From the IMG/VR virus record IMGVR_UViG_3300032668_000004, positions 1 to 64,000 of that record: a DNA stretch of 64,000 nt. The stretch is one strand, 5' to 3'. Source of the stretch: a virus. The notes below the pieces were generated by a model, which worked only from the letters and a program-made list of their open reading frames with translations, was not told where the DNA came from and ran no database searches. Position numbers and translations under genes: made by a program. Positions 1 to 64,000 of the stretch are shown here, in pieces (the stretch's first letter is position 1; every line of letters starts with the position of its first letter).

Positions 1-318
1 TGACCTTGCAGTTTCTTCTTTTCTAGCTACTGCTTCCGGTCTTTGCCAGTGTTCTTTAATTCTTTCGGAATGTTTCTCTAAATAACCCGGACAGTGTTGT
101 GATATTTTAGAGCAGGAATAAGTTCCTTTGGTATTCCTAAATCTTGCGGTATTCCCACAGCCAAACTGACACCTAGTTCCATCAGGTATCATTTGGTGTG
201 TCTTGTCGTGATAATGCCACATCTGTGGATTATTAGATACATAATCGCAATGATTGCATTTTCGAGGATAAGCAATACCTGATTGAATCTTGTTCTTTGA
301 ACCTTTTGGTCTTCCCAT
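1..318 (-). CDS. putative zinc-finger homing endonuclease, 3' end cut by window
   Basis: The frame is open from an ATG at 318 to the window edge (106 codons, C terminus missing). Residues about 21-41 contain a C2H2-type finger (CNHC followed by HYHDKTH). A second Cys-rich segment follows (CQFGCGN, then CSKISQHC), a pattern I associate with DNA-binding parts of phage homing endonucleases. The start begins MGRPKGSKNK, an AT-hook-like basic stretch. A late-promoter-like AAATAAATAC and a GGAG ribosome site lie just upstream, as for the other endonucleases here. The nuclease domain itself would lie outside the window, so its type (HNH or GIY-YIG) is unknown. Confidence 0.55.
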   Translation of the reverse strand, partial: MGRPKGSKNKIQSGIAYPRKCNHCDYVSNNPQMWHYHDKTHQMIPDGTRCQFGCGNTARFRNTKGTYSCSKISQHCPGYLEKHSERIKEHWQRPEAVARKEETARS

Positions 319-339
319 ATAAATACTCCATTGTATGTA

Positions 340-349
340 GTATTTATTT
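340..349 (-). promoter_or_regulatory. T4-type late promoter for the zinc-finger endonuclease
   Basis: The minus strand reads AAATAAATAC, matching the T4-like late promoter core ATAAATA, 22 bases before the ATG at 318. A GGAG ribosome site lies between them. It overlaps the end of the upstream gene, the usual arrangement for a late-expressed inserted endonuclease gene. Confidence 0.4.
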
Positions 350-929
350 AAACTTTCTCACTGTTTTCTTTTAGTAAATTCATGTGTACCACCACTAAGT
401 GACTGTAACTAATCGCGTGGCTACGTTTATAAGCATAACCAGTCTGATCCTTTTCCCAAACAGTCTCGTTTATTTCTTTCCAGGTCTTATTAAGCAAGTG
501 TCGCTTCGCAGGTCTAATTGCTGCAAGAAACATGGCCAGCCTAGGAATAGAGTTTATAGGCTCCGGCATTCGTCTAACTGCTTCAAATTGGCTATTCAAG
601 TGAATCAGTTGCTCAACGATATTTTTATCATTGAGCATTGACCAATCCGGTTCTTGCATTAACCTAATTAGATGTTCTTCATCTTTGACCATATTATATA
701 CGTAAACATTCAGTAAATCAATCTTAAAATAGCCACGGGCTTCTGCTTCTGCATAATCGATTGCAGCCATGTCATACACGGGATCATAAGGAATATCTGT
801 GGGATATATACCAGACGGGTGCTTTCTGATAGGATTGACTTTTCGCATTGCAGCATGGACATGCTTAATCAGTGACAACACTGCGTCACGATTTCCCAAA
901 TCAATGTCAATGTCTGAATCTATTCTCAT
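348..929 (-). CDS. miniature DNA polymerase III alpha (DnaE)-like protein
   Basis: 193 residues. The N terminus has DSDIDIDLGNR, like the acidic catalytic motif of the DnaE palm. The middle has YFKIDLLNV, resembling the DnaE 'FDFLG' region, and NSIPRLAMFLAAIRPAKRHL resembling 'LA..LALIRP'. The C terminus has YKRSHAISYSHL, resembling the DnaE finger motif 'KSHAAAYA'. It therefore looks like a strongly condensed DnaE palm/finger core lacking the PHP, tau-binding and OB domains (DnaE is over 1100 residues). Similar short proteins occur in T4-like phages; their function is not known to me. The start overlaps the stop of dexA by four bases (ATGA), so the two are probably translationally coupled. 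Confidence 0.55.
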   Translation of the reverse strand: MRIDSDIDIDLGNRDAVLSLIKHVHAAMRKVNPIRKHPSGIYPTDIPYDPVYDMAAIDYAEAEARGYFKIDLLNVYVYNMVKDEEHLIRLMQEPDWSMLNDKNIVEQLIHLNSQFEAVRRMPEPINSIPRLAMFLAAIRPAKRHLLNKTWKEINETVWEKDQTGYAYKRSHAISYSHLVVVHMNLLKENSEKV

Positions 930-1474
930 TTGATATGAGTAAAGCCAGCCTTAATTAACTTTTGGTAAGCACGTTGAACCACGATAGCCTGGCGTTCGGC
1001 ATCTTCTACTGCTTTGTGAGTAGTGACGTGCCCGTCATCTTTCAACGACACACCTGCAAGATCGTAGATTGTACGACAGTCACGAATAGTCCAAAAGGGC
1101 CAGGGAATACGCATGTCTAATTCACGGAATGCATTCTCTGCTACCACCACATCGAACCCTGCGCCGTTGGACCAGATAGCCTGTTGATTCCAACAAAACT
1201 TGTACAGCTTTTCCATACATTCTTTGTAAGAGATTCTGTCCTGGTCTCCCATAGATTCGTTGATCGCTTCTGCGCTCTGAGTACTCCACCAACGAAGGGT
1301 GTCGTCACTGATGCTTCGACCAAAAGTATCTGTTTGTTCGTCAATGGTTGGACGAAGTTCTAGTTTCTCGATTACGCCTGACCCGCGCGGATCAAACTTA
1401 ACGAGTCCGATAGTTAGAATGACAGTGGTTGGCGCTGTGTCCAGCGTCTCCATGTCAAGCATAATATGTGCCAT
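926..1474 (-). CDS. dexA: DexA-like 3'-5' exonuclease
   Basis: 182 residues with the DEDD exonuclease pattern. Exo I is near the N terminus (MLDMETL, Asp7-x-Glu9), Exo II is GFDVVVAENAF near residue 105, and Exo III is HKAVEDAE near residue 157, with the H-x4-D spacing of the DEDDh class. T4 DexA degrades DNA 3'-5', and related RNase T/DnaQ-fold proteins are usual in T4-like phages. It is shorter than T4 DexA (227 residues) but complete for the core fold. It is followed without a gap by the DnaE-like gene. The role in degrading host DNA or in repair is inferred from the family. Confidence 0.75.
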   Translation of the reverse strand: MAHIMLDMETLDTAPTTVILTIGLVKFDPRGSGVIEKLELRPTIDEQTDTFGRSISDDTLRWWSTQSAEAINESMGDQDRISYKECMEKLYKFCWNQQAIWSNGAGFDVVVAENAFRELDMRIPWPFWTIRDCRTIYDLAGVSLKDDGHVTTHKAVEDAERQAIVVQRAYQKLIKAGFTHIK

Positions 1475-1537
1475 AGTTAGTACCTTTCAAATTTAAACAT
1501 ACTTTACATTATGGTGTGATTCAAGTAATTCGGATAA

Positions 1538-1750
1538 CTATTCACATAGCTTCCAATGGACATAAGTTTTCTCGTCCATGACAATATGTGAATGTGTTTT
1601 AAACCATGCACCTAAGTATTCTCGTTTGGTTCGATAATACTGGTTGCACCAGTCTTCTAATTCCTTAGTTTGTGGCAACAGAATGAATGTCATATCATGC
1701 CATTCACCGTATAACCATATCTTTTTCCGTATTTTTCGTTGTTCTACCAT
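1538..1750 (-). CDS. small hypothetical protein, distant member of the C-terminal LRW family
   Basis: 70 residues, function unknown. It is the last of five tandem small genes. Its C terminus, DEKTYVHWKLCE, is a degenerate version of the motif seen in its neighbours (DEKD..WF.LRW). It contains a Trp/Tyr-rich middle segment. The start overlaps the end of the gene at 1744-2046 by seven bases. Confidence 0.5.
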   Translation of the reverse strand: MVEQRKIRKKIWLYGEWHDMTFILLPQTKELEDWCNQYYRTKREYLGAWFKTHSHIVMDEKTYVHWKLCE

Positions 1751-2046
1751 CGCAACTTAAACCACATATAATCTTTCTCATATCTAAACTTAACTCTAGT
1801 AGCATTAGGATTGTTACTAGGATCCACAGCCCATCTGCAATGCCGCTCGCACATGTCTATGTTATCATATAACCATTGTACTACTTCGTCGTGCTTTCGA
1901 TGCTGTGCTTGATAGGTTGTTCCGTTATGTATGACTACTGCCTCATACCAACCCGGTTTGGTTTCTTGCCAATTCATTTGTTCTTTAATAGATGAATCAT
2001 AATCTACTACTCTAACCTGCTGATTATAATGTTCTCTATAAATCAT
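1744..2046 (-). CDS. small hypothetical protein, LRW-tail family
   Basis: 100 residues, no recognised function. It ends in YEKDYMWFKLRW, the clearest copy of a C-terminal motif shared by at least five small proteins here. The body holds HNGTTYQAQHRKHDEVVQWLYDNI, suggesting a small alpha/beta protein. It overlaps the downstream and upstream small genes by a few bases. Confidence 0.6.
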   Translation of the reverse strand: MIYREHYNQQVRVVDYDSSIKEQMNWQETKPGWYEAVVIHNGTTYQAQHRKHDEVVQWLYDNIDMCERHCRWAVDPSNNPNATRVKFRYEKDYMWFKLRW

Positions 2047-2264
2047 TGATACTTAAGCATAAACCAAGCTAAAATAGCTTCATCGTGTATTACCAGTCGG
2101 ACACTCATATTGTAATCTGAGTCAACTGTTATGATAACATCATCTAGTTCCGGATAAATTTGCATTATCTCATCTTTTATTTGTTCTATCAAAGCAGGAG
2201 TATATTCAGCAAAGGCGTACATATCAAATAGGCGGCGCTCAAGATCAGCAGTGTTCATAACCAC
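2043..2264 (-). CDS. small hypothetical protein, LRW-tail family
   Basis: 73 residues, function unknown. The C terminus HDEAILAWFMLKYQ aligns with the LRW-type tail of its neighbours. The first half is predicted helical (RRLFDMYAFAEYTPALIEQI) and the middle carries an acidic segment (PELDDVIITVD). Start and stop overlap neighbouring genes by 4-10 bases. Confidence 0.55.
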   Translation of the reverse strand: MVMNTADLERRLFDMYAFAEYTPALIEQIKDEIMQIYPELDDVIITVDSDYNMSVRLVIHDEAILAWFMLKYQ

Positions 2265-2455
2265 CTCAATGAAAACATAACCGCATCTTTGTCGGTTTCA
2301 AAATAAAACTCAGTGTAGGTAAAACCATATAACCCGCAATCCAGTTCCAATCCTAAAAATGTAGGACAATTGCTAATTGCCCAATTTTCTACTTCTCGCA
2401 GATTATCGGTATTTTCGGTATTTAACTTTACAACAGTTATCTCCGTCATGACCAT
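2255..2455 (-). CDS. small hypothetical protein, LRW-tail family
   Basis: 66 residues, function unknown. It ends in ETDKDAVMFSLRWL, matching the family tail. The start overlaps the gene at 2446-2724 by ten bases. It contains a short Cys-containing core (NCPTFLGLELDCGLYGF). Confidence 0.55.
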   Translation of the reverse strand: MVMTEITVVKLNTENTDNLREVENWAISNCPTFLGLELDCGLYGFTYTEFYFETDKDAVMFSLRWL

Positions 2456-2724
2456 CTCATGTTAAACCATAACAGGTCTTTTTCATCTCTTAGGTAGAAC
2501 GCATTGGGTATCTTGTACCGAGCACCAGTGCCACTTACTAATTCTGGATCATACCATCTAGCTGAAATGGTTTGATCATTACCTGATTCTCCAAACATTC
2601 GCGTACACCATTCTTTACATTCTGCAATATTAAATGTATATACTATGTAATATGTCTTACCGTATATATACGCAAAACTTGGTGGTTCACTGAACGGATT
2701 TATATCCTGTTGATAGTACATCAT
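2446..2724 (-). CDS. small hypothetical protein, LRW-tail family
   Basis: 92 residues, first of the tandem set in transcription order. It ends in RDEKDLLWFNMRWS. The body is aromatic-rich (YYIVYTFNIAECKEWC). It starts exactly where the zinc-finger-like gene ends (shared base 2724), so the genes are likely co-translated. No function recognised. Confidence 0.55.
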   Translation of the reverse strand: MMYYQQDINPFSEPPSFAYIYGKTYYIVYTFNIAECKEWCTRMFGESGNDQTISARWYDPELVSGTGARYKIPNAFYLRDEKDLLWFNMRWS

Positions 2725-3455
2725 TAAAATCCGGCCGAAGTTAACAGAGATTTTACTTGAGGTACTCTATCAGCGCTTCGTCTAAATTTAATTGCCCATT
2801 GTTCTGGATTAATGTAATCTAGAACCATCTTCTGTTGTAGTTCGTCAAAACTTTCTAGTAAATCGATGCCACTAGGGCATTGATATAACATCCATGGACT
2901 GATTTTACCCGTAGTTATAATGTGACATAGCTTGTTACGATTGCCGTAGCGAAGATAGTCTTTGCTTTGAATACCTTCTTCGTTGGCCTTAGCAATACAG
3001 GTTTCTATGCTGCGAGCAATCGCGTCTAGGGGGTCTTCGGTTTTTAGATAATCAATGATGAATTTAGTATAATTCGTATCGCTGCACCAACTGTCAATCT
3101 TAACATCGTTCTTTAGCAACCAATCCGCATAAGCGTTGACATTAAGTACGTTAACGTTCACGCAATAGTGACCGAACTTAACGAAAGCAAGGTAATATGC
3201 ACTTTTTGTAAAGTCCAAATATGTTTTTGTCTTTTTGGAAGCCGTGTTCTTTTTGTAGAAGCGTAACCAAGAATGAAAGCCAATTCTGTTTCCAGCTAAG
3301 TCCTTATCTTGCCATCTGCGTTTATTTTCGCATAGGTGATTCATCATGGTCGTTTCTTTCTGAAACCCACGATTGCAAAACTCACAACTAAATTCTGGTT
3401 TAGTTTCCCCAGGCTTTTTCGTAGTGTTCAATGTCGTCGTCTGTAATAAGGTCAC
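2724..3455 (-). CDS. hypothetical protein with N-terminal C2H2-like finger
   Basis: About 243 residues from a GTG at 3455. Near residues 24-43 a zinc-finger-like segment reads SCEFCNRGFQKET followed by MNHLCE, spaced C-x2-C-x12-H-x-C. The rest is helical and rich in Lys and aromatics, without a motif I recognise. The GTG overlaps the end of the gp62-like gene by 56 bases and no ATG is available near it, so the true start is uncertain; a TTG at 3431 is an alternative. Conserved unknowns of this kind lie in T4-like replication regions. Nucleic acid binding is inferred from the finger only. Confidence 0.5.
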   Translation of the reverse strand: MTLLQTTTLNTTKKPGETKPEFSCEFCNRGFQKETTMMNHLCENKRRWQDKDLAGNRIGFHSWLRFYKKNTASKKTKTYLDFTKSAYYLAFVKFGHYCVNVNVLNVNAYADWLLKNDVKIDSWCSDTNYTKFIIDYLKTEDPLDAIARSIETCIAKANEEGIQSKDYLRYGNRNKLCHIITTGKISPWMLYQCPSGIDLLESFDELQQKMVLDYINPEQWAIKFRRSADRVPQVKSLLTSAGF

Positions 3456-3987
3456 TTAACAACTCAATCTCGTCGTACTTTAATGTAGGGAACTTATCAG
3501 CAAGATACATCTTTTTCTTGTGATTTTCAATGTAAACCTCAGTGATTAGGGCAACGTCTGCATCACTTGATTTAGGATAAATCTTCTTGAAATATTCCTT
3601 AATTTCTTTAGGCTTTGCGTTTTCGCGTAATTTAACTACACGTTCTTTGATTTGGGGTACCCACTGATGGAATTGTTTGCCTATACCCGGACTAGATGCA
3701 CACAGCATCATCCAAAGCAATTTAGGATGCTCTTGTACATTCTCGTTAAAGAAATGTTTATTGGCATGATAGTCGGTACTTTGAACGTAATAGCGCTGGA
3801 TATCTCTGTTAGCTTTTACTGCACTGACCCAATGCATTAAAACAAATGGAACAATTTTCTTTTGTTGTGCGGCTGTTAATCTATCATAGTACCCATAGTC
3901 TTTTCTGTCTATAGCAGCCAAAACGTCAAATAGAACTAGGTCCTGATCGGGCAACGTTTCGTCTACGGGAACCTGCTCCTTTGCCAT
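3400..3987 (-). CDS. 62: putative sliding-clamp loader subunit (gp62-like)
   Basis: 195 residues, close to T4 gp62 (187). It starts with an acidic tail, then LFDVLAAIDRKDYGYYDRL and a central NENVQEHPKLLWMMLC...GIGKQFHQWVP segment. The pattern (bounded helical protein, HP.L...L..., GxGxxxHxW, C-terminal acidic helix) is what I recall from gp62 of T4-like cyanophages. gp62 is the small subunit of the gp44/62 complex that loads the gp45 clamp. No gp44 or gp45 is visible in this window, so the call rests on remembered family resemblance and on the replication neighbourhood. Confidence 0.45.
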   Translation of the reverse strand: MAKEQVPVDETLPDQDLVLFDVLAAIDRKDYGYYDRLTAAQQKKIVPFVLMHWVSAVKANRDIQRYYVQSTDYHANKHFFNENVQEHPKLLWMMLCASSPGIGKQFHQWVPQIKERVVKLRENAKPKEIKEYFKKIYPKSSDADVALITEVYIENHKKKMYLADKFPTLKYDEIELLSDLITDDDIEHYEKAWGN

Positions 3988-4304
3988 TAGTTCTTTAGCG
4001 CTTCCAGAGTTATGATATGTGCAACAGTCTGACCCAAATCTGTTCCATGCGGGACTATAGTTAGTTTGGGCATATGATTTGCAGACGTGACATTAGCGTA
4101 TGATGCGTCTGACATGTATTGTACAATGAATCCTCCGTCAGCCTTAAAGACAGTGAAATTGATGCAATTTCCTTCCGGAGTACGTCCCGGAGTACGTCTA
4201 CTGTTAGAAACTAACCGTGCTTTGGGAGAAGATATAAATTCATCTTGTGGCTCGTCCCAGACCCGGCGACACATTTTAGCAAACCATCGATCAAACCACT
4301 TCAT
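3987..4304 (-). CDS. hypothetical protein
   Basis: 105 residues from the ATG at 4304 (MKWFDRWFAKMCRR). I chose this start because AAAGGA lies seven to nine bases before it; an ATG three codons earlier (4313) directly abuts that ribosome site. The N terminus is basic and Trp-rich, followed by VWDEPQDEF and a beta-rich domain (INFTVFKADGGFIVQYM). Function unknown. It abuts the gp62-like gene. Confidence 0.5.
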   Translation of the reverse strand: MKWFDRWFAKMCRRVWDEPQDEFISSPKARLVSNSRRTPGRTPEGNCINFTVFKADGGFIVQYMSDASYANVTSANHMPKLTIVPHGTDLGQTVAHIITLEALKN

Positions 4305-4437
4305 ACGTATCATCCTTTGCAGTTAAGTCTAGCAAGACCTTTATTTCTATCTTCGGATAAAGTGTTCTAATAACACCTACGATATCGAAATCCTTGTTGT
4401 TGTCCTGAAACTTTTCAAGTTCGTCTGTCTTAATCAT
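4291..4437 (-). CDS. 48-residue hypothetical protein
   Basis: A short frame from ATG 4437 to TGA 4291, beginning MIKTDELEKFQDNNKDFDIVG. A strong AAGGAG ribosome site lies 6-7 bases upstream of the ATG. It overlaps the following gene by 14-23 bases. Composition is Asp/Lys-rich and mixed helical. Function unknown. The ribosome site and the tight packing argue it is real. Confidence 0.5.
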   Translation of the reverse strand: MIKTDELEKFQDNNKDFDIVGVIRTLYPKIEIKVLLDLTAKDDTYEVV

Positions 4438-4446
4438 TTTCTCTCC

Positions 4447-4950
4447 TTAAAATGCTTGGCTATAGTCTACAGTCTCACAGTTCCTGCTGATTTCCTTGAC
4501 AAAGTAAACACACCTTGGTTTAGGTCCATCATCGATTGGTACTGCTAAAAATTGTCCATTACGTAATCTCGGTGCATACCATGTCACGTCTGTATAGATA
4601 TCAACAATTTCAATTGGTAAAAATGTCGGGGAATGAGAAGTCAACGGATTAAATTGAAATGCATGAAATCCACGATCATTCAAGCTTGATAAGGGTAGAG
4701 TCTCTAGGTCACCGTGTTCTTGTTCACCTATCAAGACTTGCCAGTCGACCGGCATCTTGATTGTTCTCTCACCAATTTTTAAAACCAGTGCCGGTGAATT
4801 AAATGATTCTAGAAAAATAAGAGGAATAAAATGATAGTCTACGTTTGTGGGAGTAGAGTTGTCTAATATTGCAAATCGCAAATCATCAATTTCTTCCGGT
4901 AGATGTTCTAGATTATATGCCTCGTTGGTGTCCAGTGATAAAATTCTCAT
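4447..4950 (-). CDS. conserved T4-like phage protein of unknown function
   Basis: 167 residues, acidic, with a distinctive core VDYHFIPLIFLESF, KMPVDWQVLIGEQ, LPLSSLNDRGFHAFQFNPL and a C-terminal VPIDDGPKPRCVYFVKEI. I recall this pattern from T4-like marine phages, where it sits in the replication/recombination region, but its function is not known to me. Here it follows the C-terminal uvsW fragment. It could be a small regulatory or polymerase-associated factor; that is speculation. Confidence 0.55.
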   Translation of the reverse strand: MRILSLDTNEAYNLEHLPEEIDDLRFAILDNSTPTNVDYHFIPLIFLESFNSPALVLKIGERTIKMPVDWQVLIGEQEHGDLETLPLSSLNDRGFHAFQFNPLTSHSPTFLPIEIVDIYTDVTWYAPRLRNGQFLAVPIDDGPKPRCVYFVKEISRNCETVDYSQAF

Positions 4951-4989
4951 AGTGTTATTCTAGCAACAATGTGTGTAAAAGTCAACATT

Positions 4990-5826
4990 TTAGTAATCCA
5001 GTTTCTCTATAGTAAAGGGATATTTAGCCTCTTTATAAAAAGCCTTACGCTGGGTTAAATGCCTCTTTGCAAACTTACACGTACTAGTAACGTCCCAAAT
5101 CTGCACGTGGTCTTTGTCTTCTGCTTTTCTTATGCCACGACCAATGCTCTGTATAACTCGTACAAATGATTTGCCTGGTTCGATGAGAACCAAATTAAAG
5201 ATTCGAGGAATGTTGATGCCCACAGCCGCAACACCATATGTAGCTACAATTATCTTATCATCACTGATCGCAACCTCATCGTATTCTTCTTTGCGTTCTG
5301 TTAGTTTTGTTCCACCATTAACAAACACTGAATTTTGTAGTCTGCTGACTAGTTCTTTACCTGCATTTACTCTATCAACCAAAACCAATGTGTTGCCTGT
5401 TTTATTGACGGCTCGTACAAGATCAGCGATTTTGTCTAAACGATGGCCGTCCTCTAGTAGAAACTTTAACTCGCTTTGATAGTTTGTAAACTCCGAAGTA
5501 TCTTTAAGCTGCACTATGTTAACGTGACAACTTGCAAGAACACCTCGATCTTGTAGCTCACTTGCTGCTAACTTCCCGATGACTGGCCCAAGAGATACTA
5601 GAATCGAAGCGCGATCCATTTCGGCTTTAGGTATGGTACCGGTTAATCCCCAGCGAATAGGAACATCAGCGAATACCCCAGTAAGCATTTGCTTGAGAAC
5701 ATCAGCTTTTGCCATGTGACAGTTGGATACTACTGCACCGTCAACTATGTAATTATGATCATTTTCAATGTGGAGATTGAACACTTCGTCAGGTTTATCA
5801 ATTTCGGTTTTTCTTATTAGCTTCAT
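4990..5826 (-). CDS. uvsW: UvsW helicase, C-terminal half fused to C-terminal split intein
   Basis: 278 residues. Residues 1-35 are the C-terminal part of an intein: EVFNLHIENDHNYIVDG (block F) and AVVSN (block G, terminal Asn) followed by Cys+1. Residues 36-278 are the C-extein, beginning CHMAKADVLKQML. It continues with the helicase motif III GLTGT and later TYGVAAVGINIPR and IQSIGRGIRK (motifs V and VI). Trans-splicing would rebuild the DECH motif of the superfamily 2 helicase UvsW, an RNA/DNA unwinding and branch-migration enzyme. An AAGGAAG ribosome site precedes the ATG. The gene overlaps the endonuclease gene by 29 bases. Confidence 0.9.
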   Translation of the reverse strand: MKLIRKTEIDKPDEVFNLHIENDHNYIVDGAVVSNCHMAKADVLKQMLTGVFADVPIRWGLTGTIPKAEMDRASILVSLGPVIGKLAASELQDRGVLASCHVNIVQLKDTSEFTNYQSELKFLLEDGHRLDKIADLVRAVNKTGNTLVLVDRVNAGKELVSRLQNSVFVNGGTKLTERKEEYDEVAISDDKIIVATYGVAAVGINIPRIFNLVLIEPGKSFVRVIQSIGRGIRKAEDKDHVQIWDVTSTCKFAKRHLTQRKAFYKEAKYPFTIEKLDY

Positions 5827-6718
5827 ATAACTTCCTTATCTTTGTTGCGGTTTTTTCATCAAATCCAGAGAGGTCGGAAGGGCAGCTATTATTCAATAGC
5901 CATTCCCGTGTTGCGACAATGACACTAAACCCATTTTGATCTGCCCACTCTTTAAGGGCAACCATTTTTGCGTCAAATATCTTACCTCGGCATAACTCCG
6001 TCGGCTTCACTTCTACTACCTGTTTGGTTTTATAATCAACAAAATCAACTATGTATATTTTTCGATTACCGTTGATAATGTATTCTAATCTCAATGTTTC
6101 ATACGCTGCATCCTGATACATATACTGAAACAACGCTTCCCAACTCGATCTATATTTCTTTCTGTTAAACGTTGCTTCCCAGTGCGTGTTTCTATTGTTG
6201 GAATTTGGGGTAAAGTCTCCATATAAAATTTTATCCTTCATTATATCCGATCGGAATTTTTTATCCTGGTCAGACATTTTTACACCATACATACCGTTTG
6301 CTTCCCCGCTATTTACTCTAGCAGCAACCCGACTGTCGGTTTGTTTAGTCAAACCCTTCGCCCAAGAAGTTTGTAGTCCTGTTTTCCCTTTATTCCACGG
6401 CACACCTGTATTTAAATTGCGACTACTAAGTTCAGGATGTAATTTATGAACGGCTTCGCCACCAATTGCAGCAAGCTTAGCCTTGACTTCCCGATCAGAT
6501 ATTAATCCGGATAGAAGCAAATCCATATTCTTCACCCAAAGATCAGTCTTGGAATTCATTACCCTCTTTTTAAAATTATTAAACTCGGGCTGTATTAATA
6601 TCTCGCCGGTTGATAATTCTAGTGTTGATTTTCCAAAAGTAACGACCCTTACCTGTTGGTTATGTTCTGCTAGTCGCTTGTTTAACCGATCTTTCCATTG
6701 TTCATATGTAATTTTCAT
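5798..6718 (-). CDS. Vsr-like (EDxHD-type) homing endonuclease between the uvsW halves
   Basis: 306 residues from the ATG at 6718. An upstream ATG (6739) sits only a few bases from a CATAAATAC late promoter, whereas GGAG precedes the ATG at 6718. The middle has NUMOD3-like motifs (NKGKTG, SGEANGMYGVKMSD). The C-terminal 110 residues have YRSSWEALFQYM, IYIVDFVDYK, VVEVKP and a helix with KMVALKEW, matching the very-short-patch-repair-like fold of endonucleases reported inside fractured split-intein genes. It would cut intein-free uvsW and spread the insertion. Independently expressed, not fused to the intein. Confidence 0.8.
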   Translation of the reverse strand: MKITYEQWKDRLNKRLAEHNQQVRVVTFGKSTLELSTGEILIQPEFNNFKKRVMNSKTDLWVKNMDLLLSGLISDREVKAKLAAIGGEAVHKLHPELSSRNLNTGVPWNKGKTGLQTSWAKGLTKQTDSRVAARVNSGEANGMYGVKMSDQDKKFRSDIMKDKILYGDFTPNSNNRNTHWEATFNRKKYRSSWEALFQYMYQDAAYETLRLEYIINGNRKIYIVDFVDYKTKQVVEVKPTELCRGKIFDAKMVALKEWADQNGFSVIVATREWLLNNSCPSDLSGFDEKTATKIRKLYEANKKNRN

Positions 6719-6740
6719 GAATACTCCTGCCTTAGCCATA

Positions 6741-6750
6741 TGTATTTATG
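6741..6750 (-). promoter_or_regulatory. late promoter of the uvsW-embedded endonuclease
   Basis: The minus strand reads CATAAATACA over the stop codon of the N-terminal uvsW gene, 23 bases before the chosen ATG at 6718. Its position implies a separate late transcript for the endonuclease, the usual T4 pattern for free-standing homing endonucleases. Confidence 0.5.
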
Positions 6751-7771
6751 TTTTATTTACTATTTCGTGATTTTCAGTAAGTTCGTCAGCCCGGCACCAG
6801 CCTAGATTTGTTAGAAATTGATGATTTCCAGTAACCCTAATTACACGTCCGTTATCAAATTCCATCTCATACATTTTTTCAGTGGACGACACAGTAAGAT
6901 TGTGCTGTTGTTTTACCACTGTATCTTCCTTGAAGGTTCCGGACTGTTCACAATAATTGATTACTTTATCTCCGGCTTTAATGTCCTTGATGGGTACATA
7001 TCCAACCGGGGTTAGCACCACTGATTCTCCGTGAAAACATTCATCAACCATGACACAAACAACATCATCAAAGAAAAAGTCTTCCATATCAGGATCCTTG
7101 TTAGGATCTTGTTCAGCTTTAACCTTGAGCAAATTGTTCAGTGATTGCCATGTACAGATGGTATGTGTTTTACCGTAATCCTTTCGATCACCAAAGTACA
7201 CGCCTACCTCAAGTTGAAGATTTTTGTAATCTGCTTCGGTTTGTACTACCAACGACTTGTTGGGAACAACTACGATAGATCGACCATATGGCTCAATACT
7301 TTTAGACAATGCGGCTGTCATTAATGTCTTGCCAGCGCCTGTTGCTATTTCTTGAAGTGACTGTGGATTGGCTAAAAAGTTATTGACGATTTCCACTTGA
7401 TAATCACGCAGAATTATAGGTTGACCTTCACGTTCATGTCCGGCGGGCCAGCATATGTTAGCAAAAGTATTCTCGTTTATCAGGTCAAACTTTAGGTCTA
7501 AGTGATTTTTTCTCTTGTCGTCTAGTACTATGTCATAGCCGTAATCGATTAGTATCGGAATGATTTCATCCAGTAGATTTAGATAGGTACTCCCTGCTAA
7601 AGAAAAATAGCTGATCTTACCATTCCATCTACCCAATCGAACTGCTGGTTGATATCTGGCACCGGGCTTCTCGTACTCAAATTTTTTCATGAGAGCGCGC
7701 CTTACATCTAACTCAAGTCCTAAAATTTTAACGTTTACTTCGTCCTTAATTTCTATTGTTGCTGTTTTCAA
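6746..7771 (-). CDS. uvsW: UvsW helicase, N-terminal half fused to N-terminal split intein
   Basis: 341 residues. Residues 1-244 are the N-extein with the UvsW N-terminal domain (YQPAVRLGRWNGKISYF), the Q-like motif ILRDYQ, Walker A IATGAGKT, and Walker B VMVDE. The intein begins at Cys245 (CFHGESVVLTPVGYVPIKD, block A) and includes block B GNHQFLT with its His; it ends after 97 residues at a stop. With the C half this rebuilds a 487-residue helicase, near T4 UvsW (503). The break lies between Glu and Cys of DECH, so neither half alone can hydrolyse ATP. Confidence 0.9.
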   Translation of the reverse strand: MKTATIEIKDEVNVKILGLELDVRRALMKKFEYEKPGARYQPAVRLGRWNGKISYFSLAGSTYLNLLDEIIPILIDYGYDIVLDDKRKNHLDLKFDLINENTFANICWPAGHEREGQPIILRDYQVEIVNNFLANPQSLQEIATGAGKTLMTAALSKSIEPYGRSIVVVPNKSLVVQTEADYKNLQLEVGVYFGDRKDYGKTHTICTWQSLNNLLKVKAEQDPNKDPDMEDFFFDDVVCVMVDECFHGESVVLTPVGYVPIKDIKAGDKVINYCEQSGTFKEDTVVKQQHNLTVSSTEKMYEMEFDNGRVIRVTGNHQFLTNLGWCRADELTENHEIVNKT

Positions 7772-7824
7772 TGTTTATTCCTTGGGTCTTTCCTTCTCCA
7801 TAGCCTGTTGATAATGAGATTTCG

Positions 7825-8817
7825 TTATTTAACTACTACTGGATTTGAATTTGATAGGGTTACTATTTTACCTAAATCTCTAAAGCCGCGATCTATCGTT
7901 AATGTTGAGGTTGGTTGAATTAGCACGTCTGCTTTGGTTAAGGTTGCACCTTGCAAGGACCTATAGTAGATGTTTGCCTCATTTAACTTGAGTGTCAACT
8001 CATTATATACCTGCTTATTTAATGTGATTCCTCTACCCAAAATTACATTTTTACAATCTAACTCTTGTAACCAAGATATGAGCGACGTAAGATCACATAA
8101 GTCCACTTGCGTAGAATATTCATGTGCAAACTTCAATTTTGGTTCTGTAAGCAAGGCAGGATCAACCTTAACACCCGCATTAGATAGCGTATACAGAGTT
8201 TTAGGTTCAGTATTTAATTCCACATCAGAGAGTACATCAGCTATGATCGGATTGCACGCTGCAATAAAATATGAATTCCCCACTTTTACCAAAGTCGGGT
8301 CCCAAACTGTGGCGGCCTCATACTGCTTAAGTTGATCTAGTATGGCTTGTAAGGTATCACAAAACCTAACTACAGAAAAATATTTCTGTAACTTAGTAGC
8401 AGCAACATGCAATGCAGTCGTGCTGAATGGTGCAGTGTACACTTTTCGATCTTTGTTCCATTCGAATGTGTTGTACTTTATATCTCTGAATTCTGAAATG
8501 AACGTTTTGTTGAAGGGTAGCTTAATAGTTAATTCATTGCCTACCAAACTGACTTTGGCGCTGGTATACTCTTCGGTGCTTTGTACAACTGAAGTTTTCC
8601 ATGGCAACGACTTCAGTGTATCTACATTAAATTCGGTCTTAATCAACTGTTTACGATATTTACTGACCAGTTTATCGAACAGTTCAACCTGATTAGTCGT
8701 AATCCTATGGTTCGCGTGAATCATCTGTTGAAGATTCGACATGAACTTATAGTCGTATTGACTTAAGCTTATTTTACCTTGAAGGAAAAAATGCAGGAGG
8801 TGTTCTTTATAGTTCAT
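7825..8817 (-). CDS. hypothetical DNA-metabolism protein with HARP-like segment
   Basis: 330 residues. The N terminus (LSQYDYKFMSNLQQM, TTNQVELFDKLVSKYRKQL) resembles a small domain in phage helicase-like proteins. The segment LPFNKTFISEFRDIKYNTFEWNKDRKVYTAP resembles the HARP-type motif in SNF2 helicases such as SMARCAL1. The C-terminal third is alpha/beta (ILGRGITLNKQVYNEL, ADVLIQPTSTLTIDRG) but no Walker motifs are present, so it is not an active helicase. It lies directly upstream of uvsW. Function unknown; a role with UvsW is only inferred from position. Confidence 0.45.
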   Translation of the reverse strand: MNYKEHLLHFFLQGKISLSQYDYKFMSNLQQMIHANHRITTNQVELFDKLVSKYRKQLIKTEFNVDTLKSLPWKTSVVQSTEEYTSAKVSLVGNELTIKLPFNKTFISEFRDIKYNTFEWNKDRKVYTAPFSTTALHVAATKLQKYFSVVRFCDTLQAILDQLKQYEAATVWDPTLVKVGNSYFIAACNPIIADVLSDVELNTEPKTLYTLSNAGVKVDPALLTEPKLKFAHEYSTQVDLCDLTSLISWLQELDCKNVILGRGITLNKQVYNELTLKLNEANIYYRSLQGATLTKADVLIQPTSTLTIDRGFRDLGKIVTLSNSNPVVVK

Positions 8818-8904
8818 CTTAGCATTATGACATACTTGCGATAAAAAGCAATAGTTAAGGTTACCTATTATGTTTGATAATAGACAATTTCGCCAGTAGT
8901 CGGA

Positions 8905-9201
8905 TCATAGTATAGCTGGAACATTCCCGTTGCGTACAATTGTCGGGTTACCTGAAGTTATCGTATTAATAGTGACATTGCTGGCCGTTAGGTTACCGAA
9001 GGATCCGCCACCTCCGCCGCCGGTTACTAAATTTAGAACACCGTTTGAATTACCTATGTACAAAGAATAATCACTAGTATCGACTACTAGTTGGCCTGGA
9101 CGCGCATTTCCGTCGTAGTTTGCTTTAGTGTCATCAACGTGCTTATCAATCTGTACATATAAGCCATTAATACCGCTGTATGGCGGAGGAGGTATAGCCA
9201 T
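8905..9201 (-). CDS. virion-type protein, apparent frameshift near its 3' end
   Basis: 98 residues from the ATG at 9201. The N terminus (MAIPPPPYSGINGLYVQIDK, PGQLVVDTSDYSLYIGN) resembles attachment segments of T4-like tail and neck proteins, followed by a Gly-rich linker and beta-rich tail. It stops at 8905, but the next frame continues without stop to 8868 and encodes RQLYATGMFQLYYDPTTG and EIVYYQT, a very typical phage structural C terminus. So the true protein probably extends to 8868 through a one-base frame change around 8940-8960. See findings. Confidence 0.5.
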   Translation of the reverse strand: MAIPPPPYSGINGLYVQIDKHVDDTKANYDGNARPGQLVVDTSDYSLYIGNSNGVLNLVTGGGGGGSFGNLTASNVTINTITSGNPTIVRNGNVPAIL

Positions 9202-9203
9202 TT

Positions 9204-9250
9204 AAAAAATCCCTTTGTCATGCATAAATAATGTAAGGCAAAGGGATTTT
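9204..9250 (-). terminator. hairpin terminator after the AAA+ ATPase gene
   Basis: AAAATCCCTTTG and CAAAGGGATTTT form a 12-bp stem around a 21-base AT-rich loop. Read on the minus strand the stem is followed by a short T run. It lies between the stop of the ATPase gene (9274) and the start of the next gene (9201), where a factor-independent terminator is expected. Confidence 0.6.
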
Positions 9251-9273
9251 AATTCACTAAAATTCAGTTTTTG

Positions 9274-10284
9274 TTAATTACGCTTAGTACAAGTGCTCAG
9301 CGCAAGAGATTTCCAGTTGTTGGGAGAAATCTTAACTAGATCAGCGATTTTGAGCGCCATTCGAATGGACAGTTCTCTTAGCTTCAACTCGTTATCTTCC
9401 ATAAACTTGAAAATCTCGGCGCCTTGATCATCAGCAAAGTTGTAGCTACCAAACAGACCATTTTCAACATCACGATCCACTTGCCGAATGCGCAACATTT
9501 TGTCACGCTGAGAATCGATAGTCAGATCCAAGAAGTGACAACGAGATTCCAGCGCTTCAAGGTGATCTTGCATACGCTTAGACTTCACGCTGTCAAACTT
9601 AAGGTTAGTGATAAAGATAGCAGACCCGTTGAAGTTAAAGGAATTCGGAATGCCTTCATCACGAAGCAGACGAGAATCCGAATTCCAACAAATCTTTCGA
9701 TGACGTCCAGAATCCAGCGCCGCCTTCAGAATGTTCAGTGACAATTCATCACCGAACACGCTGTCGCAGTCATCAAATACTAGCACATTTTTCTTGTCAC
9801 TGTACTTGTATAGCTGGGCGTAAAGACCCAGCGCAGTCATAGCACCCTTAACCACAGTATGCTTAATGCGATTTCCAGCGATCTTGTCGAACATAGAAGC
9901 CCGCTCAAGTTGCATTTCAACACCGTGTGACTTGCCTACGCCAGGTGGACCAGACACGATCATCGCACGAATGTCACCGTTAATACACGCAGCAGACATT
10001 TCGTCAAGGATCTTAAATCGAGCAGCAATGCGATCCATCGCCTGTTCGTCGGTCTCGATTTCCGCCGGAGCGGCTTCTACTGGTTCACCATCAACAAACT
10101 CAATGTCAGAGATATAATTTACCTTAATTTTGATGGTGTCGATAGCAACAGAGAAGTGCCCGTCATTCTTTACGGTGACGTAGCTGCCCTTTTTTCCGAT
10201 TTGAAAACCCTTCACCAAAGTGAAATGAGTGTTGACGACCGGCTGGTTACGGTATTCACCTCTCTTGATCAAAATTCGAGACAT
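9274..10284 (-). CDS. AAA+ ATPase
   Basis: 336 residues. An N-terminal beta domain of about 75 residues precedes an AAA+ core with Walker A SGPPGVGKS at 111-119, Walker B VLVFDDCDSV near 170, and sensor-like SAIFITNL near 225. The core resembles ATPases found beside RNA repair or replication genes in T4-like phages. Substrate unknown; remodelling of a nucleic acid-protein complex is likely but unproven. It follows the polynucleotide kinase gene and ends at the terminator at 9204-9250. Confidence 0.65.
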   Translation of the reverse strand: MSRILIKRGEYRNQPVVNTHFTLVKGFQIGKKGSYVTVKNDGHFSVAIDTIKIKVNYISDIEFVDGEPVEAAPAEIETDEQAMDRIAARFKILDEMSAACINGDIRAMIVSGPPGVGKSHGVEMQLERASMFDKIAGNRIKHTVVKGAMTALGLYAQLYKYSDKKNVLVFDDCDSVFGDELSLNILKAALDSGRHRKICWNSDSRLLRDEGIPNSFNFNGSAIFITNLKFDSVKSKRMQDHLEALESRCHFLDLTIDSQRDKMLRIRQVDRDVENGLFGSYNFADDQGAEIFKFMEDNELKLRELSIRMALKIADLVKISPNNWKSLALSTCTKRN

Positions 10285-10340
10285 GCGTTATCCTTTGTCG
10301 ATTGTTTTATATTTCAATATAACAGAACATTTTGCTGCTG

Positions 10341-10808
10341 TCAACTCGCAGCGTACACTCGAATCTCAGAAAATCCTTCGGCCTCAGTGGGCATGACAAA
10401 ATTCTGTTCCATAAGAGTCAGAACGTGTTTCGGAATAGTCTTACCGATACGAGAATTCAGGCGGCGATTCCATTCAGCGTCGTCGGGCTTCTCAAACACG
10501 ATAGCGTCGATAGTGTAGCCATAGGGCTTGAGAATGTCAATGATGCGCTTACGGCTCTTGACCGACATGTTAGTACGATCAACATCAAAGTCCTCACCGG
10601 CTTCGCAGTACGCTTTGATTTGCTTCCAAAACTGGGCATCAGCGATGCTCATAGCGTCAGCAAAGACCTCGTTGTACGTGGAACCTCGTTCCTTAGCAAT
10701 TTGGTCGATGATATTGTCCGAAGACGCGACATTACGAGCCTGCACCTTTTCCAAAAAGGTGCTCTTGCCACTAGCGGGAAGACCGACGAGAATGTTACAC
10801 TTAGGCAT
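10341..10808 (-). CDS. polynucleotide kinase (kinase domain)
   Basis: 155 residues from the ATG at 10808 (MPKCNILVGLPASGKST), preceded by GAAGGA. The longer frame upstream lacks family resemblance. Walker A is GLPASGKS at 9-16, with SSDNIIDQIA, VDRTNMSVKSRKRI and the lid region NRRLNSR typical of the T4 PseT kinase domain. The 3'-phosphatase domain of T4 Pnkp is absent. It phosphorylates 5'-OH ends; together with the RNA ligase gene upstream it likely repairs cleaved tRNA. 3' processing would need another enzyme. Confidence 0.75.
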   Translation of the reverse strand: MPKCNILVGLPASGKSTFLEKVQARNVASSDNIIDQIAKERGSTYNEVFADAMSIADAQFWKQIKAYCEAGEDFDVDRTNMSVKSRKRIIDILKPYGYTIDAIVFEKPDDAEWNRRLNSRIGKTIPKHVLTLMEQNFVMPTEAEGFSEIRVYAAS

Positions 10809-10868
10809 GTATTTATCCTTCATTACAAAGTGCATTATGCACTGAATGACGCAAGGTATCAACCAAAA

Positions 10869-11151
10869 TTATTCCGGTTCCTTGTCCGGTAGAGGCGGAG
10901 TCAGAATACGAGGCTTAAATGCCTTATACCGGTTACTGGCTTCTTCGTCTAGTGCTGCTTGTTCGATACAATTTTCTAGCCTTTGTTTGGCTTCATCATA
11001 CGGAAAGGAATCGCGGCCACAATACAGATAAAGAACAAGCGTCACCATATACATTCTTCCAGACAAAAAGCTTCTTTTCTTCTACAACAAAGTATGTAGG
11101 TCCAGTGGTATTGTAATTGAATATTTCTCTTAGTCGATATTGCTTAGTCAT
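10869..11151 (-). pseudogene. small phage protein with a frame break in the middle
   Basis: The first part starts at ATG 11151, overlapping the stop of rnlA, and reads MTKQYRLREIFNYNTT followed by GPTYFVVEEKKLFVWKNVYG, ending at TGA 10996. The second part, in the +1 frame, reads LYCGRDSFPYDEAKQRLENC and continues to 10869. Together they give a protein of about 90 residues like known phage small proteins of the form 'YRLREIxxxxTG..YxVE......F.sydEA...I'. Neither half looks complete alone. Natural decay, recoding or an assembly indel are all possible. Confidence 0.45.
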
Positions 11152-12349
11152 TATGTTTAATTCCTTTAAACCAAACGTCCTTAATCAGGTCATAGCTCTT
11201 GTTGCTCGACAGTTTGATAGCCACAGTTTTAGTAATATGTTCCTGGGCAGACTCAATAGTACAACAGTCAAACAGCGAGAAGATCGCTGCTTTCATGAGC
11301 GAATCAAAATTTTGAGATTCGTTCAGCGCAAAGTTCTTACGATCAACGTTTCGGGCACGAATATGAGCCACATTGTCATGCAGTTCACGAGCCAGATACT
11401 TGATGCGAGTGACAACCTTATCCTCAAATTCTTCCAGGCGAACTCGATCTTCAGTAAGAAGATGAGCCTTAACATCATCGAGGGTGTTGCTCAGGATCAT
11501 TTCCACGATATTACGATCTTGCAGAATGGCTTCCTTAGCCTTATGAATTTGAACGTACCAGTCACACTTAGCCTTAACCATGTGACCGTCATCGAAACGA
11601 ATCACAAAGCCTTCCATATCTTTCAGACCAGCAACATAAGCCATAAATTCATTCATATCCGTAGCAGGCTCGAAAGCCTTTACGACTGGGAGATTCCAGT
11701 TCTTAGCAATAAAGGTCATTTTATCATACTTAACATACTCACCTGTGTCATTAAAACGGAGAGCGATAAGGACTAAGTGATCTTTGCTCCCGTAATCGAT
11801 GACGATGCGTTGCTTACGCGAACACCATTCAAAGATAGGGGTGATGAAAGATTGAGTTAGATAAACGCGAGCGAATTCCTCGTACTTAGGATTATTTTTA
11901 ACGAATTCCTCAACAGGAGCAGCAACGTCAGTCAGACCCATCTTAGTACCCCAACGAACTTCGTCGTTGAGCATGAAAGGAACTAGCATAGAGCCGTCAA
12001 GCTTTTCAAGAATAACGTGCGGACGAGACAGATCCAAAACATGGTCTTGGGTTTCTTCTCTTTCGTTGACATTGAAAAATTTATGCAGGGGACGCCGCAG
12101 AAGGTCTCCGGTCTTCGAACAGAAGATGATACCGCGACACTCACGCCGCAGCATATTGTGCAAAGAGCGTTCTGCACGCATCTTAGCAGAACCGCCAGCG
12201 ACGTTAATGGTGGGAAAGGTATCTGACATCATTACGTTGTAGTTGATGACGGTATAGCCGTCACGCTCAGCCACAACGAACTCAGGAGCATCCTTAATCG
12301 CAGGAAGCACCTCTGAGATATTCTTAATTACAGGGAATTCGTAATTCAC
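11144..12349 (-). CDS. rnlA: T4 RnlA-like RNA ligase 1
   Basis: 401 residues (T4 Rnl1 has 374). Nucleotidyltransferase motif I is LEKLDGSML with the AMP-accepting Lys116, motif III is FEWCSRKQRIVIDY near residue 175, motif IV is MEGFVIRF near 246 and motif V is MVKAKCDWY near 257. The C-terminal helical domain of Rnl1 follows. The enzyme seals 5'-phosphate and 3'-OH RNA ends, typically tRNAs cut by host anticodon nucleases. Its neighbour is the polynucleotide kinase, so this is an RNA repair pair. Confidence 0.9.
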   Translation of the reverse strand: MNYEFPVIKNISEVLPAIKDAPEFVVAERDGYTVINYNVMMSDTFPTINVAGGSAKMRAERSLHNMLRRECRGIIFCSKTGDLLRRPLHKFFNVNEREETQDHVLDLSRPHVILEKLDGSMLVPFMLNDEVRWGTKMGLTDVAAPVEEFVKNNPKYEEFARVYLTQSFITPIFEWCSRKQRIVIDYGSKDHLVLIALRFNDTGEYVKYDKMTFIAKNWNLPVVKAFEPATDMNEFMAYVAGLKDMEGFVIRFDDGHMVKAKCDWYVQIHKAKEAILQDRNIVEMILSNTLDDVKAHLLTEDRVRLEEFEDKVVTRIKYLARELHDNVAHIRARNVDRKNFALNESQNFDSLMKAAIFSLFDCCTIESAQEHITKTVAIKLSSNKSYDLIKDVWFKGIKHND

Positions 12350-12384
12350 TTTAAATCAACCCTTTCATGCACCATTGATCGTGC

Positions 12385-12540
12385 TCAATTATTTATTCGG
12401 CCTTGATCATAACCAAAATCATATGCGGCTTCCCATGCAGATCGTGCTGCCGATTGCGCAGCATCTAATTCTTCATCGGTAATGTTTGAATACGCATAAC
12501 TCGGCAGGTGTACCTGTTGCCACCATTCTTCGAACGTCAT
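12385..12540 (-). CDS. small hypothetical protein
   Basis: 51 residues from the ATG at 12540, two bases after the stop of the upstream gene (12542). A longer frame starts upstream but would overlap that gene almost completely. Sequence begins MTFEEWWQQVHLPSYA and ends in a helical AARSAWEAAYDFGYDQGRI segment seen in many short phage proteins. Function unknown. Confidence 0.5.
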   Translation of the reverse strand: MTFEEWWQQVHLPSYAYSNITDEELDAAQSAARSAWEAAYDFGYDQGRINN

Positions 12541-12541
12541 T

Positions 12542-12748
12542 TTATTTTCCACGAATAATGTCAAAGACAGAATTTTGTAGCGAGGACGATTCCTCATATG
12601 ACAGATAAAAATCAGTCGTCGGATCCCAATAAGCACCTTCCTTAGGATCGTAGTAGATCACCCGACCATTAGGATACACGAACGGACCTTCAAGGCCCTT
12701 ACGCGGTTGCCATTTAGCATCACGTTCAGGAAGATTCTTGTAGCCCAT
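12542..12748 (-). CDS. small hypothetical protein
   Basis: 68 residues. Contains GPFVYPNGRVIYYDPKEGAYWDP, a beta-hairpin-like Tyr/Pro-rich segment reminiscent of structural or adaptor proteins. AGGAG precedes the ATG at 12748. Function unknown; it sits between a hypothetical gene and rnlA in the same direction. Confidence 0.5.
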   Translation of the reverse strand: MGYKNLPERDAKWQPRKGLEGPFVYPNGRVIYYDPKEGAYWDPTTDFYLSYEESSSLQNSVFDIIRGK

Positions 12749-12808
12749 GTCGTAGCTCCTTTGCTATCTTTAAATCATAGCAACAGAGTTATGCGGTGTC
12801 AACCAAAA

Positions 12809-13564
12809 TTAATCGACCGAAACGAATTTCCAAGAGTTAGCTTGATAAAAATTGAGGGTGTCCTTATGACGAGGATCATAATTTGCCTCAATCTTGACCT
12901 TATGATTAAGAACAGTTTCGAACAATGGAGTGAGTGGATTCTTCTTGTCAATCGTTAGCAATATTCGGTTACCGTGTTCGTCCGAAAACCAAAAATCTTC
13001 AACCGCAAGCAGTCTACGATGAGGATCCAATCGCTTGATAAATGTCAGAGTTTTGTTGCCACTTAATCGATTACCAGGTCCACGAAGATTGTAATAGTCG
13101 CCGCCAAATACTTCATACAAACCCTGATCATATTCATGAAAGTAAGGAAGCTTGTATATCAATCCGGCAAAGTTAATAGGATACATGTATCCGTCAGCGA
13201 TAGAATAAGCTGTATTTAAAAATTTAGATAGATCAGTTCTGTACTTAGATAGAGATTCACCTCGTATTCTAGCCAATACTAACTTACTATTAAAATAAGA
13301 ACGAACGTGGTCTGCTAGTATTCTATCGTCTTGTGTAATTTTGTCTGTGGGTACAGAAAGTAGACCAAATGCGTTCCAATAATTTTTGTCTTCTTCAGTG
13401 GTAGCGGTTGTTTTTAATCTATACAATACACAACTAAGAACCAAAACGTCTTCTTTTGTAGTAAACATTTCCGCAGATTGCTTTGCTTGTGTAGTTGCGG
13501 TTAACGAAGCGAAGAAGTCATCATCTTCGTTAGTATCATCTAGAGAAGTGAATGCTGGGTGCAT
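12809..13564 (-). CDS. hypothetical phage protein
   Basis: 251 residues. An acidic, low-complexity N terminus (LDDTNEDDDFFASL) is followed by a helical region (EDVLVLSCVLYRLKTTATTEEDKNYWNAF) and a mixed C-terminal domain. No recognised motifs. Located between uvsY and RNA repair genes. Function unknown. Confidence 0.5.
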   Translation of the reverse strand: MHPAFTSLDDTNEDDDFFASLTATTQAKQSAEMFTTKEDVLVLSCVLYRLKTTATTEEDKNYWNAFGLLSVPTDKITQDDRILADHVRSYFNSKLVLARIRGESLSKYRTDLSKFLNTAYSIADGYMYPINFAGLIYKLPYFHEYDQGLYEVFGGDYYNLRGPGNRLSGNKTLTFIKRLDPHRRLLAVEDFWFSDEHGNRILLTIDKKNPLTPLFETVLNHKVKIEANYDPRHKDTLNFYQANSWKFVSVD

Positions 13565-13625
13565 CTTTTTGATTTCCTTATTATTCTTATAATAGAATAC
13601 TTGTTACATTAATACAATAAACTTG

Positions 13626-14084
13626 TTACCCAATGCTAATGTCTTCCATGCCTGCGGTACGTAGACGCACCACATGACCCAGCATGAAGTTTTTAGATTC
13701 GATTGCTTTAAGCACGCCCAACCATTTGTTGCGAAGTAGTGCAACTTCATTTATGAGAACTTCAAAATCGATGACTTCTTGTTCACCGTCAACATACTTC
13801 TCTGCGTCCCGTGACGTTAACGCACGAGCATAACCTTCAAGATATTTTTGAAAGTGTTTTCTACGAATCTTGCGAAGCTGGATGTTTAGAAAATTGAGTA
13901 CCGCTTCGATTTCTTGGAGTTGGTTGAAACGGTACTCAGTTATTCCAGGAAGTGCGGCAATGTTTTTCTCTACATTGCCATACACCTTAACATCTTGTTT
14001 GGCAGAGACTAGCTCATTCTCGTAATGAGAGATGAAGTCAGGGAGAACGGATAGATCGCCGGTAATTCGGCTATACCAGGACAT
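13626..14084 (-). CDS. uvsY: UvsY-like recombination mediator
   Basis: 152 residues (T4 UvsY has 137). The protein is helical and charged; the C-terminal part VDGEQEVIDFEVLINEVALL then SKNFMLGHVVRLRTAGMED matches the layout of UvsY's C terminus (SADKDVLKVDTSLQYW then KSRGFAIKHIQDMRAFE). UvsY loads UvsX onto gp32-covered single-stranded DNA. It lies two genes downstream of uvsX and in the same operon with gp32, which supports the call. Confidence 0.7.
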   Translation of the reverse strand: MSWYSRITGDLSVLPDFISHYENELVSAKQDVKVYGNVEKNIAALPGITEYRFNQLQEIEAVLNFLNIQLRKIRRKHFQKYLEGYARALTSRDAEKYVDGEQEVIDFEVLINEVALLRNKWLGVLKAIESKNFMLGHVVRLRTAGMEDISIG

Positions 14085-14365
14085 CAGTAGTCCTCGTCAT
14101 ACCCATCTTCATCGTCATAGTACTCATCGTAAAATAATTCTTCTTTAACTTGATGATATAAGCCATCTTCTGGGGTTTCTAGATAGAAAGACAGTGCATC
14201 CTTAATGTCCGAGTCTCCTCGAAATGCTTGCTTAATTTCATTAGGAGAGTAGTCTTCATCAACTAGATAATTGACCAACACTTCTGCGGCAGTACTAATG
14301 TCACCTGCTTCAATATTAGGTCTAAGTACCTTCCAAATTTCATTAACCAAACTTAAGTTGCTCAT
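14084..14365 (-). CDS. acidic small protein between uvsX and uvsY
   Basis: 93 residues, very acidic C terminus rich in Asp, Glu and Tyr (FYDEYYDDEDGYDEDY). The helical N terminus reads EIWKVLRPNIEAGDIST. It overlaps uvsX by four bases and uvsY by one base. Function unknown; its position suggests a link to recombination, possibly a DNA mimic or binding partner, which is inference. Confidence 0.5.
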   Translation of the reverse strand: MSNLSLVNEIWKVLRPNIEAGDISTAAEVLVNYLVDEDYSPNEIKQAFRGDSDIKDALSFYLETPEDGLYHQVKEELFYDEYYDDEDGYDEDY

Positions 14366-15435
14366 TCTGCTACTTCCTCTTCCTCGCTAGCGACAGTACT
14401 TAGTGCAGTATCTGCCCTTTTGTGGAATTCTTCCATAACAGTATCTAGGCAACCGTCATCATTTCGTTCCCATCCCTTTCGGAACTTCTTAATGATAGAC
14501 CCGTCAAGCTTAGTGTAGACGAGAGAGTTTCCTTCTTTCTTGAAAATCTCCATACCTTCAAACATCTCAGTTAATCCCGAATACGGACTCATTCCTGTGT
14601 CATACGGAATCTTAACTTGTACGTTTTCAAAAGGCTTTGCATAACGAGTTTTCATGACCTTACAAGCTGCACGAATGCCACGCACTTGTGAAATCTTGTT
14701 TCCGTCCTCGTCCTCTTTAAGCTTTAGCTTCTTCATCGCAACTACGATAGAAGACGCATAGATAAAGCCTTGTCCACCTGAAATCTTGTCATCAGGATCA
14801 AACATATCTTGTGATGCATATGTGTGATTTGTGGCCACTAATCCTACATTACATGAACCGAACATGTTAACACAATTACGTACCAAAGATGTAAGAGCCT
14901 TAGGCTTACGACCCATATCACCCTTCATATCGCCTGCCTCAAACTGATTTACATCAGTAGGAGTAAGCAACATACCAAGTGAGTCGATAACGAAAAGAAC
15001 CTTAGGGCGATCCGTTTCGCTCATTCCCTTATAGCCCTTCATGAACTCGCTGATCGTCTTTGCAACATCATCAATCATTGCCATATTAAGCTTTAGTAGC
15101 TTTTCTGCACTAGTGTCTACACCAAGTGCCTGTAGCCATGATTCGTCTAGTGCGTTTTCGCTATCAATTAGAACTACGTAAATGCCCTGTTCTTGGGCAT
15201 GTCGTACAATATTTCCGGAACAAATATATGATTTGCCGGCTCCTGATTCACCAGCAAATACGGTTACTTTTCCAAGAGGAATTCCCTTGTCAAATTCGCT
15301 GCTGATGCGGTAGTTAAGTGCATAGTTTCCTGTGCTGATCCAATCAGTGGGATCATTAAATCCAATGCTGAGACCATCGATGGCCTTAGTAATGTCTTTA
15401 CGGAACTTGCTGAGGTCGAAAGGTTTAGTTGTCAA
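14362..15435 (-). CDS. uvsX: UvsX, RecA-like strand-exchange protein
   Basis: 357 residues. Walker A GESGAGKS at 62-69, Walker B-like VLFVIDSLGMLL near 147, the L1/L2 regions with KGDMGRKPKAL and TNHTYASQDMFDPDDKISGG. The C terminus is acidic (SEEEEVAE), as in RecA family proteins. It pairs single-stranded DNA with homologous duplexes in recombination-dependent replication and repair. It works with UvsY and gp32, encoded beside it, and UvsW. Confidence 0.95.
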   Translation of the reverse strand: MTTKPFDLSKFRKDITKAIDGLSIGFNDPTDWISTGNYALNYRISSEFDKGIPLGKVTVFAGESGAGKSYICSGNIVRHAQEQGIYVVLIDSENALDESWLQALGVDTSAEKLLKLNMAMIDDVAKTISEFMKGYKGMSETDRPKVLFVIDSLGMLLTPTDVNQFEAGDMKGDMGRKPKALTSLVRNCVNMFGSCNVGLVATNHTYASQDMFDPDDKISGGQGFIYASSIVVAMKKLKLKEDEDGNKISQVRGIRAACKVMKTRYAKPFENVQVKIPYDTGMSPYSGLTEMFEGMEIFKKEGNSLVYTKLDGSIIKKFRKGWERNDDGCLDTVMEEFHKRADTALSTVASEEEEVAE

Positions 15436-15444
15436 GTATATATC

Positions 15445-15675
15445 CTATCTTACAATCTGTTTCATCTTATCATTAACTGATAATTTTTCGAGTAATTCGG
15501 GACTATTCACTGCGATTTGGTCTAATTCATAGTCATTCGGAAAATGTCTTAGTACGCTCCGCGCCCGGTCTCTTACTATACTCGGAACTCTTGGAGTTTT
15601 GCCTGGATCACACAGTTCCTCCAACAGTTTTTTACCTTGCTTTATTGCACGGTATCTATCATCTGAATTGGTCAT
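15445..15675 (-). CDS. BPSL0761-like small protein
   Basis: 76 residues starting MTNSDDRYRAIKQGKKLLEE and containing VRDRARSVLRHFPNDYELD. The pattern 'R..A......L..L........P..VR..AR..LRHyP....' is that of the BPSL0761 family, found mainly in beta- and gammaproteobacteria and their phages. No function known. It lies between gp32 and uvsX, after the gp32 hairpin. Confidence 0.5.
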   Translation of the reverse strand: MTNSDDRYRAIKQGKKLLEELCDPGKTPRVPSIVRDRARSVLRHFPNDYELDQIAVNSPELLEKLSVNDKMKQIVR

Positions 15676-15696
15676 GGTATTCTCCTTAGCCAGAAT

Positions 15697-15722
15697 TTTG
15701 GGGAGGATTTCTCCTCCCCAAA
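15697..15722 (-). terminator. hairpin after gene 32
   Basis: An 11-bp perfect stem (TTTGGGGAGGA with TCCTCCCCAAA) closes a four-base loop (GAAA on the minus strand, a stable GNRA tetraloop). It begins six bases after the gp32 stop. There is no long T run, so it may be an RNA stabiliser or processing signal rather than a strong terminator; T4 gene 32 messages are also hairpin-protected. Confidence 0.65.
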
Positions 15723-15727
15723 CCTAA

Positions 15728-16708
15728 TTAGGCCTTATTCTGTCTTTCGCGGATCATCTTTAGAATGTCCTGTGCCTTATCGCTCGTTGGTGCAGTAGGA
15801 ACAACGATTGGTTGATCTACTTCGAAAGGAGGCTCATCGATTGGCGCAGATGCTACCGTAGTCGGTGCACTAGGTGCAGCAGAAGCAGTTTGTGCTTGTG
15901 CGGTGCTGGACGGAGCTTCAATGCCATACGGACGATAATATGCGCCCCACTTATCAGTGTCATACGGGCGTCCATCAACTGATGCTTCAAACATCTCCTT
16001 AATGACCCGAAGTTCGGCTTCGCTTGGCTTCTTTGGCAAGAAGTCAGCGAGATTGTACAACCCAAACGAATCAATCGCTGCTTGCTCGGCTTCCGTAAGC
16101 GGTGACTCCTTACGAGACCAAGTGGAAGTTGAATAGTCTGCATAACCGCCCTTAGAAGTCTTCTTGATGTTGAAGTCAAGACCGTGAACGTAGTCGGTTG
16201 GCAATTCATCAAGTTCCGGATCCATCAAAGATGCCTTGATAATAGTCTGAATTTGCGGGGAGATGATGAAGCGACGAATTGGGTTCGCTGGAGTTTGATC
16301 ATCACCTAGTGGATTTTGGCGAACAAAGCCTTGATAAAGATATGAACGCTTCTTCCAATACTTGTTAGCAAGGTCCTTAAGAGTGTCGTCTTTGTACCAC
16401 GGACGAACTTCTGCGAGAACCGGGCAATTATCGCCATACATCTCGACGCAAGGAACTTGTACAGTAACTTGCTTCATGTTGGAATCACCCTTAACGCCAT
16501 TGAACGGAAGCTTGATAACTTGACGTTCTACCCAAAAGAATTCGTTAGTAGGATTGCCGTCTGGCAACAGACGAATAGAAGCAGTTGCTCCTTCGTCAAT
16601 ATTCCAGAAAGGATAGATTGCGTTATCTGATTGAGTGCCAGAAGCCTTGGTCTGACTGCGATTTTCTTGTGCCGTTAACCGCGCACGGATTTCTGCTAGA
16701 CTAGCCAT
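15728..16708 (-). CDS. 32: gp32 single-stranded DNA-binding protein
   Basis: 326 residues (T4 gp32 has 301). The N-terminal basic segment (IRARLTAQENRSQTKA) is for cooperative binding; the core has YPFWNIDEGATASIRLLPDG, VERQVIKLPFNGV and a shortened zinc-site region PCVEMYGDNCPVL. The final Cys seen in T4's CxxC pair is replaced by Leu (CPVL), so metal binding may be altered. A Pro/Ala/Ser linker leads to an acidic C-terminal tail used for protein contacts. AAAGGAG precedes the ATG. Confidence 0.88.
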   Translation of the reverse strand: MASLAEIRARLTAQENRSQTKASGTQSDNAIYPFWNIDEGATASIRLLPDGNPTNEFFWVERQVIKLPFNGVKGDSNMKQVTVQVPCVEMYGDNCPVLAEVRPWYKDDTLKDLANKYWKKRSYLYQGFVRQNPLGDDQTPANPIRRFIISPQIQTIIKASLMDPELDELPTDYVHGLDFNIKKTSKGGYADYSTSTWSRKESPLTEAEQAAIDSFGLYNLADFLPKKPSEAELRVIKEMFEASVDGRPYDTDKWGAYYRPYGIEAPSSTAQAQTASAAPSAPTTVASAPIDEPPFEVDQPIVVPTAPTSDKAQDILKMIRERQNKA

Positions 16709-16866
16709 TTTTATTTTCTCCTTTTAAATGTGCCTAAGTTGAGCCTGAGTATGTTTTAATGTCGTTGTTTGGAGACAACTAACATATGATGAAATATAAC
16801 GTATACTTCATCAGATGTCAATGTATTTACCCCAGTAATGGGTAAGTAATATAATAGTTTATTGCG

Positions 16867-18726
16867 TTATAGTCTAAAACGGGCAATGTCCATAATACGC
16901 TGTAATTCTTCTGGGAATTCAGTCGATTCATTTGCGCCTACTAGTTTGCCAATATTATTATTCTTGACCTTTTCTGTAGGTCCAAGTTGTCCGGCGCGCT
17001 TTTGATTTGCATCTAAGTCTTCTTCAACCGTTTCATCTACTTTGGACACGTAGTGGATTTCGTAGTTGCCCTCGTTATCTGGATGATCAAAAAACTTGTC
17101 TTGTGCCGCTTGATTTTTAAACTTCTTGTTAAAGGACTTAGACTTTGCACCATAAACTCCAGAAACCTTTCTAGGTTCGTGATCTGCTAGATCCTTTTCG
17201 TAAGCAGTTTCTTTTACTTCTTCTGGATTGTCCTTAACTCTACGAAGTTTTGGTCCGCCCAATTCTGCGTCCTTCTTTGCATCGTCATACTTCTTCTTAC
17301 GAAGGTAAGCAGGCGTATCAAGGTCCTTACCCATCCAAGGTTCTAAAGCTTCTTCTACTTCTTCATTACTGAATGGCTTTTTACCTTTAGCGATTTTGTC
17401 AAATCTTTGTGCCGCACGGGCCGCAGACTTACCTAAATTAATGTCCTTAGGATCAGTCGCAGAATCACCTTCTATTTCTCCGTGTAACATTAAATTAGCA
17501 AGAGTTTTATTGTCTTTAGACTTTTCACCAGCTTGATATCTCTTGAATCCTGGTATCTTTCTTAACATCTTTTCAGTACCAGTAGCTTCTTCAATATCAT
17601 CCAAATCCTCTACATTTTTGAGATCCGGATTGGTTGATTTTAATCCTTGACGCTGTTGGGTCTTGAAATCTTTCATTTCGTCTTTCTTGTACGGATCAGA
17701 AACTTCTTCCAGATGCTCGTTAGCGATTCCATCAGCCCACTCTGCTAGTTCGTTGACTTCGCTCATTTCATTTACCTTCTTCTGAAGGCGAGCAAGGATA
17801 GGCATTACTGATTCGATGCGAGGGTCAGTAGTTTCTTGTACGAAAAGTTCATTTATAGAAGACGAATCGTTTTCGTTTTCCATAAGAGTAGGAGTCCATG
17901 ATTCGAAATATGCAGTGTATCCGCGATGACCAGTCATTTTGTTTAGGTTTTCGCGCAACTTATTATAATGATTTAAGCCCTCATTAACTAAAGCTTGTGC
18001 TGATTCGTTAAATTGCTTATTACGGGTAGCTCTCACAAAGCCTGCCATCTTGTTGTATTCTTCGCATAGTCCCTTGATGTGGTTCCAGCGCTCATCATTA
18101 GGCAGACCACCTTCAGCAATATGACGTGCATACACTCGTGCGACACCTGGCTTGTTTGTAGGTGCTAAGAATCTTTCGCCATCGACGTTTTCTAGATAGA
18201 TGCGAGCGACGTTGCGATAGCGCTGTTCACCTTCTTCGATATTGCGATTGTGCTGTAGGATGATCTTTACGTTTGGTACTGCGTCATTGTAGCTGGCCTT
18301 CTTACCCATCGGGTAGTAGCCTTCTGAAACTTTTTCTTTCATCTTGTAATATTCCCGTTGTCTCATGTCGTCGCCCAAGCGATCTTTGTTTGATAATTCG
18401 AAGCTAAGCTGTCTACGTTGTGCCCATGTCTTAAGGTTCTTTAAGAACCCTGTCCAGGTATCATCGTATTCGACTCCCGGTGTTATATTATTGGGACTAT
18501 CTTGTTGTTCACTATCATAATACACAATGACATTTTGTACATCATCGATACTTACCCAAGCTTTACCATACTCTTTGTCATCCTTGACAAACGTAAATTC
18601 CATAACATCTGCACTTTGCGATGCAGGAACACGTTGGTTTTTTGAATCGAGCGGTACAGGTTTATACCCTCTCACTTTAAGTAAGTCGTACAAATCGCGG
18701 TTAAAGGATTCTGAATCTGTGGCCAT
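16867..18726 (-). CDS. putative virion or head-associated protein
   Basis: 619 residues, highly charged, with few hydrophobic stretches and predicted coiled or disordered regions (residues 360-560 rich in Lys, Asp, Glu). The N-terminal 110 residues form a compact domain (MEFTFVKDDKEYGKAWVSID). It ends FPEELQRIMDIARFRL, a tail I have seen in marine T4-like structural proteins. It follows the large terminase. A CATAAATA late-promoter-like site lies directly before the ATG, consistent with late expression. Function not established. Confidence 0.45.
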   Translation of the reverse strand: MATDSESFNRDLYDLLKVRGYKPVPLDSKNQRVPASQSADVMEFTFVKDDKEYGKAWVSIDDVQNVIVYYDSEQQDSPNNITPGVEYDDTWTGFLKNLKTWAQRRQLSFELSNKDRLGDDMRQREYYKMKEKVSEGYYPMGKKASYNDAVPNVKIILQHNRNIEEGEQRYRNVARIYLENVDGERFLAPTNKPGVARVYARHIAEGGLPNDERWNHIKGLCEEYNKMAGFVRATRNKQFNESAQALVNEGLNHYNKLRENLNKMTGHRGYTAYFESWTPTLMENENDSSSINELFVQETTDPRIESVMPILARLQKKVNEMSEVNELAEWADGIANEHLEEVSDPYKKDEMKDFKTQQRQGLKSTNPDLKNVEDLDDIEEATGTEKMLRKIPGFKRYQAGEKSKDNKTLANLMLHGEIEGDSATDPKDINLGKSAARAAQRFDKIAKGKKPFSNEEVEEALEPWMGKDLDTPAYLRKKKYDDAKKDAELGGPKLRRVKDNPEEVKETAYEKDLADHEPRKVSGVYGAKSKSFNKKFKNQAAQDKFFDHPDNEGNYEIHYVSKVDETVEEDLDANQKRAGQLGPTEKVKNNNIGKLVGANESTEFPEELQRIMDIARFRL

Positions 18727-18744
18727 AATGATATTTATGCCAAC

Positions 18745-20292
18745 TTAGCCAAAGATTGCAAAGAATGGAAGCGGAGCAACAAACTCGTCATGGTCACGAA
18801 TTTGAGATTCCAGATCACCATGAAAATCCGCTAGTTGTTGCATCATTCTAACTGCTAACAGGGATGACATAACTAAATCATCGGTATCGCCGATCTTAGC
18901 AGCATAACTGCCCCCGTTTGCGACAAAAGCCTTAAGTTCGCTGATCAGCGATCGGCTATATATTGTCATCTTTTTTGATTCTAACAGTGTCTTGAATTTT
19001 GCACACGCTGCTAATTTGGGCTTTTGGCTAGTGTTGAATCCTTTACGTTTCTTACCTGGTTCACTGATAAACGTACCCTGAATGTTGGCTTCTCCGTATT
19101 CTGCCAGTGAGATCAATGACGCTTCACCAATAGAGTTATTTTCCACAGAATAATAAATGTTGTTGGGCTCACCAGTGCATTCAGCTATGTATTTGGTGAT
19201 CTGTGCCATTAGCTTAATCTGACTGGGAATATCAGTTTTGTTATGCTTCCACTCACCTATTTGAGTAGTCGTACTGGCTTCAAATATTTGCATAGCAGCC
19301 GGATCTCCACCAGTACCCAATGAGGGGTCCAATGCAACTACATACAACTTTCCCTTTTCTGGTGTCTTATACCAGCGAACTTGTCCCATTCTAGTTATAG
19401 GTTCTATGCCATCTAACATCAACAGTGTATTTGGATTTATTAAGGTTTCATCCGCAATGATGAAGTTACAATCTATTTCTCGACCAAAACGATCATCACC
19501 TAACTGGGCGCGGATCTCGTTTGCCCATTTCTCATCTCTTCCTGGCTGCTCTTTCCAATAAGCTCGATATGCTCTGAATCCGTTTACACCTAACTCAGTC
19601 GTATTACCGAACTCATCTTCCGTTTTATTTGCACCCTTCCAAATCAACGCGAATTGGTCTTCGTCTGAGTTTGGCGTTGACGTGATGATTGCCTTACCAC
19701 CAGTTGCTAGCGTAGGAGTAATGGATGTCCAAAATTCTTTAGCAATGCTAGGTCTAACGAACGCAAATTCGTCAAGATATAGCAGCGTGATAGACATACC
19801 ACGACCGGTGTTTTCAGTAGTAGTGGCGGATACAATACGAGAACCGTTTTCAAAATCTAAAGAGCCCTTATTGTATGTAGTGACTCCTGCCTTTATGTGA
19901 TCTGGACAGTTTTCATACGCATACCTTATTCTCTGCATGATTTCTTGTGCACCAGTATATTTGTGTGCTGCAATAAGAATCGTAGAGTCAGGAACGAACA
20001 TTGCATACCAAAGTAGGTAACCAGCAGCGGATGTTGACTTACCTGACTGTCTAGGCATTAGCGATATAGAGAATCTATACTTGTGGTATGTTTCTATCAA
20101 TCTTTCTTGATAAGGCCACGGGTGATATAACATACTACCTTTAGTAGGATGTTGAATGTAGAAAAAGTTATCCATAAAGTATAGATATCCGGTTTCAGGA
20201 TCACAACACTTCATGAAGTCCTCAAGTTCTTTTTTATTCTTGAAGACCGTCTTCTTATATGGATCTTTTATTAGTGTTGGTTGATTGCTCAT
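18745..20292 (-). CDS. 17: terminase large subunit gp17
   Basis: 515 residues (T4 gp17 has 610). ATPase: Walker A MPRQSGKST around residues 80-87, Walker B ITLLYLDEFAFV near 180, coupling motif ITSTPNS near 217. Nuclease: VVALDPSLGTGGD near 311, VENNSIGEA and the C-terminal DTDDLVMSSLLA. It powers DNA packaging into the prohead and cuts concatemers. Its N terminus is shorter than T4's. A small gene in the gp16 position lies directly upstream. Confidence 0.93.
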   Translation of the reverse strand: MSNQPTLIKDPYKKTVFKNKKELEDFMKCCDPETGYLYFMDNFFYIQHPTKGSMLYHPWPYQERLIETYHKYRFSISLMPRQSGKSTSAAGYLLWYAMFVPDSTILIAAHKYTGAQEIMQRIRYAYENCPDHIKAGVTTYNKGSLDFENGSRIVSATTTENTGRGMSITLLYLDEFAFVRPSIAKEFWTSITPTLATGGKAIITSTPNSDEDQFALIWKGANKTEDEFGNTTELGVNGFRAYRAYWKEQPGRDEKWANEIRAQLGDDRFGREIDCNFIIADETLINPNTLLMLDGIEPITRMGQVRWYKTPEKGKLYVVALDPSLGTGGDPAAMQIFEASTTTQIGEWKHNKTDIPSQIKLMAQITKYIAECTGEPNNIYYSVENNSIGEASLISLAEYGEANIQGTFISEPGKKRKGFNTSQKPKLAACAKFKTLLESKKMTIYSRSLISELKAFVANGGSYAAKIGDTDDLVMSSLLAVRMMQQLADFHGDLESQIRDHDEFVAPLPFFAIFG

Positions 20293-20313
20293 GATATTAT
20301 TTAGTATAATATA

Positions 20314-20592
20314 CTACTTTTTTGAGAAGGGATCCTCACCAGTAAGATGTGGTTTAGCAAACATTACTTTAAACCATTCCGGAGCTCCGGGCCTAATATT
20401 GTTGTCCCGGATATATTGATGCTTTTTGGTGTTTAGGGCAGGGTCTACTGGTTCTACTTCACCATTTACCCTGCCGTTTCCACTGAGACGTTTTAGTTCT
20501 TCAATCGTCGTTTCTTTTTCCGGCGGCAATTGATAGTTGCGCATAGTCTGATATGCATTTTGTAGTTTTGCTTGTTTAAATGCATCAAACAT
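20314..20592 (-). CDS. hypothetical protein in the gp16 position
   Basis: 92 residues ending RDNNIRPGAPEWFKVMFAKP then HLTGEDPFSKK, a C terminus that recurs in T4-like marine phages. It is shorter than T4 gp16 (164) and lacks an obvious helix-turn-helix, so small terminase identity is only suggested by position just ahead of gp17. The start abuts the end of the open frame at 20594. Confidence 0.5.
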   Translation of the reverse strand: MFDAFKQAKLQNAYQTMRNYQLPPEKETTIEELKRLSGNGRVNGEVEPVDPALNTKKHQYIRDNNIRPGAPEWFKVMFAKPHLTGEDPFSKK

Positions 20593-20593
20593 G

Positions 20594-20884
20594 TTAACTT
20601 ACCTTTATAACAGCAAAATTGATTACCAATGTATCTGCGGCATTAGAGCCCGAGCCTGTACCATCACAGTTATCAATTACTATTACAAAACTACCTGCGG
20701 CATTTACAGAATTGACACTGACTGAATAATTTACAGATGCACCGCTAGCGATGTTTACAATGACCATATCTTTTGCACTAGTAATATATGAATTATTAAC
20801 AGTAAAAGCTGCTGTCGTGCCCTTGTTTATAGTAGTGTTTGCGGTTGTAATTTGGCCGGTGCGTCCATTATTCAGATCCTGTGT
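20594..20884 (-). CDS. beta-rich virion-type protein without a normal start codon
   Basis: The frame is open for 96 codons from 20884 to TAA at 20594, ending two bases before the next ATG. It encodes NNGRTGQITTANTTINKGT, AFTVNNSYITSAKDMVIVNI and a C-terminal ADTLVINFAVIKVS, a well-behaved phage structural domain. No ATG, GTG or TTG precedes the conserved start; the frame begins inside the preceding gene, shifted by +1. It is either the second domain of a frameshifted protein with 20868-21155, or an indel separates them. Confidence 0.5.
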   Translation of the reverse strand, partial: TQDLNNGRTGQITTANTTINKGTTAAFTVNNSYITSAKDMVIVNIASGASVNYSVSVNSVNAAGSFVIVIDNCDGTGSGSNAADTLVINFAVIKVS

Positions 20885-21155
20885 TTACATGAGGGGCTCC
20901 CAATTCCGTTATCGAGAACGGTGCAGCGGTGCCATTAACATTAATATAGGCAATATAATTGCCTTGTCCTACCAGGAAGCTGCGCTCTACTGTATTTGCA
21001 GGAATTACTTCACATGCAGTAACATTTGCGGTGACACTAGAATTACCTACGTTCACCGCAATTGCCGATGAAGTAGTAGCAATTCTCACTTTGTCTGTTA
21101 ATATGGGACCAACTCTTGCGGTTGAACCCGACGGTGTTTGAATATATGATGCCAT
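20868..21155 (-). CDS. small virion-type protein
   Basis: 95 residues, beta-rich with Thr, Val, Ala and Ser (MASYIQTPSGSTARVGPIL, TACEVIPANTVERSF). It resembles short decoration or tail proteins of T4-like phages. AAAGGG precedes the ATG and a GATAAATAC late promoter lies a little further upstream. The stop at 20868 is followed by coding-quality sequence in the +1 frame. Confidence 0.55.
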   Translation of the reverse strand: MASYIQTPSGSTARVGPILTDKVRIATTSSAIAVNVGNSSVTANVTACEVIPANTVERSFLVGQGNYIAYINVNGTAAPFSITELGAPHVNTGSE

Positions 21156-21174
21156 TGATATCTAACCCTTTAAT

Positions 21175-21184
21175 GTATTTATCA
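21175..21184 (-). promoter_or_regulatory. late promoter for the small virion gene
   Basis: The minus strand reads TGATAAATAC, 19 bases before the ATG at 21155, with AAAGGG between. This is a good T4-type late promoter with room for a leader. Confidence 0.55.
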
Positions 21185-21211
21185 TGGCTTGTAGAAAATT
21201 CATTTCCTACA

Positions 21212-21916
21212 TTACTTGATATCCAGAGGTCTAGCTTTAGTAGCTACTATGCAGAAGTACTTTTCTTTAACAGTTTTAGTTTTAGTAGGATCTTCCGCAT
21301 CTGGTACATTCAAGTCAAACTCTAGATTATTAAACTGATCAATGTTGAATCCACATCTAATCAGAAGGGCACCCAATTGGTTAGAACCTAAAATGCTATA
21401 GTGATTGAGATTAAACTCATGCTGACGCTCGCAGTCAGGTGCAGGAACTTCGATATAAATCTTTGATCCTTGCTTCAAAACTCTATTGTACTCCATAAGA
21501 GAGAAAATAGGATAGGGTGAATGTTCCAATGCATGGCGCAAGAAAATAAAGTCTACTGATTCATCATAGTAACCGTCAGTTTGAGGCAGAAATGATAAAT
21601 CATACTTCTTGATCGTATGACCCTTATTTTCACAAACTTGGATATCTCCAGGACTTAGTGTCACTCCGACCAGATTAGTATAGTTGCGTTCCTTCATTTC
21701 ATCTAGAAAATATCCGGTGCCGCATCCCAAATCTAAGATGTGTGCATCCTTAGGCAGGTTAAGCGGATCGATGTACGTTTCCACAACTTGTTTAGTAAGT
21801 TGAGCGTGAAATTGGCTTTCACCTTCATCATAGATATGAGCATGGTATAGCCAATCGTTATAAAAACGTAGCTTAACTAGGTCTAGAGTTTGATTGATGT
21901 CTGCTGATGTTGTCAT
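21212..21916 (-). CDS. class I SAM-dependent methyltransferase
   Basis: 234 residues. Motif I is HILDLGCGTGYFLDEM near residue 63, post I is LVGVTLSP, motif II/III VDFIFLRHALEHSPYPIF near 125, and VLKQGSKIYIEVPAP follows. These are marks of the small-molecule/sugar type (Methyltransf_11/23). In this phage type such enzymes often modify surface sugars or lipids. Target unknown. Confidence 0.75.
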   Translation of the reverse strand: MTTSADINQTLDLVKLRFYNDWLYHAHIYDEGESQFHAQLTKQVVETYIDPLNLPKDAHILDLGCGTGYFLDEMKERNYTNLVGVTLSPGDIQVCENKGHTIKKYDLSFLPQTDGYYDESVDFIFLRHALEHSPYPIFSLMEYNRVLKQGSKIYIEVPAPDCERQHEFNLNHYSILGSNQLGALLIRCGFNIDQFNNLEFDLNVPDAEDPTKTKTVKEKYFCIVATKARPLDIK

Positions 21917-21945
21917 GAAATTACTTATTCATGAAAACAACTCAG

Positions 21946-22329
21946 TTATTTTTTCTTATAGCCCTTAAATGCTTTAATTGGGCTATTCTTTTGAGTGTTA
22001 GATAGCTCTGTACTACGATTATCACTCAGTTTCTTTACTCTGCCCGCACCAACTGTTTTAGCAGCAACATTGATTATTTCTAGTTCAACATCAGTGTAGG
22101 TAGAAAGTAGAGGGTCGCCTGCCATCGGACCAACCGGCGGAGTTGGATAATCCGGAGCTCCGGCCATCGCAATACCAAAACGCCAAGCCAGATAAGGATT
22201 ACCGTTTGACTTATTGATGCTTATATCCGGCATGCTGATCGCGCCCTTGATAGCATCCATTTGACCATCAGCAAATGCCTTAGGGTTTGCAGGTGTGTCA
22301 GATTCAGTAATAAATTCGTGCGCTCTCAT
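21946..22329 (-). CDS. putative capsid-internal protein with targeting-like N terminus
   Basis: 127 residues. The N terminus MRAHEFITESD resembles the T4 capsid targeting sequence (MKTYQEFIAE) and has a likely prohead protease site I-T-E. The C terminus ends SPIKAFKGYKKK. The body shares PYLAWRFGIAMAGA with its upstream paralogue. It is probably packed in the head and cleaved by the gp21-type protease; the protease gene is not in this window. Confidence 0.5.
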   Translation of the reverse strand: MRAHEFITESDTPANPKAFADGQMDAIKGAISMPDISINKSNGNPYLAWRFGIAMAGAPDYPTPPVGPMAGDPLLSTYTDVELEIINVAAKTVGAGRVKKLSDNRSTELSNTQKNSPIKAFKGYKKK

Positions 22330-22751
22330 CTCTTGTATCCTTTAAATGCCTTCAATGGACTGCTTTTATCAACATCCTTAGTTTCAATACTAGTAGGGCT
22401 GCTAATCATCTTTTTGCCTCGCAGTCCCATTTGTTTTAGTGCGTCATCAATGTATGGTCCAGCATCATGACCATAACTAACTACTATCTCACCCTCGCCG
22501 AAAGGACTTTCACGAGTCATGCTGCTTACTCCGTCATCCCTGCGGGCAGAAGCACCTTTGGCTCCAGCAATAGCTACACCAAATCTATACTGTAGATAGG
22601 GATCCTGATTAGGTAATCCTGGTATAGTATACGTTGCAGGTAAAGCATCAAATTGGTCTGGTAAAAGTTTAGTTTCCGGTGGTGTAGGAGAGCCTGGTTG
22701 TTCCGGAAGTAACGGCTGTGCGCTTTCTACTATAAACTCCCAAGCTCTCAT
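22326..22751 (-). CDS. putative capsid-internal protein, paralogue
   Basis: 141 residues. It starts MRAWEFIVESAQ (cleavage site I-V-E) and ends SPLKAFKGYKR, matching the paralogue at 21946. The middle has DPYLQYRFGVAIAGAKGASA. The two are adjacent and overlap by four bases, so they arose by duplication. Role in the head inferred from the N-terminal motif. Confidence 0.5.
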   Translation of the reverse strand: MRAWEFIVESAQPLLPEQPGSPTPPETKLLPDQFDALPATYTIPGLPNQDPYLQYRFGVAIAGAKGASARRDDGVSSMTRESPFGEGEIVVSYGHDAGPYIDDALKQMGLRGKKMISSPTSIETKDVDKSSPLKAFKGYKR

Positions 22752-23308
22752 TACGGTTGCTCTGTGGTGATGTCTACTACTGTTTCAGTAGCCAGAGACG
22801 AATTTAAGGAGTTTTCTGTGGAGATATATGCACCCGGAACATTTGGACCAACCCACATAATTTGAGAAGAAATGAAGTGTGTTAAGTCCGCTGACAGTAG
22901 AGGATTGGACAGTATTTGTACATTTCCGCTACCCGAATCAACAATCATGTCATAGAGTGATACGCTGTTTCCAAAAAAGGTCGATCCATATCCAGTAAAT
23001 TTTACTGCATTACCGCCATCGTTAACTTGTGCATATAGCTGAATTGTCTGGCTGTCTGGTGTTCCGTCATTGTATGACTTGATGTAGAATTGTCCCTCAG
23101 TAAACGTAGAGACCGGTGTCTCAAATATTACTTGTCCTGGAACATTACCGGATGTATATGATATAGTTGAATTTACAAAGGTCTGAAACAGAGTTGAGAA
23201 ATTATTGTTGATCTTACTGAATGCAACACGTAACGGATCACCTTGTTGGTCATTAGGTGCTGCGCCAATATTAATAATTTCTTGACTGTATTGAGGTGTC
23301 GTACTCAT
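22751..23308 (-). CDS. virion structural protein with NNNFS motif
   Basis: 185 residues. The N terminus has INIGAAPNDQQGDPLRVAFS and KINNNFSTLF, a common motif of T4-like tail and neck proteins. The rest is beta-rich (GQFYIKSYNDGTPDSQTIQL). GGAAGG precedes the ATG, with a late promoter upstream inside a hairpin. Exact place in the virion unknown. Confidence 0.6.
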   Translation of the reverse strand: MSTTPQYSQEIINIGAAPNDQQGDPLRVAFSKINNNFSTLFQTFVNSTISYTSGNVPGQVIFETPVSTFTEGQFYIKSYNDGTPDSQTIQLYAQVNDGGNAVKFTGYGSTFFGNSVSLYDMIVDSGSGNVQILSNPLLSADLTHFISSQIMWVGPNVPGAYISTENSLNSSLATETVVDITTEQP

Positions 23309-23314
23309 AGAGAC

Positions 23315-23348
23315 CTTCCGTTGTTATTAAGTATTTATCTAACGGAAG
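23315..23348 (-). promoter_or_regulatory. late promoter inside a hairpin loop
   Basis: An 8-bp stem (CTTCCGTT with AACGGAAG) encloses a loop carrying GATAAATAC on the minus strand at 23331-23339, the late promoter of the structural gene at 23308. The hairpin also ends the spanin genes, but it has no T run. Confidence 0.45.
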
Positions 23349-23360
23349 TTACAATTCTAC

Positions 23361-23627
23361 TTACTTGATAGCAGATTGATATATCTTTTTTTGTTCGTCA
23401 TACCAGCTATTCCAAGCCTTGTTTTGGTTTTTACAGATATGATACTTGACATAATTTTCAGTTACCACTTTTAAAAGATCACTAAGTTTAGCGTTTTCCG
23501 CTAACAATGATAGTTCTTCGCAATCTTTAGAAAGCGCAGGTGGCCTATCTGGAAATTTAGGTGCAGCAACTACGGTTGCACATCCAGTTAACATTACTGC
23601 GAGCAATGTTATTATTAGTGGTTTCAT
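23361..23627 (-). CDS. outer membrane spanin (Rz1-like lipoprotein)
   Basis: 88 residues with a type II signal sequence and lipobox LTGC (Cys16), then a Pro-rich KFPDRPPALSKDCEEL. The C-terminal half is helical (NYVKYHICKNQNKAWNSWYD). This fits a separate-gene o-spanin that would bind the i-spanin and fuse inner and outer membranes at lysis, which implies a Gram-negative host. It overlaps the upstream i-spanin gene by four bases. Confidence 0.65.
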   Translation of the reverse strand: MKPLIITLLAVMLTGCATVVAAPKFPDRPPALSKDCEELSLLAENAKLSDLLKVVTENYVKYHICKNQNKAWNSWYDEQKKIYQSAIK

Positions 23628-24091
23628 TGCGGTGCTCCAGAAGATGGTGCTTCGGTCGCCTCAGCATTGATAGTTGCTGCTATATTGTGTGCTTTAATTA
23701 CCTCTTGCGGAATTACACATGCATTATCATACTTCACAACTTCTCTGTCGATATATTTAATGATATCATCACCCTTTTCGTGAATGATCTTTTCGGCGGC
23801 GTCCACTTTATTTTGAATTTGAGTGTTTGTGCTGGCGCTTTTTTCAGCAGCCACTGCAATCTTAGTTTCTACTTTTGCTGTACGTAAATCTAAGTCTTTT
23901 TTGTATGACAGTCCACCTTCGTAGTACAAACCAAAACACACTAGAACGTATCCTAAAACACGAATTGGAATAGTATATTGCTTTACAAAAGGTATAGGTC
24001 CGAGAAAATAGGAAACCAAAAGGGCAAGGCCTCCTGCTAACAAGAGCAGGTGAATCAAAAGACCCGGAAAAAAAGAAAGCAACCAAAGCAT
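23624..24091 (-). CDS. inner membrane spanin (Rz-like)
   Basis: 155 residues. Two N-terminal membrane helices (GLLIHLLLLAGGLALLVSYF and PIRVLGYVLVCFGLYY) are followed by a charged coiled-coil-like segment (AVAAEKSASTNTQIQNKVDA) and a C-terminal tail. It overlaps the lipoprotein gene, as usual for Rz/Rz1 pairs. It has two membrane segments, unlike the single one of lambda Rz. A perfect TATAAATA late promoter lies just upstream. Confidence 0.6.
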   Translation of the reverse strand: MLWLLSFFPGLLIHLLLLAGGLALLVSYFLGPIPFVKQYTIPIRVLGYVLVCFGLYYEGGLSYKKDLDLRTAKVETKIAVAAEKSASTNTQIQNKVDAAEKIIHEKGDDIIKYIDREVVKYDNACVIPQEVIKAHNIAATINAEATEAPSSGAPQ

Positions 24092-24099
24092 AACAACTT

Positions 24100-24107
24100 T
24101 ATTTATA
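24100..24107 (-). promoter_or_regulatory. perfect TATAAATA late promoter for the spanin pair
   Basis: The minus strand reads TATAAATA, the T4 late consensus, nine bases before the ATG at 24091. The leader would be short. Late expression suits a lysis gene. Confidence 0.55.
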
Positions 24108-24121
24108 CTTTGTTGAATAAA

Positions 24122-25198
24122 TTACATACTGTAAAAAGTAATTACCGTATTAGCAATATATTCAATTTCATTGTCCGTAAGCTCGGGATATATAGGTAAA
24201 CTTAATACACCTCTAGTAAGCATCACGCCGGTACTAATGAAATCTGGCTTGACTAAGTTCTTTGCAATAGGAAGTTCACTTAGAGCATAAGGATAATGAA
24301 CTTTCGTTTCTATACCATTTGTATTAAGGTAAGCTGCTAATTCATTCCGACGGTCGGTTTCAATAACAAATTTTTGATCCATATGAAACATGAAGTCTCT
24401 ACTTAGACAGCGCAGGGGCAAATCCTTAAATGCATTCAAGTAATATTGTCTAATTTTCTTTCGACGGATTTGCCATCCGTCTATATATTTGGATCTGACT
24501 AATAGGTGCGAGCAATCTATTTCGCTCATCTTACTATTAGTACCTGCGCATTCATGTCTCTTTCCGCCATTAGACACATAATCTTTAGCAAACTTATAAA
24601 TTTCTATGTCATTAGTGACGATGGCACCACCATTACCAGAGGCATTTAGATTTTTAGTAGGATCAAAACTAATTGCCATAGCGATACCTATGTTACTAGG
24701 ATCTGCTAACCAATGCTGGGCGCCATCTACTATTATATGAGTATCTGCAACTTGCTCAAATTTAGCTAAGCTTCTACTGCCGGCGGCGCCGTATAATCCT
24801 ACGTAACAAGTATGTATGTTGTGCGGGAATTCTGTTATCAATCCGTTTTTATCAACATCGACTAATTCCACATTCCATCCTGCAGTCAAAAAAGCGTTGA
24901 GAGTTGCAGGATATGTCAGATTAGGAATGCGAATAGTATCTGATACTGGATAGTGATATTCTTTTTCTACATTCAATTCGGCTCGGGCAATAATCTCTAG
25001 TGCTTGTGTTCCGGAATGAGTTACCAACGCGAATTCGGCACAGCATCGGTCCCGCAACCAAGCTTCAAACATTTCAGTTTGCGGCCCGGAAACAAGGATT
25101 CCTTCCTTAAGGGCATCGTGAGTTGCTGATGCTAACTCATCCTTAAGATTGTTGTACTGTCTTGCTAGACCAGTAAAGGGAACTTGTAAGATACTCAT
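24122..25198 (-). CDS. DegT/DnrJ/EryC1 aminotransferase
   Basis: 358 residues. The PLP fold shows THSGTQALEIIA near residue 80, VDGAQHW near 160 and the catalytic Lys in FDPTKNLNASGNGG near 180, and a C-terminal VHYPYALSELPIAKNL motif. It aminates keto-sugar nucleotides to amino sugars. It overlaps the epimerase gene by 56 bases, so the two likely act in the same sugar nucleotide pathway. Confidence 0.85.
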   Translation of the reverse strand: MSILQVPFTGLARQYNNLKDELASATHDALKEGILVSGPQTEMFEAWLRDRCCAEFALVTHSGTQALEIIARAELNVEKEYHYPVSDTIRIPNLTYPATLNAFLTAGWNVELVDVDKNGLITEFPHNIHTCYVGLYGAAGSRSLAKFEQVADTHIIVDGAQHWLADPSNIGIAMAISFDPTKNLNASGNGGAIVTNDIEIYKFAKDYVSNGGKRHECAGTNSKMSEIDCSHLLVRSKYIDGWQIRRKKIRQYYLNAFKDLPLRCLSRDFMFHMDQKFVIETDRRNELAAYLNTNGIETKVHYPYALSELPIAKNLVKPDFISTGVMLTRGVLSLPIYPELTDNEIEYIANTVITFYSM

Positions 25199-26117
25199 AG
25201 TATCGTTGGAATCCTTCTTCGATATCTATTTTTGGATTAAAACCAAAATCTCTTTGCGCCGCAAAGGTGTTGAGAGACCCTCTACTAGGATAATTTTGAT
25301 TTTTGGGATTGATGACAATATTGCCTTTACCTGCAATTTTTATAGCTAACTCAGCAGCTTCCAGTAGACTACGGCTTTGGCTTCGTGTTATATTGTAAGT
25401 TTTATTAGCAGTGTTTTCACTTAATGCTGCTCCCACTATGCCGGCGGCAGCATCTTCTACATAAGTAAAATCCAAATGTTCTTTTGAGCCGTTAACATTT
25501 AAAGTCTCACCCCTGATGGCAGCTAACATGAACTTAGCAACCACTCTATCTTCAACGTCACGAGGGCCATATACTGCACTAGGGCGAACAATCGTGTGAT
25601 CAAAGTACCCGTGTGCAGTGCAATCTTGTACTATTTTTTCCCCTGCGTGTTTTAGAATACCGTATTGACCTTGCGGGTTACATAGCGCTGTTTCTGGTAC
25701 ATTTTCAACAAAATCTCCATATACCATACTGCTGCTGACGTTTACGAATCGGGTTACTTTATGCTCTCGACTAAGTTCGCACAGATTCACTAATCCTTCT
25801 ATCATCGTTCTTGCACCCATAATAGGATCAGCGCTTACCGTCTTTTGTCTAGGAAAGCTGGCTAAGTGAATTACTATGGTGGGACAATGTGTTTGAAAAA
25901 CCTTATTAAGTACTTTAGATTCTATATCTAAACGATAGTTTGCATTAGTTTTTATAAACTGACTGCGTTCTTTCTGAAGTGAGAACAGTTCTTTCCATGG
26001 AATGCTATCATAATTTGTACAGTTATCAACTATGACAACTGAATGACCCAGATGTTCTAACTGTTGAACAACGTTATGGCCTATAAAACCATATCCGCCA
26101 GTTACTAAGACTTTCAA
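25143..26117 (-). CDS. NAD-dependent sugar-nucleotide epimerase/dehydratase
   Basis: 324 residues. Rossmann motif VTGGYGFIGHN (GxxGxxG) at 6-14, VIHLASFPR near 82, VSSSMVYGD near 130 and the catalytic Y-x3-K in QYGILKHAGE near 150, then VRPSAVYGPRD. This is the extended SDR class, acting on UDP- or GDP-sugars. The C terminus is unusually extended (YLTSSLYWSSKTVQQS) because of the 56-base overlap with the aminotransferase gene. Confidence 0.85.
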   Translation of the reverse strand: MKVLVTGGYGFIGHNVVQQLEHLGHSVVIVDNCTNYDSIPWKELFSLQKERSQFIKTNANYRLDIESKVLNKVFQTHCPTIVIHLASFPRQKTVSADPIMGARTMIEGLVNLCELSREHKVTRFVNVSSSMVYGDFVENVPETALCNPQGQYGILKHAGEKIVQDCTAHGYFDHTIVRPSAVYGPRDVEDRVVAKFMLAAIRGETLNVNGSKEHLDFTYVEDAAAGIVGAALSENTANKTYNITRSQSRSLLEAAELAIKIAGKGNIVINPKNQNYPSRGSLNTFAAQRDFGFNPKIDIEEGFQRYYEYLTSSLYWSSKTVQQS

Positions 26118-26294
26118 CTATTCTTCCTCAACCTTATCCCAATGAAGCGGGCCAATTGCGCTACCGACGTAAACTTCATCAGTTTCCATGTCTATTAGCA
26201 ACCACTTCTCTGGACACTTTGTCTTTACGTGCAAAGTGACTGGCTTGTCCAATTCTGGCACTTCACTGCCGTCTTTAAGTTTTCTCGTCTTCAT
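26118..26294 (-). CDS. small hypothetical protein
   Basis: 58 residues from the ATG at 26294 (MKTRKLKDGSEVPELD), chosen because GGAG lies ahead of it; a longer frame would start seven codons earlier. It contains KTKCPEKWLLIDMETDEVYV, a motif seen in many phage small proteins. Function unknown. Confidence 0.5.
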   Translation of the reverse strand: MKTRKLKDGSEVPELDKPVTLHVKTKCPEKWLLIDMETDEVYVGSAIGPLHWDKVEEE

Positions 26295-26601
26295 TATCTT
26301 CGACTCCGCAGGCATCTAATTCTTCCCCGTAATTGTACCAACGTTGTTCATCGTAATTCCAATGCCGATTATCGTAGATTTGGAAGGCAATACGGTGGCC
26401 CACAAGTCCCAATTCTAAAGTAATACCAGCATGATCTTCTCTAGATGTGATTCTAAAATCAACCGCTAGGATACTATCGTCTCTCATACCTTGAATCTCC
26501 CAACATTTATGTTCGGAGATTTTGCCGTGCTTCTCGTAGACAGAAGCAAAGTAGTCTGAATTCCAAAATGGATTAGTGATGCTAAATGTCAAGTTAATCA
26601 T
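26275..26601 (-). CDS. conserved phage protein of unknown function
   Basis: 108 residues. MINLTFSITNPFWNSDYF, then ISEHKCWEIQ, DHAGITLELGLVGHR and DNRHWNYDEQ. This combination is widespread in tailed phages and predicted as a single beta domain. The tail is acidic. Function unknown. It overlaps both neighbours by 4-20 bases. Confidence 0.6.
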   Translation of the reverse strand: MINLTFSITNPFWNSDYFASVYEKHGKISEHKCWEIQGMRDDSILAVDFRITSREDHAGITLELGLVGHRIAFQIYDNRHWNYDEQRWYNYGEELDACGVEDNEDEKT

Positions 26602-26828
26602 TCGAATTTAAGCTTCCAAAAAGTTAAAAGTTCAGGGGTAAAAATTCCATATATTCTATGTATTGTTAGGTCTCGCTGCGCGTCCCGTAATTGCTCATGA
26701 TTTATCGCAATTCTATTACGGTCTAAGAAATCTGATTTATCTTGCGGCAAACACCACTGCAACGACGCCGGAAGTTCATAGGCAGTAGAATAATACTCAT
26801 ATATGAGATACTTATAATTCGTTTTCAT
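26598..26828 (-). CDS. small protein, distant LRW-tail family member
   Basis: 76 residues ending FTPELLTFWKLKFE, a tail similar in layout to the LRW family at 1744-2724. The rest is aromatic and helical. It overlaps thymidylate synthase by four bases. Function unknown. Confidence 0.45.
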   Translation of the reverse strand: MKTNYKYLIYEYYSTAYELPASLQWCLPQDKSDFLDRNRIAINHEQLRDAQRDLTIHRIYGIFTPELLTFWKLKFE

Positions 26829-27718
26829 ACAGCCATAACGGCCTTTATGGTACTGTGGCTGATGTAGTCATCTAACACTATATCATCCATTGTAAATTTG
26901 TCAATATCTTTTACATCTGGATTCAGATAAAGAATGGGAGAAGCATACGGTTCTCTTAACAACTGCTCCTTAACTTGTTCCACATGATTTTGATAGATAT
27001 GAGTATCACCAGTAGAGATTATCAACTCTCCTACTTCCAGATCACATACATGCGCAATCATGCTAGTTAGTAGAGCGTAACTTGCGATGTTAAAGGGAAG
27101 GCCTAAAAAGACATCCACACTCCTTTGGTACATATGACAGCTTAGCTTTCTGCCCGTACTGACATAGTACTGGCTCATAACGTGACACGGAGGAAGTGCC
27201 ATTTGATCTAATTCACCTACGTTCCACGCCGATAGGATGTGGCGACGACCATTGGGGTCTTTCTTGATGCCTTCGATTAGATTCTTTATTTGGTCAACTT
27301 CTGCAATTGGACCACTTGAGACATGCAAGTCTCCGTGTTCGTAGATGTAATCCGGCGGTGTTCTCCAGTGCCGCCACTGGACTCCGTATACTCGTCCAAG
27401 GTCTCCGACGTGTCTCTTTTTATCTGCCCAGTAAGTTGCTTGAGCATTTCCTGTCCAGATCGTGTTATACCCTGACTCTCTGGTATCGTGTAGAATCTCA
27501 CATAACCTTCGTTCATCATTACTTCCTTCTAAAAACCAAAGTAATTCAGACTTACATGCGTTCCACGCAAGTTTCTTTGTCGTTACTGCCGGAAATCCTT
27601 TTGACAAGTCAAAGCGAAGTTGGCGCCCGAAAACACTGATCGTGCCTACACCAGTGCGGTCATTTCGTAATTCACCATTATCTAAAATGTCCTGTAATAG
27701 GTTTAAGTATTCTTTCAT
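26825..27718 (-). CDS. td: thymidylate synthase (ThyA)
   Basis: 297 residues. DRTGVGTISVFG at the N terminus (folate/nucleotide loop), the catalytic Cys178 in LPPCH, the dUMP-binding YQRSVDVFLGLPFNIASYALL and a GDTHIYQNH motif. It methylates dUMP to dTMP using methylene-tetrahydrofolate. No intron is present, unlike T4 td. It overlaps the reductase gene by four bases, giving a small folate/dTMP cassette. Confidence 0.95.
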   Translation of the reverse strand: MKEYLNLLQDILDNGELRNDRTGVGTISVFGRQLRFDLSKGFPAVTTKKLAWNACKSELLWFLEGSNDERRLCEILHDTRESGYNTIWTGNAQATYWADKKRHVGDLGRVYGVQWRHWRTPPDYIYEHGDLHVSSGPIAEVDQIKNLIEGIKKDPNGRRHILSAWNVGELDQMALPPCHVMSQYYVSTGRKLSCHMYQRSVDVFLGLPFNIASYALLTSMIAHVCDLEVGELIISTGDTHIYQNHVEQVKEQLLREPYASPILYLNPDVKDIDKFTMDDIVLDDYISHSTIKAVMAV

Positions 27719-28179
27719 TTACGCTTCCAAATTTGATACTCATGGTCAGGAAATACATCGCTGTCTAATATATAATAATGATCTGTTAAGTATAACAAAT
27801 CAATGAATTTATCACAATCGTATTGGGCAAAGGTCTTAGACAAATAAACTTCGGTTACGTAATCCCAACATGCATTTACAAGCTGAGCACCTCCGATGAG
27901 CCATGCGTCATCAAATGATGACATGTTTTTTATTAGGGCAGCGTATGTAATGCATTCCGATTTTTCAGGCATGGTAAACGTTTGACTTGAAACTACTATA
28001 TTGTGCCTATTGTACAACGGTTTTATAGGAAGACTATCCCAGGTGTTTCTTCCCATAATTACGGTTTGGTTATCGGTTAAATACTTAAATCTTGGCAAAT
28101 CGCCCTGAAGTTTAATCCAGGGCAATCTGTTTTTATATCCTATTCCACCGTTGGGGTCCGCTGCAATACTGAGTTTCAT
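27715..28179 (-). CDS. frd: dihydrofolate reductase
   Basis: 154 residues, normal length. Motifs NGGIGYKNRLPW near the N terminus, IMGRNTWDSLP near 42, NIVVSSQ and LIGGAQLVN near 95. It regenerates tetrahydrofolate used up by thymidylate synthase, encoded directly downstream with a 4-base overlap. Confidence 0.92.
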   Translation of the reverse strand: MKLSIAADPNGGIGYKNRLPWIKLQGDLPRFKYLTDNQTVIMGRNTWDSLPIKPLYNRHNIVVSSQTFTMPEKSECITYAALIKNMSSFDDAWLIGGAQLVNACWDYVTEVYLSKTFAQYDCDKFIDLLYLTDHYYILDSDVFPDHEYQIWKRK

Positions 28180-28472
28180 AATCCATTCAATAGTTTATCT
28201 GTTTCAGGCTGAACAGTTTCTGCTATGCTTTGTATATCTAACATAAACTCAATACTAAGCACATCATCGCCAAGTTCGATAAGTTTTCTGCTTATCACTT
28301 CTTCGATTTCCTCAGGAGCAACTCCTTGACCCAATAGCTTAGCAATATTAATTGTCTGTTGCTTTTTACCGCGTAAACGTAATATTAGCTTCTTGACAAA
28401 CTGTAACGGAAAGGTCTGCTTGTCAACACCTTCAATTAACCGCTCCCATTTTTGAATAAATTCAGGGGACAT
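28176..28472 (-). CDS. conserved T4-like protein of unknown function
   Basis: 98 residues. QFVKKLILRLRGKKQQTINI, then EEIEEVISRKLIELGDDVLS and ETVQPETDKLLNGL. I recall this as a conserved small protein of T4-like marine phages, next to the gene at 28487. Basic first half, acidic second half. Function unknown. It overlaps the reductase gene by four bases. Confidence 0.55.
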   Translation of the reverse strand: MSPEFIQKWERLIEGVDKQTFPLQFVKKLILRLRGKKQQTINIAKLLGQGVAPEEIEEVISRKLIELGDDVLSIEFMLDIQSIAETVQPETDKLLNGL

Positions 28473-28486
28473 TTATTTACTAGCCT

Positions 28487-29191
28487 TTATGCGGTAATGG
28501 TGACCTTCTTTGGTCTACCTCGTGTCTTCTTATCTTCGGATGTTTTTACCGAAACCGTAGTTGCTTGTGGCACTACAGTTGGATCTAACGACCGGGCTTC
28601 ATTGAGTAACCGATCTGCTTCGGTTAGTAGCCCCTTAGCTTCTGCACTCATGCGTTCTGCTTGTTGACGAAGATTGTTAGCTAATACCGAATCACCTAAA
28701 GCATCACCGCTTGCTTGAAGCCCCACTGGTGCTGTGGGCTTTGGTTCACTATCGCCGCGCATTCTCTTAGCGACTTGCATTGGGTCTTGCATACCCATCT
28801 GCTTGTCCATTTCAGCTAGCTTCTTTACTGCTTGCTCACCTTGCTTCATTTCGTCTAGAATCTTATTAAGCTCATTGAGCTTGATTCTTGTGTTTGGTGC
28901 AGGTGTCATAACGATATGTTCAGTCTGAACCTTCTTCAACATACCTTCAGCATGTAACTTCTGTAGAATAAGTTGTCCATCTTTGGTGTAAGACCGGTTA
29001 AGTGCGTTAGCTAGGTCTTCACTGCTTTGACCAATATCGCTTTCGATGCATTGAATCATCGGATCGTGAATATTCTGATTGAGTAGTTCCGTATACACTA
29101 CTAGACACATATGGGGTTCACCGGGCACTTCCCGAAATACAATTGCTACCTTACGGTCTCCGTGCTTCCCTACATGGCGGATAAATGACAT
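28487..29191 (-). CDS. conserved phage protein with C-terminal AT-hook-like motif
   Basis: 234 residues. The N-terminal 120 residues (FIRHVGKHGDRKVAIVFREV, GEPHMCLVVYTELL, IHDPMIQCIES) match a conserved T4-like protein of unknown function. A helical middle follows (residues 125-210), then TRGRPKKVTITA, an AT-hook-type RGRPKK motif. It may bind DNA or RNA. The combination is unusual. AAAGGAG precedes the ATG. Confidence 0.55.
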   Translation of the reverse strand: MSFIRHVGKHGDRKVAIVFREVPGEPHMCLVVYTELLNQNIHDPMIQCIESDIGQSSEDLANALNRSYTKDGQLILQKLHAEGMLKKVQTEHIVMTPAPNTRIKLNELNKILDEMKQGEQAVKKLAEMDKQMGMQDPMQVAKRMRGDSEPKPTAPVGLQASGDALGDSVLANNLRQQAERMSAEAKGLLTEADRLLNEARSLDPTVVPQATTVSVKTSEDKKTRGRPKKVTITA

Positions 29192-29247
29192 TATTAATTC
29201 TCCTTTGCTAAAAGTATTTAGTGAGTAGGGTGTGTTGGTATAAAAAA

Positions 29248-29289
29248 GATAAATAAGTGTGAGTCGCAGTATTACTAGTACCCACTCAC
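29248..29289 (+). promoter_or_regulatory. late promoter plus hairpin leader of the HNH gene (copy A)
   Basis: On the plus strand GATAAATAA is followed after two bases by GTGAGTCGC, and CCCACTCACTCTAA lies downstream, so GTGAGT and ACTCAC form a hairpin (29259-29289). The same order and sequence occur before the minus-strand HNH gene at 39413-40075. Confidence 0.6.
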
Positions 29290-29316
29290 TCTAACAGCTT
29301 ATAAGTAGCAATCAGC

Positions 29317-29961
29317 ATGTGTATTTATTGTGGTACAAACAAGTACCGTAATATCTATGAACATCACTACGGTCCAATTCCTAAGGAAGAGTCGGGTCGG
29401 TCATATGAAATACATCATATAGACGGAAATCATTCCAATAATAATCCTGCTAACTTGAAATGTGTATCTATACAAGAACATTACAACATTCATTATTCAC
29501 AGGGTGATTGGGCAGCTTGTGTAAAAATGTCAAGTAGGATCAACTTACTTCCCGATGAGCTAGTAGCCCTCGCAACAAAAAATGCTAACAAGCTAGTTAA
29601 AACGGGCAAGCATCCTTGGGTTGGGCCCAACAAGCACCAAGCGCAACTAAACAGAGACCGCATTCTTAATGGAACACATAATTGGTTGGACAGGGAAGCT
29701 GCCAGTAAACGACAATTAAACAGACTTGCTGCCGGGACTCATCATTTTGTTAATGACCCCAAGAAAAAAGAAAAACATCCGCAGTATGACCATACTGTTA
29801 GAACTTGGAAAAATCGTATGACCGGGGAGGTAGTATCAATGACGAATTATCAATTAAGGACATGTTATAATCTCAAGTCCGGTGCAATTAGTCGTATTGT
29901 AAATAACAAAGGACTTAACGCTACTGGAGGGTGGGAACTAGTAAGACCTAGCCCCACTTGA
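29317..29961 (+). CDS. HNH homing endonuclease, on the plus strand
   Basis: 214 residues. HNH: YGPIPKEESGRSYEIHHIDG then NHSNNNPANL and QEHYNIHYSQGD in the first 65 residues. The middle has NUMOD-type repeats (NGTHNWLDREAASKRQ, AGTHHFVNDPK), and the C terminus has a DNA-binding NUMOD-like domain (MTNYQLRTCYNLKSGAISRI). It is the only clear plus-strand gene here, and inserted between two minus-strand genes, as expected for a mobile endonuclease. Its 3' end overlaps the next gene by 14 bases. Confidence 0.8.
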   Translation: MCIYCGTNKYRNIYEHHYGPIPKEESGRSYEIHHIDGNHSNNNPANLKCVSIQEHYNIHYSQGDWAACVKMSSRINLLPDELVALATKNANKLVKTGKHPWVGPNKHQAQLNRDRILNGTHNWLDREAASKRQLNRLAAGTHHFVNDPKKKEKHPQYDHTVRTWKNRMTGEVVSMTNYQLRTCYNLKSGAISRIVNNKGLNATGGWELVRPSPT

Positions 29962-30199
29962 GTTCGTAAAACACTGCTTCTTGTGGATCTTCAAACGATG
30001 GACAAAGTGCTATTCTATTCATAATATAGGTCGATGTGTTGGGGTAATGTGTAGAAAATCTGCCTTGAAGGCTTTCCAAAATCCACATGCGCGACTCGAT
30101 AGTAAAAGGAGTGCTTGATCTTATAAAATGTTCAGGGGTATGACTTAATTCTCGGTCCATGAACCACTGATTTATGTTAATGTCGTCAATTGTTTTCAC
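29948..30199 (-). CDS. small protein of the LRW-tail family
   Basis: 83 residues from a GTG at 30199 (VKTIDDININQWFMDRE), with AAGG ten bases ahead. A longer frame from a TTG at 30244 is possible but would run through the upstream small gene. It ends SFEDPQEAVFYELKWG, another copy of the family tail found at 1744-2724. The middle is helical with FSTHYPNTSTYIMNRI. Function unknown. Confidence 0.5.
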   Translation of the reverse strand: MKTIDDININQWFMDRELSHTPEHFIRSSTPFTIESRMWILESLQGRFSTHYPNTSTYIMNRIALCPSFEDPQEAVFYELKWG

Positions 30200-30296
30200 G
30201 GTTTTCTGCCTTAACAAGTGCGTATAACATTTCCAGCTTTTCAAGTTGGTCGTTTAGTGCAACGTTGTTTTCTGCTAGCCTTACTATGTCATACAT
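30186..30296 (-). CDS. 36-residue coiled-coil-like peptide
   Basis: A short frame starting MYDIVRLAENNVALNDQLEK and continuing LEMLYALVKAENRENN, with a clear heptad pattern of Leu, Val and Ala. It starts within the end of the upstream gene (30284) and overlaps the start of the following gene. No strong ribosome site; translational coupling would be needed. Function unknown. Confidence 0.4.
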   Translation of the reverse strand: MYDIVRLAENNVALNDQLEKLEMLYALVKAENRENN

Positions 30297-30490
30297 GATA
30301 TCGCAACGTTTTTTACGCGCTCTATAATCGGATTCTGCTGTCCTAATTCAGATTTTAAATCTTGTACTAGAATGCGATCAGACGACCCACGCTTTCTGGC
30401 GTAGATCGTCTTTCCGCTATCTGGGGATTCATAGATTACTTCCCCGATGCTTAGTATGCCCTTGAAGTTAGGACTTGCGATGGTCATCAT
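30284..30490 (-). CDS. small hypothetical protein overlapping the VWA gene
   Basis: 68 residues from the ATG at 30490, or 67 from an adjacent ATG; a longer frame from 30556 would overlap the VWA gene by 89 bases. It reads MTIASPNFKGILSIGEVIYE and continues basic and mixed alpha/beta (TIYARKRGSSDRILVQDLKS). Function unknown. Confidence 0.4.
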   Translation of the reverse strand: MMTIASPNFKGILSIGEVIYESPDSGKTIYARKRGSSDRILVQDLKSELGQQNPIIERVKNVAISCMT

Positions 30491-31757
30491 AAATGGCCCA
30501 TTGACCGAAGGGCGGGTGAGGATCGGGGTCACCGTGAATGATCCAAGTCGTATCACAGTAATTTTGATCGCCCCAGCTGCCGCAAGGATACCCGTCCGTG
30601 AAGACGATCAGACGAGCCGGAACTCGTCCTGCTTCCTTAAGGTCATCGAATACGCAGTCAAAGTCAGTGCCACCGCCACCGAACAGTTGATACTCCTCAA
30701 TGTTTTCCATGTTTTCAGAAGAAAATTCTTGAGTGTTATAGACCTTAGTGTCGAATGTCGAGACCCGAAGGCTGTAGCCATCGAACGCATCCATCATGCC
30801 GGCAACTTCCGAAAGAAACTGCATACCTTGCTTCTGCGAGATAGAACCTGACATGTCGATATAAATGTCAACGTCAATTTCTTCGCCAGGATTCATGCCG
30901 GGCATGACAGCGTCCATGTGCCAGCTGCGACGAGAAGGACGCATCCAAGTATAATCAGACTTGATAGCAGAGGTCAGATTAGTTTGGATCAATTCGCGCC
31001 AGGGCATGATCGGGCTAGTCAGTTGCTTGATCATGCGTTCAACGCCCTTCGGAACAGTGCCAGCCTCAGCCGTAGAAGCAGCGTTGATTACCGCTTGACG
31101 GACCTCTTGACGAATGCGGTCCTTTTCTTCCTGAGAAAGCTTGGGGCGGCCCTTGCCAGGTTTGTCGCCGCCTGCGCGGCCGTCGCCGTCGTCGTCACCG
31201 TCAACGTGATCGTCCAACATCTTGTCGAGGAGATCCTCAATATTGATGTACTTGACATTCTTCATGAGGTCATCGTAGATGGCTTCTGCGGCCCAGTTTT
31301 CGTACTTAGACTCATACAAGCAAGGCACAGTAGTAATAAATTCGCCCACGCGGTGACGCTTCAAGTCTGCGTTGACTGCATAGTCATCAGCGATGTTCCA
31401 GATTTCCGGATCACGATTGTCACGACGACCCATGTGATCGTAGACCACGTGCAGAACTTCGTGACCAACGAGGAATTCAACTTCCTTCGTCTTGAGCATC
31501 ATGATGAAGCGAGAGTTATAGTAAAATCTCAGACCGTCGGTCGCAGCAGTCGGACACCATTCGTCCGCATTAGTAAGAGCAAGACGAGTAGCAAGGTTGC
31601 CGAAAAACGCATGACGCAGAAGGAGACCGATGCGTGCCGTAACAAGACGTTCGCGGGCTTGAGCATCAATCTTAGGATCCATAGGACCGATAAGATTTTC
31701 GTACTTCTTGCTGCGAGTACGCTTGCTCTTTTTAGTAGGGGTAATTACGGCGCTCAT
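30468..31757 (-). CDS. VWA-domain protein with metallopeptidase-like N-terminal domain
   Basis: 429 residues. The N-terminal part (residues 30-140) contains HEVLHVVYDH (HExxHxxxxH, residues 99-108), a zinc-peptidase-like signature of the DUF2201 family. An acidic/Gly-rich linker near 190-210 follows, and a C-terminal VWA-like domain with the MIDAS start DIYIDMSGSIS near 295 and FGGGGTDF, FTDGYP. It pairs with the MoxR ATPase upstream. AAAGGAC precedes the ATG. Confidence 0.75.
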   Translation of the reverse strand: MSAVITPTKKSKRTRSKKYENLIGPMDPKIDAQARERLVTARIGLLLRHAFFGNLATRLALTNADEWCPTAATDGLRFYYNSRFIMMLKTKEVEFLVGHEVLHVVYDHMGRRDNRDPEIWNIADDYAVNADLKRHRVGEFITTVPCLYESKYENWAAEAIYDDLMKNVKYINIEDLLDKMLDDHVDGDDDGDGRAGGDKPGKGRPKLSQEEKDRIRQEVRQAVINAASTAEAGTVPKGVERMIKQLTSPIMPWRELIQTNLTSAIKSDYTWMRPSRRSWHMDAVMPGMNPGEEIDVDIYIDMSGSISQKQGMQFLSEVAGMMDAFDGYSLRVSTFDTKVYNTQEFSSENMENIEEYQLFGGGGTDFDCVFDDLKEAGRVPARLIVFTDGYPCGSWGDQNYCDTTWIIHGDPDPHPPFGQWAIYDDHRKS

Positions 31758-31824
31758 GAATGTGTCCTTTGATTAAGTTATAAGACAATATAACAGAATG
31801 CGGCATGATATGCAATAGATAATA

Positions 31825-31859
31825 GAAAAAAGGGGAGGGACTGTCTCTAATCCCTCCCC
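31825..31859 (-). terminator. factor-independent terminator between MoxR and VWA genes
   Basis: A 9-bp GC-rich stem (GGGGAGGGA with TCCCTCCCC) with a 10-base loop is followed on the minus strand by six T. It lies 14 bases after the MoxR stop. This is the best terminator in the window and implies the VWA gene may be transcribed separately or at lower level. Confidence 0.75.
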
Positions 31860-31872
31860 AGGAGCCGCTGAC

Positions 31873-32973
31873 TTAGTTGCCAGCTTCTACAATGTACTTG
31901 CCGTACTTCTTGTAGAATTCATCAAAGTTACGCAGTTGCGAGGGCTCAAGCGGCAGCTTGTAAGTCTTGAGGGCGATCTTAGCGCCCATGACCACCAGTT
32001 CCGTCTCGAAATTATTCATGATGTATTCGATGAAGTTGCTGCCCATTTCATGGAACTTCTTGTTGTCCACACGCTTGTTTTCGAGAGCGTCCTTCAGTTC
32101 ATAGCACATGGAGATCGTCAACGAGTACATAGCCGAGATTTCCTTGACCTTAAGATCCTTGACCCTACCTTCAAGAATGTCAGCCGGGTCAGGCATCTGA
32201 CCAGCAACTCGACGGTGAGCCATGAACTTCGTTGCGAGACCATCACCGATCGCGCCGGCAACGAGATTGAACAGAGTATCGTTATCCACGTTTTGTTCGT
32301 CAACGAGCAGATCGCTCACGAAAGTCCAAGAACGAGGAGTAGCGAAGGCTCGACTGGAGCTCTTAGCGTCGAAGTCATAACCGTCTTGCTTAGAGAAAGA
32401 CAGATAGCCGACAACGTCCTTGTGAATGTTCTTGTTGACCGCCCAAATCTGCCAAGAAGCGAAATCATACTTCATTTCGAGGTGAACGAAGCGATTAGCA
32501 AGGGGCATGGGCATACGATACGTGACACCCTTGTCACTGTCACGGTTGCCAGCAGCAACGATGACGACGTTATCGGGGAGGACGTACTTACCGACTCGAC
32601 GGTTCAGAACCAGCTGATAGCCAGCAGCTTGCACCGAAGGGGGAGCAGAGTTCATTTCATCGAGGAACAGAACGACGATCGGATATTGATCGGCGACTTC
32701 TTGACTGGGCAGATCGACGGGCTCAGCCCAATCCATCTTGCCGATGTACTTATTGTAGAAGGGAATACCGCGAATGTCAGTAGGTTCCATCTGCGCCATA
32801 CGCAGATCAAACATGATACCACCGAGTTCGTCAGTGATTTCCTGAACGACTTCCGACTTGCCGATGCCCGGAGGACCCCAGAGGAAGACAGGACGCTTTG
32901 CCTTGAAAGCAGTGAGGATGGCCTTTCGGGCCTGAGTAGAAGTAATCGTGTGAGTGTCAATATCACGAGACAT
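31873..32973 (-). CDS. MoxR-type AAA+ ATPase
   Basis: 366 residues. Walker A GPPGIGKS at 33-40, Walker B VVLFLDEMNSA near 100, sensor 1 VVIVAAGNRDSD near 135, and the MoxR-like pattern DKGVTYRMPMPLANRFVHLE. MoxR ATPases act with VWA proteins as chaperones in protein maturation. Here the partner gene follows at 30468. Function in the phage unknown. AAGGAG precedes the ATG. Confidence 0.85.
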   Translation of the reverse strand: MSRDIDTHTITSTQARKAILTAFKAKRPVFLWGPPGIGKSEVVQEITDELGGIMFDLRMAQMEPTDIRGIPFYNKYIGKMDWAEPVDLPSQEVADQYPIVVLFLDEMNSAPPSVQAAGYQLVLNRRVGKYVLPDNVVIVAAGNRDSDKGVTYRMPMPLANRFVHLEMKYDFASWQIWAVNKNIHKDVVGYLSFSKQDGYDFDAKSSSRAFATPRSWTFVSDLLVDEQNVDNDTLFNLVAGAIGDGLATKFMAHRRVAGQMPDPADILEGRVKDLKVKEISAMYSLTISMCYELKDALENKRVDNKKFHEMGSNFIEYIMNNFETELVVMGAKIALKTYKLPLEPSQLRNFDEFYKKYGKYIVEAGN

Positions 32974-33096
32974 GTTTATATAGCTCCTTAAGTTTGTTAA
33001 AAAACGAGATTGAGATTTGTTTCCTGTTGGTCAATCTATGATTAAAAATAACGCAGCTAGAAAGCTAAGTCAACCGCTTTTTTGTTTCTGAATGTT

Positions 33097-33366
33097 TCAA
33101 GCCATCAACTGCGCAATGAGTAGCAATTGAGCTAAGTAGGACATGGCAGTTTGGATCTCCGCCTTCTTCTTATTACGTGCGATAGTCCAACGAGAGCGGG
33201 GGCCGGTTCTCCTTGCATACACCTCAAGTTTGCTTAGTTCTGAAATCAGACCATACAGATTAATATGTAACCTGTGCAAGTCGGAATTATAAGGAAGTCG
33301 GTTGAGTTGTTTAGTTAGATCGACTAGGACAGTCTGCGCTTCGATGGAGTCTAGAAATGTAATCAT
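33097..33366 (-). CDS. small helical hypothetical protein
   Basis: 89 residues, helix-rich: LDSIEAQTVLVDLTKQLNRL, LHRLHINLYGLISELSKLEV and a basic segment RTGPRSRWTIARNKKKAEI. No recognised motif. It lies alone between the MoxR gene and a putative head protein gene. Function unknown. Confidence 0.45.
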   Translation of the reverse strand: MITFLDSIEAQTVLVDLTKQLNRLPYNSDLHRLHINLYGLISELSKLEVYARRTGPRSRWTIARNKKKAEIQTAMSYLAQLLLIAQLMA

Positions 33367-33397
33367 GTCCGCACATTAATAAGCATTTGGGTAAATG

Positions 33398-33976
33398 TCA
33401 ACCCCAGCCCAAACTCGCATTGTTTTTTTGTGCGAATTGAATAATCTGAATGAGTCTGTCCACGTACTTATTAATCTGATCTTGACTGAGGCCATAGTCG
33501 TGCATCGTTGGGCCGCGACCTATATGTGTGATTCCATGGTCATCTGTCCATTGATGTGTCGGGCCACGTTCTTGTTTAGGCTCTCTGGTGTACTGCTGAG
33601 CACCTTTGTTTTTAAGCAGTATCAATCGACGCATTATGTTAGATAAGTCTTTATTATGAATGACACCTGAATAATCCGGATCCAAACCTAACATTTCTTG
33701 AATAATTTTACCATTGGCGTTACTGACCGAAAGCTCCGGCGCATCTGAAAAAGTTTCCTCTTCGTACCCTTTGCCGCCGCAGAATACGCAAGGAAATTCG
33801 CCGTTTGAATATGTTCCCTTGCCTGTACCTTTGCAGTCAGGACATTCGTGTTTCTCTTTGCGTTCCCAATCAGAACCAGTCCAATACGTTTCGCCGGCAT
33901 GTTCCCCTTTAGTAAAAGATTTTTCTACTACAGGATTAAACGTCATTCCTTCGTTCAGTACATCTTTGATTTTCAT
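33398..33976 (-). CDS. putative capsid-targeted protein with DnaJ-like zinc site
   Basis: 192 residues. The N terminus MKIKDVLNEGM has a gp21-type cleavage site L-N-E near residue 9. Residues 40-70 contain two CxxC-CxxC units, CPDCKGTGKG and CVFCGGKGY, like a DnaJ zinc finger of half size. The C terminus is helical. It is adjacent to the modular 677-residue protein. Zinc binding likely, function unknown. Confidence 0.55.
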   Translation of the reverse strand: MKIKDVLNEGMTFNPVVEKSFTKGEHAGETYWTGSDWERKEKHECPDCKGTGKGTYSNGEFPCVFCGGKGYEEETFSDAPELSVSNANGKIIQEMLGLDPDYSGVIHNKDLSNIMRRLILLKNKGAQQYTREPKQERGPTHQWTDDHGITHIGRGPTMHDYGLSQDQINKYVDRLIQIIQFAQKNNASLGWG

Positions 33977-33977
33977 G

Positions 33978-36011
33978 TTAAATCTTTCCGTTAGGATTGG
34001 CTTGTGGAGGTATACCTGCCCGTGATGTTAGCCATCCGAATGCCTTAGCATTTTTCTTTATTGCGTTCGGTTTCACGTCTACCGTAAGCGCGGTTTTAAA
34101 ACGAGGATCGTTCTTTTGGGAATTGCTTGGAATGTACCCTGAGGCTTCGGTTAGCGCTTGATAGAAAGTAGACGCAGGCTTGTTCCAGTTTGTTTCACTA
34201 CGAATTACTCGCTGTACGCTCGGATCAAACGGATCAGCATCAGTAAACCATCCCGGGTTGTCATCACCGTACTGGTCTTTGGCGATATCTAACAGCGTGT
34301 TAGGTGTCACGACCCCTGTGCCATCATAATATTTGCCGTTATATTCAACTACAACATGATACAAGTCAGCTTCGTTGGCTACAATATCAGAAGGGGTTCC
34401 TAAATTATTAGCATCATTAAACAGCAAACCCAGCGTGACCGGGATTCCATCCTCTTTCAATTTTTTTGCTAAAGCCAACGAGAACATTCCACAGTTTCCA
34501 CCGTATAATGCATCTTCGCCCATTCTTTCTCTTGCTTTATCGACAAGAGATAATACAGGATCATTCTTTTGGGCACTGTTTGGAATGTATCCTGAGTCTT
34601 TGTTTACGTTACCTGATTGTTGTTTTTTTTTGGTCAATCTGAATCCCACAGAATTACCGTATGTAGGATCTCTATACGAATATGGTCCACCAACTTCATA
34701 TGGAAACTCTTTTGACAGACGTTTTGCCATACTAGTGTACAGCTTAACCTTTGTGGGTTCGTCTGCATAACATCCAAATGAGATTGAAGACGGTGAATTT
34801 TCTTTTATGTATGAACGAAGAATTGTAGCGATAGTAGACATTACCTTAATAGAGTCGCCGGTTTTAGTGATGCGAAATCTATCATCATTGCTAGACTGTC
34901 CCGCAGCATGAAATCGCAAACTAACTCCACCGTACATAACTTTAAGTTCAACTATATATTTTATATTATTTGCTGCTGTAAATTGGTACTCTAGCATGTG
35001 AGGTCCGCTAGAAGTTAGAGTATACGGATAAGGAGCATCTGCTAGTTCAGTTAAAGTCTGTTCCTCCAAAGAAGCCTTAGCTAACTTGTCATAATACTTC
35101 GGATCCTCGCTGATATGATCCAATGCAATCTCTCGCGCAATGTCTTTATGACTAGTATGTTCTAGTTCGACCTTTATACCTTTGTCCAGTTGCTTTGCTA
35201 TGGACATTCGGTCTACACCGTGTTTTCTAGCCAGTTCATCTACGGTGAGGGTTGGTTTATCTAGTAGCTGGTCATCTTCTTCGATGCTTAGCTTTTTACT
35301 GTGTAGAGAATCACGCACTGCATATAGGTCATCGATTCCGCCTTGCGCACGAATTGCTTTATATGCAAGATTTTCTGGACTAAATTCGCCACCTGTGTCA
35401 AGACCTGCCTGGCGATATCTCTTAATTAGCTTAATAGCTTTGTTGACACGATCTTCATCTTTAGTCTTTACTGCTAGACTGATTAGGTCGGTTAATTGAT
35501 CGTACTTTGCTTTGGTAGCATTTTGATCTAGATTGGCTGTTTTTCTTTTAGGAATCTTGATCCACTTGTCATGAAGCAGGCTGTATTCACCTAATGATAC
35601 GACCGGCTCTGCGGCATTCTGCGCATATAGTTCGACTGGAATGCCATGCACTGTGATATCGTGCGAATCGTTATATAGAGTTTTCTTTGCTCTGAACAAT
35701 TCCTGATAGACTTCATCGTCGTGTAGCTTGCTCATATTCACAACAACGTGAAGGTCTAAGTCAGAATGAGGAGTATATGAGAAAGCTGCGTTAGATCCAG
35801 ATATAGTTACGTCAACCACATCAAGATCACCTACGCCCAATTGGCTCACAAAATCTTTTGCTATGACTAATAATTGGTCTCTGACCAATGGATCAAGCTG
35901 GTCATTCTTCCAAAGCTTTGGGTTTAGTTTGGTGTGGAATTTGACCGCATCTGATAATTTAAAAGAATGAAGTTCGTTGATGTCCATACTGTATTTAGTA
36001 ATGAACATCAA
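33978..36011 (-). CDS. modular head-type protein: nucleotidyltransferase, DUF5661-like and Cys-His domains
   Basis: 677 residues. The N-terminal domain has a Pol beta-type motif SGSNAAFSYTPHSDLDLHVV near residue 68 (GS then DxD). Near 265-320 a segment VELEHTSHKDIAREIALDHI resembles DUF5661. Near 510 GGNCGMFSLALAKKLKEDG and LYHVVVEYNGKYYDGTG resemble a Cys-His-Asp papain or NlpC-like fold. Two copies of a SGYIPxxxQKNDP motif appear (near 480 and 630), the second after ALTE, a possible prohead protease site. A head-packed multi-domain effector is my inference. An alternative ATG is at 35987. Confidence 0.5.
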   Translation of the reverse strand: MMFITKYSMDINELHSFKLSDAVKFHTKLNPKLWKNDQLDPLVRDQLLVIAKDFVSQLGVGDLDVVDVTISGSNAAFSYTPHSDLDLHVVVNMSKLHDDEVYQELFRAKKTLYNDSHDITVHGIPVELYAQNAAEPVVSLGEYSLLHDKWIKIPKRKTANLDQNATKAKYDQLTDLISLAVKTKDEDRVNKAIKLIKRYRQAGLDTGGEFSPENLAYKAIRAQGGIDDLYAVRDSLHSKKLSIEEDDQLLDKPTLTVDELARKHGVDRMSIAKQLDKGIKVELEHTSHKDIAREIALDHISEDPKYYDKLAKASLEEQTLTELADAPYPYTLTSSGPHMLEYQFTAANNIKYIVELKVMYGGVSLRFHAAGQSSNDDRFRITKTGDSIKVMSTIATILRSYIKENSPSSISFGCYADEPTKVKLYTSMAKRLSKEFPYEVGGPYSYRDPTYGNSVGFRLTKKKQQSGNVNKDSGYIPNSAQKNDPVLSLVDKARERMGEDALYGGNCGMFSLALAKKLKEDGIPVTLGLLFNDANNLGTPSDIVANEADLYHVVVEYNGKYYDGTGVVTPNTLLDIAKDQYGDDNPGWFTDADPFDPSVQRVIRSETNWNKPASTFYQALTEASGYIPSNSQKNDPRFKTALTVDVKPNAIKKNAKAFGWLTSRAGIPPQANPNGKI

Positions 36012-36033
36012 CTAACTTCACTTATATAAAGAA

Positions 36034-36405
36034 TTAACGACTGCCGATTGGTTGTCCATTAACCGCAACAGATACGAGCGAGCCACCGTTCGTGCCATCC
36101 TTAAGAGGATGTACAACTACGACAGCCTTATCGCCGGACTTCAATGAAGTGCGCTTCCAACCGGAACGTGATAGACCATTTGGGCTACCGCCTTCGATTG
36201 ACCATTCAACTGGCTTACCAGAGGAATCAGTCACAATTAGTTGAATCCAAGAATGCGGATTAGTCCATTGAAATTCTTTTACTGTTCCTTCCAATGTCAC
36301 CGACTTTTGGTTGTCGAACATTGCGAACGAGTGGTGTGCGGATGCAGGTGCAGCCAAACTTAGTGCTACCAATGCAGCGATTGCAATAATTGACTTGTTT
36401 TTCAT
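36034..36405 (-). CDS. secreted DUF6152-like protein
   Basis: 123 residues from the ATG at 36405, preceded by a strong AGGAG. A Sec signal peptide is clear (MKNKSIIAIAALVALSLAAP, cleavage near ASA). The mature part starts HHSFAMFDNQKSVTLEGTVK and has EFQWTNPHSWIQL, VEWSIEGGSPNGLSRSGWKR and VVVHPLKDGTNGGSLVSV. This is typical of the bacterial DUF6152 family, periplasmic proteins of unknown function. I know of no phage version. A CATAAATAA late promoter precedes it. Confidence 0.7.
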   Translation of the reverse strand: MKNKSIIAIAALVALSLAAPASAHHSFAMFDNQKSVTLEGTVKEFQWTNPHSWIQLIVTDSSGKPVEWSIEGGSPNGLSRSGWKRTSLKSGDKAVVVVHPLKDGTNGGSLVSVAVNGQPIGSR

Positions 36406-36431
36406 GATTTGTTCTCCTAACATGTCAAAAT

Positions 36432-36440
36432 TATTTATGA
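36432..36440 (-). promoter_or_regulatory. late promoter of the DUF6152 gene
   Basis: The minus strand reads TCATAAATAA, 27 bases before the ATG at 36405, with AGGAG in the leader. A matching T4-type late promoter on a host-like gene shows it is integrated into phage expression. Confidence 0.5.
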
Positions 36441-36480
36441 CCTATAGGACGATATATCATATTTAAAGGTTTTATAGGTG

Positions 36481-36815
36481 CTAGTTGATTCTGTTTCGAG
36501 GCTCAACTAGCAAAGCCCAAAAGACTTATGCGGCTAACGCAAGGCCTTCATATGCATCATTTTCGTTTGCATTTAGTAATTTGAACTGATTGACGGTCGT
36601 TTCTTACCGTGTTCTCCACTTTCCTACTAGCCGTGAATCGATACTATACGCCCCCATAAGAAAACACACGATGCTCTCCCCGTCTTCTCGGCAGCTACCC
36701 CGATATCCCGCTTCACAGAGCCAGCGTCCTGTTATCGTGTGTTTACTGGTGGAGGCGAGGGGAATCGCACCCCTGTCTTCCCCGGTTTTAAGTCCGTATC
36801 AACGAACAAATACTA
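36481..36815 (-). ncRNA. ssrA: circularly permuted two-piece tmRNA
   Basis: On the minus strand the acceptor piece comes first: a T arm (AGGGG, loop, CCCCT), acceptor strand CGCCUCC and encoded ACCA ending at 36747. Then comes a 91-base spacer closed by an 11-bp stem (AAACACACGAT with ATCGTGTGTTT), and then the coding piece starting at 36655 with GGGGGCG, complementary over 7 of 7 bases to CGCCUCC. The tag frame 36526-36570 starts at GCA and reads ANENDAYEGLALAA then TAA. A 5-bp hairpin (ACGGT with ACCGT) before the tag may belong to PK1, and an 8-bp palindromic hairpin ends the piece. Outer ends are approximate. It tags and frees stalled ribosomes. Confidence 0.88.
36526..36570 (-). other. 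ssrA: tmRNA tag reading frame
   Basis: Fourteen codons plus TAA: ANENDAYEGLALAA. The hydrophobic LALAA end fits the ClpXP/ClpAP recognition motif of bacterial tags (consensus ALAA). The start is a GCA resume codon preceded by UAAAU, as in known tmRNAs. Confidence 0.85.
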
Positions 36816-36839
36816 TTTAATCATATATGACATTGCATG

Positions 36840-39380
36840 TCAACCGTATTTTTGCACGAAGCGTGATTTTAACCATTCCCACTCGTAGCTCAATCGCAGT
36901 GCATCAAAATCGCCATCAACTTCATCGTAATAGGCTTCTGCGTCTTTTGCACCCTTGATGCTATATTCTGCAAAATCACCTTCAGCTTTAGTAAGCCAAG
37001 CTTCTAATCGCTCTCGGGCAATGTCGGTATCTTCGGCCTTCAATTTGACCACTTCACGGAATGCGGTACGCCAAGTAGAGAACGGATCAGTGTTATAGTT
37101 TGCAGTACCGGACATGAGTGGAACAACTTCGTGCAGGTCATCCAACGTAAAGTCTAGTCCATAACCGTCATTCTCTAGCACTAATTGCTTATTATACGCG
37201 ATCATCGCTTGGTGACCGTAGATCAATCCATTGACCGGATTCTTCGCATGAAAGATATAATGCTTAGGTGCTTGCATTCGATCTGGTTGCCATGACCAAT
37301 CAAAATTAGAATTGATGTGTAACTTAGCGAATACCGTAAATAACCATGGTGTCTCGCTGGCTTCGGCAGCAGCATGATATGCAGCAACTCGACCATTAAC
37401 TCCATCCACTCTGACTACCCTATTTGGTATGTTTTTAGTAATTTGAAGTAGATGCTCCCAGTTTTTTTCGGCCCCGGCTTCACCGTTACTGAGATACACT
37501 ATGTCCATCGGTTTAGATTTGGTTAGTTTTTTTGCTCGCTTTATATACGGGTAATCATACAGTTCACTTTTGACATAGTTTTTAGCCTCGCGAGGAATCG
37601 TAACTCTAGTTGCACCTGTACTAGAAATAATGATTGCTTTCTGTTCGGGTGACCAAAGACACATAGGTTCGGGATCAATTTCAGGATCCATATCCCAGTT
37701 TTCTTCAGTTACTAGAGTTACATAAGGAAAATCCCATTCATAATTTCTAGCATAATCCATATGTGTTTCATTTGGAAAATATGCACCTTCGATAGTTGTG
37801 GGTGTCATCAATCTTGAGACAACTTGATGTTGATTATAATTAATCTTTTCATAGTCTTCTAGACGATGCATATCTGCTATCAATTTGCGCAGCTTGTTGA
37901 CGTTTACTAGAAACGTGTCTCCTAATTTTTGATTACCGCTCGGGAAGACGTGGAGTTGTTCTTTGGTGTACGGATCGCAGATATAGCTAAAATCAAATCT
38001 GCTATAATCACACACGCTACTACAAATCCATACATAATGTTCACGATTGACATCTAATTTACTGAGTACCTCCTTGAATGTTTTTAGATAATTGGTATCA
38101 TATTTCACAGCAATGATGTTTCTTTCGCTCAGATTTTTACTGAGTAGATCATCTTTTACTGTATCAACACCGTTACCATGGTCGATGATTACTATAGCAT
38201 AAAGACAATCAACTGCCTTAGCAGGTGATCGTTTTACAAAATTTATATTAGGCAAATGCTCAATGACTTTTATATATTTGGTATCATCAGCAAATGTATT
38301 TTTGTTAACCATAAAGGTTGTTCCCCAGTGTGACCACTGAGTTCCAAACACATGAACTAAGTTCATCTGCCATGGGCTAGGATAGAAATCAAACTCAAAT
38401 GACGAATAGTCTAATTCACTATTGAGAATCCAACATAGATTGGTAGTTGATTTAGTCACACAACGATTGATCGTGTCAACCCAGCTGTTCAGATATCTAG
38501 TTTTAGTTACGTTGCCCATACGCTCAGATAATTGCTGAAAGCGTTCTTGTGCCTGAGGATTTCCTTTATCGACAAAGAAAATATCGATCTTGGTTCGTAC
38601 ATCTAGTACCTTATCCTCAATGTAGTTAATGTCCCGATAACCACGTGCCCACATCTTACCATTAACAAAGTAAGTCTGGGAGTTTATATTGTCTTTCGTA
38701 CCAAATGCATTTATGTGATATACGTTCTTACTGTCAGGGACCCATTTAAAGTCAAACCCAGAATAATCAATTTCAGGATTCAATGCCCAAAAGATTTCAT
38801 TAGTGTGGTCGTTGATTAAATCTTCCAATGTAGTAGTGATGTAGTACTTCGAAAACTCTAGGTCTTCTAGTATGACCTCCTTGCGTTCTAGATGTACTAT
38901 GGTTCCGTCATTATAGGGAGTGACGTATCTGGGTCCGTCGTTTTCATCGAGCAGAGTACCGAATTGATATATGTATGGAGGAGACGTAGGATCTGGGTGC
39001 CAAGAAAAGTCAAACCTAGATTTATCCAGGGCCGGATCTATAATCCAAAAATCATTGATTTCATTCTTGCGTTGAATTGGGGGAACATCGGTTCGATAGA
39101 TAGTATAATCACCGGCTACCTTAGGACACAGCCATGTACCACTATCTTTTTGATGTTGGCTAGGCCATACATTGTCGTGTGCCTCTGCCCAAATATCTTC
39201 GTCAGGTAATAGCTCGAAATCAAAGTCCCAATCAAATTTACGGTAGTCACAAAACTCGTTGATAATCCAAAAATGCTCAGTCGTACACTGATTCCTAGCA
39301 TCTTCTAGTGATTCAGCAAATTTTTCTCTTGGATGGACATTGGGTTTGGAACCGGAGTAGAATACTTCTCTAATTGCCAT
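36840..39380 (-). CDS. large glycosyltransferase-like protein with six repeated modules
   Basis: 846 residues. A motif with pattern W-I/L-(N/D)...D-Y-S-x-F-(D/E)-F recurs at about residues 36, 112, 199, 314 and 455 (e.g. FWALNPEIDYSGFDFKW, LCWILNSELDYSSFEFDF), and a sixth variant NFDWSWQPD near 690. The C-terminal part from about residue 620 (MDIVYLSNGEAGAEKNWEHL, VVRVDGVNGRVAAYHAAAEA) is homologous to the gene at 52293. So it seems to be a chain of GT-A-like units, perhaps transferases for a phage-modified surface glycan. Function unproven. Confidence 0.55.
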   Translation of the reverse strand: MAIREVFYSGSKPNVHPREKFAESLEDARNQCTTEHFWIINEFCDYRKFDWDFDFELLPDEDIWAEAHDNVWPSQHQKDSGTWLCPKVAGDYTIYRTDVPPIQRKNEINDFWIIDPALDKSRFDFSWHPDPTSPPYIYQFGTLLDENDGPRYVTPYNDGTIVHLERKEVILEDLEFSKYYITTTLEDLINDHTNEIFWALNPEIDYSGFDFKWVPDSKNVYHINAFGTKDNINSQTYFVNGKMWARGYRDINYIEDKVLDVRTKIDIFFVDKGNPQAQERFQQLSERMGNVTKTRYLNSWVDTINRCVTKSTTNLCWILNSELDYSSFEFDFYPSPWQMNLVHVFGTQWSHWGTTFMVNKNTFADDTKYIKVIEHLPNINFVKRSPAKAVDCLYAIVIIDHGNGVDTVKDDLLSKNLSERNIIAVKYDTNYLKTFKEVLSKLDVNREHYVWICSSVCDYSRFDFSYICDPYTKEQLHVFPSGNQKLGDTFLVNVNKLRKLIADMHRLEDYEKINYNQHQVVSRLMTPTTIEGAYFPNETHMDYARNYEWDFPYVTLVTEENWDMDPEIDPEPMCLWSPEQKAIIISSTGATRVTIPREAKNYVKSELYDYPYIKRAKKLTKSKPMDIVYLSNGEAGAEKNWEHLLQITKNIPNRVVRVDGVNGRVAAYHAAAEASETPWLFTVFAKLHINSNFDWSWQPDRMQAPKHYIFHAKNPVNGLIYGHQAMIAYNKQLVLENDGYGLDFTLDDLHEVVPLMSGTANYNTDPFSTWRTAFREVVKLKAEDTDIARERLEAWLTKAEGDFAEYSIKGAKDAEAYYDEVDGDFDALRLSYEWEWLKSRFVQKYG

Positions 39381-39412
39381 AACAATATTTACACTAATTA
39401 CAGTATGTCATA

Positions 39413-40075
39413 TTATTTTAAGACCCTACACTTATCGAAATGGTATCGATGCATGTTAGTTTTTCCGCCAGTTTTGTTGCAATGCGGACAAGTTACCTGA
39501 ATTTTATTTGGATGATTCGTAAGAAAGTGGTGAGTTCCATTCTCTAACAATGTTTTCTGAACATTTCGTTGAAATTCTCCGTTCCCCATTAAATGATGAG
39601 TCCCGTTCTCCACCAACCTTTGTTGAGTTCTTCTTTGTATATCACCACTAAGAAAATGGTGAGTTCCTTCCCTCACTCGCTTAGCGTTAGATTTTCTTTG
39701 AACTTCTCCTCCAGAGAAAGCATTCGTCCCGTTTTCAGTTTGTCTGAGTACACTGTCTTTTCCTAACGATGACCCATCTGGCCTTTTTAAAAAGTGATGT
39801 GTGCCGTTTGCGATGCGGTTGGCGCCGGTTAATTTGGCGAGGTCTGATAGTTCCTCTGGCGTCAACCGTAGCTTTCTTGAAATGAGCCAACATGCACCAT
39901 AATCTCCTTGCTGATAATGAATATCGTAATGATCTTGTATAGACAATGCGATTAAATTTTCCGGTACATTATTATTGCGGTTACCATCTATATGATGAAC
40001 ATCGCAACTTCTTCCGTCACCGTCTTTGGGTATGGGACCAAAATTCTGTTCGTAAATTTTACGATAAATAGACAT
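39413..40075 (-). CDS. HNH homing endonuclease
   Basis: 220 residues from the ATG at 40075, chosen by AAGGAG and by alignment with the plus-strand paralogue (longer frame starts seven codons earlier). The HNH core is NFGPIPKDGDGRSCDVHHID then NRNNNVPENL and YDIHYQQGD. The middle has five repeats of about 24 residues (NGTHHFLK, NGTNAFSG, EGTHHFLS, NGTHHLMG, NGTHHFLT), a NUMOD-type array, and a C-terminal CPHCNKTGG...HRYHFDKC zinc finger. It lies between the repeat protein and the carbamoyltransferase. Confidence 0.8.
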   Translation of the reverse strand: MSIYRKIYEQNFGPIPKDGDGRSCDVHHIDGNRNNNVPENLIALSIQDHYDIHYQQGDYGACWLISRKLRLTPEELSDLAKLTGANRIANGTHHFLKRPDGSSLGKDSVLRQTENGTNAFSGGEVQRKSNAKRVREGTHHFLSGDIQRRTQQRLVENGTHHLMGNGEFQRNVQKTLLENGTHHFLTNHPNKIQVTCPHCNKTGGKTNMHRYHFDKCRVLK

Positions 40076-40100
40076 GCTGATAGCTCCTTCTAGCATTAGA

Positions 40101-40142
40101 GTGAGTGGGGATTGCAGTCCCGCGACTCACATCTATTTATGC
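40101..40142 (-). promoter_or_regulatory. late promoter plus hairpin leader of the HNH gene (copy B)
   Basis: On the minus strand GCATAAATAG (40133-40142) is followed by GTGAGTCGC...CCCACTCACTCTAA. The stem GTGAGT with ACTCAC spans 40101-40130 and an inner GGGA/TCCC stem extends it. It matches the leader of the plus-strand HNH gene. Confidence 0.65.
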
Positions 40143-40143
40143 T

Positions 40144-41625
40144 TTAAGAGCAGACTTTTACCCCATATAGTAGCTGGAACCGATCAGCATCTGCCCGGTC
40201 ATTTACCATAGGCTCACCTCTAATATTTAGGGATGTATTAAGTAGCATTGGACAGCGTGTCTCATTATACCAACGTTCTAAGAGTCTTCTGATTCCCGAA
40301 CCGTCTTTCGGTACTGTCTGTACACGAGAAGTCCCGTCAGCGTGAACGATAGCAGGAAATAAGTCAGGAGCCCTACAAGGAGCGATGACTTGCATATACC
40401 TACTGTTGTTCCAACCGCAAGGCATATTAAAATAATCGCCACATAGTTCCTCCAGAATGACCGGCGCAAAGGGTCTGAACTGCTGTCTTCGCTTGATTTC
40501 ATTTACTGTATCCTTTATATCAGGGCCGCGTGGATCTGCTAATAGTGAACGATTGCCTAATGCTCTAGGACCGAATTCGGCTCGTCCGCTAGCAACACCA
40601 ACCATCTTCTTAGTATACAATTGGTTAATTACATTGTTAATAGGATATTTGCCTTTTATATTATATCCTAAAAAGGCATCGACCCAATTTACTCGTTTTC
40701 CATAACCTAATGCAGCAGCACCCAATGAGTTTCCTGCATCACCCGGATTAGGCATGATCCAGATGTTATCGAAGTATCCGCCTAGATTACGATTTGCTGC
40801 ACAGTTGAGTGCGACTCCTCCACCAAAAACAAGATTATGACTTTTACCGATATTAATAGCTTTTGCTATGACATGGTGTATCAAACTTTCAGTAAGTTCT
40901 TGAGTAGATGAAGCTATATCCATATTATCAGCATCTTTGAGGAAATCATCTCTCACCCCGGTATGTAGATTTTCTTTGAAAGATAATGTACCACTATTAT
41001 GAATCAACGCTTTTTGAATCGTATTAACATGAATAGGTTTACCGTAAGCAGCCATTCCCATAAGAATATATTCTTCATCTAATGGCTTCAGTCCTACTTT
41101 CGCAGTCATAGCAGAATAGAATAAACCGATAGAATCTGGATATTGCTTTCCCCAAAGCCTCTTATATACGGCTCTACCGTTATCATCATAATACGCATCC
41201 CAGATAGTAATCGTATCTAACTCGCCGATAGCATCAATAATGACTACAGTAGCATGGTCAAATGGACTAGTTTGAAAACCAGCAGCAGCATGAGATAAGT
41301 GATGATTGTGTGTTTTCACTTCTCCGTCATGGCTAAAACGAACCATCATGTTTTTACCGATGACATCCTTTGCAGAGAAAGGTCCTAACTTCTGTCCAGC
41401 TCTGAGCTGGCGGATTACCTTTAACCAAGGCTTCTCATAATAATGAAGCTCATAATGCCCATCTATATATTTGTGGGCATCTTTTAATAAGCCTAAACAA
41501 AGATCAGCGTCATGCTTCTTCTTACTGTATCGTTCACTGTGGCCGGCGTATAGGATATTGCCAGCATCATCAATGACACTCAATCCAGCGTCGTGAAACC
41601 CGCAACTGACACCTACATAATTCAT
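40144..41625 (-). CDS. NodU/CmcH-type carbamoyltransferase
   Basis: 493 residues. N-terminal ASKHA-fold domain with VSCGFHDAGLSVIDDAGN and HHLSHAAAGFQTSPFD, plus VFGGGVALNCAANRNL near 270; the C-terminal YrdC-like part has EFGPRALGNRSLLADPRG and LLNTSLNIRGEPMV. It transfers a carbamoyl group from carbamoyl phosphate via carbamoyl-AMP to a hydroxyl, on sugars, antibiotics or, in some phages, modified bases. The substrate here is unknown; the nearby sugar genes suggest a glycan. Confidence 0.88.
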   Translation of the reverse strand: MNYVGVSCGFHDAGLSVIDDAGNILYAGHSERYSKKKHDADLCLGLLKDAHKYIDGHYELHYYEKPWLKVIRQLRAGQKLGPFSAKDVIGKNMMVRFSHDGEVKTHNHHLSHAAAGFQTSPFDHATVVIIDAIGELDTITIWDAYYDDNGRAVYKRLWGKQYPDSIGLFYSAMTAKVGLKPLDEEYILMGMAAYGKPIHVNTIQKALIHNSGTLSFKENLHTGVRDDFLKDADNMDIASSTQELTESLIHHVIAKAINIGKSHNLVFGGGVALNCAANRNLGGYFDNIWIMPNPGDAGNSLGAAALGYGKRVNWVDAFLGYNIKGKYPINNVINQLYTKKMVGVASGRAEFGPRALGNRSLLADPRGPDIKDTVNEIKRRQQFRPFAPVILEELCGDYFNMPCGWNNSRYMQVIAPCRAPDLFPAIVHADGTSRVQTVPKDGSGIRRLLERWYNETRCPMLLNTSLNIRGEPMVNDRADADRFQLLYGVKVCS

Positions 41626-41629
41626 GCTA

Positions 41630-41731
41630 TTATTTGTATATAAAGGGATCTCTTTTTCTTAGTTCTTTAATCCTTTTTCTATATAGAATCTCACGTTTAA
41701 TCTTATTGATTAATGTTCTTATAAAATGCAT
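41630..41731 (-). CDS. 33-residue basic peptide
   Basis: A short frame (ATG 41731 to TAA 41630) preceded by AAGGG. It reads MHFIRTLINKIKREILYRKR followed by IKELRKRDPFIYK, strongly basic and probably helical. The ending RKRDPFIYK recurs, as I recall, in small peptides of marine phage sugar gene clusters. Function unknown. Confidence 0.55.
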   Translation of the reverse strand: MHFIRTLINKIKREILYRKRIKELRKRDPFIYK

Positions 41732-41756
41732 TGTTATTCCCTTATCATTAAATCTA

Positions 41757-42761
41757 TTAATGGTATCCTAATCTATATTCATCTAAAATAGAAAACAATC
41801 GGTCTTGTAATAGTGCTTTATATTCTCGCATATCTATTACTTGTTTTAATTCTTTACAACATGGATGTTCGAATAGATAGTGTGCTGAACTGATAAAGCG
41901 GTCTTTGTCATTATCTACATCAACCGTACACCATTTTTTATAATATCCTGATTCTATCACAACATCAATGAACTTAGTTAATTCTTTTGTACCCAAACCC
42001 AATGTATATAACACACTACTAGCTACAGTACCGAGTTGCGGAGCAATATTTAATGCATCCACTCCTGTATTTTTACGTAACTTTACTTGGTCAACTGTAA
42101 GGTAGTCAGCGTTGTGTTCTTTGAACATGTAACCATTCTGATGTATTACATTTATCAGTTTTTGTGTTTGTTCTACATTGAACGTACCTACTTGAGTTTG
42201 TTTAGTCAAGCTTCCAGTCTGGGAAACAATATAACATATATTATTTTGCCAAGGCTTGACATACTCTAGTTGCATATTCAACATGTTCAAGGTTTCTGTC
42301 GTATTACCAGTGTTGTCTTCGGTACCGAATTCAAACATAATTTTCGGATTCAATGCCATAGCATAAGAAAACAACTTTTCTGCAACAGCACGTTGTTTGT
42401 CAGTCTCGACTCTGCTCACGTCAATATGAATTAGGTAGAATTTTGCATCGACATCAGCTTTGATCGTATTCATGCATCGTTCTATTACCGTTTCGAGGTC
42501 TAGATTTTTGTCTGCATCACTAAAGTAAGGTCCGCAGTGGTCTCTACACAGCAATATTCTATCTCGGTCATAATACTCACTATTGAATACTAGGTCAGAT
42601 AGTTCTTTAGTGTTCATAGCATAGCCACTATCATAGTCTACTTGATTGCGACTAGCAATAATCATTAGTGGATAGTCGTTCTGATGACTATAGCTGAGAC
42701 ATAGCTCAACTATTTCTTTGCTCATCGGACCTATACCTAAATTAAATCGTTTCAAGTCCAT
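41757..42761 (-). CDS. GatZ/KbaZ-like class II aldolase
   Basis: 334 residues, TIM-barrel type. Motifs LMIIASRNQVDYDSGYAMN, ILLCRDHCGPYFSD near residue 90, IMFEFGTEDNTGNTTETL and a C-terminal KEHNADYLTVDQV. The DHCGPYF core is a signature of the GatZ/KbaZ family (tagatose-bisphosphate aldolase subunit) and sugar-phosphate relatives. It may form or cut a sugar phosphate feeding the nearby nucleotidyltransferase. Confidence 0.6.
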   Translation of the reverse strand: MDLKRFNLGIGPMSKEIVELCLSYSHQNDYPLMIIASRNQVDYDSGYAMNTKELSDLVFNSEYYDRDRILLCRDHCGPYFSDADKNLDLETVIERCMNTIKADVDAKFYLIHIDVSRVETDKQRAVAEKLFSYAMALNPKIMFEFGTEDNTGNTTETLNMLNMQLEYVKPWQNNICYIVSQTGSLTKQTQVGTFNVEQTQKLINVIHQNGYMFKEHNADYLTVDQVKLRKNTGVDALNIAPQLGTVASSVLYTLGLGTKELTKFIDVVIESGYYKKWCTVDVDNDKDRFISSAHYLFEHPCCKELKQVIDMREYKALLQDRLFSILDEYRLGYH

Positions 42762-42781
42762 CGATCATTCTTTCATATAGA

Positions 42782-43273
42782 TTATAGTTGGCGCCACCAC
42801 CAACCTTTGATCATCTTTTCAATATATAAACATGCATCAAGAACTGCGCCGCTAGCAGCATCACTCGGTGTCACATACTTAGCACTAGTTCTCGCTTCAA
42901 TTCTAGCACTCTTAGGTGCGATGCCTAGAGCTACTTTTTTTAATATAACAGCATCATGATATCCATCTGCGATATATGCGGTTGTGTTGAAATTACAATT
43001 TTCTATAAACCATTCTAGTCTAGATTCTTCCGGAACTAAGACTAACTGATCATCCCGATACTTCCAATCAGTGACAATTCTTGCGTAAGTGATGTCAAAT
43101 CCAGTCTTATCCGCAGTAATAAAAGTGATATCATTTATATACTTACTGATCAGCTTGAGACCATCTCTGTCATGCGGTCCGAAAACTTTAAAAGTTTTGC
43201 CTAAATTGTTGTACAGCATGTGTCCGGATGTTAATACACCATCAACATCGATAATGAGTTTATCTATAATCAT
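42782..43273 (-). CDS. KdsC-like HAD phosphatase
   Basis: 163 residues from the ATG at 43273, chosen because AGGA lies ahead of it and the family begins just there (MIIDKLIIDVDGVLTSG). HAD motif I is DVDGVLT, motif II FITADKTG, and ADGYHDAVILKK holds motifs III/IV. Related KdsC enzymes remove phosphate from KDO-8-phosphate; the substrate here is unknown. It overlaps the AroE-like gene. Confidence 0.72.
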   Translation of the reverse strand: MIIDKLIIDVDGVLTSGHMLYNNLGKTFKVFGPHDRDGLKLISKYINDITFITADKTGFDITYARIVTDWKYRDDQLVLVPEESRLEWFIENCNFNTTAYIADGYHDAVILKKVALGIAPKSARIEARTSAKYVTPSDAASGAVLDACLYIEKMIKGWWWRQL

Positions 43274-44018
43274 TTCCTGTAGCCTCGTTAAATTGATCAA
43301 TCGTGATATGCATACCAGTATATATCTCAAACTGCTTTAGAAATTGATGGGCATAAAAACTCAGACCACTTATATACTTTACTTGACTCTGCAAACTTTG
43401 TTCATATAAAATAGTTTTACGTAGTGCTAGATCAATTACGCATCTTGTTTTATCAGGAACTGATAGCAATGGTGATGCCTCTTCACTCGTCCCTAAACTA
43501 GTACAATTGATTATAATGTCAGCCGGTTCATGTCTGTCATGCCAGTTGTTGTTTTTTCTGCTATACATATTGACATTCATATAATCGTTTTCGATGAGAT
43601 AATGATAGAACATCTGTCCTATCGATCCGTCACCTAGTATCAAAATCTTATCATCGATTGAAATCTCAGATATGATACCCATCAATCCGTATATGTCACA
43701 ATTGTAGCCAACGGTATGTCCATTATTCACAGCTATGGTATTGCAAATACCATACTTATGTGCTAGACTATCTAGATTATCACACAGATAAGTTACAGTG
43801 TTCTTATATGGCATACTCACGCTAATACCATATGTAGTATGATCGCTTGTTAAGTGCTTGAAAGTATCTTCGAACTCGTTTGGATTACAAGCTAAAGCCG
43901 TATAGGTTGCGTCAATGCCAAACTTATCAAAAAACAAATTGTAGTAATAAGTTCCGGTTTTGCCAGGATATTGACTTAGACTATAAAACTGCTTCATTGC
44001 TAGAGTATTTAGTTTCAT
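43260..44018 (-). CDS. shikimate dehydrogenase-like protein
   Basis: 252 residues. Substrate-binding side: GISVSMPYKNTV near residue 65, CNTIAVNNGHTVGYNCDIYG near 93. NAD(P) site: ILILGDGSIGQMFYHYL near 125, and INCTSLGTS near 172. The Lys of the 'SVSMPYK' motif is the shikimate dehydrogenase catalytic residue. It is unusual for a phage and, given the cluster, probably reduces a cyclic ketone other than shikimate. An ATG at 43997 is an alternative start. Confidence 0.72.
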   Translation of the reverse strand: MKLNTLAMKQFYSLSQYPGKTGTYYYNLFFDKFGIDATYTALACNPNEFEDTFKHLTSDHTTYGISVSMPYKNTVTYLCDNLDSLAHKYGICNTIAVNNGHTVGYNCDIYGLMGIISEISIDDKILILGDGSIGQMFYHYLIENDYMNVNMYSRKNNNWHDRHEPADIIINCTSLGTSEEASPLLSVPDKTRCVIDLALRKTILYEQSLQSQVKYISGLSFYAHQFLKQFEIYTGMHITIDQFNEATGNDYR

Positions 44019-45540
44019 ACTCTTGGAACAATTTTATACCTAAGTACCAGAGAAATTTGTCGAAGGGACTAGTATGTAATGGAGACATATTCCAAAATAT
44101 AATAGGAATCAATAATTCCACTTTCTTCCACTCTAACTGTTTTTCATTCACAAACTTTTTTAATAGGGTGAAATACTGTTCGTGGTTATCTATATAAGGA
44201 ATCTCTAAAGTAACATGATTGTTTTTAATATCAACCTTGAAGTTGTTCTCTTTGATCTTACTATAATTTATGATGAATCCGCCGGCGAGTTTTGCTAAGT
44301 CATAATATATGTCGCCGGTGTTGGTATTACCTGCAAAATCAGGGCGCCAATCGATGAGCTTGAAGTCTTTACCTATTACGATATTATCAAACTGCAAATC
44401 ACCGTGTATATAAGATGCTTGCACTGTCTCAGTAAGATAAGAATAGTCGATGTTGTTTAGGTAATATGCATAGTCCTTTACGTCAACACCGTTAATACTG
44501 CTAACCTTTTCTTGTGTGTTATACTTGGTCAAGTATTTTTCGATCCTACCTAATGTCTTATTTTTATAAAATTCTATGCATTCATCTTTGATGTCAACAT
44601 CAGCCCGGTGCCAGACATTATTGTCTAACCAATTCAATAGACTATTGAAATGCTCAACATCATTGTGTTGGTATAATGTTTTTCCTGAATACCAATCGTA
44701 TGCTAGATAGTTGCCAACAATCTTGCAATTGTCGGGATATATTCCATCATGATCTAGCGTTCGTTTATATTTGTTCTCAGTGATAGTTTTATTCGCCCAC
44801 CATTTGATAACTTTAGAATCGGTTATGTAGGTGATCTCATCTTCTTTACTAAAGTCAAATTTTTGGCTGCTATTAACTGCATTCGCATAACTCTCTATAT
44901 TGCCAAAATCGATCCAACTGTCTAGGTTAACAATAGACTCACCTTTTTCTATAACAAAGATAAACTCATTATTGTTTAGTTCGGTTAACCGGGTGATGAA
45001 ATCTACATGATCACCTAGATACATCACGCCAGTAAAAGCAACATAATCAGCAGGGCAGTGTTCTTTAAACACCATATCAGTGATCGTCAAGTTGTCTAAT
45101 TTGAACATAGTGTATAGGTCAGATAAATCTTCACTTACCTGTTTAGTGAAATAGTAGTTTTTACTTGTATCTTTGATCTCTGATATCAAGTCTGTATCGA
45201 AATAAGTGTCACACGGTATGTACCAGAATGGTTTATCTAATAGGTTAGTACATTTTTTCAGTGTGTAGGCAGTACCACTCCGACTAGAGGTATAGTCATC
45301 GATATCAACAAATGTGATATTTACATCATCATGTGCTACTGTGCAATAGTCTTTAACCTGCTGGCTCAGATAACCAACAGGAATGATGAAGTGCGTGTCT
45401 TTGGGAAACTGATCTATTATGTGTGATAGAAACGGTTTATTCTTGTAGGGCAACAGTGCTTTGTTTAGATTCTTAGTCAGATTGCCCATCCTAGAGCCTA
45501 TACCGGCTGTAGGTATAACTACTGTGTTAACGGTGCTCAT
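43981..45540 (-). CDS. nucleotidyltransferase fused to a choline-kinase-like domain
   Basis: 519 residues from the ATG at 45540. N-terminal 220 residues: GT-A nucleotidyltransferase with VVIPTAGIGSRMGNLTKNLN, KALLPYKNKP and WYIPCDTYFD. C-terminal part: APH/choline kinase fold with ASYIHGDLQFDNIVIGKD near residue 400 and LIDWRPDFAGNTNTGDIYYD. The pair would activate and phosphorylate a sugar or polyol. An upstream ATG in the same frame would add 11 residues. The fusion is rare. Confidence 0.75.
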   Translation of the reverse strand: MSTVNTVVIPTAGIGSRMGNLTKNLNKALLPYKNKPFLSHIIDQFPKDTHFIIPVGYLSQQVKDYCTVAHDDVNITFVDIDDYTSSRSGTAYTLKKCTNLLDKPFWYIPCDTYFDTDLISEIKDTSKNYYFTKQVSEDLSDLYTMFKLDNLTITDMVFKEHCPADYVAFTGVMYLGDHVDFITRLTELNNNEFIFVIEKGESIVNLDSWIDFGNIESYANAVNSSQKFDFSKEDEITYITDSKVIKWWANKTITENKYKRTLDHDGIYPDNCKIVGNYLAYDWYSGKTLYQHNDVEHFNSLLNWLDNNVWHRADVDIKDECIEFYKNKTLGRIEKYLTKYNTQEKVSSINGVDVKDYAYYLNNIDYSYLTETVQASYIHGDLQFDNIVIGKDFKLIDWRPDFAGNTNTGDIYYDLAKLAGGFIINYSKIKENNFKVDIKNNHVTLEIPYIDNHEQYFTLLKKFVNEKQLEWKKVELLIPIIFWNMSPLHTSPFDKFLWYLGIKLFQEYETKYSSNEAVL

Positions 45541-45976
45541 GCTGTATTCTACCGTGCGTTCTATTTTGATCATCCTGAAGCCTTATCACATCATCAAGTT
45601 CTGTTGTACTTGCTTCAAAGAATTCAAGGTCTGTAATAGCAACGACACGGTGAACATAGCCCGGATGAACGTCGAATGATACTCCAGGTTCAAGTCGAAT
45701 GATATCAAACGTTGATTCGTATTCAGAAACTTCTTCTGCGGTCATCGGGTTAGATAGAAAATGTTCTACATCAAATTTTTCTTTGCTTATGTACAATGTT
45801 CCTGTACCGGAAAAAACATAGTTGGTTTCGAATTTTTGTTGATGTACTTGCAAGCTTGTTCTATTGCCAGCCTTGAAGAATATACGCTTTAGTGCATATG
45901 GTGTCCTGACACCATCTGCTATCCAGACTTCATGACCCCAGTGCTTGACTACAGTTTTGATTTCATTTATACTCAT
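45527..45976 (-). CDS. cupin, phosphomannose-isomerase-type
   Basis: 149 residues. The double-stranded beta-helix shows KAGNRTSLQVHQQKFETNYV (metal His) and EPGVSFDVHPGYVHRVVAIT. This is like the cupin domain of type II mannose-6-phosphate isomerase/ManC. It likely isomerises a sugar phosphate used by the fused transferase next to it. It overlaps that gene by 14 bases. Confidence 0.72.
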   Translation of the reverse strand: MSINEIKTVVKHWGHEVWIADGVRTPYALKRIFFKAGNRTSLQVHQQKFETNYVFSGTGTLYISKEKFDVEHFLSNPMTAEEVSEYESTFDIIRLEPGVSFDVHPGYVHRVVAITDLEFFEASTTELDDVIRLQDDQNRTHGRIQHEHR

Positions 45977-45977
45977 G

Positions 45978-46859
45978 TCAAATATTTAGTAACTCATGAT
46001 CTTGTATGTATTTTAATAATTCATCAGCCCAAACAGTATGACCTAGTTCATTTGGATGCCAGCCAGTATATCCAGCTTCTCCGCAGTTTTCATCTACATA
46101 TGTCTTGAATGAATTATTAGTGATGTCTTTGTTATAGTACCTAATACTATCTATCGTTTTCCATATAGTGTTATAGTTTATTTTATGAATGATACGGACA
46201 TCATCATCTGATATACTGATATTACCTAAACCTAAAGAGTTTATCTGTTCTTCAACATTGATGTCTTGCCACTGATCGATATTAATCTGATTCAATCTAT
46301 AAAAAGCATTGAAGTTTAAGAATCTGATTTTATTCGTTAGGCAAAAATTCTGGAAGTTCAATATTGTAGTAATATACCTAGTAATGTATTCTTCAGGATT
46401 CCAAAAATTCAATACATATGTTTTAGTAAGATTGGCTAATGGTTTTTGTTTATGATCAGTCATGTGCGGATTGAGCCTAAACTTGTAGCTTTCTTTGTCA
46501 TCATCACTCTTGTACCAAAAATCTCTGCGTTCCGGCGTAGTCCAACCTACTATGATAAACAGACGATCCGGGTTTATACCTTGGTTTAGTAGGTGCAAAA
46601 CATATTCTTGCGTCCTAGCTAAGATACTAGCATTATCATCTCCGGGTTCAGCTAGGTTTATCACACGACATCTCAATAGTTCTGCTAGCTTAGTTGGCCA
46701 TATCCGCGGTAATCTATAACTATCATTCTTAGGAAGATAGTCGATAGTAGTCAGATGATTACCTGGATGTTTTTGTACTAAAGCAGGATCTACTATCTCA
46801 CACCCGAACGTCCAGCTATCACCGTTCGTTATCAAAATCAATTCATCAGGTGTAGCCAT
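45978..46859 (-). CDS. SGNH/GDSL-type hydrolase 1
   Basis: 293 residues. Block I is TNGDSWTFGCE (GDS near residue 13), and block V is GYTGWHPNELGHTVWADELL near 275 with the His of the D/W-H pair. Central motif FIIVGWTTPERRDF. Likely an esterase or acyl-transferase on a glycan; first of three tandem paralogues. Confidence 0.65.
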   Translation of the reverse strand: MATPDELILITNGDSWTFGCEIVDPALVQKHPGNHLTTIDYLPKNDSYRLPRIWPTKLAELLRCRVINLAEPGDDNASILARTQEYVLHLLNQGINPDRLFIIVGWTTPERRDFWYKSDDDKESYKFRLNPHMTDHKQKPLANLTKTYVLNFWNPEEYITRYITTILNFQNFCLTNKIRFLNFNAFYRLNQINIDQWQDINVEEQINSLGLGNISISDDDVRIIHKINYNTIWKTIDSIRYYNKDITNNSFKTYVDENCGEAGYTGWHPNELGHTVWADELLKYIQDHELLNI

Positions 46860-47649
46860 TCTCTAATAACCTTTCAATTATCAACTGTGCAGTATATTCA
46901 TGTGCTGGATAATCTGCATGCTGACTTCCTATAGTATCAGGATATTGTAGAGTCAGCTCTCCCCAATTATGATGTATCAAATCTTTTTTAGGTATCAGAT
47001 CATCGAACTTATCGTCACTTGCAAGCACTAAGCAATGTATATCACTGTTTGTTATTCTAGTGTATGCAGACAGTATCAACCCTCTATCATAATCAGATTT
47101 GATATTATTGTTAGACCAAACAGTTAGATAATGTTCTAATAACATTTTTAGTTTTTCAGGTGATTGTGAATGTAGACGTTGGTAATAATCGCTAGGCATT
47201 TTCTTTTGTTTTTCTAATGTCTGTAGATAATCAGGTATCGCCCCGACCTGCTCAGTGAGCAACTTTGGATTATAGCTTGCATCATCTTTTAGATAAAAAT
47301 CTAACGGTCGATCATGATGCGGTTGTGCATGATGATGCGGCGGATACTGATGGTAGTTCAAATGTGATAGGTCTAATGTTATATGCTTTTGAAATTCGTC
47401 TTCTAACCATTCGATCCTATCATAACTAGTTACACATAAAATAACGCACTTTGGTTTGGACAGCATCTTACTAGCATATACACCTTGGAGGAATACTGCA
47501 TAATTAGACGCACTGCCCCTAGCTAATACGACCAAATCATATTCTAACTTATCTGCGACAAGTTGACCATACCGTTGTTTTTCCATATCAACTAGTCCAA
47601 TGCCGACATTGAAACTATCACCGCACACCACGATCTTTTCTTTATTCAT
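46846..47649 (-). CDS. SGNH/GDSL-type hydrolase 2
   Basis: 267 residues. Block I is VVCGDSFNVGIGLVDME (GDS near 9); the C-terminal block is SQHADYPAHEYTAQLI with His. It overlaps hydrolase 1 by 14 bases and hydrolase 3 by eight. Same module order as its neighbours. Substrate unknown. Confidence 0.62.
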   Translation of the reverse strand: MNKEKIVVCGDSFNVGIGLVDMEKQRYGQLVADKLEYDLVVLARGSASNYAVFLQGVYASKMLSKPKCVILCVTSYDRIEWLEDEFQKHITLDLSHLNYHQYPPHHHAQPHHDRPLDFYLKDDASYNPKLLTEQVGAIPDYLQTLEKQKKMPSDYYQRLHSQSPEKLKMLLEHYLTVWSNNNIKSDYDRGLILSAYTRITNSDIHCLVLASDDKFDDLIPKKDLIHHNWGELTLQYPDTIGSQHADYPAHEYTAQLIIERLLENGYT

Positions 47650-48436
47650 AGATGTTATTAAACTCCTGATATAAATGCTCTGCCCATCTTCTGTGACCTT
47701 CTATCATAGTATGATGATCAGCAGCCATTGGAATTTGATTAGCTACGCAAAAAAGACTCATCACATTTAATGATTCATCACATGAACGTGTATTCAGAAT
47801 GCATGGTTTCTGCAATACTGAAATTTCTTGTTCAAATTGTTTTGATATATTAATTTTTTTATATTCCGGTAACCATACTGTTCGCCACGGCAGACTACTA
47901 AAAAACAAGTACTTTACACCTAAGTTTTCTAATAGATTTTTCATAATATACATTTCTTGAAAAAATCTGATGTAATTGGCACGAAGTGAATATACATTCA
48001 AAATATAGTCTTTCTGCCAGTCATCAATAAGTTTTAAATAATCATTACTAAAGTCAGGTCTAAAGAGTACATCATGCGAACTTACCGGCTGCGTAGCATT
48101 AAACATACACCACCCCTCTTTCTGTCCTTCGTGTAAATAGACTTCACTCCTATCTACAGTTGTCCAGCCTAACATAACTACTAATGAACTATATTTTTCT
48201 TTAGGATACTTTCGTAGAAAGTCACATGTAGTTCTAACCATACGTGCATTGCTTCCTGCACCAAGAGCTTCATTTATATGATCAACTCCAAACTTTTCTG
48301 CGACTACCGACGGCCAGGCACATTTCAAAAAATAGTTCCATCTTTCTATTAATGGTATGTTTGATAAGCTCGGATCATCATCGATACCGTTTCCTGCTGT
48401 CCAGCTACATCCGTTAGCATATAAAAAATCAATCAT
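47642..48436 (-). CDS. SGNH-like protein 3
   Basis: 264 residues. Block I is YANGCSWTAGNGIDDD, where the Asp of GDS is Cys (GCS), and the end has HHTMIEGHRRWAEHLYQ with the His. Central VVMLGWTTVDRSEVYL matches the first paralogue. The GCS change may mean altered or lost hydrolysis. Overlaps both neighbours slightly. Confidence 0.58.
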   Translation of the reverse strand: MIDFLYANGCSWTAGNGIDDDPSLSNIPLIERWNYFLKCAWPSVVAEKFGVDHINEALGAGSNARMVRTTCDFLRKYPKEKYSSLVVMLGWTTVDRSEVYLHEGQKEGWCMFNATQPVSSHDVLFRPDFSNDYLKLIDDWQKDYILNVYSLRANYIRFFQEMYIMKNLLENLGVKYLFFSSLPWRTVWLPEYKKINISKQFEQEISVLQKPCILNTRSCDESLNVMSLFCVANQIPMAADHHTMIEGHRRWAEHLYQEFNNIYE

Positions 48437-49257
48437 CTTATTGTTCCGTATAATTTATTCTCATTGTTATCCCGAAAAACCTTATATATTTCTTCTTCTG
48501 ATATAGAACTATAATGTATTAAATCATTCATAAAACACTCACGAAAATTTGTCATAGGATCAAACATATAAGACTCATAACGATATATCGTGTAACAAAC
48601 TAAATTAGTTTTGCTCAATGGTTGATTTATAATTCCCCTATTTTGTAAAAATCTGTTTAATGCAGCAGATGAATCATGCACTGAGTGTCCAGGCTCTTTG
48701 ACCAGATCAATCATAATATCAGCAACATTGCTGTTTGTAACCCAAAAAACATCAGCTAATATATTATCACAGTGCGGGTCACTATAAATCGTCGATTTGG
48801 ATAAGTCTATGTTAGATAGCTCACTTCCAAAGTTTTTAGCTGTAGGAAATATAACATCAGGACGGATCTTTATGACTACATCATATTTAAAATTGTTCTC
48901 TATCTCGTACTGCCTTTAAAGCTCAAAGCTTCTACAAAGAGTATGCCATACTATAGGAAATTGGTTATTAGTCATATGACTATTCATGAACTCTGAATAA
49001 CTATCTACTTTGTATCTTATCGGATTATATAATTCGATAAATTTCTGTAATTTTTCTTGAGATAAGGCTTCATCCGGGCGTTGAATAAATCGAATATTAT
49101 TCCAATGTGTTCTAGCAAACGGTTTATTAGTTTCATAATCCCAGGTGTGCAGGAAAAAATCACAATCCGGCAGCATATCTCCTAAGTAACGGGTGATGTT
49201 AACATAACAGTTTATCCCTGTTCTGATCAATCCACTGAAACACACAGCAATCTTCAT
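48433..49257 (-). pseudogene. glycosyltransferase interrupted by one in-frame TAA
   Basis: One frame of 275 codons, whose N terminus MKIAVCFSGLIRTGINCYVN and FFLHTWDYETNKPFAR matches the two next genes (KIAVCLSGEPRTW, RVALCISGQPRTW). It has a single TAA at 48916-48918, after CRSFEL; the paralogue reads LKRQYEIEHNF while this one continues RQYEIENNFKYDVVIKI. An AAA to TAA change explains it. After the stop the frame runs open to 48433. Inactive, or a sequencing error. Confidence 0.7.
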
Positions 49258-50120
49258 CTGAATAGATTTCTTTCTACTTGTAGTATTGCATCTGCGTCTT
49301 GCGGTAAACTATACAATTCTGCTGCCTTTTTCCTAAATATATAAGTGTTAAATATTAGGTTTGTTTCTTGTACTCTTATATTCTTTAGCATAAGCCATTT
49401 ATATAAGCAGACATTATATCCGCATATTTTTATATAAGGATCATTCCAGTTAGCATCTAATAATTCCCAGAATTTACCTGTACTATAGTATCTATAAAAA
49501 TCACAAACAGTATTCATCACCCTACTTGAACCGAAGAATAACACATCAGTAAAATGATTCTGCCAATATTCCATCGGGAATGTATTTGTCGAACCATATA
49601 TTGCAGTTGGTTCTATTCTACCTGGTAAGTAATCCTCAAACTTTGTACCCGGTGTATAATAACTATCATGCCTTGCTCTGACAACTAGATCAAAACGCAT
49701 GTCATTTTCTATTTCATACATAGTTTTGAGCCAGTTAGCCTGCATGATACTGTAGCTCATGTGAACGTATACTGTAGGTTTAGCTAGGTTAGCTGCTACT
49801 TTCATACCAAAAGTACATTCATCAAAACTTAATACGCTTGGTATCGGAGTGACATCGATTACAGTTTTATCTTCGATCAATAATTTTTCGTAGTTTATAG
49901 CTGATATCATATTCTGGTATAGCTCGTCCTTAGGATAAGATTCACATTTCTCTATACCATAAAATCTATGTTCTTTCGTGTATTCACTGTCTGTCCACGT
50001 GTGTCCAAAAAACTTTATGTCATGGATATCACTCTTGAAAAATTCAAGTATATTCTCGCTACAATGGTTCCATGTGCGAGGCTCTCCGCTCAGACACACT
50101 GCTATTTTATATGACTTCAT
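49254..50120 (-). CDS. glycosyltransferase-like protein
   Basis: 288 residues. N terminus YKIAVCLSGEPRTWNHCSEN, HDIKFFGHTWTD, then YEIENDMRFDLVVRARHDSY as in the neighbouring genes. The central Asp/His region RARHDSYYTPG is in the place where GT-A enzymes keep DxD. It is one of three paralogues in a row. Acts probably in glycan synthesis. Confidence 0.62.
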   Translation of the reverse strand: MKSYKIAVCLSGEPRTWNHCSENILEFFKSDIHDIKFFGHTWTDSEYTKEHRFYGIEKCESYPKDELYQNMISAINYEKLLIEDKTVIDVTPIPSVLSFDECTFGMKVAANLAKPTVYVHMSYSIMQANWLKTMYEIENDMRFDLVVRARHDSYYTPGTKFEDYLPGRIEPTAIYGSTNTFPMEYWQNHFTDVLFFGSSRVMNTVCDFYRYYSTGKFWELLDANWNDPYIKICGYNVCLYKWLMLKNIRVQETNLIFNTYIFRKKAAELYSLPQDADAILQVERNLFR

Positions 50121-50892
50121 ATGATGCTAACTCTTTCTTGATATCAAGATATTCTTGGCTTCTCAATATCTTTATACTCTGAGGACAACTGACGTTTTTT
50201 ATTCCACTAGCACATAAAAAAGGATATAGTGCAACTTCCGGCGCCGGCGGGGGACATTGTATGTGCGGGGGCACCACATGATTACTATCGATAAACTGCA
50301 ATGAATGAATAAATTCTGCTGCTTGGTCATACGTATAGCTATCAGCAAAATGAAACGTGTCACCGATCATAAATGATTCTACATTATCCACGTATCCGTT
50401 GCTCTTAGAATATAAACAGTTGGGACGAACTTCACGGGGCATGTTTAGATTTTCCATGAAGTATAGATCAGTCCGCATCCTAAACACAACATCATATTCG
50501 AAGTTGTGTTCGATCTCATATTGTCGTTTTAGATTAGCAGCATAATATATACTATAATACTGGCTTCTACACCACCATCCTATCGGATTATTCACATACT
50601 CAGTTAGTATACTAGGATCTTTGTCGAACAGTGTTGGATTGACATTTCTATTATCAAACTTGTATTTCTTTGGCTGATATGTATCTATGATATCTTGTTT
50701 TTCTTCTTCAGTGATATGTACGTCTTTGAGGGAACGGACACCAGACTGTAATACTATCGTAGGTAAAGTATTATAATCCCATAGATGAAAGAAAATATCT
50801 TTCTCTACATTAGGTAACAAATGTTCTATCCAATTTGAATATGTCTTTTTCCATGTCCTCGGCTGACCACTTATGCATAGTGCTACACGCAT
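50107..50892 (-). CDS. glycosyltransferase-like protein
   Basis: 261 residues from the ATG at 50892 (MRVALCISGQPRTW), five codons into the longest frame. Contains RQYEIEHNFEYDVVFRMRTD and MIGDTFHFADSY; RMRTDLYF may serve as the DxD-like site. It shares sequence and order with the two neighbouring genes, so tandem duplication is clear. Confidence 0.65.
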   Translation of the reverse strand: MRVALCISGQPRTWKKTYSNWIEHLLPNVEKDIFFHLWDYNTLPTIVLQSGVRSLKDVHITEEEKQDIIDTYQPKKYKFDNRNVNPTLFDKDPSILTEYVNNPIGWWCRSQYYSIYYAANLKRQYEIEHNFEYDVVFRMRTDLYFMENLNMPREVRPNCLYSKSNGYVDNVESFMIGDTFHFADSYTYDQAAEFIHSLQFIDSNHVVPPHIQCPPPAPEVALYPFLCASGIKNVSCPQSIKILRSQEYLDIKKELASYEVI

Positions 50893-52289
50893 CACATATT
50901 CTTCCACTTATAATAAACATTCTCATATTCAGGGAATGTTTCTAAGAAATTCGTACCACGGCGCGTGTCATGCTCATCAACGAAAGTGATGAAGTTCTTG
51001 CGATTCGTGTTTGTCCATTCATTAACCACATCATCTTTAGTGAGGTTATAGATTCGTTTTAACTTGTCAGCCTCATGTTCAAAAAAGCCGCGATTTGCAG
51101 TACCGTACCAGTTTTTGTTTTCTATGTTTTGATAAATGAATGTCACCTGATCGTAGATCATCTGAAGTTGTTCAGGCTCTATGATGAATACTGCCTGATG
51201 AGTTGGAAATCTAAGATAAGGAATATCTAATAGCATAGGAGTTCTTACATCATCCCAACGATGATATTCTTTCTTGATATCTAAGATATCCTTGAGGAAT
51301 GGAATATATGAAGTTATACTTAGAAAGTTATAGGTACTCATGATAGTAAACTGTATACCCGGAACTTCTCTATAAGTCTTATGAATATTAGTTAGCCAAC
51401 GCTCATAGTTCATGCCAAACCTGATATACTCACTCTGTTTACCGTGTGCTTCAGCACTTGTGAATATCTTGATGTTTTTCAGTTTTTTTTCTTCAGATAT
51501 TATCTTGATCTTTTCTAAGAACCTATTGAAAATATCATCAGGAACATTCATGTTCGTATTGATGGCAACTTCTAGATTTGGATTAGGGTTATCGATGATA
51601 TAATCCAGCACCTTGAAGGTGTTCTTGTTTAGTAGCGGCTCGCCTCCGGTAATTCTGAAGTGCTGTAGACTATTATACATCTTTGGCCACCACTTCCAGA
51701 AAGCCTCTACATATGGATTTTCTTCTCTATTGAGAATAGGCATCATATTTTGGCTTTTCAACCAATCTAGATTATTGAACCTATCTGTGGTAGGATAAGG
51801 TCCGAACCGTTCGATCTCTTCCATCCATTGACTACTGATATGAGGTGCACAATAACTGCATTTGAAATTGCATACATTACCAAAGCTTACTTCTACATAG
51901 CTTGGATCAACATCATCATCCCATGGCTTATTGGCGATATCCTGTATAAAAGGATTAGCCCATTTATCTGCACTCTTGTATATTCTGTCACTATGGCTAT
52001 CACCTTGATCCTCTACTCGCCAGCAATAATCACATTCTGCTGGACGCTCACCTTCAAGCATCATCTTCCTTTGTAATTTTTTATAATTACTATTGTGCAG
52101 TGCAGTAGGATTTATTTGAATTTCTTGTACAGGAACATGATGCGTTTTAGGATGGTGGCAACTATGCGTGTGTCCATTTTGTAGATGCATAGTTACTTGT
52201 TTCCACTTAGCAGCACAGAATGTTTTGCTAACAGAATCTAGTTCATTTTTAACATTTTCTAAATGTTGTTGATAACCATTATTTGACAT
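50892..52289 (-). CDS. twitch-domain radical SAM protein
   Basis: 465 residues. The radical SAM cluster is CNFKCSYC near residue 138 (CxxxCxxC), followed by FRITGGEPLLN near 210. The N-terminal segment FCAAKWKQVTMHLQNGHTHS with later CHHP and CDYCW supplies extra Cys, typical of the twitch/SPASM type. Found in many marine phages near sugar genes; reaction unknown. It overlaps the downstream gene by one base. Confidence 0.85.
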   Translation of the reverse strand: MSNNGYQQHLENVKNELDSVSKTFCAAKWKQVTMHLQNGHTHSCHHPKTHHVPVQEIQINPTALHNSNYKKLQRKMMLEGERPAECDYCWRVEDQGDSHSDRIYKSADKWANPFIQDIANKPWDDDVDPSYVEVSFGNVCNFKCSYCAPHISSQWMEEIERFGPYPTTDRFNNLDWLKSQNMMPILNREENPYVEAFWKWWPKMYNSLQHFRITGGEPLLNKNTFKVLDYIIDNPNPNLEVAINTNMNVPDDIFNRFLEKIKIISEEKKLKNIKIFTSAEAHGKQSEYIRFGMNYERWLTNIHKTYREVPGIQFTIMSTYNFLSITSYIPFLKDILDIKKEYHRWDDVRTPMLLDIPYLRFPTHQAVFIIEPEQLQMIYDQVTFIYQNIENKNWYGTANRGFFEHEADKLKRIYNLTKDDVVNEWTNTNRKNFITFVDEHDTRRGTNFLETFPEYENVYYKWKNM

Positions 52290-52292
52290 ATT

Positions 52293-53234
52293 TTACCATC
52301 CTTCAATTTTACGAATCACGTCCATCTCTTTAACTAAAGGACCTAAATTATACTTATCTGCATTATAATGTCTCTTGAAGAACTTACTTTGGTCTGCACT
52401 TAGCGTACAGATTGGCAAATCCAACTTGTCTTGAAGTTCTTCTCCGATAACTTCTGCGTAATGATGCGGATTATTCTTGTGCTTGTCCCATAACTCAGGA
52501 AAGTTGTCGAACCACATGACATTGGTGTGATCCCAGTCAGTCAGCATCGTCATCTGCGTTCCGAGCCGAGCACCGTATATTGCCCAATAACCATTCTCTA
52601 CGTCCGCACCTACGTTGTGCCAGATTGTCAGATTGTTTAGATTGCGACTTGACACTCTAGCTTTAAAATCATCAATGCTGGGCTTTGCACCCTTATCGAG
52701 AACCATCTTTACGCCCTCCCTAAATCCGGCTCTCCAGGCTTGGAAAGGGGTATAGTTTGGGTAAGTTACTGAATAACAGTCGTGCATTGCCCAATACAGA
52801 TTGTTACTGGAATCCATGCAGAAATCTACCGTAGTGGTTGGATCACCGTCTGAACTTTCATGTGTGTGCATGTTCGCTACATATGTCTTAGTCCAGCTAG
52901 AGATACCACCGTTACCGTAACGAAGACCGTTAATAGCATTAATAGCTCGCCAACGATATTGTGCTAACTTGTAGCTAGGATCCTTATCTGTAAAATCTAA
53001 CTGAATGTTGAAGAAGTCTTCGTTAGGAAGATTGTCACCGTCAATTAGAATGAAGCGTTCAGTGTCGGAAGCTTCTGCTGCTGCCTTGTGTGCCGCATCG
53101 CTGCCCTTTACTCCATCGACTCTCTTGGCCCACGGAACCATGTTCTTAATCTTGAGCCAGAATTCCTCTTTCTGGGGTTCATCGTAACTTAAGTAGATTA
53201 CGTCTAAGTCGGCAATGTCTACTATGTCACTCAT
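52293..53234 (-). CDS. GT-A-like glycosyltransferase
   Basis: 313 residues. VIYLSYDEPQKEEFW, AKRVDGVKGSDAAHKAAAEA, ERFILIDGDNLP (DGD, like the GT-A metal site) and NGISSW. Closely similar to the C-terminal part of the 846-residue protein. Likely adds a sugar to a surface or virion glycan; donor unknown. Confidence 0.62.
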   Translation of the reverse strand: MSDIVDIADLDVIYLSYDEPQKEEFWLKIKNMVPWAKRVDGVKGSDAAHKAAAEASDTERFILIDGDNLPNEDFFNIQLDFTDKDPSYKLAQYRWRAINAINGLRYGNGGISSWTKTYVANMHTHESSDGDPTTTVDFCMDSSNNLYWAMHDCYSVTYPNYTPFQAWRAGFREGVKMVLDKGAKPSIDDFKARVSSRNLNNLTIWHNVGADVENGYWAIYGARLGTQMTMLTDWDHTNVMWFDNFPELWDKHKNNPHHYAEVIGEELQDKLDLPICTLSADQSKFFKRHYNADKYNLGPLVKEMDVIRKIEGW

Positions 53235-53431
53235 ACAATCTTTATACCGTTTCTAGAAACAACTGTAATATGATCAATTTCCTCAAGCTTGAGTTGTACT
53301 GCGGTAGATTCCTTTTCTTTGTTATACCAGGATGCTTCTACTACAGTATAGTGTATATCTTTATTATTCCACCATGGTCCATCAAATTTAATCTTCATTC
53401 CAGGTTTGATGTCTAATTCTTTAGAGTTCAT
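53231..53431 (-). CDS. small hypothetical protein
   Basis: 66 residues. KPGMKIKFDGPWWNNKDIHY and VVEASWYNKEKES, a beta-rich small domain of unknown function. It overlaps the upstream gene by 11 and the downstream gene by four bases, so it is part of the operon. Confidence 0.5.
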   Translation of the reverse strand: MNSKELDIKPGMKIKFDGPWWNNKDIHYTVVEASWYNKEKESTAVQLKLEEIDHITVVSRNGIKIV

Positions 53432-53744
53432 ATGTTTCTAATTCCCAATATTGTCCGTCATTGTCAGTCGTAATAATACTCATATCTTCTTGCTCGCACA
53501 GCGTTCCTTTGTCACTCTTGCGCAATCGTGAAACTGTAGTAGCACCTTGTCTAACTAACTTACCATCGATTACTCTTAAATCATGTCGGCATTCTGCATA
53601 CGTTTGAGCATCGATTTCTATGAAGTTACCTTCAGGCTTTTCACATGTATAGAACAGTACCTTTCCCCTATCATCATAGTATAATCTAAACGTAGGAGGA
53701 ACTATTACCGGCGGCTCCCAGATGATTATATGTTCTTCGTTCAT
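53421..53744 (-). CDS. conserved phage protein of unknown function
   Basis: 107 residues. FRLYYDDRGKVLFYTCEKPE then GNFIEIDAQTYAECRHDLRV, VIDGKLV. I recall this set in many marine T4-like phages beside glycosyltransferases. Function unknown; no catalytic motif visible. Confidence 0.58.
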   Translation of the reverse strand: MNEEHIIIWEPPVIVPPTFRLYYDDRGKVLFYTCEKPEGNFIEIDAQTYAECRHDLRVIDGKLVRQGATTVSRLRKSDKGTLCEQEDMSIITTDNDGQYWELETYEL

Positions 53745-54496
53745 TTTATATTCTCTAATATAGTATTAGCGAATTCTTTATTATAATAGTGAACTGGATA
53801 CATCTGTGCGATAGTGTTGATTCTAAATGTATGTGGTAGAATCTCATATATTAGAGTATCTGTCCAGTTGTCTGTAAATAGTCCGTTGATGAACTGCTTC
53901 ATGTGCACCATCCCATAAGGCTTGAACTGAGGCAAAGTAGTTTTCTCCGCGCCTATCACATGACATGCAATCGCATATACCCAGTCTGTGGTAGCAGGTT
54001 CATCAACGTTGCACTTTAAAGTGCCACGAATTTCGTCCCAATTTTCAAAGACTTTTCGTACTATATCAAAAAACTGTTTAGCCAAATCCGATTTTCTAAA
54101 ATATGTGATCGCATTGTAACAGTCAGGAAGATTGTTGTCAACGATAAACTTACGATAGTAAGTAACATCAGATATTTCTTGCTTGAAATTTCTGACATGA
54201 GTAGATACTACAACATCACGTTCCTTAAGAACGTCCCACCAGTAATCAATCGATTGCGGAATGTACATATCAGCTTCCAACTTGATGGTGTACTCATACG
54301 GAGAGGCGTCGTATACTTGCCAATCGTTTTGCAGTTTCCAATTCGTATTTGGTGCCTGATCTCCATATGGCAACATGTCAGTTGTGATTATGGTCACGTT
54401 GGTATCGGGCATCGTTAGTTTAATGCTTGCTTCCAATGCTTTAGCACATGTGACATATTTGTCACCCTGTGCCATAATCACAAATCCTCTATTCAT
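53741..54496 (-). CDS. glycosyltransferase, GT8-like
   Basis: 251 residues. GFVIMAQGDKYVTCAKALEA, TIITTDMLPYG and SPYEYTIKLEADMYIP (acidic site EAD replacing DxD), then VHYYNKEF at the end. The fold is of the GT-A/GT8 type. One of several transferases in the cluster. Start overlaps the small gene upstream by one base. Confidence 0.6.
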   Translation of the reverse strand: MNRGFVIMAQGDKYVTCAKALEASIKLTMPDTNVTIITTDMLPYGDQAPNTNWKLQNDWQVYDASPYEYTIKLEADMYIPQSIDYWWDVLKERDVVVSTHVRNFKQEISDVTYYRKFIVDNNLPDCYNAITYFRKSDLAKQFFDIVRKVFENWDEIRGTLKCNVDEPATTDWVYAIACHVIGAEKTTLPQFKPYGMVHMKQFINGLFTDNWTDTLIYEILPHTFRINTIAQMYPVHYYNKEFANTILENIK

Positions 54497-54738
54497 TAGA
54501 AAGAAATTCCGAATTTTTCAAATACTCTAGTTTGATCGTCTAGTTCATCTTCTTGATCCTTAATACATTCTTGCACTTTCATGATCAATAATTCATGATA
54601 TTTTTCTACTAAGGCTCTACGGGTGGCTACTTCTATCGTTTTATCTCGGGACTGTTCTACTAAATGTAAGTTGGCTACAGCCACACCATACTGTTTGGCC
54701 ACTTCATATGTGGCAGCGTCAATGATTGGTTTACTCAT
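54496..54738 (-). CDS. small hypothetical protein
   Basis: 80 residues, helical: YEVAKQYGVAVANLHLVEQS, RALVEKYHELLIMKVQECIK. No recognised function. It is placed between two glycosyltransferase genes with 1-8 base overlaps. Confidence 0.5.
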   Translation of the reverse strand: MSKPIIDAATYEVAKQYGVAVANLHLVEQSRDKTIEVATRRALVEKYHELLIMKVQECIKDQEDELDDQTRVFEKFGISF

Positions 54739-55549
54739 GATCTTTTCCTTTTATCATATCGATGTATATTTCTTTAACAAGAATGTGAAAATCCATATCC
54801 TTAATAAGCATGTATTCTTTTTTATTCTTACCGTTTTTAGTGCTGTCAAACATTACTGTGTATTCAGTGTTTAACGAAGTATCGTTGTTAGCATATATCT
54901 GTGTGTTATTTCCAATATGAACTAAGTTCCATGGAAGATAATCAGTGATTGGATTAGAATGTCCATTAACTATTCTTAATGCCAGCGTTAATGCAAAGTC
55001 ATTACGATATGTTCCACCGACGAATCGATGGATATTTTCATAGTGTTGGTAGTTATTCTGTATCATTTTAATAGTATTAAAGATTTGATTTGCTCTATCG
55101 GTCTTTTTAAAAGCAATAACCGTAGCCCATAGTATTGGATAGCTATAATCAGAGAGATAATCTTGCGGTGCAGCTGGCTGCATTAAAAATTTAGTAGTAT
55201 TGTGACAACAAAAGTCATCGTATACTTCAAAAGTTTTTAGTAGCTTGTCAGAATTAACCACGTAGTCTACATCAAGTAGTATTGTTTCATCATATGGACT
55301 CAACTCATATGCTTGATACCTGCCTTTGTTGATCCACTGGCCCCATGTACGAAAATTATCTTTATTTGGAGTTACTGTAATTACCTTATCCCAAACATAG
55401 GTTGTTTTAGTTGGCAATGATTCTTCGTCAGTAACTAGTGTAACTGGCAATCCTAAAAAATGATTTACTCTTTTAGCTGTGAACTCTGCCATTTCATAGT
55501 AGTTGTATTTGATAGAATTGAAGGCAAAGAGTATTATACCTCGCGTCAT
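54731..55549 (-). CDS. glycosyltransferase-like protein with DxD
   Basis: 272 residues. GIILFAFNSIKYNYYEMAEF, LPVTLVTDEESL, ELSPYDETILLDVDYVVNSD (DVD, metal site near residue 94) and FVGGTYRNDFALTLALRI. GT-A fold likely. The C-terminal helix carries LVKEIYIDMIKGK. Overlaps neighbours by four and eight bases. Confidence 0.62.
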   Translation of the reverse strand: MTRGIILFAFNSIKYNYYEMAEFTAKRVNHFLGLPVTLVTDEESLPTKTTYVWDKVITVTPNKDNFRTWGQWINKGRYQAYELSPYDETILLDVDYVVNSDKLLKTFEVYDDFCCHNTTKFLMQPAAPQDYLSDYSYPILWATVIAFKKTDRANQIFNTIKMIQNNYQHYENIHRFVGGTYRNDFALTLALRIVNGHSNPITDYLPWNLVHIGNNTQIYANNDTSLNTEYTVMFDSTKNGKNKKEYMLIKDMDFHILVKEIYIDMIKGKDHE

Positions 55550-55851
55550 CTGTTACTTTCTAGAGCTTTCCATTCAGCATACCATTGCATAGTGGCTTCT
55601 ATATATGCGAGACGCAATGTTTTCAGCAATTCAGCACGATTTACTTCTACTGGATTATTAAAGGTATCTATTAAAACCAGGGTTTCGGTATCAAATGAAC
55701 TCAGAAAACTAATAGTTTCTGCATCTGCCTTCCAGAGGCCACCTTGCGCAGCTACAATAAGTTTAGCTGTGTACTTTTCTTCTAGATATGCTTTGGCTGA
55801 ATTGTGGTTAAATCTTGCTTTAGCATCAGCAAGTAGTGTCTTAGTGTCCAT
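55546..55851 (-). CDS. conserved small phage protein
   Basis: 101 residues. LLADAKARFNHNSAKAYLEE, KLIVAAQGGLWKADAETISF and VEVNRAELLKTL are conserved in T4-like phages near tail fibre genes. Function unknown; perhaps a fibre chaperone or assembly factor. AGGAG precedes the ATG. Confidence 0.55.
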   Translation of the reverse strand: MDTKTLLADAKARFNHNSAKAYLEEKYTAKLIVAAQGGLWKADAETISFLSSFDTETLVLIDTFNNPVEVNRAELLKTLRLAYIEATMQWYAEWKALESNR

Positions 55852-55897
55852 CTTATACTCCTAAAGTATTTAGATAGACGCCATAGATGCAAAATAA

Positions 55898-56851
55898 TTA
55901 TGAACCGGTTACGGTGCCCGAAAGAGTAATAGCGCCCCATGTATTGGCTATATAAGTTGTTTCTGGTGCCACTGCCGTACAACTGACAGCTGAACCAGAA
56001 GAAACAGTAAGTCCGGTATTCGCTAATTCGCCCCATGTTGAATAGATAGTTATAATGTTGCCGACATCACCATTTGATCCTTGCGTACCGTTTGACTTGA
56101 TATTTACTACTATATCAGTATTTGTATAGTGAGTAGGTGCACCTGTTGCAACTTGAGTGAACACTGCTGCGTTAGACGTAGTAAGTGCATAATATCCGGT
56201 GTTGGCTAGAAGGGTTGGAGAATTGCCTCCACCACCTATTTTAGTAATGCCGTTATAACTAACACCTACGATTGTCACAGTGCCGGAAGTGGGGGATGAC
56301 ATTACAATAGTGCCCACATTTGATGCTAGATTGTGAAATACCGTATCCATAGTAGTTGTGGTAGGAGAATGACTCATTGTCAATTTAATTTGTCCACCGG
56401 AGTTAAAGAAGTACCGAGCAGCGTCACCATTAGCAAATGAAACTGTATGTGCAAAAGTAATGGCATGTGACCAAGATGATCCATACGTTGCAGTATTGGC
56501 TGACGTGCTACCTTGCGATGCGGCGTTAAATCTGTTGCTAAATATTGAAGTTATGTTCGTGGGAATACCAGATAGGTATGTTACTATACCACCAGTAGAT
56601 GGTGCCGTTACTGCCGAAATTGATGTTCCTTGGTGACTTGCTGAGTTAGATGTTTTGTTGACTAAGTTTGCCCAATCTGATGCTGCTACAGTTGCACCTA
56701 CAGCAACATTAGCGAGAGCAGTTTGTCCATACCCCGCTGAACCTGATCCGGTCGCCCAAACAGCATTTAATGACGAGTTTCCAGTAGGATTGCCCCCTAC
56801 AAAGGTATTATAGTCAGAAGCCTGTATAGTTCCATACTGTGAGTAAGTCAT
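55898..56851 (-). CDS. virion structural protein
   Basis: 317 residues, Gly/Thr/Ala/Ser-rich and beta-type. The N terminus reads YSQYGTIQASDYNTFVGGNP and resembles T4-like tail or fibre-adhesin proteins. The C terminus ends ITLSGTVTGS. It lies directly after a tail fibre gene. Exact place unknown. Confidence 0.6.
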   Translation of the reverse strand: MTYSQYGTIQASDYNTFVGGNPTGNSSLNAVWATGSGSAGYGQTALANVAVGATVAASDWANLVNKTSNSASHQGTSISAVTAPSTGGIVTYLSGIPTNITSIFSNRFNAASQGSTSANTATYGSSWSHAITFAHTVSFANGDAARYFFNSGGQIKLTMSHSPTTTTMDTVFHNLASNVGTIVMSSPTSGTVTIVGVSYNGITKIGGGGNSPTLLANTGYYALTTSNAAVFTQVATGAPTHYTNTDIVVNIKSNGTQGSNGDVGNIITIYSTWGELANTGLTVSSGSAVSCTAVAPETTYIANTWGAITLSGTVTGS

Positions 56852-56863
56852 CTCTATTCCTTA

Positions 56864-58087
56864 TTATCGAATCATAACGATAGCTTCTACAACACCTTCG
56901 CCATCTGTGGTTTTATCTGCTAATGCTCTTCCTATAGTATTAAATGCGGTTGCTTCACCGGAGTGAGCAGCACGAGCAATACCGTTACCTGCACTTACTA
57001 ATCGCTGTCCTTTTAGTACTTTACCAGTAACTTTAACCTCTACTCTACCGGAAACTGCAACAGGGGGATGAGTAGTATCATTGCCGGCGCCGGCATTCAT
57101 TAGATATGCAGCAGTATCGGAAATAACACCGAATACATCTTCAGAAAGTTCATACTGCACTGCTGTTATTTCTTTGGTTCCGCCTAATTGTACTACTGTA
57201 CCTGGAGAATATACATCGTCTGCTGCAAATCTTTCGGCCAAGTCAGCGTAAGTCGCTTGTAGTTGTGAACCCGATGATAGTGTCCAGGTACCTGTAAGCG
57301 TTCCGGCGGTTGTGTTTGCTCCAGTAGTTAATGTAGTAGCTTGCGTAGTTGTAGTTAATATCGCACCGTTATACGTTGGCAAGTATGATGCGACATTAGA
57401 ATTGCCATATGAGCCGCCGATCGGAATAGATGCACCGTTTGCATAATAATAATTATCAGTACGAATACCAATTCCAGATCCGGTAATCACTAGGTTGCCG
57501 CCGGTAACCCACATCGATGTTCCCGCAACACCATTTGCAGTTCCGGTTCCGTTTGCGGTCCAAACACCAGTTAGTGTTCCATTAGTAGATGCGCTACCTG
57601 ATGTGATTGCAGTTGTCACCAAAGTACTAATGTTTGCAGTAGATGATACGTTTAGATTAGCAACGTTTGCGTTTGCGGTGGCTGTTAGATTGAAGAACGT
57701 ACCGGTCGTGGCAGTAAGATTGTTTGTAACAGCCATGTTGTTTGCAGCAGCATTGCCAGTTACTGATATACTGCCAAACGTTGTAGTACCGGCTGAACCT
57801 GATTGCGCAAGAGACAGCCAAGCAGCAGCATTAGTAGTTCCGTCGGCCGGACAGACCAAGAGGGTATTTGATACTGTGTTGAACCAGAGTTGGCCTCTGA
57901 TGGGATTAGACGGAGGTTGGCTGAATGCAAAATTTTCTAGCTGATGAACAAAGTTTGTGTCTAATTGTTGACCATATCCTGCATAGTTTCGGCCCGGCAA
58001 ACCCAGACTAGTACTAGTCGTGTTGATTGTACCGTCAGCGATAGTAGTGAGAGTCGTACCATCACTTTTTACGATTGTATATGCCAT
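56864..58087 (-). CDS. tail fibre protein with peptidase_G2-type C terminus
   Basis: 407 residues. The N terminus (TIVKSDGTTLTTIADGTINT, GRNYAGYGQQLDTNFVHQLE, RGQLWFN) is shared with the fibre gene upstream. The middle is a low-complexity beta repeat (NVANLNVSSTANI). The C-terminal 120 residues (YADLAERFAADDVYSPGTVV) match domains at the ends of phage fibres that self-cleave or trimerise. A good late promoter precedes it. Confidence 0.72.
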   Translation of the reverse strand: MAYTIVKSDGTTLTTIADGTINTTSTSLGLPGRNYAGYGQQLDTNFVHQLENFAFSQPPSNPIRGQLWFNTVSNTLLVCPADGTTNAAAWLSLAQSGSAGTTTFGSISVTGNAAANNMAVTNNLTATTGTFFNLTATANANVANLNVSSTANISTLVTTAITSGSASTNGTLTGVWTANGTGTANGVAGTSMWVTGGNLVITGSGIGIRTDNYYYANGASIPIGGSYGNSNVASYLPTYNGAILTTTTQATTLTTGANTTAGTLTGTWTLSSGSQLQATYADLAERFAADDVYSPGTVVQLGGTKEITAVQYELSEDVFGVISDTAAYLMNAGAGNDTTHPPVAVSGRVEVKVTGKVLKGQRLVSAGNGIARAAHSGEATAFNTIGRALADKTTDGEGVVEAIVMIR

Positions 58088-58108
58088 AGTTAAGTTACTC
58101 CGTTATCC

Positions 58109-58117
58109 TTATTTATC
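58109..58117 (-). promoter_or_regulatory. late promoter for the tail fibre gene
   Basis: The minus strand reads GATAAATAA, 22 bases before the ATG at 58087, with GGAG in the leader. Fits late expression of a tail gene. Confidence 0.55.
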
Positions 58118-58138
58118 TTAAAATTCGTGTTGCGTCGT

Positions 58139-59920
58139 TTAGGTTTTCATTATGAATGCTAATGCGTAGTACGGAGGAATACCGGTTGTAGTAGCTGATG
58201 CAGTGTGATTGTGAGCGTAGCCTGATCCTGTACTGTTGGTAGTTCCACTATGATAGTGTGAAGGGTCAGACGTGCTGATGGCTGCATAACTAACACCAGT
58301 AGCTGTGTCTATTATTTCTAGTTGACCATTGTATTGTCCAAAAGCTCTATTGACTGCCCACGGACCATTATTATCAACTATATTATATAGAGGATGTGCG
58401 TGTCCAGAATCGCTAACCGAAATCCCAGTATAACTGCTATTGGTATCGAAGGTATGCTGGTGACCGGGTATTTCATCTACGGTTAATGTGTGCCCGTTTA
58501 CCGATACCGAAGTGCTTAGTGTAGTTGAGCCGCCGGCAGAACCCGGAGAGTAAGAGCCTCCTGCGCCTATCACAAACCTATCTCTAAGATCCGGAGTTCC
58601 GTTTTGTCCGTTACAAAGGACCCACCCAGATGGAATAGAAGCAATAGAACCGGACCACATCGATATGAGACCTGAAGGAACAGATGATCCGGTAACCGAA
58701 ATAGTTATTCCGCCCGGCGTGTTAGTGATGGTTACTCCAGACCCTGCTGTAAGCCCACTAAGCGAGAAGCCAGATCCATTACCTATAAGCAACTGACCAT
58801 TGCTTGGAGTTGCTGCCAACCCTGTACCACCGTAATTTGGTGTGACGATATTACCGTTCCAAGACCCGCTAGTGATCGTGCCTAACACAGATAGAGATGA
58901 TAGTGTACCTACAGAAGTTATATTAGGTTGCGCAGCAGTAGTAACAGTGCCGGCCGTGATCGCTGACGTAGCAGTTGTCGCTGTACCTGCAGATGTCGCA
59001 GACGCTACTGGTCCAACTACGTTTCCACCGGAAACGATCACACCATTAATATTTGATCCAGCAGAAAGAGTCCAGTTGCCCGTAATTGTACCTGCAATCA
59101 AGTTTGATCCCGAATTTAGAGATACACCATTGAAAGTCGTTGCTCCGCTAGGTGCGCCAACATTACCAGTATATGTAGGTAAATATGAATTAACATTTGA
59201 GTTAGAATAGGTTCCCGCAAAAGAAATGGGTACTCCGTTCGCGTAATAATAATTATCAGTACTAATGCCCAGCGAGCCCGGGCCGCTGATTACTAAATTT
59301 CCACCAGTAACCCACAGTGCAGTTCCAGATACACCGTTAGCAGTTCCTGTTCCATTTGCAGTCCATGTACCGATTATATTACCATTGGTAGATGTTGATC
59401 CTGTAGTAATATTATTTGTCCGCAATGTTACTATATTTGCAGTACCAGTGAGATTAGAATTTGCTATATTTGCATTTGATATATTTGCATTTGCTATCTG
59501 TGCTTGTACATTTACGGTTAAGTAGTTGGTATATATTACATTGGAATTAAGATTATTAGTTAATGAGGCGTTGTTTGCATATATGTTGCTAGAAGCGTTC
59601 AAATTTCCTGTATTAATATTTCCGCTATTGTTAGCGGTAAGGAGCGCGATCCAATTGCTTTGATTGGTTTCACCGTCAGTCGGACAAACATACAGCGTGC
59701 TATTGGTAGTATTAAACCACAACTGACCTCTCAGAGCGTTTGCAGGTAAAGTACTATTTGCAAAATTTTCTAGTTGATGTACATAGTTTGTGTCGAATAC
59801 TTGCCCGTAACCTGCGTAGTTGCGGCCTGGCAGACTTAGCGGCGTGCTGGTTATGTTGACGACACCATCTGGAATAGTCGTCAATAAAGTTCCGTCCGAT
59901 TTGTAAATAGTATACGACAC
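58139..59920 (-). CDS. tail fibre protein with collar domain (gp12-like C terminus)
   Basis: 593 residues. N terminus paralogous to the gene at 56864 (KSDGTLLTTIPDGVVNI, GRNYAGYGQVFDTNYVHQLE, LRGQLWFN). Middle: Gly/Asn/Thr-rich repeats (ANISNANIANSNLTGTANI). C terminus from about residue 430: LISMWSGSIASIPSGWVLCN, GTPDLRDRFVIGAGG and HQHTF...SGHAH, the phage tail collar domain of short fibres. It probably binds the host surface. Confidence 0.8.
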   Translation of the reverse strand: MSYTIYKSDGTLLTTIPDGVVNITSTPLSLPGRNYAGYGQVFDTNYVHQLENFANSTLPANALRGQLWFNTTNSTLYVCPTDGETNQSNWIALLTANNSGNINTGNLNASSNIYANNASLTNNLNSNVIYTNYLTVNVQAQIANANISNANIANSNLTGTANIVTLRTNNITTGSTSTNGNIIGTWTANGTGTANGVSGTALWVTGGNLVISGPGSLGISTDNYYYANGVPISFAGTYSNSNVNSYLPTYTGNVGAPSGATTFNGVSLNSGSNLIAGTITGNWTLSAGSNINGVIVSGGNVVGPVASATSAGTATTATSAITAGTVTTAAQPNITSVGTLSSLSVLGTITSGSWNGNIVTPNYGGTGLAATPSNGQLLIGNGSGFSLSGLTAGSGVTITNTPGGITISVTGSSVPSGLISMWSGSIASIPSGWVLCNGQNGTPDLRDRFVIGAGGSYSPGSAGGSTTLSTSVSVNGHTLTVDEIPGHQHTFDTNSSYTGISVSDSGHAHPLYNIVDNNGPWAVNRAFGQYNGQLEIIDTATGVSYAAISTSDPSHYHSGTTNSTGSGYAHNHTASATTTGIPPYYALAFIMKT

Positions 59921-59943
59921 TATTGTCCCCTAATTATACTGTT

Positions 59944-60558
59944 TTATATGGTTATCAAATTAGTTAGGCTCTGAATTCTCACAGTGTAGTCGATCTGAAT
60001 CTGTCTATTCAGCGACTTTTGTATAGGGTGAAAAATTACGTGAGTTAGTAGTTTAGTTATTACATTACCGCTACTGTCAGTACCGTAGTTAGCTAGTAAA
60101 CCTAATTCATCAAAAACATAACTGGATGTAGTTTGAGTGCTGTTGTCAAATGCAGCTTGTCCAGATGGTTCACCGTAGTCAAGTAAGCATTGAACTAAAA
60201 TATCAGTGTATAGGTTGCCTGTAGTGTGATACACCGTCATCTTATTTCTAGTAGGATCAAGGTTGAATACACTAGTATCATCTACTATTTTTGCATAAGT
60301 TTGATTGTATAGCGCCGCATTTTGACCGGTAGTATTAGGTGGAAGATAGGTAATTACACCAGTCTCATCGACGGACGCTCCCCCGTCACCAAATGCCATT
60401 TGGTAGATTTCGCCATAGCCGCGACTGCTTAGCGTGTCTGCAATAGCTTCTGACATGTTTTCATAATTAATGCTGTTATCTTTGTCAACTAATACAATGT
60501 GATTATCCGGTTCTGTGACATCAGTTATTGTAATGTGCCCTTTAACCGACACCCTCAT
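59944..60558 (-). CDS. conserved T4-like virion protein
   Basis: 204 residues from the ATG at 60558; the longest frame begins with a GTG four codons earlier. RVSVKGHITITDVTEPDNHI, NMSEAIADTLSSRGYGEIYQ and YHTTGNLYTDILVQCLLDYG. I recall this in T4-like marine phages near tail genes. Exact role unknown. Confidence 0.55.
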   Translation of the reverse strand: MRVSVKGHITITDVTEPDNHIVLVDKDNSINYENMSEAIADTLSSRGYGEIYQMAFGDGGASVDETGVITYLPPNTTGQNAALYNQTYAKIVDDTSVFNLDPTRNKMTVYHTTGNLYTDILVQCLLDYGEPSGQAAFDNSTQTTSSYVFDELGLLANYGTDSSGNVITKLLTHVIFHPIQKSLNRQIQIDYTVRIQSLTNLITI

Positions 60559-60559
60559 G

Positions 60560-61228
60560 TTAAATTCCACTGATATGATCCCTTTTCTTTCGGCCGCCTA
60601 ATCCAACCCCGTGTTTTACTGCGGTCCAACCGTTTTTATTATGATATATATCTCTGTATTTATAGTTGTTGTCCTTTGCCCACTTAGCAAGTCCCTTAAC
60701 ATTGAAGGTTTCACCGGCGGGGGAGGTTATAGTCCAACTCAATGCATTCGGGTTGTTTTCACCTGATCGGGCTGCTGACATTAACTGTTTGGTTTGTTTG
60801 CTTGCTGTAGTGCCAATTTTTTTCAATGCCATGCTTGCTTTGGCATCATCGGTATGCCTGTAGCCTCGTCTACTATCTTTCCATGCTTGTGTTCGTTTAA
60901 AAACTTTAGTATGCTTCATGCCCAGTCGTGCGCCGGCCGGCGCATACTTATCTGTGTTGTTGTAGTACGTTTCATCCGCGGGGACATTGTTCGGCTGCAA
61001 ATATTCAATTGACTCGATTCTGCGAAGCTCTTTGTTATCAATGTCACCTAAATCGGCTAGTATTATCTTCTTGAAGTTTTCTGCACCTAACGCTGCTATG
61101 TCTTTTTTTAGGTCAATACTTGACCCTAAGTAGTTATCATTGTTGTATTGCTCACTTCCTATATACCGCCATGGCATAATACCGTGCGCTTTGTTGTATA
61201 AATTTTCTGTGATGTAGATAATACCCAC
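60560..61228 (-). CDS. GIY-YIG homing endonuclease
   Basis: 222 residues from a GTG at 61228. The GIY-YIG domain opens GIIYITENLYNKA and WRYIGSEQ, with NYLGSSIDLKK after it. NUMOD-like DNA-binding units follow (ARLGMKHTKVFKRTQAW, SARSGENNPNALSW). Cuts phage DNA to spread. It sits between a 49-residue gene and a conserved virion gene, starting right after the former's stop. Confidence 0.78.
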   Translation of the reverse strand: MGIIYITENLYNKAHGIMPWRYIGSEQYNNDNYLGSSIDLKKDIAALGAENFKKIILADLGDIDNKELRRIESIEYLQPNNVPADETYYNNTDKYAPAGARLGMKHTKVFKRTQAWKDSRRGYRHTDDAKASMALKKIGTTASKQTKQLMSAARSGENNPNALSWTITSPAGETFNVKGLAKWAKDNNYKYRDIYHNKNGWTAVKHGVGLGGRKKRDHISGI

Positions 61229-61378
61229 TTATATATCGCCTCTTTTATGTACTATTACTTCCTTCGAATTTGGATCAAAAATCTTTATGCTAGAGGAAAA
61301 ATAGTAACCACTAACTTCATCAGGCTTGCGTTCAGGGCGGGCCTGATTCCCTTCACTATTTGACTTATATTCGTTCAT
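61229..61378 (-). CDS. 49-residue conserved phage protein
   Basis: Frame from ATG 61378 to TAA 61229: MNEYKSNSEGNQARPERKPD then EVSGYYFSSSIKIFDPNSKE and VIVHKRGDI. The combination 'EVSGyYFSs.ikIfDPnskEv' recurs in small proteins of T4-like phages. A TGATAAATAA late-promoter-like site directly precedes it. Function unknown. Confidence 0.6.
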   Translation of the reverse strand: MNEYKSNSEGNQARPERKPDEVSGYYFSSSIKIFDPNSKEVIVHKRGDI

Positions 61379-61393
61379 CTCATTATTTATCAT

Positions 61394-64000
61394 TTACGTG
61401 ATGTCCGTTTGTAAGAATAATGCAGGTGTCGTAGTGCTGATTTGTAGTGGATCCCCGTCTATTGTATTGAAGGTGTAGGAGTTCCAAGTTTGATTATAGT
61501 AAACATCGTCTAGCTTGTTGCTAGTCAATAATCCAAATACTTCAGTGTACGCTGGTATATAAGATTGTTTAGCAGTACCGTTAACCCCGCGTTGAATACC
61601 AAGCAACGAATTACTTGCAATATCAACTGCATTAAATCTAATAGCTTCTCCGTTAACGTAGATGATATCTCCTTCAAGTACATTAATAGTTAAGGTGTTG
61701 CCAGTTGAAATGTAGCTTCCTGGAGTGATCTTTAGTGTTGGTGCAGTATCTACTAGTACAACCTCATAATCATTGCTGCTGATAGTTTGATTTGGTGTAG
61801 TTGAAATATTTACAACAGATACAGCAGTGAGAATTCTCTTGTCCGCCGGCAATCCAATATAGTAGTAACCGTCGACGGATACAGTAGGTACCGTTGCAGT
61901 AAAGACTACATCCTGGATAACGCTGTTTACATCATTAACGTAAATCACCGTAGTCAAGTCTTGAATAGATTCAGTTAACCAAGTTCTAGTTAACGTATTT
62001 GATCTATAAACCGATGCTACTCCATTCTTGTCTACGAAATTCATATAAGTCATTTCTTCTGGTGTCCAGTGTGCAATCATACTAGTAATAATTACTTTAT
62101 CAGTTGATTGAATCTCAGCTAGAATACTGACCTCATTTGCAGGATTTATTCTTAACTTAGATGATGGTACTCTCAATCCATTAACTGTTACCCAGATACG
62201 ATCAGTGTATTGTTGTGACCATTGTGTTACGTTGATAGTGGCGGGACCTGATGTCGTTAGCGTCTTAGATGGACCATCATATGTGTCAGACACCACAAAT
62301 GTGGTGCCGTTAACTATTTCGCTAACATAGTATTCTGTTCCTGATACTAGTCCACCGAAACTTAAGTCAGTGCCATTCAATGTGTAGTTTTCGCTAAAGT
62401 AAACTGGAGTGTTTACGATCAGATTTGCAGTAGAGGCAACCGTGATCGTATTGTTTGAGCTTGTTGTTGCAGTAGCAGTCGTAGTTGTGATGTTGAACGA
62501 GCCCGTTAACCAAGTATATCCACCAGAAATATAAGTAGATACGCCGATTACTGGATAATTAGTTGCCCCCAACGTTGGATTATATCCAGTGTATCCCGAA
62601 ACATCACTCTGATACAAGTCAAATACAGTATCAGTGATCACTCTAGCATAGTAAATATTGTTGTTAAGCTGAATAGACCCAACTGTACCGTCAATTCTAA
62701 CTAGAGAGTTTTCAGCGAATCCGTGTGGAATAGTAGTAGTCACCCTAGTAGTAGAAATTCCACCTACCTCAGCGAGCAACGTACCTGATGCATTCGACAG
62801 CGGTACTGCAACTCCGTATTGATCTTTTATAGTGAACGTATTACTGATGATTGATCCAACCCAATACATTGTACCATCAACTTTAATTCCACCGAGCGGG
62901 GCGATGCCAAAGAACTGAATTTGTTGTCCTACAACAAAACCAGCGGTACTAGTAGCTGTAATTAGATTTCCAGTAGACGATGTTGCGGTGACAGTAGTAG
63001 TTGCTAGTATCGGACTTAGTGTAGTATTAATCGATAGGATTGGTGCAACTGTGGTTCCAGTTAATCCGTATTGACTAGTGAGATACTGTTGCTGAGTATC
63101 GTTGTATGTCAATACTGAGATAGACGAATTTGACACAGGAGCAGACGTGAATGTTATAACGTTGGTGTTAGGATTAATACTGTAATCAGTAGTTACTGTT
63201 TTTCTAACACCATTAACTTCAACAACTGCGTTATTAGGGTTATTTTCTCCTACATAGTTAGACAAGGTGAACGCGGTTTGTGATCCAGTACCAGTAAAGT
63301 ATTGAATTTCTGGAACTGCATAACCGTACTGTGGTGTAGTTTCACCGAACAGCGAGTAGACGATGTAGTCAGTTTCAGTTGTATATGCGTCTGATGCAAA
63401 TATAATTTTTGCAGCGATGCCATTTGGCTGAGTTCCAAACGCATAATCATTAGTAACAAAGATCGCGCCTCCGGTTGTATCCGGCAACGGTAGAACAGGG
63501 CCACCATTAGTTGCAGAAATAGTGAATTCGTTATTGTTTATAACAGACGAGACGTAATACGTTGTTTGAGGAGAAATTCCAGCAAACATTGTATTGGAGA
63601 AGGTGATGCGTGTGCCCGGTACGAAACCAAATGTTGAATTCGTAGTTAATGAATTATTAATAGATTGTGTTCTAATAACAATATTAGTCGCACCTAACAC
63701 TAGTTTATTACCATTATGATACATGATAGGAGTAGTCCAAACTTGGCCATTACCAGATTGAATGCTTACATACATTGCATCGCCCGATGCAGTGACTAGA
63801 TCAAATGCCGGGCCGGCTAAACCAGTCACTGGGTCAATTGACGCAGATATAATTATAGAATCTGTAGCTGTACTAATCGACTTAACGTAGTATGTGGTCT
63901 CGGAAACTACTCCGCCGAACAGAACACCTAAGAAAGTTACAGGACCATTAAGAATAAATTTGGAAATATCCGTGCAAGTCAATCTATTTGTCGTAGAATC
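61394..64000 (-). CDS. large beta-repeat virion protein, 5' end outside the window
   Basis: At least 869 residues; the frame is open to the window edge, so the start is missing. It has repeated beta modules with pattern 'TYYVxSIxNxTTFTIS' (e.g. QTTYYVSSVINNNEFTISAT, SGTEYYVSEIVNGTTFVVSD), each around 80-100 residues, and ends in a mixed domain (GSYISTGNTLTINVLEGDII). Typical of large tail or neck structural proteins of T4-like marine phages. Which one is unclear. Confidence 0.7.
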   Translation of the reverse strand, partial: DSTTNRLTCTDISKFILNGPVTFLGVLFGGVVSETTYYVKSISTATDSIIISASIDPVTGLAGPAFDLVTASGDAMYVSIQSGNGQVWTTPIMYHNGNKLVLGATNIVIRTQSINNSLTTNSTFGFVPGTRITFSNTMFAGISPQTTYYVSSVINNNEFTISATNGGPVLPLPDTTGGAIFVTNDYAFGTQPNGIAAKIIFASDAYTTETDYIVYSLFGETTPQYGYAVPEIQYFTGTGSQTAFTLSNYVGENNPNNAVVEVNGVRKTVTTDYSINPNTNVITFTSAPVSNSSISVLTYNDTQQQYLTSQYGLTGTTVAPILSINTTLSPILATTTVTATSSTGNLITATSTAGFVVGQQIQFFGIAPLGGIKVDGTMYWVGSIISNTFTIKDQYGVAVPLSNASGTLLAEVGGISTTRVTTTIPHGFAENSLVRIDGTVGSIQLNNNIYYARVITDTVFDLYQSDVSGYTGYNPTLGATNYPVIGVSTYISGGYTWLTGSFNITTTTATATTSSNNTITVASTANLIVNTPVYFSENYTLNGTDLSFGGLVSGTEYYVSEIVNGTTFVVSDTYDGPSKTLTTSGPATINVTQWSQQYTDRIWVTVNGLRVPSSKLRINPANEVSILAEIQSTDKVIITSMIAHWTPEEMTYMNFVDKNGVASVYRSNTLTRTWLTESIQDLTTVIYVNDVNSVIQDVVFTATVPTVSVDGYYYIGLPADKRILTAVSVVNISTTPNQTISSNDYEVVLVDTAPTLKITPGSYISTGNTLTINVLEGDIIYVNGEAIRFNAVDIASNSLLGIQRGVNGTAKQSYIPAYTEVFGLLTSNKLDDVYYNQTWNSYTFNTIDGDPLQISTTTPALFLQTDIT

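Follow-up and report, generated by a model that had tools for sequence, protein, structure and literature searches.

A circularly permuted two-piece tmRNA gene in a large T4-like phage and its viral relatives

The minus-strand gene at 36840-36435 in the DNA analysed here is a genuine phage gene for a circularly permuted, two-piece tmRNA. The DNA is a stretch of 64,000 nucleotides (the window) from an IMG/VR virus record of 181,278 bases, in which such a gene had been predicted from the letters at 36481-36815. ARAGORN called a permuted tmRNA with tag ANENDAYEGLALAA close to that interval, and two Rfam models, tmRNA_permuted (RF04321; 113.8 bits, cut-off 47, E 2e-21) and alpha_tmRNA (RF01849; 78.2 bits, cut-off 50, E 1.6e-19), matched the window. 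The covariance models and ARAGORN, both named in the original prediction as ways to check it, thus bear out the two-piece permuted tmRNA. A tRNA or a chance match is ruled out, since no tRNA was called and the model scores lie far over the cut-offs. The best explanation, which we consider very probable, is a phage-owned tmRNA of the alphaproteobacterial two-piece type that belongs to a phage-borne lineage and is not a recent capture from a host. The features are as follows.

36435-36840, minus strand: whole permuted tmRNA gene (ARAGORN)
36526-36808, minus strand: match to RF04321 (Rfam, 113.8 bits)
36480-36847, minus strand: match to RF01849 (Rfam, 78.2 bits)
36747-36808, minus strand: acceptor piece; 3' end predicted at 36747, 5' end approximate
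36774-36758, minus strand: T arm AGGGG-UGCGAUU-CCCCU, loop UGCGAUU (read from the sequence)
36757-36751, minus strand: 3' acceptor strand CGCCUCC (read from the sequence)
36750-36747, minus strand: ACCA, that is A73 and CCA (read from the sequence)
36656-36746, minus strand: spacer of 91 nt, presumably removed from the precursor (read from the sequence)
36734-36744, minus strand: 5' arm of the 11-bp spacer stem, AAACACACGAT (inverted repeat)
36662-36672, minus strand: 3' arm of the 11-bp spacer stem, ATCGTGTGTTT (inverted repeat)
36649-36655, minus strand: 5' acceptor strand GGGGGCG, with which the coding piece is predicted to begin (36655)
36526-36570, minus strand: tag reading frame ANENDAYEGLALAA (36570-36529) and stop (36528-36526)
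36479-36512, minus strand: 10-bp hairpin close to the end of the coding piece (inverted repeat)
36815-36843, minus strand: candidate promoter TTGACA-N17-TTAAAT (weak evidence alone)

As predicted, the acceptor piece is encoded before the coding piece (T arm at 36774-36758, coding start at 36655), and the spacer between them, 36746-36656, has exactly the 91 bases claimed for it. The acceptor piece contains a hairpin (GUUCG..CGGAC), the T arm, the 3' acceptor strand and an encoded A73-CCA. GGGGGCG and CGCCUCC do form the proposed seven-pair acceptor stem, though the pairing is not perfect, because six Watson-Crick pairs are joined by a G-U wobble at the third pair. This is the position of the G3-U70 alanine identity pair, and a wobble there is expected of a tmRNA. 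The tag frame reads as had been stated, and resume codon, frame, stop and a hydrophobic Ala-Ala end are all present, both by reading the sequence and by ARAGORN. The 11-bp stem at the spacer ends was also found as described, with AAACACACGAT (36744-36734) pairing with ATCGTGTGTTT (36672-36662); none of 100 spacer shuffles attained 11 bp. The mature RNA ends are predicted at 36747 and 36655.

The phage setting is equally clear. The window encodes a T4-type terminase, UvsX, a single-strand binding protein, an RNA ligase/tail-fibre catalyst, helicases, thymidylate synthase and tail proteins, and the genome is that of a large T4-like myophage. Contamination of the record with cellular DNA is ruled out, as phage genes flank the tmRNA on both sides. 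The terminase has its nearest matches in Sinorhizobium phage Phosso (50.2% over 98%), in Pseudomonas phage PA5oct and related phages (49.0% over 99%) and in Agrobacterium phage Atu_ph07 (52.4% over 81%). Among the terminase relatives, RF04321 matches in Phosso and finds nothing in PA5oct, Vibrio 2.275.O, Atu_ph07 and GAP32. In Phosso, the nearest full-length terminase relative, the tmRNA differs from the window's in its host-type T loop, its acceptor stem and its 410-nt spacer; phage backbone and tmRNA therefore travel separately there. A 258,859-base record (L069) is identical to the window's phage over all 8,711 bases compared and was treated as the same phage, and two further loci (L162 and L183) are identical to the window over the 175 nt of tmRNA compared. 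The alpha-type tmRNA would point to an alphaproteobacterial host.

The 181,278-base record has zero tRNA matches and the 258,859-base record four. No SmpB was found in the 181,278-base record, nor in any of 11 records with a permuted tmRNA (two of them the same phage, the 258,859-base record included), by a search that detected SmpB in 10 of 14 known genomes used as a control. The phage tmRNA therefore probably relies on the SmpB of the host. SmpB may lie outside the 181,278-base record, which is possibly a fragment, yet the 258,859-base record is also without it.

The genes beside the tmRNA have features of their own. Directly downstream, 36034-36423 (minus strand) encodes a 129-aa protein with, by eye, a signal-peptide-like start and a strong match to DUF6152 (4e-39). 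DUF6152 is a family known from bacteria, and the protein is odd cargo for a phage. Directly upstream, 36840-39380 (minus strand) encodes an 846-aa protein that looks repetitive by eye and has no match in Pfam, PHROGs or phage records. Two HNH endonuclease genes, 39413-40096 (minus strand) and 29317-29961 (plus strand), belong to the same PHROG, 12324, with 80% and 71% identity in two short stretches, of 88 and 100 bases, that lie within or next to them. A region of low GC (0.36-0.38) at 40144-53234 (minus strand) carries genes for a NodU-like carbamoyltransferase, a GatZ/KbaZ-like aldolase and a shikimate dehydrogenase domain, together with a weak nucleotidyltransferase match, DUF6071 and radical SAM genes; judged from these matches, the set perhaps serves surface-sugar synthesis.

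Two-piece tmRNA in phages is already known as a kind, and the gene in the window adds one phage to it. Excerpts of PMC9004378 report tmRNA in 402 of 18,146 phage genomes, with 133 unique structures of which 53 are two-piece, and describe a two-piece tmRNA in phage Melnitz. PMC11915505, the source of RF04321 and of a tmRNA database with 11,946 permuted sequences, lists 79 bacteriophage tmRNA sequences of all forms, and excerpts of PMC5648845 and PMC11242549 place a tmRNA in a Sphingobium phage and in a Sinorhizobium phage. Each of three pattern scans of IMG/VR gave at least 120 matches, some of which are not permuted tmRNA. The statement that a phage copy is uncommon was thus too strong. One of the patterns, GGGNNCGRNNCCCNNCGCCTCCACCA, occurs in at least 120 stretches; with the matches listed, loci L001-L003 and the window taken together (124 rows), ARAGORN called 62 permuted and 15 one-piece tmRNAs and left 47 uncalled. 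RF04321 scored over the cut-off in all 17 records picked from the matches, which is not a rate. One of the 17, a very large virus record of 607,744 bases (L021), combines a permuted tmRNA (102.5 bits) with 56 tRNA matches. Eight named records, phiCbK, CcrColossus, CcrBL10, RBC57, Ccr29, BL57, RcRudolph and Phosso, contain a permuted tmRNA and no tmRNA annotation; that of CcrBL10 was found by dissection of the sequence only, with no call by ARAGORN. Queries with two bacterial tmRNAs matched no phage record.

The T loop of the window's tmRNA, UGCGAUU, differs from the GGCRG type that prevails in alphaproteobacterial chromosomal genes. A looser pattern matched in 103 of 385 alphaproteobacterial genomes, where the loop is GGCGGTA or GGCGGAA in 97, TTCGA in four (possibly tRNAs) and TGCGA in two, one of these being the genome on which the sample was centred because of its TGCGA. 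Among the first 30 alphaproteobacterial genomes that the pattern did not match, RF04321 scored over the cut-off in 26, with 25 GGCRG loops, one other loop and no UGCRA. One further relaxed bacterial pattern had many chance matches and was left out of the counts. For viruses we used a pattern that leaves most of the T loop open, taking 107 of the 120 listed stretches; the 80 permuted tmRNAs among these listed matches include 22 with UGCRA and 47 with a host-type loop. UGCRA is more frequent in the viral set, among the matches listed (22/80 versus 2/129 alphaproteobacterial; Fisher p 1e-8, relatedness ignored), in a comparison biased by a bacterial pattern that could not match UGCAA loops. Counting UGCGA only gives 9/80 (matches listed) versus 2/129 (p 0.003, relatedness ignored), and setting UGCRA in the viral matches listed against the model-sampled genomes gives 22/80 versus 0/26 (p 0.0015, relatedness ignored).

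A second pattern, GGGTGCGANNCCCNNCGCCTCCACCA, occurs in at least 120 viral stretches of IMG/VR. The matches listed, with L001-L003 and the window, make 124 rows, of which 92 were called permuted by ARAGORN, 23 more have a coding-piece start that pairs and 9 have neither. The same pattern occurs in 44 stretches of genome_contigs (84,980 species), comprising 6 permuted, 30 one-piece and 8 uncalled. All six permuted tmRNAs come from alphaproteobacteria by title, have the UGCGA loop and are the only one in their genome. We rejected the UGCGA loop as a hallmark of phage tmRNA, given these six genomes and the 47 of 80 viral tmRNAs with a host-type loop.

The enrichment of UGCRA among the viral matches is what one would expect if the tmRNA were a counter-measure that makes up for host tmRNA lost in the phage takeover or through RNA-cutting host defences, its altered T loop and tag giving resistance. 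The 47 host-type loops in the same sample indicate that an altered loop is not required, and we regard this explanation as unlikely. The T arm also bears on another possible origin, in which a host tmRNA gene was copied recently and accidentally, by imprecise excision or through an attachment site, and is kept by chance and unused. The match to the alpha-type model above its cut-off speaks for such a copy, and for Melnitz an excerpt of PMC9004378 considers that genes were exchanged with a prophage. However, every conserved part of the window's gene is intact, and its 28-letter pattern from T arm to CCA, with one position left free, has no match in the 84,980 species of genome_contigs.

The tree of tmRNAs weighs further against a recent copy. 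It comprises 239 tmRNAs (179 viral, 56 bacterial, three from named phages, and the window's), with acceptor and coding piece joined. The viral rows are those of 271 loci that could be dissected uniquely and were non-identical, with L069 set aside as the same phage; the bacterial rows are 56 of 96 loci, many having been dropped as repeats of one place or chance matches. The bacterial loci for the tree, spacer and promoter counts are from alphaproteobacteria only, and the 44 genome_contigs loci were left out. With the T-loop letters removed, the window's tmRNA falls in a 10-row set (support 100/99), and within it in a 6-row set (support 99/82), whose other rows are all viral, in a tree that has at most 189 columns, a bootstrap that had not settled and some long branches that meet. 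Label changes number 10 for viral and 8 for bacterial rows, versus 53.8 and 50.7 with shuffled labels. With the T loop kept, in a quicker search, the smallest supported set holding the window has 14 rows (11 viral, two named and the window). The two named phages, phiCbK and CcrColossus, leave the window's clade when the T-loop letters are removed; the UGC loop occurs in 97 of the 179 viral rows, partly because one pattern selected for UGC. A recent copy from the host, whichever species that is, should carry a GGCRG loop and sit close to bacterial genes. The window's tmRNA has UGCGAUU and groups with viral rows, not with the 56 bacterial ones, and we consider an accidental copy very unlikely.

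The spacer is the second feature that sets the viral genes apart. Its median length is 78 in the 179 viral genes versus 32 in the 56 bacterial (alphaproteobacterial) ones. In the viral set, the opening bases of the spacer pair with a stretch that ends four bases before the coding piece, and pairing in that register makes the spacer stem an extension of the acceptor helix beyond the CCA. The 11-bp stem of the window's gene lies in this register. Six or more Watson-Crick pairs in it were found in 104 of 145 viral spacers of at least 25 nt, versus 6 of 38 bacterial ones (Fisher p 6e-10, relatedness ignored), and in any other register from 0 to 10 only 0 to 2 viral spacers have that many. In spacers of at least 40 nt, the best end stem beats shuffles (p <=0.05) in 98/123 viral and 5/16 bacterial cases. 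The viral excess thus persists among long spacers, and length alone does not explain the difference between viral and bacterial genes. Across 118 distinct viral spacers, ten positions of the stem are 87.8% paired, with 4 to 6 pair types per position, although the first is paired in only 60%; slid registers give 35 to 59%, and arms swapped between sequences 57.3% (maximum 60.8% in 500 trials). Bacterial spacers, where the helix is weak, are 54.4% paired versus 40.8% when swapped. The viral spacer stem thus shows strong covariation in one exact register.

UGAU directly precedes the coding piece in 108 of 179 viral genes and all three named phages, versus 3 of 56 bacterial genes; in the window UUAU stands there, which ranks second among the viral forms and first among the bacterial ones. 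On paper, UGAU could form pairs with A73, C75 and A76, with C74 facing an A as a mismatch. Isolates read after the rule had been stated have the stem in register in Melnitz (9 bp), RcRudolph (8 bp, with UGCU before the coding piece) and CcrBL10 (7 bp). RBC57, Ccr29 and BL57 share their stem with phiCbK, and CcrBL10 is a relative of CcrColossus, so that these are no independent tests. Phosso breaks the rule, having UGAU and only 2 bp in register 4. MT836065 (14-nt spacer, 3 bp in register, no ARAGORN call) and LT996079 (called one-piece by ARAGORN) do not support it. The Phosso tmRNA (L257 / PV764938.1, 349596-350198, minus strand) has a spacer far longer than most and was missed by ARAGORN. 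The spacer helix could already be described in the founding papers on two-piece tmRNA.

The third difference lies upstream of the genes. We take TATAAATA to be the T4 late promoter consensus. It occurs within 60 bases upstream of 88 of 179 viral genes, 0 of 55 bacterial genes (one of the 56 was dropped for want of upstream sequence) and 35 of 6,696 background stretches drawn from the viral loci themselves. The combination TTGACH-N15..18-TATAAATA is found in 49/179 viral genes, 0/6,696 background stretches and 0/55 bacterial genes, and plain TTGACH-N16..18-TANNNT in 17/179, 76/6,696 and 0/55. The T4 late promoter is given as TATAAAT in an excerpt of PMC9004378. The late-promoter motifs in many viral relatives, lacking in the bacterial genes, also argue against an accidental host copy. 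The window and the three named phages belong to none of the three promoter classes, and the window is without an exact TATAAATA; for the window's gene this, like its UUAU, weighs against the phage-borne reading. A looser arrangement, TTGACH, 16-18 bases, then TA and any four letters, is present in 87/179 viral genes, the window and the three named phages, and in 0/55 bacterial genes, the only set with which it was compared.

The window's candidate promoter, TTGACA-N17-TTAAAT at 36815-36843, contains a TTAAATA that resembles TATAAATA in degenerate form. It agrees with the consensus at 10 of 12 letters (p 0.035, 200 shuffles) and is the sole match with at most one mismatch in 64 kb, where chance gives a mean of 0.87 and 61 of 100 shuffles have at least one. 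Its location just before the gene makes it a candidate, though in 64 kb it does not go beyond chance. A generic promoter and terminator scan found nothing at the tmRNA gene; it would miss this candidate because the scanner needs an A at position 2 of the second hexamer. A palindrome, TGACAT-GCA-ATGTCA (36828-36842), overlaps the -35 box of the candidate promoter and is a possible operator.

Clade, spacer helix and late-like promoters together suggest phage-adapted rather than freshly captured tmRNAs. We tentatively propose, as a reading that may well prove wrong, that phage two-piece tmRNAs form a phage-adapted class passed among phages, often with combined early/late phage promoters (TTGAC-N15..18-TATAAATA) and with a spacer helix in one register. 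The CCA would then lie opposite the conserved UGAU, in a shared folding signal that is only weakly present in bacteria and that would set the timing of processing by host enzymes in infected cells, or protect it. The three comparative results are strong leads to phage-adapted lineages rather than proof, since they come from viral-labelled metagenomic contigs, patterns that fix part of the acceptor, bacteria that are alphaproteobacteria only, and related sequences.

For the window's gene, we envisage that the candidate promoter just upstream transcribes a precursor whose folded-back spacer would unite acceptor stem and spacer stem in one long interrupted helix. Host tRNA-processing enzymes would excise the spacer, as described for the family, and leave an acceptor RNA and a coding RNA joined by base pairing; an excerpt of PMC3985003 names RNase P and tRNase Z as the probable enzymes for two-piece precursors. 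With its G-U pair and CCA, the tmRNA could be charged by the host alanyl-tRNA synthetase, and host SmpB would deliver it to ribosomes that have stalled on broken or non-stop messages, where tag and stop could be used. The stalled protein would receive a tag ending in ALAA, an ending recognised by ATP-dependent proteases (PMC3985003, in excerpt). By analogy with its family the gene could, as the original prediction suggested, keep translation running or label proteins for proteolysis during infection. The most likely benefit would be free ribosomes and cleared protein fragments while phage mRNA dominates, at a time when host tmRNA may be diluted or degraded.

The tmRNA might instead serve as a weapon, tagging chosen or bulk host proteins for breakdown, or titrating host SmpB and thereby disabling rescue in the host. 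An excerpt of PMC9004378 proposes that host proteins are tagged selectively, and phage DS6A has a tag-less tmRNA domain resembling a tmRNA inhibitor that perhaps titrates SmpB (PMC4131195 and PMC11915505, in excerpt). The complete tag frame, stop and ALAA end of the window's tmRNA would be needless for pure titration, however, and no feature for choosing targets was seen in its sequence, which makes this use improbable. We keep to ribosome rescue by a phage-owned tmRNA as the likeliest use. The comparison matters more than one added phage gene: should lineages, promoters and a precursor fold specific to phage tmRNAs be borne out, many large phages would have retained and tuned their control of ribosome rescue.

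Isolated phages with the gene, phiCbK on Caulobacter and Melnitz on OM43, make the idea testable. Melnitz (MZ577097, PMC9004378) resembles the window's phage in its permuted tmRNA, which is annotated in its record, in the register of its spacer stem and in a TTGACA-N17 followed by a -10-like site upstream. It differs in its host-type T loop (GGCAGUA), 142-nt spacer, UGAU and tag (ANDNYVPVDYALAA); a glutamine riboswitch is reported for Melnitz in an excerpt of PMC9004378, and Rfam finds none in the window. Alphaproteobacterial chromosomal two-piece tmRNAs (RF01849) share with the window's the order of the pieces, the acceptor G-U and the Ala-Ala tag end. That of Caulobacter was reportedly described by Keiler et al. 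in 2000. The tmRNAs of Bxz1 and Bacillus phage G are one-piece. Phage-borne tmRNA in Bacillus phage G and in mycobacteriophages such as Bxz1 is noted in an excerpt of PMC4131195.

The Caulobacter phages phiCbK and CcrColossus match the window in 34/36 and 35/36 letters of T arm and acceptor, with RF04321 scores of 71.4 and 83.8 bits, spacers of 94 and 81 nt, and stems of 11 and 10 bp in the same register. Unlike the window they have UGAU before the coding piece, the tag of phiCbK differs, and the two phages have 25 and 30 tRNA matches, versus none in the window's 181,278-base record. The phiCbK record also holds, at L003:479-965 (minus strand), an unannotated match to GOLLD RNA (165.3 bits, cut-off 150) around a tRNA-Gly.
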